From the IMG/VR virus record IMGVR_UViG_3300032163_000068, positions 1 through 32,606 of that record: a stretch of 32,606 nucleotides of DNA, one strand, 5' to 3'. Under the pieces are notes generated by a model. It searched no databases, was not told the origin of the DNA, and saw only the letters and a list, made by a program, of their open reading frames with translations. Positions 1 through 32,606 of the stretch are shown here, piece after piece. The DNA is from a virus. Within the stretch, counting starts at the first letter, position 1; every line of letters starts with the position of its first letter. Position numbers and translations under genes: made by a program.

Positions 1-127
1 CGTCCGTATTCAGGGTTTTTTTAATCTTGATAAATAAAAATCCGCAATCCCTGTTTATAATTGACCGAGTAATTGTTTGTGCGCCAGACGGCTGATAAAC
101 CTGAACGCCCTTTGTGCCTTCATAAAT
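1..127. repeat. Terminal direct repeat, left copy (assembly overlap)
   Basis: These 127 bases are identical to 32480-32606. The reading frame of the fibre gene runs through the join without interruption once one copy is removed. A repeat of exactly 127 bases is what an assembler with that k-mer length leaves on a circular contig, so I read it as an overlap rather than a biological terminal repeat. The unique circle would be 32,479 bp. Confidence 0.93.
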
Positions 128-1789
128 CGCAGAAGCGTTCGTTGTCACATCAACTTCCGTGCCACCACTCCACCCGTCTTGTCCATTTAAATCACCGACA
201 GTTAAATCATTGAATTTTTGCTCATAATCAATGACAAAACCATAACCGCCGTCCAGAATTAACTTGCTGATAAAATCAAATTCCCTCGGCGAAAATGCTT
301 TATTAAATTCGTCCTCTGCCAGCAAATTTATAAAGTCAACCACAGTTTTTTGGTAATCCAAATCAACAAAACTTTCCACACCGCCACTCGCAACCAAACT
401 GACCTGCGGTATGACATTAACCCGTTCTACAAAATCTGTTATCGCAAAACCTGCCGACCTGATAATCGCAGGCGTGAATGTAATTGTCGTATATCCGCTC
501 GCATAAACAGGCGAACCGCTTATCGTTTTGCGTTCCCTAACTGTATTATCTGCCGTGTAAATATCAATTTTATTTGTGTCAAAAAACCTTGCCGTCATAT
601 CGCCTGTGATTGTCAAAGTCGTATCTGTCACCGCTATCGCTGACAATAAATTATATTTTTCGTATGTCCGCTTTGCCCAGTCATAAACCAATCCAATTTC
701 CTGCTGAAACGCTTGAAGTTTTGAACGATAAACTCCCCTTGTCAATCCAGTTTTAATTTTTATCTGTTTATTTACGGTATCTACATCAACGCTTGACCTG
801 CCTAAATAAGCACTTGTGCCATAATTATTAGCAAAATTCGTGGTCATCGTGATTTTTGTCGTATCACCAATAACAATATAATCGTAATAATGTTGCGAAC
901 TGCCAGCAAAAGATTTAAGCGTCAAATTTACCACGCCCGTTTCTGTTGCATTTTCGCCATTCAGTTGCGCCGACCAACTTCCGCCATTCACCCTGACTTT
1001 AAATTTTCGTTGCCCTAATCCTTCAAAACCGCCTGCGGTATATTCAAAAGCAACTTCAATAAAATAATAATTGCCAAATGTATATGGCACTAAATTTGTC
1101 CAGCCACCTATTCTATCATATGCCTGAATGTATCCGTTAGTAGCACAAGCAATATCAATATCCATTGTTCCGCTTGCCTGTCCAGTCAACCAAACATATG
1201 GCGTAGCATCGGTTTGAAGCATTGGTTTTAAAGCAAAAGCAACTCTACCGTAGGTCATAACTGAAAAAGTTTTTGTGGCTTCTGCGTGCGTTCCAGTATT
1301 TACAAAAGCAAGATGTTTTGCTCCCTCGTATGGCGTGCCTGTTGCCATAACTCGCAATTCGTTTTGTGTTTCTGTCCAGCCATTTTGTCCATTCAAAGCA
1401 CCATCAACTAAAGTATTAAAATCCTCAATCCAGCGAAATGGACTTGTGCCAACTGTGATTGATTGGATAATTTTTGTTTCAATTTTCCCTGTGGTCACAT
1501 CAAAAATATCAACTTCCTGCCCGACTTTTGCCCACGAAGGAATTGTTGAAAAATAAATATCTGCCTGACCTGACGGCACGGCAATAGTTATTGCGTTGCT
1601 ACTGCTGTCAATTTTTGCCGTGTCCGAAAAGCCGTCAAAAAACAAACCCTGATATGGCGTGTATTTCGTGGCAAAGTAATTTTCTAAATATAACTCAAAA
1701 ATATTGTGGGCGTTCGTCGTGATTGCGTCCACCATACTATTTACATCATCAGCAGGCAAAGGGTCGCCTGCAATATAATCGTTTCGCAT
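1..1789 (-). CDS. Tail fibre / receptor-binding-like protein, N-terminal 596 residues (gene continues at 32606)
   Basis: The frame opens with ATG at 1789 and runs without a stop to base 1. Across the circular join it continues at 32479 and stops at 32061, giving 735 residues. The first 35 residues are polar and could anchor it to the tail. Two beta-rich, lectin/LamG-like segments of about 200 residues resemble each other. Copy A (about 122-302) opens with EDFNTLVDGALNGQNGW and copy B (about 519-725) with QKFNDLTVGDLNGQDGW. Each ends in an FEGL..R.FKV strand followed by a Y(D/F)(Y/W)I motif. The gene lies last in the tail module and just before the lysis genes, the usual place for a host-binding fibre. 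The carbohydrate-binding role is inferred from fold-like patterns only. Confidence 0.8.
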   Translation of the reverse strand, partial: MRNDYIAGDPLPADDVNSMVDAITTNAHNIFELYLENYFATKYTPYQGLFFDGFSDTAKIDSSSNAITIAVPSGQADIYFSTIPSWAKVGQEVDIFDVTTGKIETKIIQSITVGTSPFRWIEDFNTLVDGALNGQNGWTETQNELRVMATGTPYEGAKHLAFVNTGTHAEATKTFSVMTYGRVAFALKPMLQTDATPYVWLTGQASGTMDIDIACATNGYIQAYDRIGGWTNLVPYTFGNYYFIEVAFEYTAGGFEGLGQRKFKVRVNGGSWSAQLNGENATETGVVNLTLKSFAGSSQHYYDYIVIGDTTKITMTTNFANNYGTSAYLGRSSVDVDTVNKQIKIKTGLTRGVYRSKLQAFQQEIGLVYDWAKRTYEKYNLLSAIAVTDTTLTITGDMTARFFDTNKIDIYTADNTVRERKTISGSPVYASGYTTITFTPAIIRSAGFAITDFVERVNVIPQVSLVASGGVESFVDLDYQKTVVDFINLLAEDEFNKAFSPREFDFISKLILDGGYGFVIDYEQKFNDLTVGDLNGQDGWSGGTEVDVTTNASAIYEGTKGVQVYQPSGAQTITRSIINRDCGFLFIKIKKTLNTD

Positions 1790-1796
1790 AAATTTG

Positions 1797-2306
1797 TTAG
1801 CGATTTAGATTGTCTTTTATATGAAACGCTTTGTGTTTTTTCTGTGTCATTACAGCCAAATTCACAAATCTATTATCGCTTTTATTATAATTTTTATGAT
1901 GCACTATTTCGTTTTTAAACAATTTTCTGCCCAAATGTTTCTGCATTATCAGCCGTTCCTGCTTTATCCAGCCATTTTTTGTTTTAACTAAAGTGTAATC
2001 GTGACTAAATCTTTTTGAACCATACGGTTTCCAGCGAGGATTTGATTTGCTTCGCCAACGCTTCCCACTTTCCCGCCAAACTTTTTTCATATGTGCCATT
2101 TTCCCCGACTTAAAAGCATTTTTTATTCGCTTTGATTGTTGTTTTTTCCACTTTCTACTCCACTTTTTTCCTAATCTATTTTCCCGTGATATTTTTGAAC
2201 GCAATCTGAAACAGCATTTTTTACTTCTACAAGTTTTTACTGAAACCCAACTCGGTCTGATGTTAAATTTTTTTCCGCAAATTATACAATGTTTTATCAT
2301 ATACAT
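1797..2306 (-). CDS. HNH homing-type endonuclease
   Basis: A very basic 169-residue protein. It opens with a zinc-knuckle-like CIICGKKF and a second Cys pair (CRSKKCC). The HNH core is near residues 133-163: NEIVHHKNYNKSDNRFVNL followed by KKHKAFH, with the paired His, the central Asn and the last His in place. Free-standing HNH enzymes of this type cut DNA in alleles lacking the gene and so spread themselves. It sits between two tail genes with no part in virion building and looks like an inserted selfish gene. A second, unrelated HNH gene lies at 8165-8569. The start could also be the second ATG at 2300. Confidence 0.85.
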   Translation of the reverse strand: MYMIKHCIICGKKFNIRPSWVSVKTCRSKKCCFRLRSKISRENRLGKKWSRKWKKQQSKRIKNAFKSGKMAHMKKVWRESGKRWRSKSNPRWKPYGSKRFSHDYTLVKTKNGWIKQERLIMQKHLGRKLFKNEIVHHKNYNKSDNRFVNLAVMTQKKHKAFHIKDNLNR

Positions 2307-2333
2307 TCATCGTATAACAGCGTGACTTTATAG

Positions 2334-2816
2334 TCAATTGAATGTAATGGTATAATCAACGGTAAGCGTATCTAAATTTGACTTTGTAATATCAATTGCC
2401 ACGCGAGAAAATAAAACGCCGCTATTCGGCGCTCCAGTTCCGTTTATATGCAAACCTGCCTCTTTGAACGCTCCCGTTGTCTCAACTGCCGTGTAAAAAG
2501 CCGTGCAATACAGAACATTATTCGCGTGTGTTGCGCTGGCAATCCCTTTGCGATAACTTTCAGTTTCTAACTGTGTATCGGAATTTTGCGGCGCGGTCAC
2601 TCCAGTTCCTAATGAGGTATAATTTATTTTTATCTCATTGACGCTGGCAATGCCACCCTCAAGCGCTTTTGCAATTTGCGCGCGTCCGACTGTCGGGATT
2701 AAATTGCAATACTCATACACGCGCTTTTTGCCTGTCAAGATATTCTCAAGCGTAAAACGCCAGACACCTTCCGCAAATTTGACACTCTCTTTTTTTTGTA
2801 TCCTTTTGTTTGTCAT
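2334..2816 (-). CDS. Phage tail / baseplate-associated protein
   Basis: A 160-residue beta-rich protein with the pattern TSLGTGVTAPQNSDTQLETE, then a central KEAGLHINGTG and a C-terminal LTVDYTITF. This combination is common in small distal-tail or fibre-associated proteins of siphoviruses and is usually annotated only as a structural protein. It lies between the tail hub and the fibre gene, which fits a part of the tail tip. The start at 2816 is preceded by an A/T run without a Shine-Dalgarno sequence. A hairpin (2845-2869) precedes it. The exact role is unknown. Confidence 0.65.
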   Translation of the reverse strand: MTNKRIQKKESVKFAEGVWRFTLENILTGKKRVYEYCNLIPTVGRAQIAKALEGGIASVNEIKINYTSLGTGVTAPQNSDTQLETESYRKGIASATHANNVLYCTAFYTAVETTGAFKEAGLHINGTGAPNSGVLFSRVAIDITKSNLDTLTVDYTITFN

Positions 2817-2844
2817 AAGTTTATTTTTAAAAATCCTTTTGTTA

Positions 2845-2869
2845 GAGGACAGATTTTTTTACTGTCCTC
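2845..2869 (-). promoter_or_regulatory. Perfect hairpin before tail gene
   Basis: GAGGACAG (2845-2852) and CTGTCCTC (2862-2869) form an 8-bp stem with an A/T loop, between the stop of the 63-residue zinc protein and the next start. On the minus strand a T-run (ATTTTT) appears about 10 bases later, not directly after the stem. It may be a weak terminator or an RNA-processing or stability hairpin. Confidence 0.5.
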
Positions 2870-2871
2870 AA

Positions 2872-3063
2872 TTATGTTTTATGGTTTTTGGCAATTCGTT
2901 TGGCGGCGCAATACGGACATTCCGTAAAATAAAATTCAATATCCGACACTTCAAATTTATAAACGCGTTTCACAAAACTGGAAAACGCAACATACTTCCA
3001 TTGCCAGTCGCCGCACACGCGCACCAAGCCGCACTTGCACACATACAACATAACTTTGCGCAT
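2872..3063 (-). CDS. Small zinc-ribbon-like protein
   Basis: A 63-residue protein with CKCG near the N-terminus and CPYC near the C-terminus, which could hold one zinc ion. It contains no enzyme motif. It lies between the tail hub and a tail-tip gene but does not resemble a virion protein. Its start is unusual here: AAGGGGG lies about ten bases before the ATG, a strong Shine-Dalgarno sequence, while almost all neighbours have none. This suggests that it was acquired separately or is translated at a different level. Function unknown. Confidence 0.6.
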   Translation of the reverse strand: MRKVMLYVCKCGLVRVCGDWQWKYVAFSSFVKRVYKFEVSDIEFYFTECPYCAAKRIAKNHKT

Positions 3064-3101
3064 TTTTCTACCCCCTTCTAAAAGGAATTTTAAAAGGACA
3101 A

Positions 3102-4589
3102 TTACGCTAACGCTCCACCATCTAAAGCTAACTCTCTTTTGTATCCAGTCGGAACTGGAAACGGCGCAAGGACAAATTCTGTCGGATAATTCAGCGCTCG
3201 CGGCGTGACTACTTCCGTTGCCGTGATGATTTCGTATTTTCTGTTATGGTCTGATAAAACTACAACGCTCTCGCTGATTGTGATTTGCTCAATCGCCAAC
3301 TCAATTTTGTCCAACACTTCGTCCGCATTGATTTGAATTTCCTTGTCTTTTTGTATTAACAATTTTTGAAGGAACTCTATGCCACCCATTTTTTCTGCTA
3401 TCTGCGCCGTCACATTATATTCTAACTCATCTGGCGTTTTTAAATACGCGCTGATACTCCTGATTATAAAAAAATCATCTATGTTTCGGACTGTGCTTTG
3501 TATCCTGATTTTCTGACCAACTTCCAATCCGCTTTGTTTTGTCTTGAACTTTGCCTCTTTTGTCGCTTCTGCCCATAACAGAACTTCAGATTTTGCCTTG
3601 TCGCGCGCTCCTTCCTTTGAATTGATGCTTTTGTCTATGACTTTATGCTCGTATGCGCCATACTGTCCGATTGACACATTGTCTTTTGTTTTAATTATAA
3701 CAGGAATATGCGGCAAACCGCTAACTTCAACTTCCTGTCCAATGGTCGGCTTGTTATCATCGCGCCACTTCACCGCCTTCTCTTGAAAATTATAAAGACA
3801 GTCGTAGCTGGCAGGGTCATCAATGTTATCAATGCCGACATTCTGAACAACTGTCGCCTTTTTGACTACTATGCTGGAATATCTGAAACCTTGTTTAAAA
3901 ACTTTTGCCACGCCGTCTGCTGTTTCCTTCTCAATAAAATTCGTGCCTTTGAACTCGCCACCTCTGACATAAATCGTATTGCGCAGATTTTTTATTTCTG
4001 ATTTGACCACTAACGAATTGTAAAAATAACTTTCGTTGGTATCAGTCAAATCAAAAGGCGCAACAGCCGCATCTTTGCTTTTAAAAAAGATGTCCTTATT
4101 CTCATCAACATACCATTGATAGGCAAACAACTCGGCTAATTGCTGAAAACATTTGCTCGGCTGTTCGTAATTAAAAGCGATATAATTTACCAACTCTGGC
4201 GCGTCAACCTGTGTTTGTGTAAATCCAGCAGGCAGGACAGTCGTCACAATATCGTTGATAATAAAATTTACAGTTTTATTTTCGTAAATTTTTATCACCA
4301 ATTTCCTATCCAATTCGTGTGTGTGGTCTTTGCAGGCAACTCTAATCAATTGCATTTTTGCCCTTGCGACTTCCTCACGCTCAACGACTTTACCGCCAAA
4401 AAGTTTTGTTGAATTTTGAAAAAACTCTATGTCATCGCCTAACTCTGGCTTATATGTTTTGCCGCCATACAGTTTGATGTCAAAATTTAGCGTGTCAACC
4501 TGATTAGTTATAAGCGAATTAAAACGGACACTCTGCCAATCAATCAAACTCGTTTTATCAACGCTATTTATTTTAATTTGAACTGGCAT
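3102..4589 (-). CDS. Tail hub / baseplate protein (gp27-, gpD-like)
   Basis: A 495-residue protein that follows the tape measure gene, the standard position for the tail hub. The N-terminal half has the pattern of the gp27/late-control-D barrel proteins: FNSLITNQVDTLNFDIKLYG, a LGDDIEFF turn, then VACKDHTHELDRKLV and TVNFIINDIVTTVLP near residues 87-118. The middle carries further beta strands (GQEVEVSGLP). The C-terminal 100 residues include a short helical stretch (about 400-435). Such hubs form the trimeric ring at the tip through which DNA leaves the tail. The family is inferred from pattern and position. Confidence 0.75.
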   Translation of the reverse strand: MPVQIKINSVDKTSLIDWQSVRFNSLITNQVDTLNFDIKLYGGKTYKPELGDDIEFFQNSTKLFGGKVVEREEVARAKMQLIRVACKDHTHELDRKLVIKIYENKTVNFIINDIVTTVLPAGFTQTQVDAPELVNYIAFNYEQPSKCFQQLAELFAYQWYVDENKDIFFKSKDAAVAPFDLTDTNESYFYNSLVVKSEIKNLRNTIYVRGGEFKGTNFIEKETADGVAKVFKQGFRYSSIVVKKATVVQNVGIDNIDDPASYDCLYNFQEKAVKWRDDNKPTIGQEVEVSGLPHIPVIIKTKDNVSIGQYGAYEHKVIDKSINSKEGARDKAKSEVLLWAEATKEAKFKTKQSGLEVGQKIRIQSTVRNIDDFFIIRSISAYLKTPDELEYNVTAQIAEKMGGIEFLQKLLIQKDKEIQINADEVLDKIELAIEQITISESVVVLSDHNRKYEIITATEVVTPRALNYPTEFVLAPFPVPTGYKRELALDGGALA

Positions 4590-4593
4590 TTTT

Positions 4594-6072
4594 TTAAATT
4601 CTCATCTGCAAATTTAACCGCCTTATCAGCGCATCGCCAATTACCATTGCGGCTTCGTCTGCATCAGACGCAAAAATTGTATTGCCATTGACAAAAACAT
4701 TATAAGTATTTCCAATTGCGCCTGCGCGGTTTAACGGGACAACTGCCTCTGCGCCTTTTTCACCCAACATACCTATTGTCGGGCGCGTTATAATCCCACC
4801 CTGTTGAAAACCAAGCACCTTGCCAACCTTACCTGCCGCACCGCCTATTGCACCCGTCACAGTCGTCAAGGGTGTAGCCAGTAAAGCCGCCGCCGAATTA
4901 TAGGCGTTTATTGCTACCTGAACTTTTGCCTCAATCCAACTCACAACTTCCTGTATTTTTCCTCTTATCGCGTCCCAGATTGCAAATGTTGCCGCTTTGA
5001 TATTTTCCCAGTTTTTAATTATCGCTATTGCCAGCAAACCAACTCCGCCTGTTAGCAAAATGACGATATACTCCCAGTTTGCCGCCAGAAAATCTTTTAT
5101 CCAACTCCAAACTTCTAATGTTTTTTGCTTAACTAAATCCCAGTTATAAATTATCCAAACTATCGCCGCTACCAATGCGATAATCCCAGCAATTATCAAA
5201 ACTATCGGGTTAGCGGCAACAAAAGCCAGAACTACGCCAAACGCCGTAACCAATGCCGTGATGGTCGGCATAATCAAAATCAATCCGCCAACGACAGTCA
5301 GTAAAACTCCTAACCCTGCGCCTAAAATCACAATCCACTTTGTCAATTCGGGGTGTGCCTGTGACCACGCCACAATCGCTTCAATGACTGGCTTTATTGC
5401 TTTAAGCACATCTATTAAAATTGGTATTAAAATTGCGCCGATATCCTCTTGAAAATTTTTAAACTGCTCCTGTGCCGCTTCCATCTGGACAGAAAAAGTG
5501 CTGGTCATTTTTTCTGCCGTTCCGCCAAAACTTGTTGTCAACGCATCTAAAATTTCTGTCTTTGTTGCGGTATCCTCTAACTCTATGCCATATTGCCGCA
5601 ATAGTTTTGGCATACCTTGCAACGACATATTGACTGCGTATGTCGCTGTTTCTAAATCAATGTTTTTTGCTCTGGCTAAATCCATTGCCAAACTTGCACC
5701 TCTCATTCCAACTTCCGCATCGCCAGTCGTTTTTGTTAGCCGCGCGACTGCCAATGTCACCGCTTCGTTATCAAAACCTAACTTTGTTGCTACGCTCCCA
5801 GCATCAATCATCTCTTGACGCAAATCCGCCAACGACATATCTGCTTTTTTTGCCGCGTCACCTAAAGTGCCGACAATCGCATCAAATTGCGCCATCTGCT
5901 TCTGTGCATCGGCGGCGGCTTTTACGGCAAAACCAAAACCTGCGGTTATTGCACCGCCAACTGCGGCAAAAGTTATGCCGAGCGTCTTGATACTTTTAGA
6001 GATATCCGCTACCTTCGCGCTTGCCTCATCTTTTGCGGATATTACTATGTCCAATGTTGCGGCTGTTGGCAT
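4594..6072 (-). CDS. Tail tape measure protein
   Basis: A 492-residue protein, rich in Ala and helix-forming residues at the N-terminus (SAKDEASAKVADISKSIK and a Gly/Ala-rich segment). Its middle is strongly hydrophobic (about 245-345). A C-terminal segment GGIITRPTIGMLGEKGAEAV is typical of TP901-type tape measures. It scaffolds tail assembly and sets tail length. At 492 residues it is short and predicts a short tail. It starts inside the frameshifted chaperone frame, overlapping it by 47 bases, which is the classic order chaperone G / GT / tape measure. No lytic domain is visible. Confidence 0.9.
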   Translation of the reverse strand: MPTAATLDIVISAKDEASAKVADISKSIKTLGITFAAVGGAITAGFGFAVKAAADAQKQMAQFDAIVGTLGDAAKKADMSLADLRQEMIDAGSVATKLGFDNEAVTLAVARLTKTTGDAEVGMRGASLAMDLARAKNIDLETATYAVNMSLQGMPKLLRQYGIELEDTATKTEILDALTTSFGGTAEKMTSTFSVQMEAAQEQFKNFQEDIGAILIPILIDVLKAIKPVIEAIVAWSQAHPELTKWIVILGAGLGVLLTVVGGLILIMPTITALVTAFGVVLAFVAANPIVLIIAGIIALVAAIVWIIYNWDLVKQKTLEVWSWIKDFLAANWEYIVILLTGGVGLLAIAIIKNWENIKAATFAIWDAIRGKIQEVVSWIEAKVQVAINAYNSAAALLATPLTTVTGAIGGAAGKVGKVLGFQQGGIITRPTIGMLGEKGAEAVVPLNRAGAIGNTYNVFVNGNTIFASDADEAAMVIGDALIRRLNLQMRI

Positions 6073-6609
6073 TTTTTTGCTTCAGTTTGCGCTCTTGATA
6101 GTTAGCATCAATGCTAAACTTCAAAATCAGCAACCTGACAAACCAATCTGGCTGGCTCATAAAAGTCCAGAAGTCCCAACCCATTTTTTCACAGACCATT
6201 ACCATCACTAAATCCTCATCAATTTTGCCTTCGCCACGCTCCAGAAACAGATTATAACTAACGGCTATATCGTTTTTTTTTCCTCAAACTTTGCGGCATT
6301 GATGATTTTATAAATTTCCCTCACGACAAAATCATAATCCTCTGCGCGCATTGCCAGAACTATCTCAATGATATTATCTGGCTTGCCATCAATGCTAACG
6401 ATAACAGTCGTCAACGCTTTATTTTCGTAAAGTTCAACGACATTTCCTTTTAGTCCTTCTAACTGTGGGACATCACCCATTGACTTAATCTGCATCTCGC
6501 TGGTAAAAATGCCTTGCAACGCTCTTTTTTCTGAACCGATTAAATATGTTTTTATGACAACGCTTGAACCCCCCATCGGCGTTGTTATCGTTTTTGTTTC
6601 GCGTTCCAT
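6026..6609 (-). CDS. Tail assembly chaperone GT fusion, made by -1 frameshift
   Basis: If ribosomes slip back one base on the A9 run at 6281-6273, the 114-residue G-type frame continues as NDIAVSYNLFLERGEGKIDE and runs on, ending at 6026. The product would have 194 residues. The second part contains GWDFWTFMSQPDWFVRLLIL, a plausible T domain. It has no good independent start (a GTG at 6208 only). Gene order, location just before the tape measure, overlap and slippery run all match the gpG/gpGT system of lambda and many siphoviruses, where the fusion recruits tail subunits to the tape measure. Confidence 0.8.
6265..6609 (-). CDS. Tail assembly chaperone G
   Basis: A 114-residue protein (METRETK-like start, read as MERETKTITTPMGGSS) lying directly after the major tail protein. 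Its Lys-rich C-terminus (FEEKKTI) is encoded by the slippery run. It is the unshifted, more abundant product of the G/GT pair and is expected to bind the tape measure during tail assembly without entering the virion. The assignment rests on position and the frameshift signal more than on sequence motifs. Confidence 0.8.
   Translation of the reverse strand: MERETKTITTPMGGSSVVIKTYLIGSEKRALQGIFTSEMQIKSMGDVPQLEGLKGNVVELYENKALTTVIVSIDGKPDNIIEIVLAMRAEDYDFVVREIYKIINAAKFEEKKTI
6273..6281 (-). promoter_or_regulatory. A9 slippery sequence for -1 frameshifting
   Basis: The minus strand reads GAG GAA AAA AAA ACG ATA TAG in the zero frame, with nine A residues in a row. A AAA AAA satisfies the X XXY YYZ rule. 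The zero-frame stop follows two codons later, while the -1 frame stays open for about 80 codons. Confidence 0.8.
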
Positions 6610-6613
6610 TTTT

Positions 6614-7588
6614 TTAATAACTTACAGTTTCGTTAGTTAGTTTTGCTGTCGCCATTTTCGCGTCCGCGATGGAATAATACGCGGTCAATGTCAACGCCTG
6701 ACGAACCAAATCATTGTTTGCGCCGCTCCGTGCGAACTCCGTGATTAACACTTTAGCTAAATCAATCTGAAGTGTCGGATTGCTCGCTACGCCCAGCGTG
6801 ATATCTGTATTTTTCAACTCCAATCTCATCGCCTTTTTTGTGCCTGCCAGCGCCAGCGTCTTATATGTCGCGTCATCATAAAGCAATTCAACCGACCCTT
6901 CCAACCTGAACTCTTTGTTTAGGATATCATTCGGCTCTACGCTTCCGATAACATCGTCCGTCTCTATGTTTTTGCTAAAAGTAAGCGTTACTGTTTTGAC
7001 CTTAACAGGTGTTGCCGCGCCTAATCCAGCCAAATCATCGGCAAATTTAACTATGCAATGCTGTGCGACAAATTGATTTTCCGCCGTATATCCAGCCGTA
7101 TCTACTGCCGTTCCGCCTTTTTTGCCGATAAAATTAACCGCATAGCGGACAAAATTGCCCAACTCGGCGGTTATCTCTAAAGTGTTTAACATACTCATCG
7201 CAAAGCGGACATTCTCGGCAGGGTGTTTCAAAGCCAAAGTCAAAGACGGGTGCTGAACTGATTGATTGACGCTGAAACTATGGTCATAAACAATCGTTTC
7301 GCCTGATGCCAGCGCGGAACTGATTGAACCAAACAGCGCCAAAAGTAAAAGTCCAAAACTCTTATCTCTGACTAACCCCTCTATGTCGCCCTGTGAGAAT
7401 TTTTTGACAACCTTTGCATCTATGTCGCCTTCAATCACACAGACAGTTTGCTCATCTGTCGCCATCTCAATTGTATCCTCAACCCCATTTGAAACAGCAG
7501 GTATCCAGAATGTCGGCGCGACTGCCGTGCCTCTGGCTGTCTCTTTGCCAATGCCTAAATTTACCTGCCTACCAATAAAACTTGGCAT
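6614..7588 (-). CDS. Major tail (tube) protein
   Basis: A 324-residue beta-rich protein placed directly upstream of the chaperone pair and downstream of the tail terminator-like gene, as in most siphoviruses. The N-terminus GIGKETARGTAVAPTFWIPA is the common opening of a large family of tail tube proteins. The middle includes DIEGLVRDKSFGLLL. The C-terminal part (LTLTAYYSIADAK) ends in beta strands. It should form the hexameric rings of the tail tube. The ATG at 7588 lies behind AAATTT and is coupled to the preceding 51-residue frame. Confidence 0.88.
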   Translation of the reverse strand: MPSFIGRQVNLGIGKETARGTAVAPTFWIPAVSNGVEDTIEMATDEQTVCVIEGDIDAKVVKKFSQGDIEGLVRDKSFGLLLLALFGSISSALASGETIVYDHSFSVNQSVQHPSLTLALKHPAENVRFAMSMLNTLEITAELGNFVRYAVNFIGKKGGTAVDTAGYTAENQFVAQHCIVKFADDLAGLGAATPVKVKTVTLTFSKNIETDDVIGSVEPNDILNKEFRLEGSVELLYDDATYKTLALAGTKKAMRLELKNTDITLGVASNPTLQIDLAKVLITEFARSGANNDLVRQALTLTAYYSIADAKMATAKLTNETVSY

Positions 7589-7592
7589 AAAT

Positions 7593-7748
7593 TTATTTTT
7601 TCGGCTTCATCGCCTCAAGTTTTTCTAACGCCTCTTGGAGCGACTTTGCCTTAATTGTTATTTGATAATCGGGAAAAAAGTAATCATCACCGACCTCTGC
7701 TGTTGATGATTTTATTTCCTCTTTTTTTACTGTCTCTTTTTTGCTCAT
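7593..7748 (-). CDS. Small Lys/Glu-rich protein (51 residues)
   Basis: An open frame fills the space between the tail terminator-like gene and the major tail protein: ATG at 7748, TAA at 7593, 6 bases after one gene and 4 before the next. The product begins MSKKETVKKEEIK and ends in a helix QEALEKLEAMKPKK. The central FFPDYQITIKAKSLQEAL resembles the short tail-adjacent proteins often found before tube genes. The tight packing on both sides and the A/T-type start (GTAAAAAATTATG) support it. Function unknown. Confidence 0.7.
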   Translation of the reverse strand: MSKKETVKKEEIKSSTAEVGDDYFFPDYQITIKAKSLQEALEKLEAMKPKK

Positions 7749-7754
7749 AATTTT

Positions 7755-8177
7755 TTACATTATATCCGCTAACTGAACGCAGGTTAGTTTGATTTCCGCC
7801 ACTCGGATAACTCCACTTTCTCTGGTTTGATAACCCCAGACAGAAGGAGTGGCAAAACTTAACTGAACTGCGCCATTGAGGGTATATTTTTTATCAAAAG
7901 CATCAATGATTAAATCTAAAACTTCACGCATTACTCTGTCCGCTTTTTCGTGGTCTGTCGCACCTGTTGCTTCCATCGGAATATGCACTCGCACAGTAAA
8001 AACATACTGCCTGCGATTTTGGCTTGTCGTTTCAAAGTCATTCCTGTTCTCGCTCGGATAAACAACAACCGCAGGATAGCCAGTAAAAGTTCCTTTGTCA
8101 TAATCCCAAACTTCCTGTATATCCGTGATGCCTTGCAGGATTGACTTTATTGCGGCGATGATGCTTACGAAAGACAT
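7755..8177 (-). CDS. Tail terminator-like / minor tail protein
   Basis: A 140-residue protein with alternating strands and helices: IAAIKSILQGITDIQEVW at the start, then YPAVVVYPSENRNDFETT and a YVFTVRVHIPME strand. This arrangement matches the small proteins that cap the tail tube at the head end (lambda gpU / HK97-type). It lies between the gp10-like gene and the major tail protein, as expected. Its start overlaps the end of the HNH gene by 13 bases. The A-rich leader contains AAGGA about ten bases upstream, one of few possible Shine-Dalgarno sequences here. Confidence 0.7.
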   Translation of the reverse strand: MSFVSIIAAIKSILQGITDIQEVWDYDKGTFTGYPAVVVYPSENRNDFETTSQNRRQYVFTVRVHIPMEATGATDHEKADRVMREVLDLIIDAFDKKYTLNGAVQLSFATPSVWGYQTRESGVIRVAEIKLTCVQLADIM

Positions 8178-8569
8178 AATTTTTTTTCCTTATCAAATTG
8201 GCAATGGCACTTAATACAAAATTCAACCCAATCTTTTCTATCCCTTTTATACTTATGGTCTTTATTCGCCCATTGTAATTTTATTTTTGTGCCACAATTT
8301 TTACATTTAACTGGACTACCAAAATGTCTATAAACCCAATCGTGTAATGCACGATATCCAACTTTTGCGCCTTTCCAAAAATGATGCTGTTCATTGTGGC
8401 GTGCCATTTTTATTTTTGTTTCCTCGCTATGTTTTTGCCCTAATCTTAATGTTTTTAATAATGACAAATGTTTTTCTGTCCTTTTATATTTTCCAGATGG
8501 AACGCATTTCCTACTACAATAAATCGGATTTCGGTTTTGATATTCAGTTCCGCAAGTTTTACAAATCAT
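8165..8569 (-). CDS. HNH endonuclease with NUMOD3-like motif
   Basis: A 134-residue basic protein. It has an N-terminal zinc knuckle (CKTCGTEY, then CSRKC), a NUMOD3-like DNA-binding segment KHSEETKIKMA (about 47-57), and a C-terminal HNH-type unit with CKNCG, WANKDHKYKRD and CIKCHCQFD. Phage homing endonucleases with this arrangement cut and copy themselves into genes lacking them. It lies between a membrane-protein gene and the tail terminator, overlapping both (4 and 13 bases), so it is fully embedded in the head-tail operon. Confidence 0.85.
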   Translation of the reverse strand: MICKTCGTEYQNRNPIYCSRKCVPSGKYKRTEKHLSLLKTLRLGQKHSEETKIKMARHNEQHHFWKGAKVGYRALHDWVYRHFGSPVKCKNCGTKIKLQWANKDHKYKRDRKDWVEFCIKCHCQFDKEKKLCLS

Positions 8570-8760
8570 AAAAATTTATCGTTATTGTTTTTCCTTTTTA
8601 AATACCAGACATAAATCATCACTAAAATCAAAAGCAATATCGGCAACCATAAACTCTTGACAAAACTCTCGGCTAAATTCATAAACCACAGAATAAAATG
8701 TTTTAAAAGATGGACTATTACATTCCACAAACGATACAGAGCGTTTAATATGTTTGACAT
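8566..8760 (-). CDS. Small single-pass membrane protein
   Basis: A 64-residue protein with an amphipathic, Trp/Leu/His-rich N-terminal half and one clear membrane segment, WLPILLLILVMIYVWYLK (about 39-56), followed by a basic tail (KRKNNNDKF). The tail suggests an N-out/C-in orientation. It lies one base after the gp10-like gene and overlaps the HNH gene by ATGA. A membrane protein inside a head-tail module is unusual. It could be a holin-like, superinfection-exclusion or moron protein. Function unknown. Confidence 0.7.
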   Translation of the reverse strand: MSNILNALYRLWNVIVHLLKHFILWFMNLAESFVKSLWLPILLLILVMIYVWYLKRKNNNDKFL

Positions 8761-8761
8761 T

Positions 8762-9241
8762 CTATTTTGATTGTGTTGCTATTCGCTCCACAATTTTGCC
8801 TAATGCTTCATTGAAAAATCTGACGATATCGCTTTTGTGCTTCTCAACTGATGATTTTAAAAATGGCTGTCCTTTTGTGCCTCGCCTTGATATCGCGCGC
8901 GCGATAGGAAACGCCAAATTCTCATCGCCTAATTTTCTGCGCGCCCAATCTTTTAACGCTCTGATAGGCGGATAATGCGGACGCGTTCCTTCGTGAACAT
9001 ACGGCGCATATTTTGCAATTGAAAAAACTGATGCCTCAAGCGGTCTCAATTCGTATCCGATGCTATCCCGTAAAAACCCAGTCGCGCCGAACGGCGCTTG
9101 CCTTATCGCCTCGCCTTCCACAATCCGCGCCGATTTTTCTAAAGCATAACCGATTTCCTCTATGGTGATGCGCGGCGCTTCCGCAAATGCCTGCTGAAAC
9201 CGCTCAATGTTTTCTACCTTGAACACCATTTGCGTTGGCAT
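8762..9241 (-). CDS. HK97 gp10-like head-tail / tail completion protein
   Basis: A 159-residue protein with the usual pattern of the family: a long N-terminal helix (IEEIGYALEKSARIVEGEA), then APFGATGFLRDSIGYEL, then YAPYVHEGTRPHYPPI and LKDWARRK. It ends in RGTKGQPFLKSSVEKH. These proteins sit at the head-tail joint and help to complete the tail. The gene lies between the head-closure-like gene and the tail terminator, the standard order. Confidence 0.88.
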   Translation of the reverse strand: MPTQMVFKVENIERFQQAFAEAPRITIEEIGYALEKSARIVEGEAIRQAPFGATGFLRDSIGYELRPLEASVFSIAKYAPYVHEGTRPHYPPIRALKDWARRKLGDENLAFPIARAISRRGTKGQPFLKSSVEKHKSDIVRFFNEALGKIVERIATQSK

Positions 9242-9245
9242 AATT

Positions 9246-9563
9246 TTAACTTAAATTGTCAACAATGATTGCTTTTTTATAACTGATGTTACCCATATTA
9301 TAACTCTTAACGCCCTTAACTGTATATTCCTTCGCGTCAATTGTCACTCTGTCACTTTCAATGATATCCGATGCCAACGGACAAAACAGATTAAAAGTTT
9401 TGCCAAAAACTCCTTCAACCAACGCCGCTTCCTCTGGCGTTGTTTGCTGGACATTGCAGGCAATTGTGCTGGCGGTCTGATAATCGCTTTTATCCGTATT
9501 GCCGACAACAACAGTCAACCTTTTGATTGCCGCCGATTTTGTAAAATAGTGAGTTATACTCAT
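9246..9563 (-). CDS. Head closure / head-tail joining protein
   Basis: A 105-residue beta-barrel-like protein (AIKRLTVVVGNTDKSDYQTA, then a DRVTIDAKEYTVKGVKSYN strand pair). The last pattern, a DxxxxxxxxYxVKGV beta hairpin, is typical of SPP1 gp16-like stoppers that close the capsid below the adaptor ring. It overlaps the preceding adaptor gene by ATGA (9560-9563), which suggests coupled translation and equimolar rings. Confidence 0.72.
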   Translation of the reverse strand: MSITHYFTKSAAIKRLTVVVGNTDKSDYQTASTIACNVQQTTPEEAALVEGVFGKTFNLFCPLASDIIESDRVTIDAKEYTVKGVKSYNMGNISYKKAIIVDNLS

Positions 9564-10129
9564 ACGCGATATCTTTTATATCTGGACAAAGTATTGTCAA
9601 TGAATTTATCTGTCTCTGTCTCTGCGCTTTTATAATTATAACTGACCGAGTATTCACCCAAACTCTCGCTGGACACTTCACCGCCGCCGCCGCCTGTTTG
9701 CCTCTGATAAAATTCGTTGGCTACCATCTGCGCGCAAGCCATATCTAAATCAACTGGCACAGTCGCATAACCACCTTTGTATGTTATCTGATAATTGTTA
9801 TTGCCGATTGTCGTGAAAAAATCTGTCTCAACAATTCCTGCTTCCTTATCCGTGTAGTATTTTGTCACGGCGATTTCTACAAAAGTGACCGCATCAGTCC
9901 GCTCCTCAATTTTGCTCAAACTGTCAACGGGATAATTTTTGACAATTATCATTTTTTTGCCCGTCCCGTCATACAACTCCGTGATTTCGTTAGCAGGTTT
10001 TAAAAATGTCCTGCCGCAATATGTCTCAATCCACGCAGACACGGCATTGATTAAATAGGTTAGCAAAGCATCTTGACTGCCATCAGTTATATTTAAAAGC
10101 AACTTGACATTTGCCAATGTTGTTAGCAT
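9560..10129 (-). CDS. Head-tail connector / adaptor protein
   Basis: A 189-residue protein whose first 35 residues (LANVKLLLNITDGSQDALLT, then INAVSAWIETYCGRTF) are the hallmark of gp6/gp15-like adaptor proteins. A later part has YKGGYATVPVDLDMACAQMV, also typical, followed by a Gly-rich stretch and a helical tail. It forms the ring below the portal. It lies downstream of the capsid gene and a small dispensable-looking frame and is coupled to the head closure gene. Confidence 0.88.
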   Translation of the reverse strand: MLTTLANVKLLLNITDGSQDALLTYLINAVSAWIETYCGRTFLKPANEITELYDGTGKKMIIVKNYPVDSLSKIEERTDAVTFVEIAVTKYYTDKEAGIVETDFFTTIGNNNYQITYKGGYATVPVDLDMACAQMVANEFYQRQTGGGGGEVSSESLGEYSVSYNYKSAETETDKFIDNTLSRYKRYRV

Positions 10130-10133
10130 AGTT

Positions 10134-10343
10134 TTATTTTTTAGTCCTTACTTTTTTACTAAACGCCTTCGCTCTTGGCGCGTTTGCCATCATCTTATTT
10201 TTTGGCGGCTCTTTTATCGCCTTTGTTTTATAAACCTCGCAAATGCCAGCATCAATCAAAGTGTTTGCCTCTGGTTTTTCTACGCCTCTGATATCGCCAA
10301 TCGCATAAGGACAATATGGTCTGATATATTTTACGACTATCAT
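10134..10343 (-). CDS. Small protein between capsid and adaptor genes
   Basis: A 69-residue protein with the pattern PYCPYAIGDIRGVEKPEANT, then LIDAGICEVY, and a very basic C-terminal third (PRAKAFSKKVRTKK). Short proteins of the form GDI.G......A..LI.AG.A are common next to capsid genes in siphoviruses and are thought to be head-associated, without a firm function. The basic tail could contact DNA. It starts 87 bases after the capsid stop, behind a hairpin. Confidence 0.65.
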   Translation of the reverse strand: MIVVKYIRPYCPYAIGDIRGVEKPEANTLIDAGICEVYKTKAIKEPPKNKMMANAPRAKAFSKKVRTKK

Positions 10344-10376
10344 AAATTTAAAATTTAATAATTATGCGCCGTGTCC

Positions 10377-10423
10377 TGACTACCGACTTGCGCCGATAAT
10401 CAGAGACGACCCACAAGTAGTCA
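10377..10423 (-). promoter_or_regulatory. Hairpin directly after the capsid gene
   Basis: TGACTAC (10377-10383) pairs with GTAGTCA (10417-10423), and an inner CTTG/CAAG pair can extend the stem. It lies seven bases after the capsid stop, in a GC-richer island of 86 bases. There is no T-run directly after the stem. I take it as a partial terminator or mRNA-protecting hairpin that separates abundant capsid mRNA from downstream genes. Confidence 0.5.
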
Positions 10424-10429
10424 AAATTT

Positions 10430-11506
10430 TTACTTCACTCCAGTTAGCAGATTAAACGCTTCTGCCAGCAACATCTGACCATCAAGGCGCTCAATGACTT
10501 TCAACCACAATTCGTGATTGATGAACGCATCGCCGCCTTCAGTCGTTTGCTCAACTTCCATTGATTGTCTGTCGCCGATGGCATAATAACTCATATCAGC
10601 CAGCCAAATCTCACTCTCATCTGCACCAGTTCCTAAATTGATAGGAATGTCATCGCACTCCACGACAGGACGACCAAAGATTGTTGCAGGCGCTTCGCCA
10701 AACCCATCAGTCCACAGATAACGACCCAGCGTGCCGTCCTTCAAAGTGCGGCATAGCTGGATTACGCTATTGTGCATCAGCCAGATTGCATTTTTCCGAT
10801 ACTGAACAGGCAAAGCATAATAAAGCGCTATCAAGTCATCGCCAGTCAAGTTTGCACCTGCCTGCGGTATGCCCGTAATGCTGTATTGCCTAAACCCCTT
10901 TGGCTCGCCAGTTCCCGAACCACCAACAAACGCCGTGTCCTCTGATGCCGCAAATGCTTTTGCAAATCTGCCAGCAACATAGTTGACTATGTTGATAGCG
11001 CTATCCGCAAACAACTCTCGGCTCATTTTAGACAATCCAGTTAGTTTGTTTGTGTTTAGAATGACCTGACCCCAGTCGGGATTACTCTCAACCAACGGCG
11101 CGCTTTCTGCCTTCCAGTATGCCGTCACAGCCGCGCCTTCAACTGGGATTTCCAGTTTGTCGCGACCCATCGGCAAAATCTGCGCGTATGGTCTGATTGC
11201 CGCCGCCTTCAGTAATTTTTCCGTCACAATCGCTCTAAATTCTGCTGGCACAAGGTATCCGCCATCTGCACCCATTCCTTCGGATAATGCTTTCACAGTT
11301 CCGAAATCGCGAGCCGCAAACGCTTGTAACCATCGTGCCGCCTTCTCAATGCCGACTAAATCCTTGACTTCCTTCGGCACTTCAGCGCTAATTGCCTTCC
11401 GTTTCATTTCCTCAATTAGCGGCGCATTGCTTTTTTCAACAGCTTCGTTGATAAAAGTTGCCAACTCCTCTGGCGTAACTGACAAATCCTTTTTTTCGTT
11501 GTCCAT
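10430..11506 (-). CDS. HK97-fold major capsid protein
   Basis: A 358-residue protein from the ATG at 11506 (an alternative GTG at 11554 adds 16 residues). It has a helical N-terminal delta-like region of about 70 residues, then the conserved GADGGYLVPAEFRAIV. Further family patterns are GLSKMSRELFADSA (E-loop/spine side), DTAFVGGSGTGEPKGF, and DDIPINLGTGADES, ending with an A-domain-like C-terminus. The protease lies immediately upstream, so cleavage of the N-terminal region before GADGG is likely. It forms the icosahedral shell. Confidence 0.95.
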   Translation of the reverse strand: MDNEKKDLSVTPEELATFINEAVEKSNAPLIEEMKRKAISAEVPKEVKDLVGIEKAARWLQAFAARDFGTVKALSEGMGADGGYLVPAEFRAIVTEKLLKAAAIRPYAQILPMGRDKLEIPVEGAAVTAYWKAESAPLVESNPDWGQVILNTNKLTGLSKMSRELFADSAINIVNYVAGRFAKAFAASEDTAFVGGSGTGEPKGFRQYSITGIPQAGANLTGDDLIALYYALPVQYRKNAIWLMHNSVIQLCRTLKDGTLGRYLWTDGFGEAPATIFGRPVVECDDIPINLGTGADESEIWLADMSYYAIGDRQSMEVEQTTEGGDAFINHELWLKVIERLDGQMLLAEAFNLLTGVK

Positions 11507-11557
11507 TTCTATTTTGCGACTTGGCAAGGATTTTTTAAACCCCTGCCAAATCACAAA

Positions 11558-12646
11558 TCAATTACTATTTAATACTATTTTGATTGCGCGGTTAGCGGCT
11601 TCAATCCGTTTATCCGCGTGCTTCAACGCCGAACGAGCAATTATAAGTGCCTGTTTATGCTCGCTCACATTGTCCGACCCAGCTTTAGGCACACCGACAT
11701 TATCCTTACTGGTTTCGCTATTTTGTAGCAAACTTTGCAAGGCATCTGCGGTAATTTTTATATTGTCTAACGCTAATTTTATTTTTTCACGATTAACCTC
11801 GCTTATCATTTTTGGCTCTGGCGGCTCGGCTGGCGGCTCTGGTGTCGCCTCTACTGCCTCTACCGCCTCTGGCGCGCCTTCCGTGACCTCTGGCGTGGCT
11901 TCTGGCTTTACTTCCCCTGCCTCGCCGTCCTTGCTTTTATGCTCATTTACCCAGTCAACGGCTTCCTCTATTGACCATTTTTCCTTATCAAACAGATACT
12001 TTTGGACGACTGTGCTTCCGTTCGGGTCTGATTTTAATTTTCCGATAACGGCTTTTATACCCTCGCGCTCGCTAATATCAATTGTCCTAAAACTATCCTC
12101 AACAAACAAATTCGGGTCTCTAACTCGGATATGTATAAAATCGCCAATTATCTCTGGCTCTGGCTTCAACTCGGCATCTACATCATCGCTGTCTTTTAAT
12201 TCAATGCCTAAACTGCGCGCAACCACCAACGCATCTGGATTGGCAGGAACAGGAACGCCAGATATCTCAAGCAATTCTACATCAGTCCACTTGCCGTCTT
12301 TGAGTTCAGACAACGGATTAAATCCGACAGAAAACGCGTTTAAAAATCCTTCCTTATACATCTGCCAGACCTTTTTTGCGAACTCATCAATCTCGGCGGC
12401 AAAGCGCGGTTTAAACATCAACTTATCGTCAATGATGCTGATTTCCTCAATTTTTCCGATTGGCAAATTACTATAATTATGCGCCCATTGCAAAACTGGA
12501 TTTCGTTTGAAGTTATCAAGCCGCCACGCTGTCGGCTCAATGATTTCGCCTTGCCTGTCTTTTTTGCCTGTTGACGCAACAGCCACTTCCAGCGTGTAAT
12601 CATCATTAACCTTTGTCACTAATCCTTTTAAAAATTGTTTTATCAT
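11558..12646 (-). CDS. Prohead protease (S78/HK97 family) with a long C-terminal extension
   Basis: A 362-residue protein. Residues 1-145 form the protease: His56 in QWAHNYSNLPIG, Ser106 in NAFSVGFNP, and the acidic residues in ELLEISGVPVPANPDAL (about 124-140). It cleaves the capsid delta domain and itself during maturation. The C-terminal 200 residues contain a Pro/Glu/Ala-rich segment (about 225-265), followed by a Lys/Gln-rich helical end. In related phages such an extension acts as a built-in scaffold removed on maturation, and there is no separate scaffold gene here. That role is inferred. Confidence 0.92.
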   Translation of the reverse strand: MIKQFLKGLVTKVNDDYTLEVAVASTGKKDRQGEIIEPTAWRLDNFKRNPVLQWAHNYSNLPIGKIEEISIIDDKLMFKPRFAAEIDEFAKKVWQMYKEGFLNAFSVGFNPLSELKDGKWTDVELLEISGVPVPANPDALVVARSLGIELKDSDDVDAELKPEPEIIGDFIHIRVRDPNLFVEDSFRTIDISEREGIKAVIGKLKSDPNGSTVVQKYLFDKEKWSIEEAVDWVNEHKSKDGEAGEVKPEATPEVTEGAPEAVEAVEATPEPPAEPPEPKMISEVNREKIKLALDNIKITADALQSLLQNSETSKDNVGVPKAGSDNVSEHKQALIIARSALKHADKRIEAANRAIKIVLNSN

Positions 12647-12692
12647 AAATTTTTGTCGTTTTACTCTTTTAGTTTTGAGGGTTTTTTATTTT

Positions 12693-13514
12693 TTATTTTA
12701 TTACAGCAATCACTTTACATCTGCAATTTATTATATTGCCTGCGCTACCAACTGGGTCTCTGGGATATTGCAAACTTTCGCCAGAAATTTCAAACCGATT
12801 ATTAACAGGGACTATCTGCCCGTCCGCGCTGATATGGTCATAGTCATCGCCATAGCCAGCGCCGCGTGTCCTGTCATCAATGACGCTTATCCACTCCTTC
12901 TCATCAACGACTTTTGATTGTGTCATTCCTTCCCAACTGCCATAATTTAGCGCCGACCCCATCTCTGTCCGCGCCATTCGCTCGGCTCTGTATCCAGTCG
13001 CCATATCATAAACATTCTCAACTCTGGTTTTTAAATCAGCAATACTCTCGCCTTCCAATAATCCAGTTTTTAATTCACGCCGCAATTGCCTAATAGTCGC
13101 ATCATTCACCTTCAGCGCAAACTTACTGCTCTGCTTCCTTAAATAGTTTGTGATTGTGACAACCTGTAAATCAAAAGCAGAAAAAGGAACGCCGACTAAT
13201 TCTAAACTTTCTGCCGCGCCGTCCATCAAAGTATCAGTCAAAAGCGGCTTCTCAAATTTTATGAACGCCTGAACTGCCTCTTTTTTATCAAACAACACAT
13301 CGTCAATCTTTTTCTGCAAATAAAGTTTCATCAATTGTTTTGGCGCATTGATTAACCCTATTTTATGCAGAACTTCCTCTTTTTGCGCCTCAAACAACGG
13401 CTTTATTTTGAGAACAAAATTTTTTTCCTTCCTATCAAGGTTTTTTAAATACGCCTCAACAATCTGCTTTTTTCGCTCGGCATCTAATTTATTTTTACGC
13501 TCAATTTTAATCAT
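12693..13514 (-). CDS. Mu gpF-like head morphogenesis protein
   Basis: A 273-residue protein. The N-terminal half is helical and Lys-rich. The C-terminal half has the gpF/SPP1 gp7 signature: RAERMARTEMGSALNYG, then WISVIDDRTRGAGYGDDYDH, and DPVGSAGNIINCRCKV at the end. Family members bind the portal inside the procapsid and help early head assembly or DNA ejection. It normally follows the portal gene directly, but here six or so structural genes lie between. Its start overlaps the previous stop by ATGA (13511-13514). Confidence 0.88.
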   Translation of the reverse strand: MIKIERKNKLDAERKKQIVEAYLKNLDRKEKNFVLKIKPLFEAQKEEVLHKIGLINAPKQLMKLYLQKKIDDVLFDKKEAVQAFIKFEKPLLTDTLMDGAAESLELVGVPFSAFDLQVVTITNYLRKQSSKFALKVNDATIRQLRRELKTGLLEGESIADLKTRVENVYDMATGYRAERMARTEMGSALNYGSWEGMTQSKVVDEKEWISVIDDRTRGAGYGDDYDHISADGQIVPVNNRFEISGESLQYPRDPVGSAGNIINCRCKVIAVIK

Positions 13515-13675
13515 AAGCCGATATCCTTAACTAAAAATGCAAAACACTTTGTTGTGCTATATTGAAAAATGAAAACCAACCTATACCCTTTTTCTAACTG
13601 GACATTAAGCAAATCCTCAATCTGGTTTTTGGTTAGTCCTGACGCTATCTCAATGACTTTTACTTTTTGCTTCAT
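13511..13675 (-). CDS. Small protein (54 residues), translationally coupled on both sides
   Basis: ATG at 13675 overlaps the previous stop (ATGA, 13672-13675), and its own TGA overlaps the next ATG (13511-13514). The product begins MKQKVKVIEIASGLTK and continues with NQIEDLLNVQLEKGYRLV, then FIFQYSTTKCFAFLVKD. The form is beta-helix-beta-beta, as in small DUF1737-like phage proteins, but I do not recognise it firmly. Coupling on both sides makes it a real gene although it is short. Confidence 0.78.
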   Translation of the reverse strand: MKQKVKVIEIASGLTKNQIEDLLNVQLEKGYRLVFIFQYSTTKCFAFLVKDIGL

Positions 13676-13962
13676 AATTCGGTTTCACTAATTAAATTTA
13701 ACTCATACCTGTCGGCGTTTTGTAAAAACTTTACATCGCTCCACAGGATATTAACTCCGTCAATTTTTCCTTCAAACTGGCTATAACTCAAATCAGTAAT
13801 AACAGTCGTTTCGGCAATAATAATTTCGTCAACTTTCGTTGCCGCCGTCTTGTGGTTTGTGTCAAAATCGGACAAGTCCGCATCATTCTGCGTCTTTTGT
13901 GCATCGCTTAAACCAACGATATTGCCATAACCTCTGTAAATTGTTTTTTTGTATAAATACAT
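13672..13962 (-). CDS. Small structural protein of unknown role
   Basis: A 96-residue protein with a KTIYRGYGNIVGLSDAQ start, a helical acidic middle (NDADLSDFDTNHKTAATKVD) and a beta-rich end (LSYSQFEGKIDGVNILWSDV). It lies among the virion genes between portal and gpF-like protein and is coupled to the next small gene by ATGA. I do not recognise a family. Confidence 0.65.
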   Translation of the reverse strand: MYLYKKTIYRGYGNIVGLSDAQKTQNDADLSDFDTNHKTAATKVDEIIIAETTVITDLSYSQFEGKIDGVNILWSDVKFLQNADRYELNLISETEL

Positions 13963-13966
13963 AACT

Positions 13967-14587
13967 TTAAACTACTGCTGTTTCCGCCCACAAAACTGTG
14001 AGCGCGTGAACTACATTAACCTTTGTGCCTTGAACTGTCACCAGCATATTTTCATTTTCCTCTAAAAATCTGGCTATCATCAAATCTCTGTTAAATACGC
14101 CCAAACCAATCTGAAACACCTCTAACAAAGTGCCTCTGGCTGATATGGTCGGGGTTTTAAAAATAGTCGCTACTGCTGTATCTGACTGCGACTTTTTCAA
14201 TTTATTCGCCGCCAAACTTGTGCCATTTGCCGTGATAGTCGGGTCGCGATAAAACCTGACAATTGAACCTTGTGTTGTTGAACTGTCAATTGAAAACAAA
14301 AACTCCTTGAAACGGACATACTTGCCCGAACTGGCTGGATTTTTTAAGAGCATAAAATCTGTTTCAGTAGAACCAGTTACAGTCAAAGCATCAGAAGTCG
14401 CCACAAAACCCTTGCCGTCTTTGACTAAAACACTCCAACTATCCTCTTGCAATTCAACTGGAATTATTAAATCCTCTGGCAAAGTAACCAGTAACGCTTT
14501 TTTATTCGTCAAAACAGTTTCAACATCTATCGGGTTGCTATCTTTGTCATAAATTGAAACATCTTGCGTGGTCAACGGGTCTGCCAT
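13967..14587 (-). CDS. Beta-rich virion-associated protein 1
   Basis: A 206-residue protein. The first 60 residues carry DVETVLTNKKALLVTLPEDL. The remaining part is a beta sandwich with KYVRFKEFLFSIDSSTTQG, a long loop, and a final VHALTVLWAETA strand. The same general C-terminal form, ending in a short Gly/Trp strand, occurs in the proteins at 14645 and 15356. Together they may be capsid decoration or head-fibre proteins. The start at 14587 follows a strong hairpin (14605-14628). Confidence 0.6.
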   Translation of the reverse strand: MADPLTTQDVSIYDKDSNPIDVETVLTNKKALLVTLPEDLIIPVELQEDSWSVLVKDGKGFVATSDALTVTGSTETDFMLLKNPASSGKYVRFKEFLFSIDSSTTQGSIVRFYRDPTITANGTSLAANKLKKSQSDTAVATIFKTPTISARGTLLEVFQIGLGVFNRDLMIARFLEENENMLVTVQGTKVNVVHALTVLWAETAVV

Positions 14588-14604
14588 AAATTAAATCCTT
14601 ATCG

Positions 14605-14628
14605 GACGGCTTTTGTATTAAAGCCGTC
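14605..14628 (-). promoter_or_regulatory. Nine-bp hairpin between virion genes
   Basis: GACGGCTTT (14605-14613) and AAAGCCGTC (14620-14628) form a perfect 9-bp stem with a six-base loop. It lies between the stop at 14645 and the start at 14587. No T-run follows on either strand, so it is more likely an mRNA stability or processing element than a terminator. Confidence 0.6.
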
Positions 14629-14644
14629 ATTAAAAATTCAATTA

Positions 14645-15163
14645 TTACGCCGCAATTTCTGCGCCATTCACCCAGCCGTATAAATCGGCATTTGCCATAT
14701 CTCTGTTTGTAATTTGAAGCGTTATTTTTTCTGCCGCAGGAACTTCAATCGGATTAGGCAAGGTCACATCGTAATTCGGCATAGATGTTGAAGTAAAAGC
14801 CGTTGCCACTACCGCTTGGCTTCCGACTGCACCAGTCAATAATTCAATTTTTGCTCTGCCGCTACACGCACCCTGAAACTGTTTTATCAAAAAAATTGTG
14901 CTGGACGGCACGGCATAATCAATCACTTTTGTCGGCGTATTCGGCGCAATACCAGTTTTAGTATCGTATAAGTGTTTTTCTACTGCCGATGCTGTTTCGC
15001 TAAAATGCACTTCCCAAACATCGCCGCTTTTTTGCGCAACAGCAATTGCGCCATCTGCATCAACCGCCAATTGTTGTGTCGGCGTTGTCGGGTCAACGAT
15101 TACCGCTTTCACATCGCCGTCTGTTTCTGTTCGGACTGGCAACGAACTATCAAAATCTGGCAT
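14645..15163 (-). CDS. Beta-rich virion-associated protein 2
   Basis: A 172-residue protein. It starts with LPVRTETDGDVKAVIVDPTT, then a VWEVHFSETASAVEKHLYDT segment. A predicted beta sandwich follows with IFLIKQFQGACSGRAKIELL, and it ends EKITLQITNRDMANADLYGW. The final strand pair ending in a Tyr-Gly motif is seen in many phage virion decoration proteins. It lies two genes after the portal. Role inferred as head decoration or fibre; there is no direct proof. Confidence 0.6.
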   Translation of the reverse strand: MPDFDSSLPVRTETDGDVKAVIVDPTTPTQQLAVDADGAIAVAQKSGDVWEVHFSETASAVEKHLYDTKTGIAPNTPTKVIDYAVPSSTIFLIKQFQGACSGRAKIELLTGAVGSQAVVATAFTSTSMPNYDVTLPNPIEVPAAEKITLQITNRDMANADLYGWVNGAEIAA

Positions 15164-15177
15164 AATTTTTGGTCGTT

Positions 15178-15366
15178 TTAATTTTTAATTTTAATTTGCT
15201 CCTCTGTTTTATTTATTTCTATTTTTAAACTGGCAAGCGTTTTTTCTAATTCATCAATCCGCTTTTTTAGTTTCAACACTTCAACTTCCGCGTTTTTATA
15301 AGCATTGTTTTGTGCATACAACCGCGCCTGCAATTCCATTTTAAAAATTTCCTCATCATAATTCAT
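15178..15366 (-). CDS. Coiled-coil protein (62 residues)
   Basis: From the ATG at 15366 the product starts MNYDEEIFKMELQARLYA and continues as a heptad-patterned coiled coil (VLKLKKRIDELEKTLASL, then EINKTEEQIKIK). It overlaps the end of the preceding gene by 11 bases. A longer GTG start at 15384 is possible but would overlap further. It could be a small trimeric or dimeric stalk for the neighbouring beta-rich virion proteins. Confidence 0.65.
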   Translation of the reverse strand: MNYDEEIFKMELQARLYAQNNAYKNAEVEVLKLKKRIDELEKTLASLKIEINKTEEQIKIKN

Positions 15367-16339
15367 AGCCGTATAACCCCCCACTAAAAATTCTATTAAC
15401 TGGTTTCAAATTAGTCGCGCGCAATTCAACTGTCTGTCCGCTCGGCACTCTGATATCAAAACTCGCATTGATGCCGCGCTCTGTCCACGCATTGCGCCAT
15501 TGCCATTTTGCGGCAGTCCCGACATAAACCTTGAACAATCCGTCATCAATTCCTTCACAGATAATCCCGTTGATTGTTAGCGTCTTGCCTGATGTCGCGG
15601 TCAAGGTGGCTAACACTTTTTCTGTCGCTGGGACGCAAGTTTGCTCACTCCAATTATGCTGATAAATTCCTGCGCCGCCACCAGTTATCGCGGCTAATAT
15701 CTGGTTTAATAAAGTAATGACCTGCGTTAAATCTGTTCCGCCGCCGCTTGCCGCATAAACAACCTGCTCAATAGCGCGGTAAAACTTCTCGCCATCACTT
15801 AACCTAACGCTTATCGGCTTTGTCGGGTCGTTGCTCAAATATCTCAACGGACGCAATGCCGCCAGCAATTCCGCATCTTGTTTCACGGAAATCTTTTTTA
15901 GGAACTCTCGTAACTCCTCAATCTGTTTTGTGTTTTTAAAATGCTCCTCACCTACTAAACTTTCTGCCGCTCTTATCATCGCGCTCAAATCCTCGCGCAA
16001 CGGCTCTAAACTAATTTGATTTTTAACCTTAACTTCGTCCAGAGGATTTAAGACCTCAACTTTTTGAACTTCCTTTTTAAAATCATCGGGATTATCTACC
16101 TTGACAATTCCTTCAATCCGTTGTTTCGCTGGCACTTCCAGTTTTATCGCTTCAACCTTCTCGCCTAACTCTTTTGTATGGTCAATTAACTGCTCAAACG
16201 CTTTTAATAACTCTGCAATTTTTACTTCAAAAACCACTCCGATTTTATCGGCGATTTTTGTCGCGATTTTATTTTGTTCCACTTCCAGTTTTTTTGCTTC
16301 AATCGCGCCACGAATTTTATCACTATTTAGCGGTATCAT
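15356..16339 (-). CDS. Virion protein with coiled-coil stalk and beta-rich head
   Basis: A 327-residue protein. Residues 1-170 are helical with heptads (LLKAFEQLIDHTKELGEKVE and later helices). A Gly-rich hinge (TGGGAGIYQ, about 215-225) leads to a C-terminal beta domain of about 100 residues (LTATSGKTLTINGIICEG, then VELRATNLKP), ending FSGGLYGYEL. Stalk plus beta head suggests a head fibre or decoration. It overlaps the portal gene by 17 bases, which ties it to the head module. Confidence 0.65.
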   Translation of the reverse strand: MIPLNSDKIRGAIEAKKLEVEQNKIATKIADKIGVVFEVKIAELLKAFEQLIDHTKELGEKVEAIKLEVPAKQRIEGIVKVDNPDDFKKEVQKVEVLNPLDEVKVKNQISLEPLREDLSAMIRAAESLVGEEHFKNTKQIEELREFLKKISVKQDAELLAALRPLRYLSNDPTKPISVRLSDGEKFYRAIEQVVYAASGGGTDLTQVITLLNQILAAITGGGAGIYQHNWSEQTCVPATEKVLATLTATSGKTLTINGIICEGIDDGLFKVYVGTAAKWQWRNAWTERGINASFDIRVPSGQTVELRATNLKPVNRIFSGGLYGYEL

Positions 16340-17921
16340 TTTGTTTTAACTCAAGCGCATCTGCCGCTAACTTTTCTGCGATTTCCTTTTTTTCCTCAAC
16401 TATCATCAAATCCTTTTTCGTTTTATCCAGTTCGCTTTTATAAAAATCACGCTCCAACTCCAACCCCGTCTCTGTCAAAATCGCAACGGCTTCCTGCTTC
16501 GCTTGACTGACATCTTTTTGCTCGGCTGATTGTTTTTTCTCTACTAACAATTCAATTTTCCGTCTCATCGCTTCAATTGCCTTGCGCTTTTTGTTGCCAG
16601 CCAACAATTTTTTTCTGCTTATCTTATACTTTTTGTCTGCCTTATAATTCCTCGCCTTCGGCGCTTTTAAAACCACCATATCGGCGTTTATCCCTTCCGT
16701 GCCTGCCTCTGTCTCATCTGTTGTCTCGCCATCAGCACTTACCTCACCAAACGGCATCATCGCAATTGACTGATACAAACTGTCGCCGCCGTCAACTGGC
16801 GGCAACCCTTCCGCGCTTCTGATTTCGTTTGTTGTTAGCCAGCGATTAAATCCCTGAACATACTCATTGATTTTTTCCACTCTATTTTCTGGGGTCGGGT
16901 CGTCAAAATCTAAATACAGATTATCGCCATAAAGCGGCATCAAAAATTCATTCAGCGTTTCAACTAACGCCTGCATTTTAGGTTTAACCACTCTTGAACT
17001 GAACACATAGTTTGTCGCTTCCGCGTTTGAAACAGTCACATCTTGAGTTATGCCCAGCACAGTTTTTGGCACGCGCCATATTCCTAAAATCTCATCACGC
17101 GTCATTTCCTTTTGCCTCATAAAATCCATATCCTTTTGACTAATCTGCATCTGTGTATATTCTAAATCACCTTCTAAAATTGCAATACGATGCGCTCTGT
17201 CCGTGCCTTGATGTTGCGCTTCCCACTCTCTTGATAAACGCTCATACTCATCATCTTTCATTCCGCCTTTTGCTATCAACACTCCATCGGGACGCGCGCT
17301 GTTATAAAAAAAGTTTCTATTCCACTCTGAACTGTATCGCTCCGTATCAATTGACAGCGCCGCCGCCTGAACAGGCGACAGTCCGCGATACGGATTTATC
17401 GGATTAGGATATTTAAAATGAATTACCTCAAACGGCTGGAATGTTAGCGTCTTTTGCACCATACGATAAATATACCCTTTGATAAAAGTGTTTGCATCTG
17501 GCACGACATCAACTAAATCTGGTCGCAAAATCCACAACTCTTTTATCGGGTCTGTCGGCTTCGGATTTTCCTTGCCGCGCTCCAGAAACCAAAAACACTC
17601 ACCCGTCAACTCCATATAGGTTTGATGCAGTTTCAAAAAATCTGCCTTTGTCTGGAACGGATTGACTTTATAAAGCAAATCCAGCGCATCGCCTTCCTCA
17701 AGTTCCACAATCTCGCCGTTAGTCATCTGCATCAATTTAAAATCTACATTGGCGATTTCCTCTGCGATGGCAGAAACGCAGGCATAAACCCAGCCCTGCA
17801 TTGCTTCCAACCTTTGTGTAACATTGGCGGCTGGCGGCGCATTGCCATAAATAACTGGAAACGCGATATGATGCGCCTGTTTTCTCATTGCGCTGAAAAC
17901 TCTTTGAAAAATGTTAGGCAT
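16323..17921 (-). CDS. Portal protein (HK97 type)
   Basis: A 532-residue protein. It carries the HK97-type portal pattern: RLEAMQGWVYACVSAIAEEI near residues 38-57, WILRPDLVDVVPDAN, VIHFKYPNPINPYRGLSPVQ, then EMTRDEILGIWRVPKTVLG and DDPTPENRVEKINEYVQGF. The C-terminal 130 residues are a Lys/Glu-rich coiled coil (about 415-525), longer than in typical family members. It forms the dodecameric DNA channel at one vertex. A promoter (18033-18062) and a 110-base leader precede it. Confidence 0.93.
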   Translation of the reverse strand: MPNIFQRVFSAMRKQAHHIAFPVIYGNAPPAANVTQRLEAMQGWVYACVSAIAEEIANVDFKLMQMTNGEIVELEEGDALDLLYKVNPFQTKADFLKLHQTYMELTGECFWFLERGKENPKPTDPIKELWILRPDLVDVVPDANTFIKGYIYRMVQKTLTFQPFEVIHFKYPNPINPYRGLSPVQAAALSIDTERYSSEWNRNFFYNSARPDGVLIAKGGMKDDEYERLSREWEAQHQGTDRAHRIAILEGDLEYTQMQISQKDMDFMRQKEMTRDEILGIWRVPKTVLGITQDVTVSNAEATNYVFSSRVVKPKMQALVETLNEFLMPLYGDNLYLDFDDPTPENRVEKINEYVQGFNRWLTTNEIRSAEGLPPVDGGDSLYQSIAMMPFGEVSADGETTDETEAGTEGINADMVVLKAPKARNYKADKKYKISRKKLLAGNKKRKAIEAMRRKIELLVEKKQSAEQKDVSQAKQEAVAILTETGLELERDFYKSELDKTKKDLMIVEEKKEIAEKLAADALELKQNDTAK

Positions 17922-17936
17922 AAAAAAATAAAACTC

Positions 17937-17970
17937 CTCAACTCTACGCTTTTACAAGCGCTGAAGTGAG
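17937..17970 (-). promoter_or_regulatory. Imperfect hairpin in portal leader
   Basis: CTCA/TGAG, TC/GA and CGCTT/AAGCG can pair with two small symmetric internal loops and a TTAC-type loop. It ends about 16 bases before the portal ATG, and GGAG lies between. It may affect how ribosomes reach the portal start. Confidence 0.4.
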
Positions 17971-18032
17971 AAGTTTAGCATTACGAAAAATTAGGCAATT
18001 CACCATTTAATTTTGGTCGTGCTTCCACTCAT

Positions 18033-18062
18033 ATTTTACAACTAACGGCAATCAAATGTCAA
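18033..18062 (-). promoter_or_regulatory. Promoter for portal and head operon
   Basis: On the minus strand TTGACA (18062-18057) is followed after 18 bases by TAAAAT (18038-18033). It lies in the 162-base gap between terminase and portal. Transcription would start near 18026, with a leader of about 105 bases. Confidence 0.65.
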
Positions 18063-18072
18063 CAACAATTTT

Positions 18073-18081
18073 TTATCCACA
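18073..18081 (+). other. DnaA-box match TTATCCACA
   Basis: An exact copy of the classical nine-base DnaA box lies just upstream of the portal promoter, at the end of the terminase gene region. It is a single site and may be chance. The cluster near 25.5 kb is the better origin candidate. Confidence 0.35.
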
Positions 18082-18083
18082 AC

Positions 18084-19451
18084 TCATAACCACCTTATTC
18101 GCGGCTCAACTCGCAAACCAATTCCTTTTTTACCGATTAAAAAAGCATCGCTAATATCATCGTGCGAACCGCGCGGCAACATTAAAATCTCATTGATAAA
18201 TTCCGTCATATTGTCCAGCAAATAAATTTTTCCGTTCTCAAACAACGGCGCTAATTCCTCTGCAAATCTTTTTGTCTTGTTTGTTGTTGTTTTAATTCCT
18301 TCAATCGGCAAATTAGTTTGCTTTATTAAAATCTGAACTGTATCCGCCTGAAACGCATTGTCCTCAATCCTGATTTTTTTCAGTCCTTGATAATACTGCG
18401 CCGTCTCAACAATCTTTTTTAATCGGGTCGCAAAATCAAATCTGCCGCGCACGACATTTCGGATATAGTAGTCGCCGTTTTGTGTCACGCGAAACACTAC
18501 CCCTGCAAAAAAGTCGCTGTCAAAATCTTTGCCAACGCTCAAATCAAATCCTGCATAGTCATCGCCGTCTGGCAAATCCTGCGGCTTGTAAAACTTCAAC
18601 CATTCCTTTTTAATCATCTCGCCGATAATTTTTATCGGCATATTGCAATACTCCTTCAAAAAAAACTTCTCGCCAAACTGATAACTGATTTCCTGTTTGC
18701 GCTCCATCAATTTTTCCCAACTCCATTTTTCTGGAAACAGCGTTATCTTTTTTTCCTCATCAACGATTGCCGAGTATGTTTTGAGCAACCACAATTTCGG
18801 GTCAAGCGCTTGAAACAAATCATCATCGCGTTGCAAAGTGCCAACCACAATGATTTGAGTTTCTGGCTCTGCCAACGGCAGAATATCGCCAGCATAACGC
18901 TCAATTGATTTTTTATTTTGCTCATCGGAATATAAAACCGATGTATCAATCGGGTCATCTAAAATTATCAACTTCGGGTGTGCGCCTCTGATGGCACTCC
19001 AAAATCCCTGCGCGTAAATCGTTGAACCATTGCCACAACGCAATTCTGTTTTATTCCAAAAATCTACGCCTTTGCCTTTGCCCAAATCCTCTAAAAACGG
19101 ACTGCGATAAATTGTTTTTTTTATCCTGTCTAAAATCTTGACTGCCTGTTTGTCTGTTTTTGAAAAAATGTAAATCTCATCGTCGGGGACATAATGCAGG
19201 CGCAATAACGGATAGCAGATTGAAAAATAAAAAGTTTTCAAATGGTCGCGCGGCGCTAATATGCGCAGGCGCGTTTTACTCAATAATAAATCCCACTCCT
19301 TGTGCAAATCGCCTAACTTCCAATCCTTGCCGTCTGGCTCATACGGATAAATCTGCTCGGCGATAAAGTCCGACAGATTGAAACGATAGCGCGCCTCATC
19401 AAGTTCCGACTTCGGGATTTTTGCTAATTTTTTCAACAATTGCTCTGGCAT
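18084..19451 (-). CDS. Terminase large subunit
   Basis: A 455-residue packaging motor. The ATPase has a degenerate Walker A, LAPRDHLKTF (about 65-74), Walker B LIILDDP (161-167) and a coupling segment IIVVGTLQRDDD (200-211). The nuclease part has acidic residues at GFDLSVGKDFDSD (Asp303), RIEDN (Glu363/Asp364) and HDDISDAF (Asp431/432). It pumps DNA into the head and cuts it. It overlaps the small subunit by 53 bases and is followed by a promoter and then the portal. The lack of visible cos ends fits headful cutting but does not prove it. Confidence 0.93.
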   Translation of the reverse strand: MPEQLLKKLAKIPKSELDEARYRFNLSDFIAEQIYPYEPDGKDWKLGDLHKEWDLLLSKTRLRILAPRDHLKTFYFSICYPLLRLHYVPDDEIYIFSKTDKQAVKILDRIKKTIYRSPFLEDLGKGKGVDFWNKTELRCGNGSTIYAQGFWSAIRGAHPKLIILDDPIDTSVLYSDEQNKKSIERYAGDILPLAEPETQIIVVGTLQRDDDLFQALDPKLWLLKTYSAIVDEEKKITLFPEKWSWEKLMERKQEISYQFGEKFFLKEYCNMPIKIIGEMIKKEWLKFYKPQDLPDGDDYAGFDLSVGKDFDSDFFAGVVFRVTQNGDYYIRNVVRGRFDFATRLKKIVETAQYYQGLKKIRIEDNAFQADTVQILIKQTNLPIEGIKTTTNKTKRFAEELAPLFENGKIYLLDNMTEFINEILMLPRGSHDDISDAFLIGKKGIGLRVEPRIRWL

Positions 19452-19881
19452 CGGCTTCTGGCATCTTTTTTAATAAATCATAAAAACTCTCGCCGCCTTC
19501 AGTTTTCAAAGTTCCTAACTTTCGCTCAAAAATTCCAGCGTCCATTTTTCGCTCAATCAATGAATTACGCGTATCAAAAACCGCTTTAAAAGCGGCTATC
19601 TTATCACGCTGACTGCTGGTTTTGTCCGTGATGATATCCCACATATCCGTTACCAACACATCAAAAATTCTGGTTAAATCGCCTAAATCCTTTTGTATTT
19701 CCGAACGATTGATATTTTCAATTGCCTGCCTGTCAATCTTTTTTTTCAGTTTCAGAATGAACGCTATGTCGTATCCCAAAACGCTCGCCAAACGACTGCC
19801 TGATATTCTCGGCTCACGAACCATTAAACGGCGCATACGCGCCATAATTAACTCTTTTGCCTCATCGCTGAACGCTGGCAT
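19399..19881 (-). CDS. Terminase small subunit-like protein
   Basis: A 160-residue protein immediately before TerL, overlapping it by 53 bases. It starts with a helix-turn-helix-like region (MARMRRLMVREPRISGSRLA), where ISGSRLASVLGYD could be the recognition unit. Next come long helices (about 60-120) suited to ring formation, and a C-terminal segment ESFYDLLKKMPEADARAIVE. Small subunits recognise the packaging site and load TerL. The assignment rests on position and form. Confidence 0.75.
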   Translation of the reverse strand: MPAFSDEAKELIMARMRRLMVREPRISGSRLASVLGYDIAFILKLKKKIDRQAIENINRSEIQKDLGDLTRIFDVLVTDMWDIITDKTSSQRDKIAAFKAVFDTRNSLIERKMDAGIFERKLGTLKTEGGESFYDLLKKMPEADARAIVEKISKNPEVGT

Positions 19882-19921
19882 AATCTTATGTTATTTTTTG
19901 TTTTATTACGCTTAAATAAAT

Positions 19922-20521
19922 TTAAAACAATTCGTTTTGCTTCGGCTCTTTTTGCCGCAAATCGTTTGCCTCATCTGCCCAGACATTGATATTTATATCG
20001 TGGTTTTCCAATTGGCAACCTTCCTCAATCCAATGCTTCCAGCTACGCTTCAAAATCCTGCCGCGTTTCGTGTGTTTATCCAGCGCATAGTCGGGTATTG
20101 TCAATCGCCAGTTTTTTAAATCGCGCCTCAAGCGAACAACCCCTTGCAAATCATCGGCGGCTCGCGTCTTTTTGCTCTGCGTCAAATATAAAATCGCGTT
20201 AGCAAGGCATAGCCGCGCGCTCCCGTGACGCTCATCTTTTAAAAAGTCATCAAACTCTCGCGCCAGCGTATCAATTAAAATTATCGCCTGCGGATTGGCA
20301 ATGCCGATATCCTCATTGGCGATAACCTTCAATCGCTTCCAGAGATAGCGCTGAAAATTACTCTCAAAAAGTTCCAGCGCCCAGTAAAATGCTTCCTCTG
20401 TTTTGCCACGCCTGATTTCCTTTTGCAAGGCGCTGATGACCTCATCAAGGGGGTGATTATTTTTTGTGATGGCTTCAAAGCGCTTTTTTGGCTCTATAAA
20501 GCCGTTTGTAGCGTTTATCAT
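19922..20521 (-). CDS. Stand-alone RarA/MgsA C-terminal-domain protein
   Basis: The ATG at 20521 gives 199 residues. Residues about 20-130 follow the C-terminal oligomerisation/clamp-loader domain of RarA (MgsA): HPLDEVISALQKEIRRGKTE, then EEAFYWALELFE, then LKVIANEDIGIANPQA and ARLCLANAILYLTQSKKT. An IPDYALDKHTKRG motif lies near 150-165. The AAA+ ATPase domain of RarA is absent. The family acts at stalled forks; a stand-alone copy could steer host RarA or act as an adaptor in phage replication, which is inference. A promoter (20529-20557) ends only seven bases before this ATG. Confidence 0.8.
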   Translation of the reverse strand: MINATNGFIEPKKRFEAITKNNHPLDEVISALQKEIRRGKTEEAFYWALELFESNFQRYLWKRLKVIANEDIGIANPQAIILIDTLAREFDDFLKDERHGSARLCLANAILYLTQSKKTRAADDLQGVVRLRRDLKNWRLTIPDYALDKHTKRGRILKRSWKHWIEEGCQLENHDININVWADEANDLRQKEPKQNELF

Positions 20522-20528
20522 ATCCTCA

Positions 20529-20557
20529 ATTTTATCACCCTTTTGTCTCAATGTCAA
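20529..20557 (-). promoter_or_regulatory. Promoter directly before the RarA-domain gene
   Basis: TTGACA (20557-20552), 17 bases, TAAAAT (20534-20529) with TGA before it (extended -10). Only seven bases (TGAGGAT) separate the -10 from the ATG at 20521, so the transcript would begin at or next to the start codon. A second TTGACA lies 12 bases further upstream. Confidence 0.75.
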
Positions 20558-20564
20558 GCGATTG

Positions 20565-21308
20565 TCAACTGTCGCCGATGTCTAACAACTGCTGTCGCGG
20601 CACGCTAATCTTGATTGCGATTGTGCCTTTTTCCTTTTTAAATCCGATTGCGCCGCGCCACCGCTCTTTTAAAACATTCAAATCAATCCTGTCGCTCGCT
20701 TCTGTCCTGATTGATGCGCTTCCGCCTGCATTGTTAAACCGCTCAATGATAAACGCAAATCTATTGTCAACGAACAAAAATCTTTTTTTCGCCAGCACCT
20801 TCAATGAAAAATCAATGTCCACTCTGGTTTTGCGCTCCGTGTCAAATCTGATATCGCGCCCGATAATCCCGAACGCACTCCCGACCCAAGTGTTTAGCAC
20901 AAACGGCTTCTGCGGCATAAACTTCCTTGTATCCCACGCCTGACTGAACCCATAAGCGTATGCGCCGATGTCCTCTGCTATCTGATGGCAATTATAAATC
21001 ACCTGTTTAATATCATCTGGCTCTGATATTGTGCGACCTCTCATTCCGACATTGCACCACAATCTTGTTGTGTCATCGTCCAGAAAAAAAATATCACCCT
21101 CAACATTATCTAAAATCCATTGGCGTTTTTTTCCTAATCCGACCACATCGCTTTTATGCAAAATGATTTCCTCATCTCTTAAACCCCACGCTTTGTATTC
21201 GTCCGCTTCGTCCTCGCCGATACAAAAATAAAATCCGTCCTCTAAAAGATTGCGCAAATTTCCAACGCTATGCGGACGCTTGCGGCTCGGCACGATTATC
21301 TTTAACAT
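20565..21308 (-). CDS. Putative GT-A glycosyltransferase (TET-associated type)
   Basis: A 247-residue protein starting with IIVPSRKRPHSVGNLRNLL, a nucleotide-sugar-binding first strand and helix. FCIGEDEADEYKAWG follows, then GLGKKRQWILDN (about 57-68) and the acidic DxD-like metal site FFLDDDT (75-80). WVGSAFGIIGRDI and VDIDFSLKVLAKKRFLFVDN continue the GT-A pattern. This resembles phage glycosyltransferases known from base-modification operons (TAGT family). The acceptor would be a modified base, but no TET/JBP-like oxygenase or other base-modifying enzyme is visible. The gene overlaps the ParB-like gene by 41 bases. Sugar and target are unknown. Confidence 0.68.
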   Translation of the reverse strand: MLKIIVPSRKRPHSVGNLRNLLEDGFYFCIGEDEADEYKAWGLRDEEIILHKSDVVGLGKKRQWILDNVEGDIFFLDDDTTRLWCNVGMRGRTISEPDDIKQVIYNCHQIAEDIGAYAYGFSQAWDTRKFMPQKPFVLNTWVGSAFGIIGRDIRFDTERKTRVDIDFSLKVLAKKRFLFVDNRFAFIIERFNNAGGSASIRTEASDRIDLNVLKERWRGAIGFKKEKGTIAIKISVPRQQLLDIGDS

Positions 21309-21936
21309 AATTTTTTTCCACTAATTCTAAAAATCTTTTGCCGTCAACGCCGCGTCCCAACCCGACTTTTTTCCTTTTGCCGAATACAAACGCCTCTTTT
21401 TTTAATTCCAGCAGTTCCGCCGCGCGCATAAAATCAAATTGATTTTTAAAAAAAAGCACTACATAATCGTAATGCTCATACGGCAACAATTCCAACTCTT
21501 TTGGCAATATGTCTGCCTCTGCTAAATCATTTTTGGCTTCGCCTTCTAACCTGCGCCTGATTTCGCCTAACGCCAGTTTATCAAATAAATCTGGCTCTTT
21601 TATCTCAATCCTTGTCAAAATGTCCAGCGCATTTTTATCAAACTCGCCTCTGATGGCAGGATTGTTGATTGCCAGCATCAACTTTTGCTCATCGTCCTCG
21701 CTCAACTCAACTACGCTCACCTCAATTTCGTCCTCATCTTTTAGCTGGTTTTTTAAAATTTTCAATCGCTGATTTCCGTTTAAAACATTGCCCGTTGTCT
21801 GGTTATAAATTATCGGCTCAACATAGCCAAACTCATCAAGGGACGCTCTCAATCCTTCCAGCGCCAAATCTGATATCTGGCGCGGATTTTCCGCGTTGAC
21901 GACCAAATCCTTCATTTTTAATTTAGTTATCTGCAT
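21268..21936 (-). CDS. ParB/Srx-like domain protein
   Basis: A 222-residue protein. The N-terminal 110 residues match the ParB/sulfiredoxin fold: LVVNAENPRQISDLALEGLR, SLDEFGYVEPIIYN, then the GNQRLKIL motif (54-61, in place of GERR) and AINNPAIRGEFD. There is no ParB DNA-binding helix-turn-helix. The C-terminal half contains LPYEHYDYVVLFFKNQFDFM and a GKRKKVGLGRGVDGKRF segment. Proteins with this domain occur in phage base-modification and methylase operons, where the domain may act as an ATP/CTP-using or nuclease unit. Overlap with the glycosyltransferase gene suggests a joint role. Confidence 0.72.
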   Translation of the reverse strand: MQITKLKMKDLVVNAENPRQISDLALEGLRASLDEFGYVEPIIYNQTTGNVLNGNQRLKILKNQLKDEDEIEVSVVELSEDDEQKLMLAINNPAIRGEFDKNALDILTRIEIKEPDLFDKLALGEIRRRLEGEAKNDLAEADILPKELELLPYEHYDYVVLFFKNQFDFMRAAELLELKKEAFVFGKRKKVGLGRGVDGKRFLELVEKNYVKDNRAEPQASA

Positions 21937-22037
21937 ACATCAAATAAAATATGATAAAAAATAAAAGCAACTGTCGCAACTGCCGCTCCGAACAGGAAAA
22001 AAAACAGACATCTTTGAATTTGGGTTTTCTCTGACAT
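21927..22037 (-). CDS. Tiny membrane protein (36 residues)
   Basis: ATG at 22037, TAA at 21927, overlapping the ParB-like gene start by ten bases. The product begins MSEKTQIQR and then spans the membrane with CLFFFLFGAAVATVAFIFYH. Short charged ends flank it. The tRNA-like element abuts the start codon. Such mini-proteins in phages can modulate host membrane proteins. It is too short for a family match. Confidence 0.55.
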   Translation of the reverse strand: MSEKTQIQRCLFFFLFGAAVATVAFIFYHILFDVCR

Positions 22038-22039
22038 TA

Positions 22040-22083
22040 CGCGAGGGCAGGAATTGAACCTGCCTAACCTCGCCTTGCTCGCG
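22040..22083 (-). ncRNA. tRNA-like acceptor/T-arm element
   Basis: On the minus strand the element reads CGCGAG, 13 bases, GGCAGG, TTCAATT, CCTGCC, CTCGCG. GGTTCAATTCC matches the tRNA T-loop/B-box consensus. CGCGAG and CTCGCG can form a six-bp acceptor-like stem, or GCGAG next to it can pair instead. D and anticodon arms are missing, so it is not a working tRNA. It may be a tRNA 3' fragment (as in attP sites), a decayed tRNA, or a structured leader of the tiny membrane protein. Confidence 0.45.
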
Positions 22084-22148
22084 ATGGCGGCGACACTATT
22101 TTTTCGTGGTTTCGTGCCGCCGTTTTAAAATTTTAGTTAGGCGGCTAT

Positions 22149-22691
22149 CTACTCTGGTTTTTTTTCGCCTTCCTCTGCTTCGCCGCCTTCCTCTGGCGCT
22201 TCGCCTTCAACTGGCGCTTCGCCTTCTGGTTTTTTTTCCTCATCAATCATTTTTTTTATTACTTTTATTTTAACTTTTTCCTCTGGGATACCACCGACCT
22301 TTTTGCCTAATAAGACAGACAAATACTCTTTGTCAATCTGGCTATTTTCGTAGTATCCTTCCAGCATCGCTTTTATTTTCTCATTCTGCGGATTTTTTTT
22401 ATTGCGCGCTTTTATCCTCACCTTCAAATACTCAACTGGCGGCTCGCTCACCAAACCCAGCACCCAATTCAGAGTATAACCAATGATGGTAAAAGTAGTC
22501 GTGTCCTGCGCTTTTAGCAACATTGATGCCGAACTGTCCTTTGTCCTATCAATTGTCACCAACCGCAAAACCTTCCTCTGATGTAGTTTTTCTAATTCAC
22601 GCCTAATCTGCAACAGATTTTTTGGCTTCGTCCTTAACCTGCCATATTTATAATCGTAAATTTTGGCTCTTAACTTATCAAAAAAATTCAT
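22149..22691 (-). CDS. Unknown protein with acidic repeat tail
   Basis: A 180-residue protein. The N-terminus is basic (FFDKLRAKIYDYKYGRLRTK), followed by a helical part and a hydrophobic stretch FTIIGYTLNWVLGLVS that might touch a membrane. Residues 150-180 are Glu/Pro/Gly repeats (EGEAPVEGEAPEEGGEAEEG), disordered and acidic. I do not recognise a family. It follows a 47-residue membrane protein with a 14-base gap, so the pair may work at the membrane. Confidence 0.6.
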   Translation of the reverse strand: MNFFDKLRAKIYDYKYGRLRTKPKNLLQIRRELEKLHQRKVLRLVTIDRTKDSSASMLLKAQDTTTFTIIGYTLNWVLGLVSEPPVEYLKVRIKARNKKNPQNEKIKAMLEGYYENSQIDKEYLSVLLGKKVGGIPEEKVKIKVIKKMIDEEKKPEGEAPVEGEAPEEGGEAEEGEKKPE

Positions 22692-22704
22692 TTTGCGATT
22701 AAAT

Positions 22705-22848
22705 TTATTTATCCAGCCATTGCAAAATAACTCCGATGACTAAAATTATTGCGCCTGCAATGACAAACACTTTGCCTAACTCAAATACTGGCGCAACTAA
22801 CATTAACGCTAATCCTGTCCACGATAATTTTGTTCCAACGCTTCTCAT
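22705..22848 (-). CDS. Small two-helix membrane protein (47 residues)
   Basis: ATG at 22848, TAA at 22705. The product begins MRSVGTKLSWTGLALMLVAP and continues FELGKVFVIAGAIILVIGVI, giving two closely spaced hydrophobic helices, and ends LQWLDK. The start has the local A/T type (TAAAAATTATG). It fills an otherwise empty 197-base space between two genes. A holin-like or host-takeover role is possible; the lysis module lies elsewhere. Confidence 0.65.
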   Translation of the reverse strand: MRSVGTKLSWTGLALMLVAPVFELGKVFVIAGAIILVIGVILQWLDK

Positions 22849-22887
22849 AATTTTTAAAAGATGTTTATTTTATTTTTTACCCGACCT

Positions 22888-23235
22888 TTATTTAATGACG
22901 ATATACTCGTCAATTTCCTTATGCTCTGGCAGATACAACGCTTCCAACAACTTCCTTTTAATCCTATAAACATCAGTTTCAATCCCTTTTGTTTCCTCTA
23001 AAGTTATTTTGCCATCGGCATACCACACTTTAAAATCGCAATAGTAGCGGCAAATCTTGATGCCATTGGCTATCAAGTCAATTGGTATCTGCCGTTCCCA
23101 CTTTACAACCTTGCCTGCTTTTTTCAGCATATCCAGATGTTGCGCGTGTCCTGCTTCCAGTTTTGACGCGTAATAATAGCCATCATAAACAGAACTCTTG
23201 TTATGGTATTTGCTTTTTGTCTGAAACCAAGTCAT
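22888..23235 (-). CDS. DUF1064-type nuclease
   Basis: The ATG at 23235 overlaps the previous stop by ATGA and gives 115 residues. The pattern is that of DUF1064: YDGYYYASKLEAGHAQHLDM, then GKVVKWERQIPIDL, CRYYCDFKVWYADG and LEETKGIETDVYRIKRKLL. The set E (in SKLEA), D (CDF) and E-x-K (EETKG) forms a PD-(D/E)XK-like active site. Members are thought to be phage restriction-fold nucleases, perhaps resolving DNA junctions. A longer upstream start is possible but would run over the zinc-ribbon gene. Confidence 0.85.
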   Translation of the reverse strand: MTWFQTKSKYHNKSSVYDGYYYASKLEAGHAQHLDMLKKAGKVVKWERQIPIDLIANGIKICRYYCDFKVWYADGKITLEETKGIETDVYRIKRKLLEALYLPEHKEIDEYIVIK

Positions 23236-23459
23236 TCGCGCGGCGCGTATTCGTGGCTGTCCGTTCCGCCGTGATGGACGCAGTTTGTCCGCCCGACCAC
23301 CATCACTCCCTTGCCTTCCAGTTTGTCGCTTCCGCAGGCAGGACAATGCAAATCGCCTTTTTTCCCGTTAGTCAAAAAATCAAAGCCGCAAGTCGGACAT
23401 TCAAAATCCATCATTTGCAGACAATTCTGCATCTGATAAAATTTTTCCTTGTATGCCAT
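23232..23459 (-). CDS. Zinc-ribbon protein
   Basis: A 75-residue protein with CPTCGFDF and CPACGSDK (about 21-45), a classical two-knuckle zinc ribbon. A C-terminal part CVHHGGTDSH could bind a second metal. It is coupled to the DUF1064 gene by ATGA. It may bind DNA or a host polymerase subunit; no direct sign of either. Confidence 0.7.
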   Translation of the reverse strand: MAYKEKFYQMQNCLQMMDFECPTCGFDFLTNGKKGDLHCPACGSDKLEGKGVMVVGRTNCVHHGGTDSHEYAPRE

Positions 23460-23475
23460 TTTTTTATTGTTAATT

Positions 23476-23697
23476 TTATTCTACCGACCAAATTCTATCC
23501 ATCGCCATTTGAAAAATGGCAAAACTTTTTGCTTTTAATTCCTGACCTTTTTCCTTTGACTTCCTTAAAATAAAATCAATATCTCTTAAATTTTTAATAT
23601 CTTTGTTGTGGATAATCAAATTATCTCTGAACGCACCACCCTGCGCGTCCTCATCGGGATAAAAACTGACAAAGTATGTTGTAAAATTTTTACTCAT
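23476..23697 (-). CDS. Unknown small protein
   Basis: A 73-residue protein (MSKNFTTYFVSFYPDEDAQG at the start). It is followed by a helical Lys-rich part FILRKSKEKGQELKAKSFAI and a short tail. Its start overlaps the preceding stop by ATGA. No motif was recognised. Compact alpha/beta layout suggests a small regulator or adaptor. Confidence 0.6.
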   Translation of the reverse strand: MSKNFTTYFVSFYPDEDAQGGAFRDNLIIHNKDIKNLRDIDFILRKSKEKGQELKAKSFAIFQMAMDRIWSVE

Positions 23698-23948
23698 AAA
23701 GTATCTTTTATTTCCTCTGCTATTTTTTTTGCCTCATTCATTCGTTTTATAAACTGTGCCTTTGTTTCCTTTTTTCTAAATCTATCGGCAAACGGACAAC
23801 CTGCCCAATGCGGCGAATATCCTTTTTCTGTCCGCCCGTCCTCTGTCACAATCGTAGTGATTTTTAAATCAACTGGCATCTGTTTGTTGTTTTTTGTTTT
23901 TATCCAGCCGATTTTTTCACCGCACGCTTGGCAATGTCCTTCTGTCAT
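23694..23948 (-). CDS. Small zinc-binding phage protein
   Basis: From the ATG at 23948 the product has 84 residues. CQACGEKIGWIKTKNNKQMP, then VD, is a pattern common in phage early proteins (C..C....W..T.NGK..PVD). HWAGCPFADRFR gives a further His/Cys pair, followed by a basic helix. The longer start further upstream overlaps the nuclease-like gene and is less likely. Probably nucleic-acid binding, but the function is unknown. Confidence 0.65.
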   Translation of the reverse strand: MTEGHCQACGEKIGWIKTKNNKQMPVDLKITTIVTEDGRTEKGYSPHWAGCPFADRFRKKETKAQFIKRMNEAKKIAEEIKDTL

Positions 23949-23952
23949 AGTT

Positions 23953-24492
23953 TTAATTATTAAAAAGATAATCAGCCGACAGCACTTCCGTAAAATCTCT
24001 GTGTAGCTTATCAAACCTGCAAAAATGCGCTGGCGCTTCACAGTCCGTCCTGATTGGCAGGCGCTTCACTTCCTCGCCAGTTAGCCAACCCTTCAATTGC
24101 GCCTCACCATAATACGGCGCATCAAAAATCAAAACTGCACAATAAAAATCTTTGTATCCGTATTTTAACGCCTGCTCTTGATTATAAAAAAATCCAGATG
24201 ACGCACACTTTTTAGCGTCCCACACTTTACCCCAGATATCACAATCGCCTTTGTCTGGCTGTCCGACATCGTTTGTTAAATCAATGAACGGAATTTTTTG
24301 CTCATTCAGATATTTTTGAAAAATCAACTCGCACAGCCGTCCGTCAAACCATCTGTCTTTTTTATTGAACTTTGTATAATTCCGCTCATCAATTGTTGAC
24401 CCGAACTTGGCGCGGATTTTTTTATCCCACGCGCGCGCCTCTGCTATTATTATATTATCAAACTTGACATACGGCAAGTAAAAATTAGTCAT
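23953..24492 (-). CDS. PD-(D/E)XK-like nuclease
   Basis: A 179-residue protein from the ATG at 24492 (a GTG at 24501 is possible). WFDGRLCELIFQKYL supplies the first helix Glu, GDCDIWGKVWDAKKC holds the Asp and the D-x-K (DAKK), and a helix follows (FFYNQEQALKYGYKDF). This is the order of a restriction-endonuclease fold. It could trim host or phage DNA during recombination or degrade host DNA. No specific family is recognised. Confidence 0.65.
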   Translation of the reverse strand: MTNFYLPYVKFDNIIIAEARAWDKKIRAKFGSTIDERNYTKFNKKDRWFDGRLCELIFQKYLNEQKIPFIDLTNDVGQPDKGDCDIWGKVWDAKKCASSGFFYNQEQALKYGYKDFYCAVLIFDAPYYGEAQLKGWLTGEEVKRLPIRTDCEAPAHFCRFDKLHRDFTEVLSADYLFNN

Positions 24493-24512
24493 ATTGTCCA
24501 CAGTTTATCAAT

Positions 24513-24617
24513 TTAGTTTTTTGGTAGCGGCAACCATATCCGTTCCAGTCCTTCGTGGCGCTTGCTATTAACATACAGATAAAATCCTTTTTGCTTTTTT
24601 CTCTTTTTTTTCCTCAT
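24513..24617 (-). CDS. Very small basic protein (34 residues)
   Basis: ATG at 24617 overlaps the previous TGA (ATGA, 24614-24617); TAA at 24513. The product opens with MRKKKRKKQKGFYLYVNSKR and ends in LPLPKN. It is strongly basic at the N-terminus and might bind nucleic acid. The support is the coupling and its exact fit into a 112-base gap. Confidence 0.5.
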   Translation of the reverse strand: MRKKKRKKQKGFYLYVNSKRHEGLERIWLPLPKN

Positions 24618-24889
24618 CGGAATTTTTTGAAAAATGTTTTGACAAATGTCTTTGTCCGATAATGCACATCAATCTTTGACACGACCCACTCTCGGCATTT
24701 TATCAGTTTTTCTCTGTCATATTTTTTAAACATTCTGGCAATGATTGAAAAATCTTTTTTGAAGTTCCTGAAGTCCTGAAACGCCATCATCGTATCCAGC
24801 GCGTCCTGCTGATGCCGCGTGCTTTGCAAATTTTTTGACGCGGCGATTTTTAATTTCAATTTCTCTAAATACCCACTAAATTCAATCAT
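24614..24889 (-). CDS. Unknown basic helical protein
   Basis: A 91-residue protein, mostly helical and rich in Lys, Phe and Arg (DALDTMMAFQDFRNFKKDFS in the middle, FVKTFFKKF at the end). It is coupled to both neighbours by ATGA overlaps (24886-24889 and 24614-24617). No family recognised. Confidence 0.65.
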   Translation of the reverse strand: MIEFSGYLEKLKLKIAASKNLQSTRHQQDALDTMMAFQDFRNFKKDFSIIARMFKKYDREKLIKCREWVVSKIDVHYRTKTFVKTFFKKFR

Positions 24890-25098
24890 CTTTTAAAATT
24901 CAATTTAGGTAATGGTTTTTTATTTTCTAACGCCTGTTCTAAATAAAATTCTGGCACTCCCACTCCTACCCCTTGATTTAGCATACTTTCTAACAATATG
25001 CCTGTATTTGCATTTCGCCTAAACTTAATTTTTTTCCCTTTTATATTAAGTATTATCCACTTTTCATTTTTTTCCACTTTTAATTCTGTTTTTTTCAT
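24886..25098 (-). CDS. First gene of the middle operon; unknown
   Basis: A 70-residue protein: MKKTELKVEKNEKWIILNIK, beta strands, then a helix (GILLESMLNQ) and a basic end. It is the first gene after the control region, with its ATG behind AAAAATATG and a repeat copy (25111-25147) ending 13 bases upstream. First genes behind attenuators often encode regulators, but nothing in the sequence proves this. Confidence 0.65.
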   Translation of the reverse strand: MKKTELKVEKNEKWIILNIKGKKIKFRRNANTGILLESMLNQGVGVGVPEFYLEQALENKKPLPKLNFKR

Positions 25099-25110
25099 AT
25101 TTTTATTTTT

Positions 25111-25147
25111 TAACGATTTAGGTTAGAGCCGAACACAGATTACCTTC
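25111..25147. repeat. 37-bp direct repeat, copy 1
   Basis: Begins TAACGATTTAGGTT and ends TTACCTTC. It has the same length and the same 14-base left end and 8-base right end as copy 2 (25298-25334), while the central 15 bases differ at 11 positions. On the minus-strand RNA, AGGT can pair with ACCT inside it. Confidence 0.85.
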
Positions 25148-25225
25148 AAAGCCGTCTGAACGACTTTTTATTTAGGAATTGATTGACCGCTTTAAATTGT
25201 CGGCAATTCCTTTTTTGTCCTGTAA

Positions 25226-25248
25226 GTTAGGTTGCTTCACGCCCTAAC
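25226..25248 (-). promoter_or_regulatory. Hairpin related to the leader repeats
   Basis: GTTAGG (25226-25231) pairs with CCTAAC (25243-25248) around an 11-base loop. The left part (TTAGGTTGCTTC) resembles the repeat copies on either side, so it may be a third, diverged copy. Confidence 0.5.
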
Positions 25249-25297
25249 CCCTATTCTCAAAACCGAGACAAAAATTCAATTTATCGGCTTTGACGAT

Positions 25298-25334
25298 TAA
25301 CGATTTAGGTTGTCGCTTCGCACGAGTTACCTTC
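25298..25334. repeat. 37-bp direct repeat, copy 2
   Basis: Begins TAACGATTTAGGTT and ends TTACCTTC, like copy 1. Here TAACGA further right on the transcript can also pair with TCGTTA, giving an outer stem. The central bases differ from copy 1, which points to conserved binding ends with a free middle. Confidence 0.85.
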
Positions 25335-25400
25335 GTTATCCAACATTTAATTTACGGCAGGTAGCTGTTGGTTAGCCACTATATCCTGCTATGGCTTTAT

Positions 25401-25447
25401 AAAACAAAAAGTCGCGTCCGACAATTGCAGTTGTTTCTGGACGCGAC
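25401..25447 (-). terminator. Intrinsic terminator in the middle-operon leader
   Basis: On the minus strand GTCGCGTCC (25447-25439) pairs with GGACGCGAC (25419-25411), followed at once by TTTTTGTTTT (25410-25401). The nine-bp, GC-rich stem plus T-run is a standard rho-independent terminator. It lies about 40 bases downstream of the predicted transcription start. Confidence 0.85.
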
Positions 25448-25486
25448 CCCTTATATCATACTGCAATTGTCATAGTAATTCAATCT
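25401..25486 (-). ncRNA. Attenuated leader RNA / small RNA (about 86 nt)
   Basis: Transcription from the promoter at 25493-25521 would start near 25486 and stop at the terminator T-run. Inside it GACAATTGCAGT (25471-25460) can pair with ACTGCAATTGTC (25431-25420), a perfect 12-bp stem. That stem loops out the first terminator arm and ends directly against the second. The two stems cannot both form fully, so the RNA looks like an antiterminator/terminator switch. If termination always occurs it would be a free small RNA. Confidence 0.6.
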
Positions 25487-25492
25487 GTCTCA

Positions 25493-25521
25493 ATTTTATA
25501 TTTTTCCACAATAGCTGTCAA
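25493..25521 (-). promoter_or_regulatory. Promoter of leader RNA and middle operon
   Basis: TTGACA (25521-25516), 17 bases, TAAAAT (25498-25493). It is the only strong promoter seen upstream of the middle genes, so these genes depend on reading through the terminator at 25401-25447. A DnaA-box-like site (25502-25510) lies in the spacer. Confidence 0.75.
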
Positions 25522-25561
25522 ACACTCAATTCTACACAGTTTGGGGATAATAAGTGGATAA
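25502..25561. other. Cluster of DnaA-box-like sites (origin candidate)
   Basis: TTTTCCACA (25502-25510, plus strand) fits TTWTNCACA. TTATCCCCA (25550-25542) and TTATCCACT (25561-25553), both on the minus strand, differ from TTATCCACA at one base each. Three sites lie in 60 bases next to an AT-rich stretch. As the phage lacks replication initiator genes that I can recognise, use of host DnaA is plausible. Confidence 0.45.
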
Positions 25562-25564
25562 AGT

Positions 25565-25609
25565 AAATCCCCGTTGCGCAATTATGTAAAAATCACACTA
25601 CGGGGATTT
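25565..25609. promoter_or_regulatory. Ten-bp inverted repeat
   Basis: AAATCCCCGT (25565-25574) and ACGGGGATTT (25600-25609) are perfect inverted copies 25 bases apart. The site lies upstream of the promoter and next to the DnaA-like boxes. It could be an operator, a weak terminator of the early operon, or part of the origin. Confidence 0.6.
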
Positions 25610-25630
25610 GACTTTCCCGTCAGCCACCAC

Positions 25631-25698
25631 TCCGAACAGAATTTTGAATTACTGTGGAGCATAAAGGATTTTATTATTGCAAAAATCCAGAACTCGGA
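25631..25698 (-). other. Branched inverted-repeat segment
   Basis: TCCGA/TCGGA (25631-25635, 25694-25698) encloses two further inverted pairs: CAGAATT with AATTACTG (25637-25654) and GGATTTT with AAAATCC (25666-25672, 25682-25688). A three-way-junction RNA downstream of the early operon is possible. On the minus strand the inner stem AAAATCC is followed by TTTATG, which might act as a weak terminator. Confidence 0.35.
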
Positions 25699-25762
25699 CA
25701 GTTTCACCAATCCTGCCGCAAGTTCCAGCCGACAGAGCCGCCATTGCTGGCTCGCTTTTATT

Positions 25763-26164
25763 TTACTCTGCTTTTTGAGTTTTGCGAACGCTGATAAATT
25801 CCGTTTCAACTAATTCCGTGCCAGTCGGGATTTTCCCCTGCCGTGCCAATGCTGGCGCGGCGCTAACCTTAAAAACCTGATTAACTCGCGTCTCAACATA
25901 TTCGCTTGCCATCTTTTGCGACTTCAACCACTTTATCAGTTTAGTTTCGTCAACGATTGATAGCGTCTTACGGCTGGACAACGAAACTGTCGCATCATCT
26001 TTTTTGATGCTCTTGATTTCGCTTTGTTTAAAAGCGGCTAACAGTTCCGCTTGTTTTGCATCGCGCGCCAATGCCAAACTCTGATAGTCCGTATATGCCG
26101 CGTTCGTTTTTTCACGACACGCTAATAAATCGCTGGTTAGTTTTGATATTTCCTCTATTGTCAT
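25763..26164 (-). CDS. Coiled-coil recombination-associated protein (unknown)
   Basis: A 133-residue protein. Residues 1-45 are a helical coiled coil (LTSDLLACREKTNAAYTDYQ). DATVSLSSRKTLSIVDETKL follows, then a helix (IKWLKSQKMASEYVETRVNQ) and a beta tail. This form, helical N-terminus and a short domain with SERKTLxIVDE, is common in phage early operons next to annealing proteins, without a firm role. It is the last early gene before the control region. Confidence 0.6.
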   Translation of the reverse strand: MTIEEISKLTSDLLACREKTNAAYTDYQSLALARDAKQAELLAAFKQSEIKSIKKDDATVSLSSRKTLSIVDETKLIKWLKSQKMASEYVETRVNQVFKVSAAPALARQGKIPTGTELVETEFISVRKTQKAE

Positions 26165-26168
26165 ATTT

Positions 26169-26456
26169 TTAATTTACAGTTATCGCAACTGGCTGTTCTG
26201 CCATTTTTTCTGATTTTTCAGCGCGGTATTTTTCATTCCACTTTTTGCGCCACGCCCAATTTCGGCACTTAATTGAACAGAACTTCATTTTGTATTTCGG
26301 CAATGGCGAACCGCAAACAACACAATTAACTGCGTGTCGTTTTCCATTATTATTGGCAACTTTACCTTCCACTAATCTCTGCACGACAGTATGTTGTTTC
26401 TCATCGCATATCTCAATGGTTGCACCATCGGATTTTATTGTGATGTTTAACTTCAT
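26169..26456 (-). CDS. Zinc-finger protein
   Basis: A 95-residue protein. Residues about 45-75 form a zinc unit CVVCGSPLPKYKMKFCSIKC with a basic helix after it (RNWAWRKKWNEKYRAEK). The spacing resembles the zinc knuckle at the start of HNH and MucR-like proteins in this genome. The N-terminal half is beta-rich. It probably binds nucleic acid. It sits four bases upstream of the coiled-coil gene. Confidence 0.65.
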   Translation of the reverse strand: MKLNITIKSDGATIEICDEKQHTVVQRLVEGKVANNNGKRHAVNCVVCGSPLPKYKMKFCSIKCRNWAWRKKWNEKYRAEKSEKMAEQPVAITVN

Positions 26457-26478
26457 ATTTTTGTTTTGATTTTAATTT

Positions 26479-27273
26479 TTATTGCTCTGTCTCTGGCGGA
26501 ATTGCACTCTCGGCTTCCGCCGCGCCTGCGACCTTTGATTTTATTTTTGTGTCAAATTCCTCAATCACTTCGCTGGCTTTTACCATCGTCAAGTTTTCTA
26601 ACTTGCCGACATATTTTTCTAAATCGTCCTTTGTCCTGCCTAACTGGTTTAACTGGACATATAACTTCCTCAATTGCGCGCCCGATACCCGTTCCTGCTT
26701 AACCTGTGGCTTCAGATTTGGCGCTGTGGCGACCTTCTGCGGCTTGGCTGGTGTTTTATCTGCCTGCGCCATATCCTCTAAATCCTGCGTGAAAAAATCA
26801 GACAGTCCGCCCGTCCTCAAAACCGCATCAATCTGCGCTCGCTTCTCGGCGATTTTCAGCGCATTATTGACACTCCAATTTACCTTCTCTGCAACCTGCG
26901 CCGCGCCTCTACCTTCGCCGATAATCTCGCTGGTTTTTCTGTTCAGCAATTCGCACTTCAACACAAAATATCCTTTTTCAAAATCCTGATGCTCATAACT
27001 GAAAACTGGACGCAAATTAAAAAGAGAGCAAAATTTTTCCGACCCTGCTTTAAACAATGTCGGCTTGCTCTCATAAATTGCGCCCGTGCGCGACTTCATC
27101 TCAATTGTGCCATAATCAATCCCTTCAACCATCTGGTCTTTGATGTATGCCGCAACAATCTGGCGTTTCTCTTTTTCTAATTTTACAAACTCCTCTAAAT
27201 CTTTTGGCGTTTCAGTCCAACCCTTGACAACCTCATCTGTTTTTGCCATACTCAAATTAGGTTTTGTTTTCAT
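26479..27273 (-). CDS. Putative single-strand annealing / recombination protein
   Basis: A 264-residue protein. The core has IKDQMVEGIDYGTIEMKSRT, ESKPTLFKAGSEKFCSLFNL, then a strand segment ending in EIIGEGRGAAQVAEK, and NNALKIAEKRAQIDAVLRTG. After a Pro/Lys linker, a C-terminal helical unit (SGAQLRKLYVQLNQLGRTKD) resembles the small tail domain seen on many phage annealing and single-strand-binding proteins. I infer a role in recombination-based replication or repair. The Rad52/Erf-type core is not proven. Confidence 0.6.
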   Translation of the reverse strand: MKTKPNLSMAKTDEVVKGWTETPKDLEEFVKLEKEKRQIVAAYIKDQMVEGIDYGTIEMKSRTGAIYESKPTLFKAGSEKFCSLFNLRPVFSYEHQDFEKGYFVLKCELLNRKTSEIIGEGRGAAQVAEKVNWSVNNALKIAEKRAQIDAVLRTGGLSDFFTQDLEDMAQADKTPAKPQKVATAPNLKPQVKQERVSGAQLRKLYVQLNQLGRTKDDLEKYVGKLENLTMVKASEVIEEFDTKIKSKVAGAAEAESAIPPETEQ

Positions 27274-27280
27274 ATTTTTG

Positions 27281-27317
27281 CACGAAACCGCTTGTCTCTC
27301 TGGCAGGCGGTTTTGTG
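27281..27317. promoter_or_regulatory. Eleven-bp hairpin before the annealing-protein gene
   Basis: CACGAAACCGC (27281-27291) pairs with GCGGTTTTGTG (27307-27317) with one G-U pair. On the plus strand TTTTT follows, as in a terminator, but no plus-strand gene exists. On the minus strand the stem ends eight bases before the ATG at 27273 and could hinder ribosome access. Confidence 0.6.
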
Positions 27318-27327
27318 TTTTTAATAA

Positions 27328-27561
27328 TTATTTACTGCGCTTTAAATTAAGCACGATATTCCTGTGCTTGTTTGGGACGACCTTCACTTTGCCCTGCCGC
27401 TCCAGTTCCAGCACTAATTGCCTTGCCCACTCGCGGCAGATGTCAAACCTCTGTGCTATCTCAAACAATGTCGGCATATAGCCGTTGTCCTCAAAATAGC
27501 CCAACAGGTAACTCCAAACATCTAAAGCGCTCTTTTGTCTTGGTAACATTTGCTTTATCAT
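27328..27561 (-). CDS. LexA-type winged-helix DNA-binding protein A
   Basis: A 77-residue protein that consists only of a winged helix: SALDVWSYLLGYFEDNGYMP, TLFEIAQRFDICREWARQLV (recognition helix) and LERQGKVKVVPNKHRNIVLN (wing). It corresponds to the LexA N-terminal domain without a peptidase. It follows a second LexA-like gene and has its own apparent promoter (27569-27598), from which the transcript would start right at the ATG. Likely a transcription regulator of the early region. Confidence 0.75.
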   Translation of the reverse strand: MIKQMLPRQKSALDVWSYLLGYFEDNGYMPTLFEIAQRFDICREWARQLVLELERQGKVKVVPNKHRNIVLNLKRSK

Positions 27562-27568
27562 ATTTTTA

Positions 27569-27598
27569 ATTTTATCCTTTTTGTCTATGGTTTGTCAA
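27569..27598 (-). promoter_or_regulatory. Promoter directly before winged-helix gene A
   Basis: TTGACA (27598-27593), 18 bases, TAAAAT (27574-27569). The ATG at 27561 lies seven bases after the -10, as at 20521, so the message would be leaderless or nearly so. It overlaps the end of the upstream gene. Confidence 0.6.
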
Positions 27599-27811
27599 GT
27601 CCAGAACGACCATTGCTCGCGACTTTTGCGGATATCTAAAAATGTAATCCTTGATGACCAGATGCTTCACTCTGTCGTGTGCCGAACTGGACGAATTTAA
27701 TTTAAAGCGCCTGCAAATATCATCTAAACTCGGCGCATATCCGTTCCGCACAATGAATTTTTTGATGAACTCCAGCGTCTCAAATTGTTTTTTGGTTAGC
27801 GGTTTTTGCAT
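27572..27811 (-). CDS. LexA-type winged-helix DNA-binding protein B
   Basis: A 79-residue protein. LTKKQFETLEFIKKFIVRNG, YAPSLDDICRRFKLNSSSSA, then HDRVKHLVIKDYIFRYPQKS match the LexA DNA-binding domain (LT..Q.E.L.FI..FI...GYAPS...I). There is no cleavage site or Ser-Lys peptidase. Without self-cleavage it would not respond to DNA damage directly. It is a distant paralogue of the gene at 27328 and overlaps the MucR-like gene by 16 bases. Confidence 0.82.
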   Translation of the reverse strand: MQKPLTKKQFETLEFIKKFIVRNGYAPSLDDICRRFKLNSSSSAHDRVKHLVIKDYIFRYPQKSRAMVVLDLTNHRQKG

Positions 27812-28287
27812 AAATTTTTTAATCGCTCAATTGTCTGCAACGACCTTTTATAATGTCCTGCCTTTTTATCGCCGACCACATACCAGAACCTTCTGCCTTT
27901 TTTCAGATTATTGACTGTCTTATTTTCAAAAACCAATCTGGCTTTTAATTCAACCAAATCTTTTGGCAATTGTCCGCGTTTGACATCAAAACCAAACTCC
28001 TCGCGGTATGCGCGCGCGCTCGCGTAGCCGTGCCGTTGAACAGCGTGGCTTCCTATCTGGCGATACCAACGACCACAATGCTGGCATTGTATCCGCTTAT
28101 CTGGCGGCAACTTCTCAATCCGCGCCGTCCAGCGTTCGTTTTGCCAACGATTTTGGTAGCCGCGCCAGCGTTTGTTGATTGCCTTCTGTCTGCATCGGCG
28201 CGAACAATAGCGTCTAAATCTATGCGACAACTTCACGCCGCAAACCTCGCAGTATTTCCTGAATGGAACGCTAAAACATTTACCCAT
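27796..28287 (-). CDS. MucR/Ros-like zinc-finger protein
   Basis: A 163-residue basic protein. An N-terminal knuckle CEVCGVKLSHRFRRYCSRRC (about 13-32) is followed by a basic linker, then a Ros/MucR-like unit: CQHCGRWYRQIGSHAVQRHG (about 68-87) and SARAYREEFGFDVKRGQLP. The Cys2-His2 zinc unit and the following Y...F(G) segment are as in MucR. It probably binds AT-rich DNA and may control early genes. The two zinc units in one protein are unusual for MucR. Confidence 0.75.
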   Translation of the reverse strand: MGKCFSVPFRKYCEVCGVKLSHRFRRYCSRRCRQKAINKRWRGYQNRWQNERWTARIEKLPPDKRIQCQHCGRWYRQIGSHAVQRHGYASARAYREEFGFDVKRGQLPKDLVELKARLVFENKTVNNLKKGRRFWYVVGDKKAGHYKRSLQTIERLKNLCKNR

Positions 28288-28292
28288 AATTT

Positions 28293-28526
28293 TTAGTCCT
28301 GATAAATTTCCTTTGCCGCATAGACATACAGCATCTCTGGATTATCTGGAATATGACCACTTTCGGGGTCGCTGTATCCCTGTGGATTTTGCCGTATCAT
28401 CTTAACCTCTGAACGAAAATCTTTTTTGTCCGTGAGCATTGCATACCAAAAATTATTACTACCGACTATCAAATAGACAGTCGGATTTTTGGCTCTATGC
28501 CACTTTTTTCGTTTTGATTTGACCAT
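28293..28526 (-). CDS. Unknown small protein
   Basis: A 77-residue protein with a basic start (VKSKRKKWHRAKN), a beta part (TVYLIVGSNNFWYAMLTD) and an acidic loop (YSDPESGHIPDNPEM). It overlaps the end of the previous gene by 32 bases in another frame. No family recognised. Confidence 0.55.
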   Translation of the reverse strand: MVKSKRKKWHRAKNPTVYLIVGSNNFWYAMLTDKKDFRSEVKMIRQNPQGYSDPESGHIPDNPEMLYVYAAKEIYQD

Positions 28527-28686
28527 AAATTTTTATCCTGTTTATTCTGGCAGGAACGACCACCGCCCAATTGCAGTTGTCGCAACAACGACCATCGTTG
28601 ATTGGCTCGGCGTTATTGCCAAACCCTTCGTATTCTGCCTGACAGATTGAACAGATATTTTGTTTTTTTATTTTTTTGTTTGCCAT
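28495..28686 (-). CDS. Small Cys-rich phage protein
   Basis: A 63-residue protein with CSICQAEYEGFGNNAEPIND, then GRCCDNCNWAVVVPARIN. The pattern C..C...Y.G.GNNA.P.NDG.CC..CN..VV.AR is widespread in phages and bacteria but has no known role. The four Cys probably bind zinc. It starts 25 bases after a possible 28-codon frame. Confidence 0.75.
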   Translation of the reverse strand: MANKKIKKQNICSICQAEYEGFGNNAEPINDGRCCDNCNWAVVVPARINRIKIYGQIKTKKVA

Positions 28687-28711
28687 ATAATTTTTACTTT
28701 ATACGATTTAT

Positions 28712-28798
28712 TTACATCGTCCTCAAATTCGCACTTTGCATCACCGACTTTACTGACGGCATCTGCAAACCGCGTTGCTCTTGTAATTCGTGTCATAT
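28712..28798 (-). CDS. Possible micro-protein (28 residues)
   Basis: ATG at 28798, TAA at 28712. It begins MTRITRATRFADAVSKVGD. Its start has exactly the local form (ACAAAAATATG) and lies downstream of a hairpin, as for other early genes. There is no coupling or family support, so this call is weak. Confidence 0.35.
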
Positions 28799-28826
28799 TT
28801 TTGTTTTAATTTTAATTATTGCGACC

Positions 28827-28864
28827 TTGCCGTTGCCGCCGTAAAGCGGCAATAGGACAGGCAA
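28827..28864 (-). promoter_or_regulatory. TTGCCGC hairpin 1
   Basis: TTGCCGC (28833-28839) pairs with GCGGCAA (28846-28852); an outer TTGCC/GGCAA pair extends it. It lies between two small early genes, about 30 bases before the next possible start. No T-run follows. Similar elements occur at 29115-29134 and, less perfectly, at 29436-29448. Confidence 0.65.
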
Positions 28865-28867
28865 CAA

Positions 28868-29083
28868 TTAGCGTCTTTGATATTTGCTGGTAGCTTTTAA
28901 ATACTCCTCATCAGATATCGGCTCAATGCAATCTGTCTCAATGAACGGACAGCCGAATGTATGCGCCGTCACATTTTCCCAGCTTGCGCCGTCATAATGC
29001 GCCCAGTCAACAACAATTATATCGCCAATATCACCGACAAAACACTTTTTGATTAACCTGTATTGTTTGTTATCTTGATACAT
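28868..29083 (-). CDS. Unknown early protein
   Basis: From ATG 29083 (CAAAAAAATATG) the product has 71 residues. MYQDNKQYRLIKKCFVGDIG, then IIVVDWAHYDGASWENVTAH and a C-terminal GCPFIETDCIEPISDEEYLK. The single small beta barrel form (LIKKCFVGDIGDI.VV.W) resembles SH3-like phage proteins. A longer upstream start would include a hairpin and is unlikely. Function unknown. Confidence 0.6.
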   Translation of the reverse strand: MYQDNKQYRLIKKCFVGDIGDIIVVDWAHYDGASWENVTAHTFGCPFIETDCIEPISDEEYLKATSKYQRR

Positions 29084-29114
29084 ATTTTTTTGTTTAATTA
29101 TTATAAACTCACCA

Positions 29115-29134
29115 TTGCCGCCACGCGGCGGCAA
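29115..29134 (-). promoter_or_regulatory. TTGCCGC hairpin 2
   Basis: TTGCCGCC (29115-29122) pairs with GGCGGCAA (29127-29134) around ACGC. It lies between two early genes, 32 bases before the ATG at 29083. Same arms as hairpin 1; no T-run. Confidence 0.7.
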
Positions 29135-29150
29135 GGCGTGAACTTACAAT

Positions 29151-29423
29151 TTAGTCAATGCAAGTCATATACGCGTCCTTGTCCTGCTCCAGAATAAAAT
29201 ATCTAACTCTGTCAAAATCGGAAACTCTTACTTTCGTGTCACCCGTTTCGTATTTATCATTCGTGCTATAAACCCAATTGATTAAATACGCTATCAGTTC
29301 CGTTGTGACACAACTGCCACCGCCGAAGCGGTTATTAACCTCAACATTTTTTTCGCTGTTGTCCAGCGCGGCATAATTTATGCCAACTCTGTTGAAGGTA
29401 TTTATCACAGATTGTTTTATCAT
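29151..29423 (-). CDS. Unknown early protein
   Basis: A 90-residue protein. VINTFNRVGINYAALDNSEK, then VNNRFGGGSCVTTELIAYLI, and a C-terminal SDFDRVRYFILEQDKDAYMT. The pattern suggests a small alpha/beta protein. It starts 7 bases after the SWIM mini-protein gene. No family recognised. Confidence 0.6.
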   Translation of the reverse strand: MIKQSVINTFNRVGINYAALDNSEKNVEVNNRFGGGSCVTTELIAYLINWVYSTNDKYETGDTKVRVSDFDRVRYFILEQDKDAYMTCID

Positions 29424-29429
29424 ATTTTT

Positions 29430-29585
29430 TTATCTCATCGCGGCAACGCGCGTGGCGTGCCAGCAATGGTTATTGTATAAAAACCCTTTGCAAGTGCAGA
29501 ATACTTTGCCGTTTTTAAACCTTTCTGTGGTATAGTTTCTGCGCTTGTCGGAACGGCTTTTATATTTGATGGTTTTTTTAGTCAT
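29430..29585 (-). CDS. SWIM-type zinc mini-protein (51 residues)
   Basis: ATG at 29585, TAA at 29430. The product is basic at the start (TKKTIKYKSRSDKRRNYTTE). It then carries VFCTCKGFLYNNHCWHATRV, a CxC...CxH arrangement as in SWIM zinc fingers, which bind DNA or proteins. The whole protein is essentially one zinc finger plus a basic arm. It has its own promoter (29644-29672), and a 12-bp inverted repeat sits between promoter and start. Confidence 0.75.
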   Translation of the reverse strand: MTKKTIKYKSRSDKRRNYTTERFKNGKVFCTCKGFLYNNHCWHATRVAAMR

Positions 29586-29586
29586 A

Positions 29587-29643
29587 AGATATAGGATAGG
29601 CGCGACTTTTTTATGCTTATATTAGCCGTCTTATCCTATATCT
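29587..29643. promoter_or_regulatory. Operator-like 12-bp inverted repeat
   Basis: AGATATAGGATA (29587-29598) and TATCCTATATCT (29632-29643) are perfect inverted copies 33 bases apart. One arm touches the -10 hexamer and start point, the other touches the start codon of the SWIM gene. As the transcript would start inside the first arm, a DNA operator for a dimeric or looping repressor is more likely than an RNA hairpin. Confidence 0.65.
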
Positions 29644-29672
29644 ATGCTATCACAGTTTTACTCCTTTGTCAA
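29644..29672 (-). promoter_or_regulatory. Second early promoter
   Basis: TTGACA (29672-29667), 17 bases, TAGCAT (29649-29644), preceded by TGTGA as in the promoter at 30190-30218. The two promoters share TTGACAAAGG and CTGTGATA. Confidence 0.75.
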
Positions 29673-29687
29673 GGGTTTGTCCAGTCC

Positions 29688-29951
29688 TTAACTCATTGAA
29701 GCAATGCGAACCCTTATCGGCTTTTGGCACTTATCGCAATGAGTTTCAATCTCAAACCGCAAAATTTGACCTTTTACGATACCTAAAACATTTGAGGTGA
29801 TAAGGTAGCGCGTCCAAGTTTGGCAGTCATCGTGATATAAAAACAGGTTTATTCCTGCGCGCGGCTCTATGGTATCGGCGCTCAAGCCGTGTCCGTTATC
29901 CTCAACGACATTAACCTTGCCATCGGACATAATTGTCCTTTGTATATTCAT
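29688..29951 (-). CDS. Unknown early protein with Cys pair
   Basis: An 87-residue protein. GKVNVVEDNGHGLSADTIEP, then LFLYHDDCQTWTRYLITSNV, and a C-terminal IETHCDKCQKPIRVRI with CDKC. A single CxxC with a neighbouring His suggests zinc binding. It is followed by the second early promoter. No family recognised. Confidence 0.6.
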   Translation of the reverse strand: MNIQRTIMSDGKVNVVEDNGHGLSADTIEPRAGINLFLYHDDCQTWTRYLITSNVLGIVKGQILRFEIETHCDKCQKPIRVRIASMS

Positions 29952-29962
29952 TTTTTTGGCAC

Positions 29963-30136
29963 TTATAGCCGAACTACATTGATGCGCAGTTGTTTGACTT
30001 TTTTCCTGCCAACTTCCTTGCGGAACTGTTTGTGCGCGCGATTAACAGCCACTCCTAAATTGGTGGCGTGTTCGCGATACTCAAACTCCTTCGGGTATGG
30101 CAGGTCTGCGCTGATGCGGACAATAAAGTGCATCAT
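29963..30136 (-). CDS. First early gene: small basic protein (57 residues)
   Basis: ATG at 30136 (or the next ATG at 30133), TAA at 29963. It begins MMHFIVRISADLPYPKEFEY, then a helix REHATNLGVAVNRAHKQFRK and a basic strand KQLRINVVRL. The beta-alpha-beta form and helix resemble small phage DNA- or RNA-binding proteins. It is the first gene behind the strongest early promoter, with a 47-base leader. Confidence 0.7.
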   Translation of the reverse strand: MMHFIVRISADLPYPKEFEYREHATNLGVAVNRAHKQFRKEVGRKKVKQLRINVVRL

Positions 30137-30189
30137 AATTTTGTTATTTTTATATTTTTTTAACGACCTTTTATGGTGTCTCTATTTCT

Positions 30190-30218
30190 ATTGTATCACA
30201 GTCCAGAACCTTTGTCAA
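30190..30218 (-). promoter_or_regulatory. Main early promoter
   Basis: TTGACA (30218-30213), 17 bases, TACAAT (30195-30190), with TGTGA before the -10. A second TTGACA lies 11 bases upstream, so CTTGTCAAGTCC occurs twice in a row. It follows the terminator of the late operon and starts the early genes. Confidence 0.85.
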
Positions 30219-30251
30219 GTCCTTGTCAAGTCCGACTATTACAGAAACAAC

Positions 30252-30281
30252 AAAAAAATGCGATTTTCACCGCATCTTTTT
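30252..30281. terminator. Terminator between late and early operons
   Basis: AAAAAAATGCG (30252-30262) pairs with CGCATCTTTTT (30271-30281). On the minus strand ATGCG/CGCAT is followed by TTTTTTTG, a standard intrinsic terminator. The stem is nearly symmetric, so it would also work on the other strand. Confidence 0.85.
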
Positions 30282-30300
30282 GTCCTATCTGTTTTTAAAA

Positions 30301-30489
30301 CTAAACCTTCCTTGCTATGCCAAACTTCGCAACGGCGGAACGCAATGTCGCTAACCCACCAAATCCCAGTATGCCAAAAATGATTTCTAACACGGCTTTA
30401 TCAATCCAACCCAGCAAATAAATCGCCATTGCCACGCCCCCCAGAATGGCAAGGATATAAGTTTTTTTACCTGATAAATACTCAAACAT
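30301..30489 (-). CDS. Holin-like small membrane protein
   Basis: From ATG 30489 the product has 62 residues. MFEYLSGKKTYILAILGGVA, then a helix AIYLLGWIDKAVLEIIFGIL and a loop FGGLATLRSAVAKFG. Two hydrophobic segments with a short charged turn suit a class II-type holin, and the gene follows the peptidase. The upstream start at 30594 lies inside the peptidase gene. It is the last gene before the terminator. Confidence 0.7.
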   Translation of the reverse strand: MFEYLSGKKTYILAILGGVAMAIYLLGWIDKAVLEIIFGILGFGGLATLRSAVAKFGIARKV

Positions 30490-30529
30490 AATTTTTAATT
30501 TTAACTGATTAGTTTGAGGATTTGATATT

Positions 30530-31477
30530 TTATAATCCGAACAAATCGCGCAATCTGTCTTTTTGCACCAACGGATAAATTCTGTATCCGTCAAAATATG
30601 TATCCGCTACTTCTCGCGGAACTCCTTGTAATCCCTGCATCTGCAACGCCGCTAACTCCACTTCATCGCCAATGTTAAACGCAATTTTTAAACTCGGATA
30701 AGTCAAAAATTGCTCTTTGCCTAAAATTACATAGTCCATAATTGTTAGTCGCCAATCATCGGGTAAATCCTCAAAGGACATACCTGCCTGAATTGGATAA
30801 CTGTTAGATAATTTACGATACCTGTCACCCCACCAATTTAAAACGCCGATATAATTCTCTGTCCAGTCCCAGAGCAAAACGGAATGATACCAGTCATTCC
30901 TGCCCGTAAATTGGACAATCTGGTCATAAGGTTTGACCCAATCCGTATTGTTGCCGCCAATGGCAATTGGTATCGGCTGTCTGAAACAAGCGGATTTTAA
31001 ATTATCAAGTCCCGTTGAAACAAACGAATAATTTTTGATGCGGTATATCTGCGCATTGTCTTTGCCTTCTGGCGTGACAGCCGAAACATCTAAAAATTTA
31101 TTAGCACCGATAGTCCAGTCATTCGGACAATAACTATCCTCTGGTATGCCATAGTTTCGTTGCCAGTCCGCACTCTCGCGGTATGACCTGCCGCCAGTTC
31201 CGCCTGCTGTATTGCCGTAGCCATAGCGGAACGACAATTTCTCATCTCTGTTTTCCTGCCGTGAAAACCACTCTTGCAAGGCGGCAATCGTTGCCCAGAC
31301 ACAGCAATTGATGCTGTCCTGAAACGGAATATAATCTGGCACAGGACGCGAAAAAGATGGCGGCGGCGCTTCTGCCACAATACCAATTAACCTATCCCAA
31401 CTCGCGTCTCTGATGTCTGGCAAATCTGGCTTCCAGCCAGTCGCCATCGGCTTAAAAACTGTTTTTCGTATAGGCAT
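30530..31477 (-). CDS. Papain-like cysteine peptidase
   Basis: A 315-residue protein. The active-site order of papain is present: oxyanion Gln53 and nucleophile Cys59 in PFQDSINCCVWATIAALQEW, His198 in NDWYHSVLLWDW, and Asn214-Trp-Trp-Gly in VLNWWGDRY. There is no signal peptide or membrane segment and no recognised cell-wall-binding domain. In the lysis module it takes the place where an endolysin is expected, followed by a holin-like gene. It may cut a peptide cross-bridge or S-layer protein, or it may be a virion-associated peptidase. A structured leader RNA precedes it. Confidence 0.85.
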   Translation of the reverse strand: MPIRKTVFKPMATGWKPDLPDIRDASWDRLIGIVAEAPPPSFSRPVPDYIPFQDSINCCVWATIAALQEWFSRQENRDEKLSFRYGYGNTAGGTGGRSYRESADWQRNYGIPEDSYCPNDWTIGANKFLDVSAVTPEGKDNAQIYRIKNYSFVSTGLDNLKSACFRQPIPIAIGGNNTDWVKPYDQIVQFTGRNDWYHSVLLWDWTENYIGVLNWWGDRYRKLSNSYPIQAGMSFEDLPDDWRLTIMDYVILGKEQFLTYPSLKIAFNIGDEVELAALQMQGLQGVPREVADTYFDGYRIYPLVQKDRLRDLFGL

Positions 31478-31500
31478 AATTTTAAAATTAAATTATCTGC

Positions 31501-31596
31501 TCTTTGCGCCTATCAAGTCGGCACGACCAATCCCGACCTAACAGGCGTTTGAGGTATCAAATCCTCTAAAGCGCCAACCCTCAAGAGGCGCAAGGA
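31501..31596 (-). ncRNA. Structured leader RNA (three-way junction)
   Basis: A GC-rich segment in an AT-rich genome. The closing stem TCTTTGCGCCT (31501-31511) / AGGCGCAAGGA (31586-31596) has 11 pairs with one G-U. Inside are a bulged stem (GGCG..TTT.GAGG with CCTCAAACGCC) and a stem AGGTCGG/CCGACTT with an 11-base loop. CTTGAGG can also pair with CCTCAA, an alternative fold. It ends 23 bases before the peptidase ATG and may control it. A 31-codon frame coupled to the holin-like gene (31513-31608) overlaps it. Confidence 0.6.
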
Positions 31597-31608
31597 ACAG
31601 ACAATCAT
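31513..31608 (-). CDS. Possible 31-residue micro-protein over the leader RNA
   Basis: ATG at 31608 overlaps the TGA of the preceding gene by ATGA, the pattern common here; TGA at 31513. It would begin MIVCSLRLLRVGALEDLIPQ. Base pairing across the region explains the sequence better than coding does, so I rate this low. Confidence 0.25.
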   Translation of the reverse strand: MIVCSLRLLRVGALEDLIPQTPVRSGLVVPT

Positions 31609-31868
31609 AATTTATTTCGTATCCAATCAATCAAAAAATTTATTGCCGTTGATAAAATGAAAACGCCTGCGGTTATTCCCACTCCAATTTTGCCAAAAAC
31701 AATATCGTGTTTTGCCACTTTTTCACAGACAGCCGCAATTGTGCCATTTTGTTGCACTAATTTTTTTTCAATGTTATCTACTTTCGCTTTTATCGCGCCA
31801 ATGTCGGCTATCTGCTGAACATTTATATCAAAAAGTTTTCGCACTAACTCATCAGATTTTCCATTCAT
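31605..31868 (-). CDS. Coiled-coil protein with C-terminal membrane helix (XhlA-like)
   Basis: An 87-residue protein. Residues 1-55 form a coiled coil (FDINVQQIADIGAIKAKVDN and more), followed by FGKIGVGITAGVFILSTAIN, one membrane helix, and a basic end (WIRNKL). The layout matches XhlA-type hemolysin/holin-associated proteins, which help lysis from the cytoplasmic side. Coupled by ATGA to the gene before it (31865-31868). Confidence 0.7.
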   Translation of the reverse strand: MNGKSDELVRKLFDINVQQIADIGAIKAKVDNIEKKLVQQNGTIAAVCEKVAKHDIVFGKIGVGITAGVFILSTAINFLIDWIRNKL

Positions 31869-32050
31869 ATAATTCCCAGCGTTTTGCCAATCACATAAAC
31901 CAAATCTTTGACTTCTGCGTTTGACAAATTACCTGCTTTTTTATCCTTCAGATTGGTTTTTAGCATTTTTGCTTTGCTGGCAATTTCCTTTTCTGCGTCA
32001 TTTTCCGCAATCATTTCTATTGCGCCACCCTGTAAAGTTATTTTTCGCAT
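31865..32050 (-). CDS. Small helical protein of the tail/lysis junction
   Basis: A 61-residue protein with MRKITLQGGAIEMIAENDAE, then a helical KAKMLKTNLKDKKAGNLSNA and a hydrophobic end DLVYVIGKTLGII. It lies directly after the fibre gene and before the XhlA-like gene, coupled to the latter. No family recognised. Confidence 0.6.
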   Translation of the reverse strand: MRKITLQGGAIEMIAENDAEKEIASKAKMLKTNLKDKKAGNLSNAEVKDLVYVIGKTLGII

Positions 32051-32060
32051 AGATTTTAAT

Positions 32061-32606
32061 TTAGGTTATTAAACTATTGCCTAACTCTTTTGCTTTGGCG
32101 TTTCCCCAATCGTTATGCTCATAAGCAATCCAATCAAAGTAATTATATTTTCCTGAACCCGCATATAAAATTAAAGTAAGATGCGATATTCCAGTTCCGT
32201 TAGTCCTTTCAAATACAAGTTCGCTACTCCAAGTTAATCCGTTATCAATTGAAACTTTAAAACACCTTTCATTTAATCCTTCAAAAGCAGGCGCGCCAGA
32301 ACACCTAAATTTTATTGCCAATTTAATCCAAGTGTCCGAAGCGTATGTGAAACTGTCAATCTGTAAATAGGATGCTGTTAATCTGTCGTAATATCGGATT
32401 GTTCCGTCACTATTAAACTGAATAATAACTTCGGTTTGATTGTTGTTGTTATTAAGCAATTCAAGGACAGGCATCGTGCCGTCCGTATTCAGGGTTTTTT
32501 TAATCTTGATAAATAAAAATCCGCAATCCCTGTTTATAATTGACCGAGTAATTGTTTGTGCGCCAGACGGCTGATAAACCTGAACGCCCTTTGTGCCTTC
32601 ATAAAT
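32061..32606 (-). CDS. Tail fibre-like protein, C-terminal part (gene starts at 1789)
   Basis: This is the 3' end of the 735-residue fibre gene; the window end cuts it open. Removing the 127-base overlap joins it in frame to 1-1789. The part unique to this end (below 32480) codes for about 139 residues, including an inner strand set (LTLILYAGSGKYNYFDWIAY) that copies the end of repeat A near residue 280. The C-terminus is WGNAKAKELGNSLIT. A start at the internal ATG 32474 would be wrong. Confidence 0.85.
   Translation of the reverse strand: MYEGTKGVQVYQPSGAQTITRSIINRDCGFLFIKIKKTLNTDGTMPVLELLNNNNNQTEVIIQFNSDGTIRYYDRLTASYLQIDSFTYASDTWIKLAIKFRCSGAPAFEGLNERCFKVSIDNGLTWSSELVFERTNGTGISHLTLILYAGSGKYNYFDWIAYEHNDWGNAKAKELGNSLIT
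32480..32606. repeat. Terminal direct repeat, right copy (assembly overlap)
   Basis: Identical to 1-127 over all 127 bases; see the left copy. Duplicate sequence should be removed before annotation of the circle. Confidence 0.93.

Follow-up and report, generated by a model that had tools for sequence, protein, structure and literature searches.

Two crossing stems behind a phage promoter: a candidate conditional terminator within 120 bases

We sought to determine what use a phage might make of a promoter that is followed, within 120 bases, by an intrinsic terminator and by a second stem that crosses it. The element lies on the − strand of a virus record of 32,606 bases (the window, by which we mean the whole stretch of DNA analysed), in which almost all genes are on the − strand. 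Since the window contains genes for a terminase (18084-19451), a portal protein (16323-17921), an HK97-type capsid protein (10430-11554) and a prohead protease (11558-12646), it belongs to a tailed phage, unclassified at present. Within it, the element sits in the widest intergenic gap, where 664 nt separate the gene at 25763-26164 from that at 24886-25098.

The promoter, TTGACA-N17-TAAAAT at 25521-25493, matches the consensus at 11 of 12 positions in a promoter scan, and would start transcription at about 25486. Four arms follow on the same strand: arm a, GACAATTGCAGT (25471-25460), which is the 5′ arm of stem S1; 12 bases further on, arm b, GTCGCGTCC (25447-25439), which is the 5′ arm of the terminator stem S2; then, past the spacer AGAAACA, arm a′, ACTGCAATTGTC (25431-25420), the 3′ arm of S1; and, directly abutting it, arm b′, GGACGCGAC (25419-25411), the 3′ arm of S2. 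The T-run TTTTTGTTTT (25410-25401) comes next, and 3′ ends are expected at about 25403. S1 therefore has 12 bp and a loop of 28 bases, while S2 has 9 bp and a loop of 19 bases, the 3′ part of which is a′, and the distance from the −10 box to the terminator is 45 bases. The two stems have no base in common, yet they cross: the loop of each encloses an arm of the other. The arms were read from the sequence, and an independent inverted-repeat search recovered S1 as a perfect 12-bp repeat (25420-25431/25460-25471). The preliminary description had reported this promoter, a nine-bp terminator with a T-run some 40 bases past it, and a perfect 12-bp stem that surrounds the first terminator arm and touches the second without a spacer, and all three features were confirmed, the stem with every coordinate exact. 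A simple terminator scan had missed the element because it admitted loops of 3-8 bases only.

This arrangement can be read in two ways. The promoter and the intrinsic terminator enclose a predicted RNA of about 84 nt (25486-25403) free of genes, which is the layout of a small-RNA gene; the same terminator (25447-25411) also lies in a leader, between the promoter at 25521 and the gene that begins at 25098. No alternative stem takes bases from a terminator arm, as is usual in attenuators, S1 being built from loop and upstream bases only, and we therefore do not file the element as a classical attenuator.

A search of both strands detected the crossing arrangement a single time in the window, and never in 60 shuffled versions of that sequence with dinucleotides preserved. 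The window also holds three strong terminators (stem of at least 8 bp) versus 0.38 per shuffle, and two perfect inverted repeats of at least 12 bp with a loop of at most 40 bases versus 0.13 expected per shuffle. When the terminator was kept and its loop and upstream bases were shuffled, a repeat of at least 12 bp abutting b′ arose with p about 5e-6, which represents one event in 200,000 trials and gives an order of magnitude only; p comes near 1e-4 once some 30 hairpins are allowed for. The absence of the arrangement from the shuffles, together with the former value, indicates that the crossing stems are not due to chance, and the feature is real, non-random and compact. In six other phages (~286 kb), 50 terminator-like sites yielded a single weak crossing case, with a 6-bp stem and a 69-base loop, and eleven distant relatives (~100 kb) yielded none, so that, in all, some 390 kb of DNA from other phages contained nothing comparable. 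A plain terminator, serving solely to end transcription and carrying its loop repeat incidentally, would not be alone in the window, where other large-loop hairpins with T-rich tails are found (25609-25565 and 20325-20281), but the probability of the abutting repeat, even after correction for the number of hairpins, makes such an explanation quite unlikely.

As bare stems, S1 and S2 are nearly equal in energy (−15.9 and −16.0 kcal/mol, respectively). Once every other pair is also permitted, the energies become −19.7 kcal/mol for the S1 state and −26.6 kcal/mol for the S2 state, since S2 is lengthened where the T-run pairs with bases that precede b; at equilibrium the terminator is thus favoured by about 7 kcal/mol. 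In the growing transcript, S1 gives the most stable fold once a′ is complete (end at 25419) and stays ahead up to the end at 25410, to be superseded by S2 at 25407; these folds ignore the RNA held inside the polymerase, and hence give the order of events and not their efficiency. The 92-nt region 25395-25486 as a whole folds with z = −3.9. Folding the two states of the short RNA, the check that had been proposed for this locus, gave two distinct states with S1 forming first. The accompanying claim that both stems cannot form fully at once stood in part: the stems do cross and a′ and b′ are joined without a linker, but the stems share no bases, and their exclusion would be steric. Judging from geometry and not from calculation, a full 12-bp S1 and a full S2 are unlikely to coexist in a normal H-type pseudoknot because of the zero linker between a′ and b′, while a partial pseudoknot, in which the lower half of S1 opens, 6-8 bp are kept and the freed bases of a′ form the bridge, is possible. 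If the two states are exclusive, the element would be a conditional terminator; if they coexist, its product would be a small RNA whose 3′ end is knotted.

We tentatively regard a conditional terminator as the most likely use of the element, ahead of a plain small-RNA gene: the cassette would produce an RNA of about 84 nt, the early stem would pre-empt its own terminator, and a fraction of transcripts would read through into the next operon. On the moving polymerase, a would pair with a′ before b′ is made; S1 would then occupy the terminator loop beside b′ and enclose b in its own loop, hindering or delaying the pairing of b with b′. Should S1 last past the T-run, transcription would continue into the leader of 300 nt and the genes from 25098 on, whereas if a ribosome, a protein, another RNA or a pause were to block or open S1, S2 would form and the short RNA would be released; the output would be the proportion of short RNA relative to read-through mRNA. 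Several observations favour a conditional terminator. A stem opposing the terminator would make little sense in a constitutive small-RNA gene, and the near-equality of the bare stems points the same way, in combination with the order of their formation, as do the rarity of the crossing stems in shuffles and other phage DNA and the precedents set by IsrK isoforms (PMC4825925) and the HMP-PP riboswitch (PMC6478431). Counting against it are the lack of bases common to the two stems, which makes a partial pseudoknot possible, the advantage of S2 at equilibrium, and the 300 non-coding nt between the terminator and the next gene. In addition, the searches for an effector (leader peptide, target in trans within the phage, pairing with the leader) came up empty, and the promoter and terminator are sequence predictions. 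The proposal of an attenuation switch is consequently upheld as regards the promoter, the two competing, non-random stems, their near-equal energies and the precedence of a:a′, whereas attenuation of downstream genes is a prediction. A stricter form, which we hold to be unlikely, is a terminator timed by folding order, in which the early stem would capture the loop, the choice would lie between knot and no knot, and read-through would be the default; a factor keeping a single-stranded would then turn the operon off and release the small RNA.

The distribution of promoters also favours a conditional terminator. Five 11/12 promoter matches are present in 18000-32606, every one of them on the − strand, and no − strand promoter of at least 9/12 was found between 25455 and the gene at 25098, the next ones being TTGCCG-17-TATAAT at 24477-24449 (10/12) and the promoter at 20557 (11/12). 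The first downstream genes would therefore rely on the promoter at 25521 or on read-through from farther upstream, as had been proposed. Earlier reading of the locus had seen the middle genes served by no second strong promoter and had made the expression of roughly 4.5 kb depend on the switch; the former holds at 11/12 as far as 20557 but is qualified by the 10/12 match, and 4.5 kb is an upper bound. Predicted beneficiaries of read-through are the gene at 24886-25098, which codes for 70 aa and has no assigned function, and the next gene, 24614-24889, both on the − strand. The leader ahead of them (25400-25099, 302 nt) is non-coding and moderately structured (z = −2.95). It harbours two 38-nt repeats, 74% alike, at 25110-25147 and 25297-25334 on the − strand, each ending in AACCTAAATCGTTAA; read as codons they give EGNSCEATT* and EGNLCSALT*, with three silent differences, and they may represent either short coding repeats or hairpins.

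Could the element be an ordinary phage small-RNA gene, with efficient, unconditional termination, in which arm a, left free once S2 has formed, pairs in part with the terminator loop to give a stabilising H-type pseudoknot, and the RNA has a host or phage target in trans? The gene-free segment of about 84 nt between promoter and terminator, the S2 state as the equilibrium fold, the lack of bases common to S1 and S2 and the location in the largest intergenic gap would all suit such a gene. However, its free 5′ tail has no phage target above chance, the best one being equalled with 27 of 100 shuffled tails, there is no match in Rfam, and a 12-bp S1 abutting b′ exceeds the length that a loop pseudoknot could use, so that we consider this explanation possible, though on balance doubtful. 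An 11-bp complement of b′ and the T-run (AAAAAGTCGCG) is present at 29611-29601, and was set aside as coincidence, as related words also occur within genes.

Alternatively, the 12-bp arms could be protein-binding sites in DNA, an operator or a roadblock made of two inverted copies whose centres are 40 bp apart, near +15 and +55, with the RNA stem as a by-product. Each arm is near-palindromic around a CAATTG core, and the phage encodes, on the − strand, two adjoining small proteins (27328-27561 and 27572-27811), each scarcely extending beyond a LexA-type DNA-binding domain and devoid of the protease part. Nevertheless, no other copy with fewer than two mismatches exists in the window and two-mismatch copies are at chance level, the arms do not overlap the promoter, and exact abutment to b′ would be left unexplained; all this gives DNA sites only a slim chance of being the answer. 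Nor does the element look like a replication origin, a candidate that we rejected, as TTATCCACA-like words are scattered (18073, 23615, 25502) and form no cluster there.

A five-codon ORF, ATG ACA ATT GCA GTA TGA (MTIAV, 25473-25456), coincides with arm a, and a ribosome translating it would open S1 and thereby favour termination. Its start context, however, would rank in the bottom quarter of real genes, is equalled by 29% of all ATGs, and its codons have no amino-acid theme, making leader-peptide attenuation highly improbable. The versions of attenuation that invoke a leader peptide or a target in trans thus found no support, owing to the weak start context and to phage targets no better than those of shuffled tails.

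Comparison with known systems shows that, by layout, the closest described locus among those we compared is IsrK of prophage Gifsy-1, in which transcripts from a phage promoter either stop at an intrinsic terminator, as a short RNA, or continue as a read-through mRNA isoform, the short RNA activating translation of the read-through RNA in trans (PMC4825925). The phage promoter, the terminator-ended short RNA, the partial read-through, predicted in our case, and a downstream mRNA leader that is initially non-coding are all shared; however, the short RNA of our element pairs with its downstream leader no better than shuffles do (duplex energy of −36.7 versus a shuffled mean of −36.7), and an Rfam search revealed no sequence relation to IsrK. 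By structure, the closest analogue in this comparison is the HMP-PP (thiS) riboswitch, in which the aptamer is built into the terminator, together with an alternative stem and perhaps a pseudoknot (PMC6478431). Here too, the terminator hairpin and its loop build an alternative stem and possibly a pseudoknot, the states compete, and the whole is very compact; in contrast, thiS disrupts the terminator stem, binds a metabolite and adjoins thiamin genes (PMC6478431), while our element takes no terminator base and has phage genes of unassigned function as neighbours.

Other systems are less similar. In pT181-type attenuators, the switch is an antisense RNA from the opposite strand (PMC3753616); they resemble the element in that an upstream antiterminator sequence decides whether the leader terminator forms, as predicted here, but the promoter scan saw no + strand promoter facing the element nearby. 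The processed P4 CI RNA pairs with two target segments, seqA and seqC (as described in PMC4825925). It is likewise a phage leader in which complementary segments decide on premature termination, a decision predicted here, but our element has one complementary pair, with no further copies in the window. The HK022 put RNA consists of two stem-loops that bind RNA polymerase and suppress distant terminators (PMC9378689), and is comparable as a structured RNA of ~70 nt directly past a phage promoter that affects termination, as predicted for our element, which differs in carrying its own terminator and in having stems that cross.

Searches with Rfam covariance models, which included C4, put, HMP-PP and other leader, riboswitch and antisense families, gave no hit in the window that reached the gathering threshold, and the matches at the element itself were at chance level. 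Viral contigs contained no homologues of the genes at 25763-26164, 26479-27273, 23953-24501 and 24886-25098, and no exact S1 or S2 patterns, and a DNA similarity search of phages and plasmids was equally negative. Terminase relatives (L002-L012) were recovered; the upstream region is present in none of those checked, nor is the element, and all evidence on it comes from a single sequence. Terminase and capsid profile searches of genome contigs, aimed at the host, matched no prophage.

If our preferred reading is correct, a terminator would be gated by sequestration of its loop, with no sequence common to both states, within 120 bases. Such a device would be simpler than the attenuators compared above and easily rebuilt as a reporter, and elements of this type would escape searches that look for shared arms or that restrict terminator loops to 3-8 bases.

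The same region has other features of interest. On the − strand, 25560-25765 forms a long imperfect rod-like hairpin, followed by a terminator-like 10-bp hairpin with a 25-base loop; it folds at −80.4 kcal/mol (z = −6.5), with 0 of 200 shuffles as good, has no match in Rfam, and lies near a weak promoter (9/12) at 25788-25760. Judging by its fold, it is possibly a second structured non-coding RNA of ~190 nt adjoining the cassette. Throughout the window, gene starts have an A/T-rich context with the consensus AAAAAAAATAAAATT ahead of the ATG, and a GGAG, GAGG or AGGA word within 20 bases of the start is found in only 10 of 53 genes, which suggests that translation in the host is probably not dependent on Shine-Dalgarno sites. 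TTGACA- or TGGACA-like copies are located ~11 bp upstream of the −35 box of the − strand promoters at 30218, 29672, 27598 (where the copy is less clear) and 20557, and are absent from those at 25521 and 18062; they look like a common operator. Finally, the second perfect 12-bp inverted repeat with a loop of at most 40 bases, AGATATAGGATA / TATCCTATATCT within 29587-29672 on the − strand, which has no third counterpart in the window, is situated directly 3′ of a TTGACA promoter, and its 3′ arm adjoins the ATG of the ORF at 29430-29585, so that it may either mask the start of this ORF or act as an operator.
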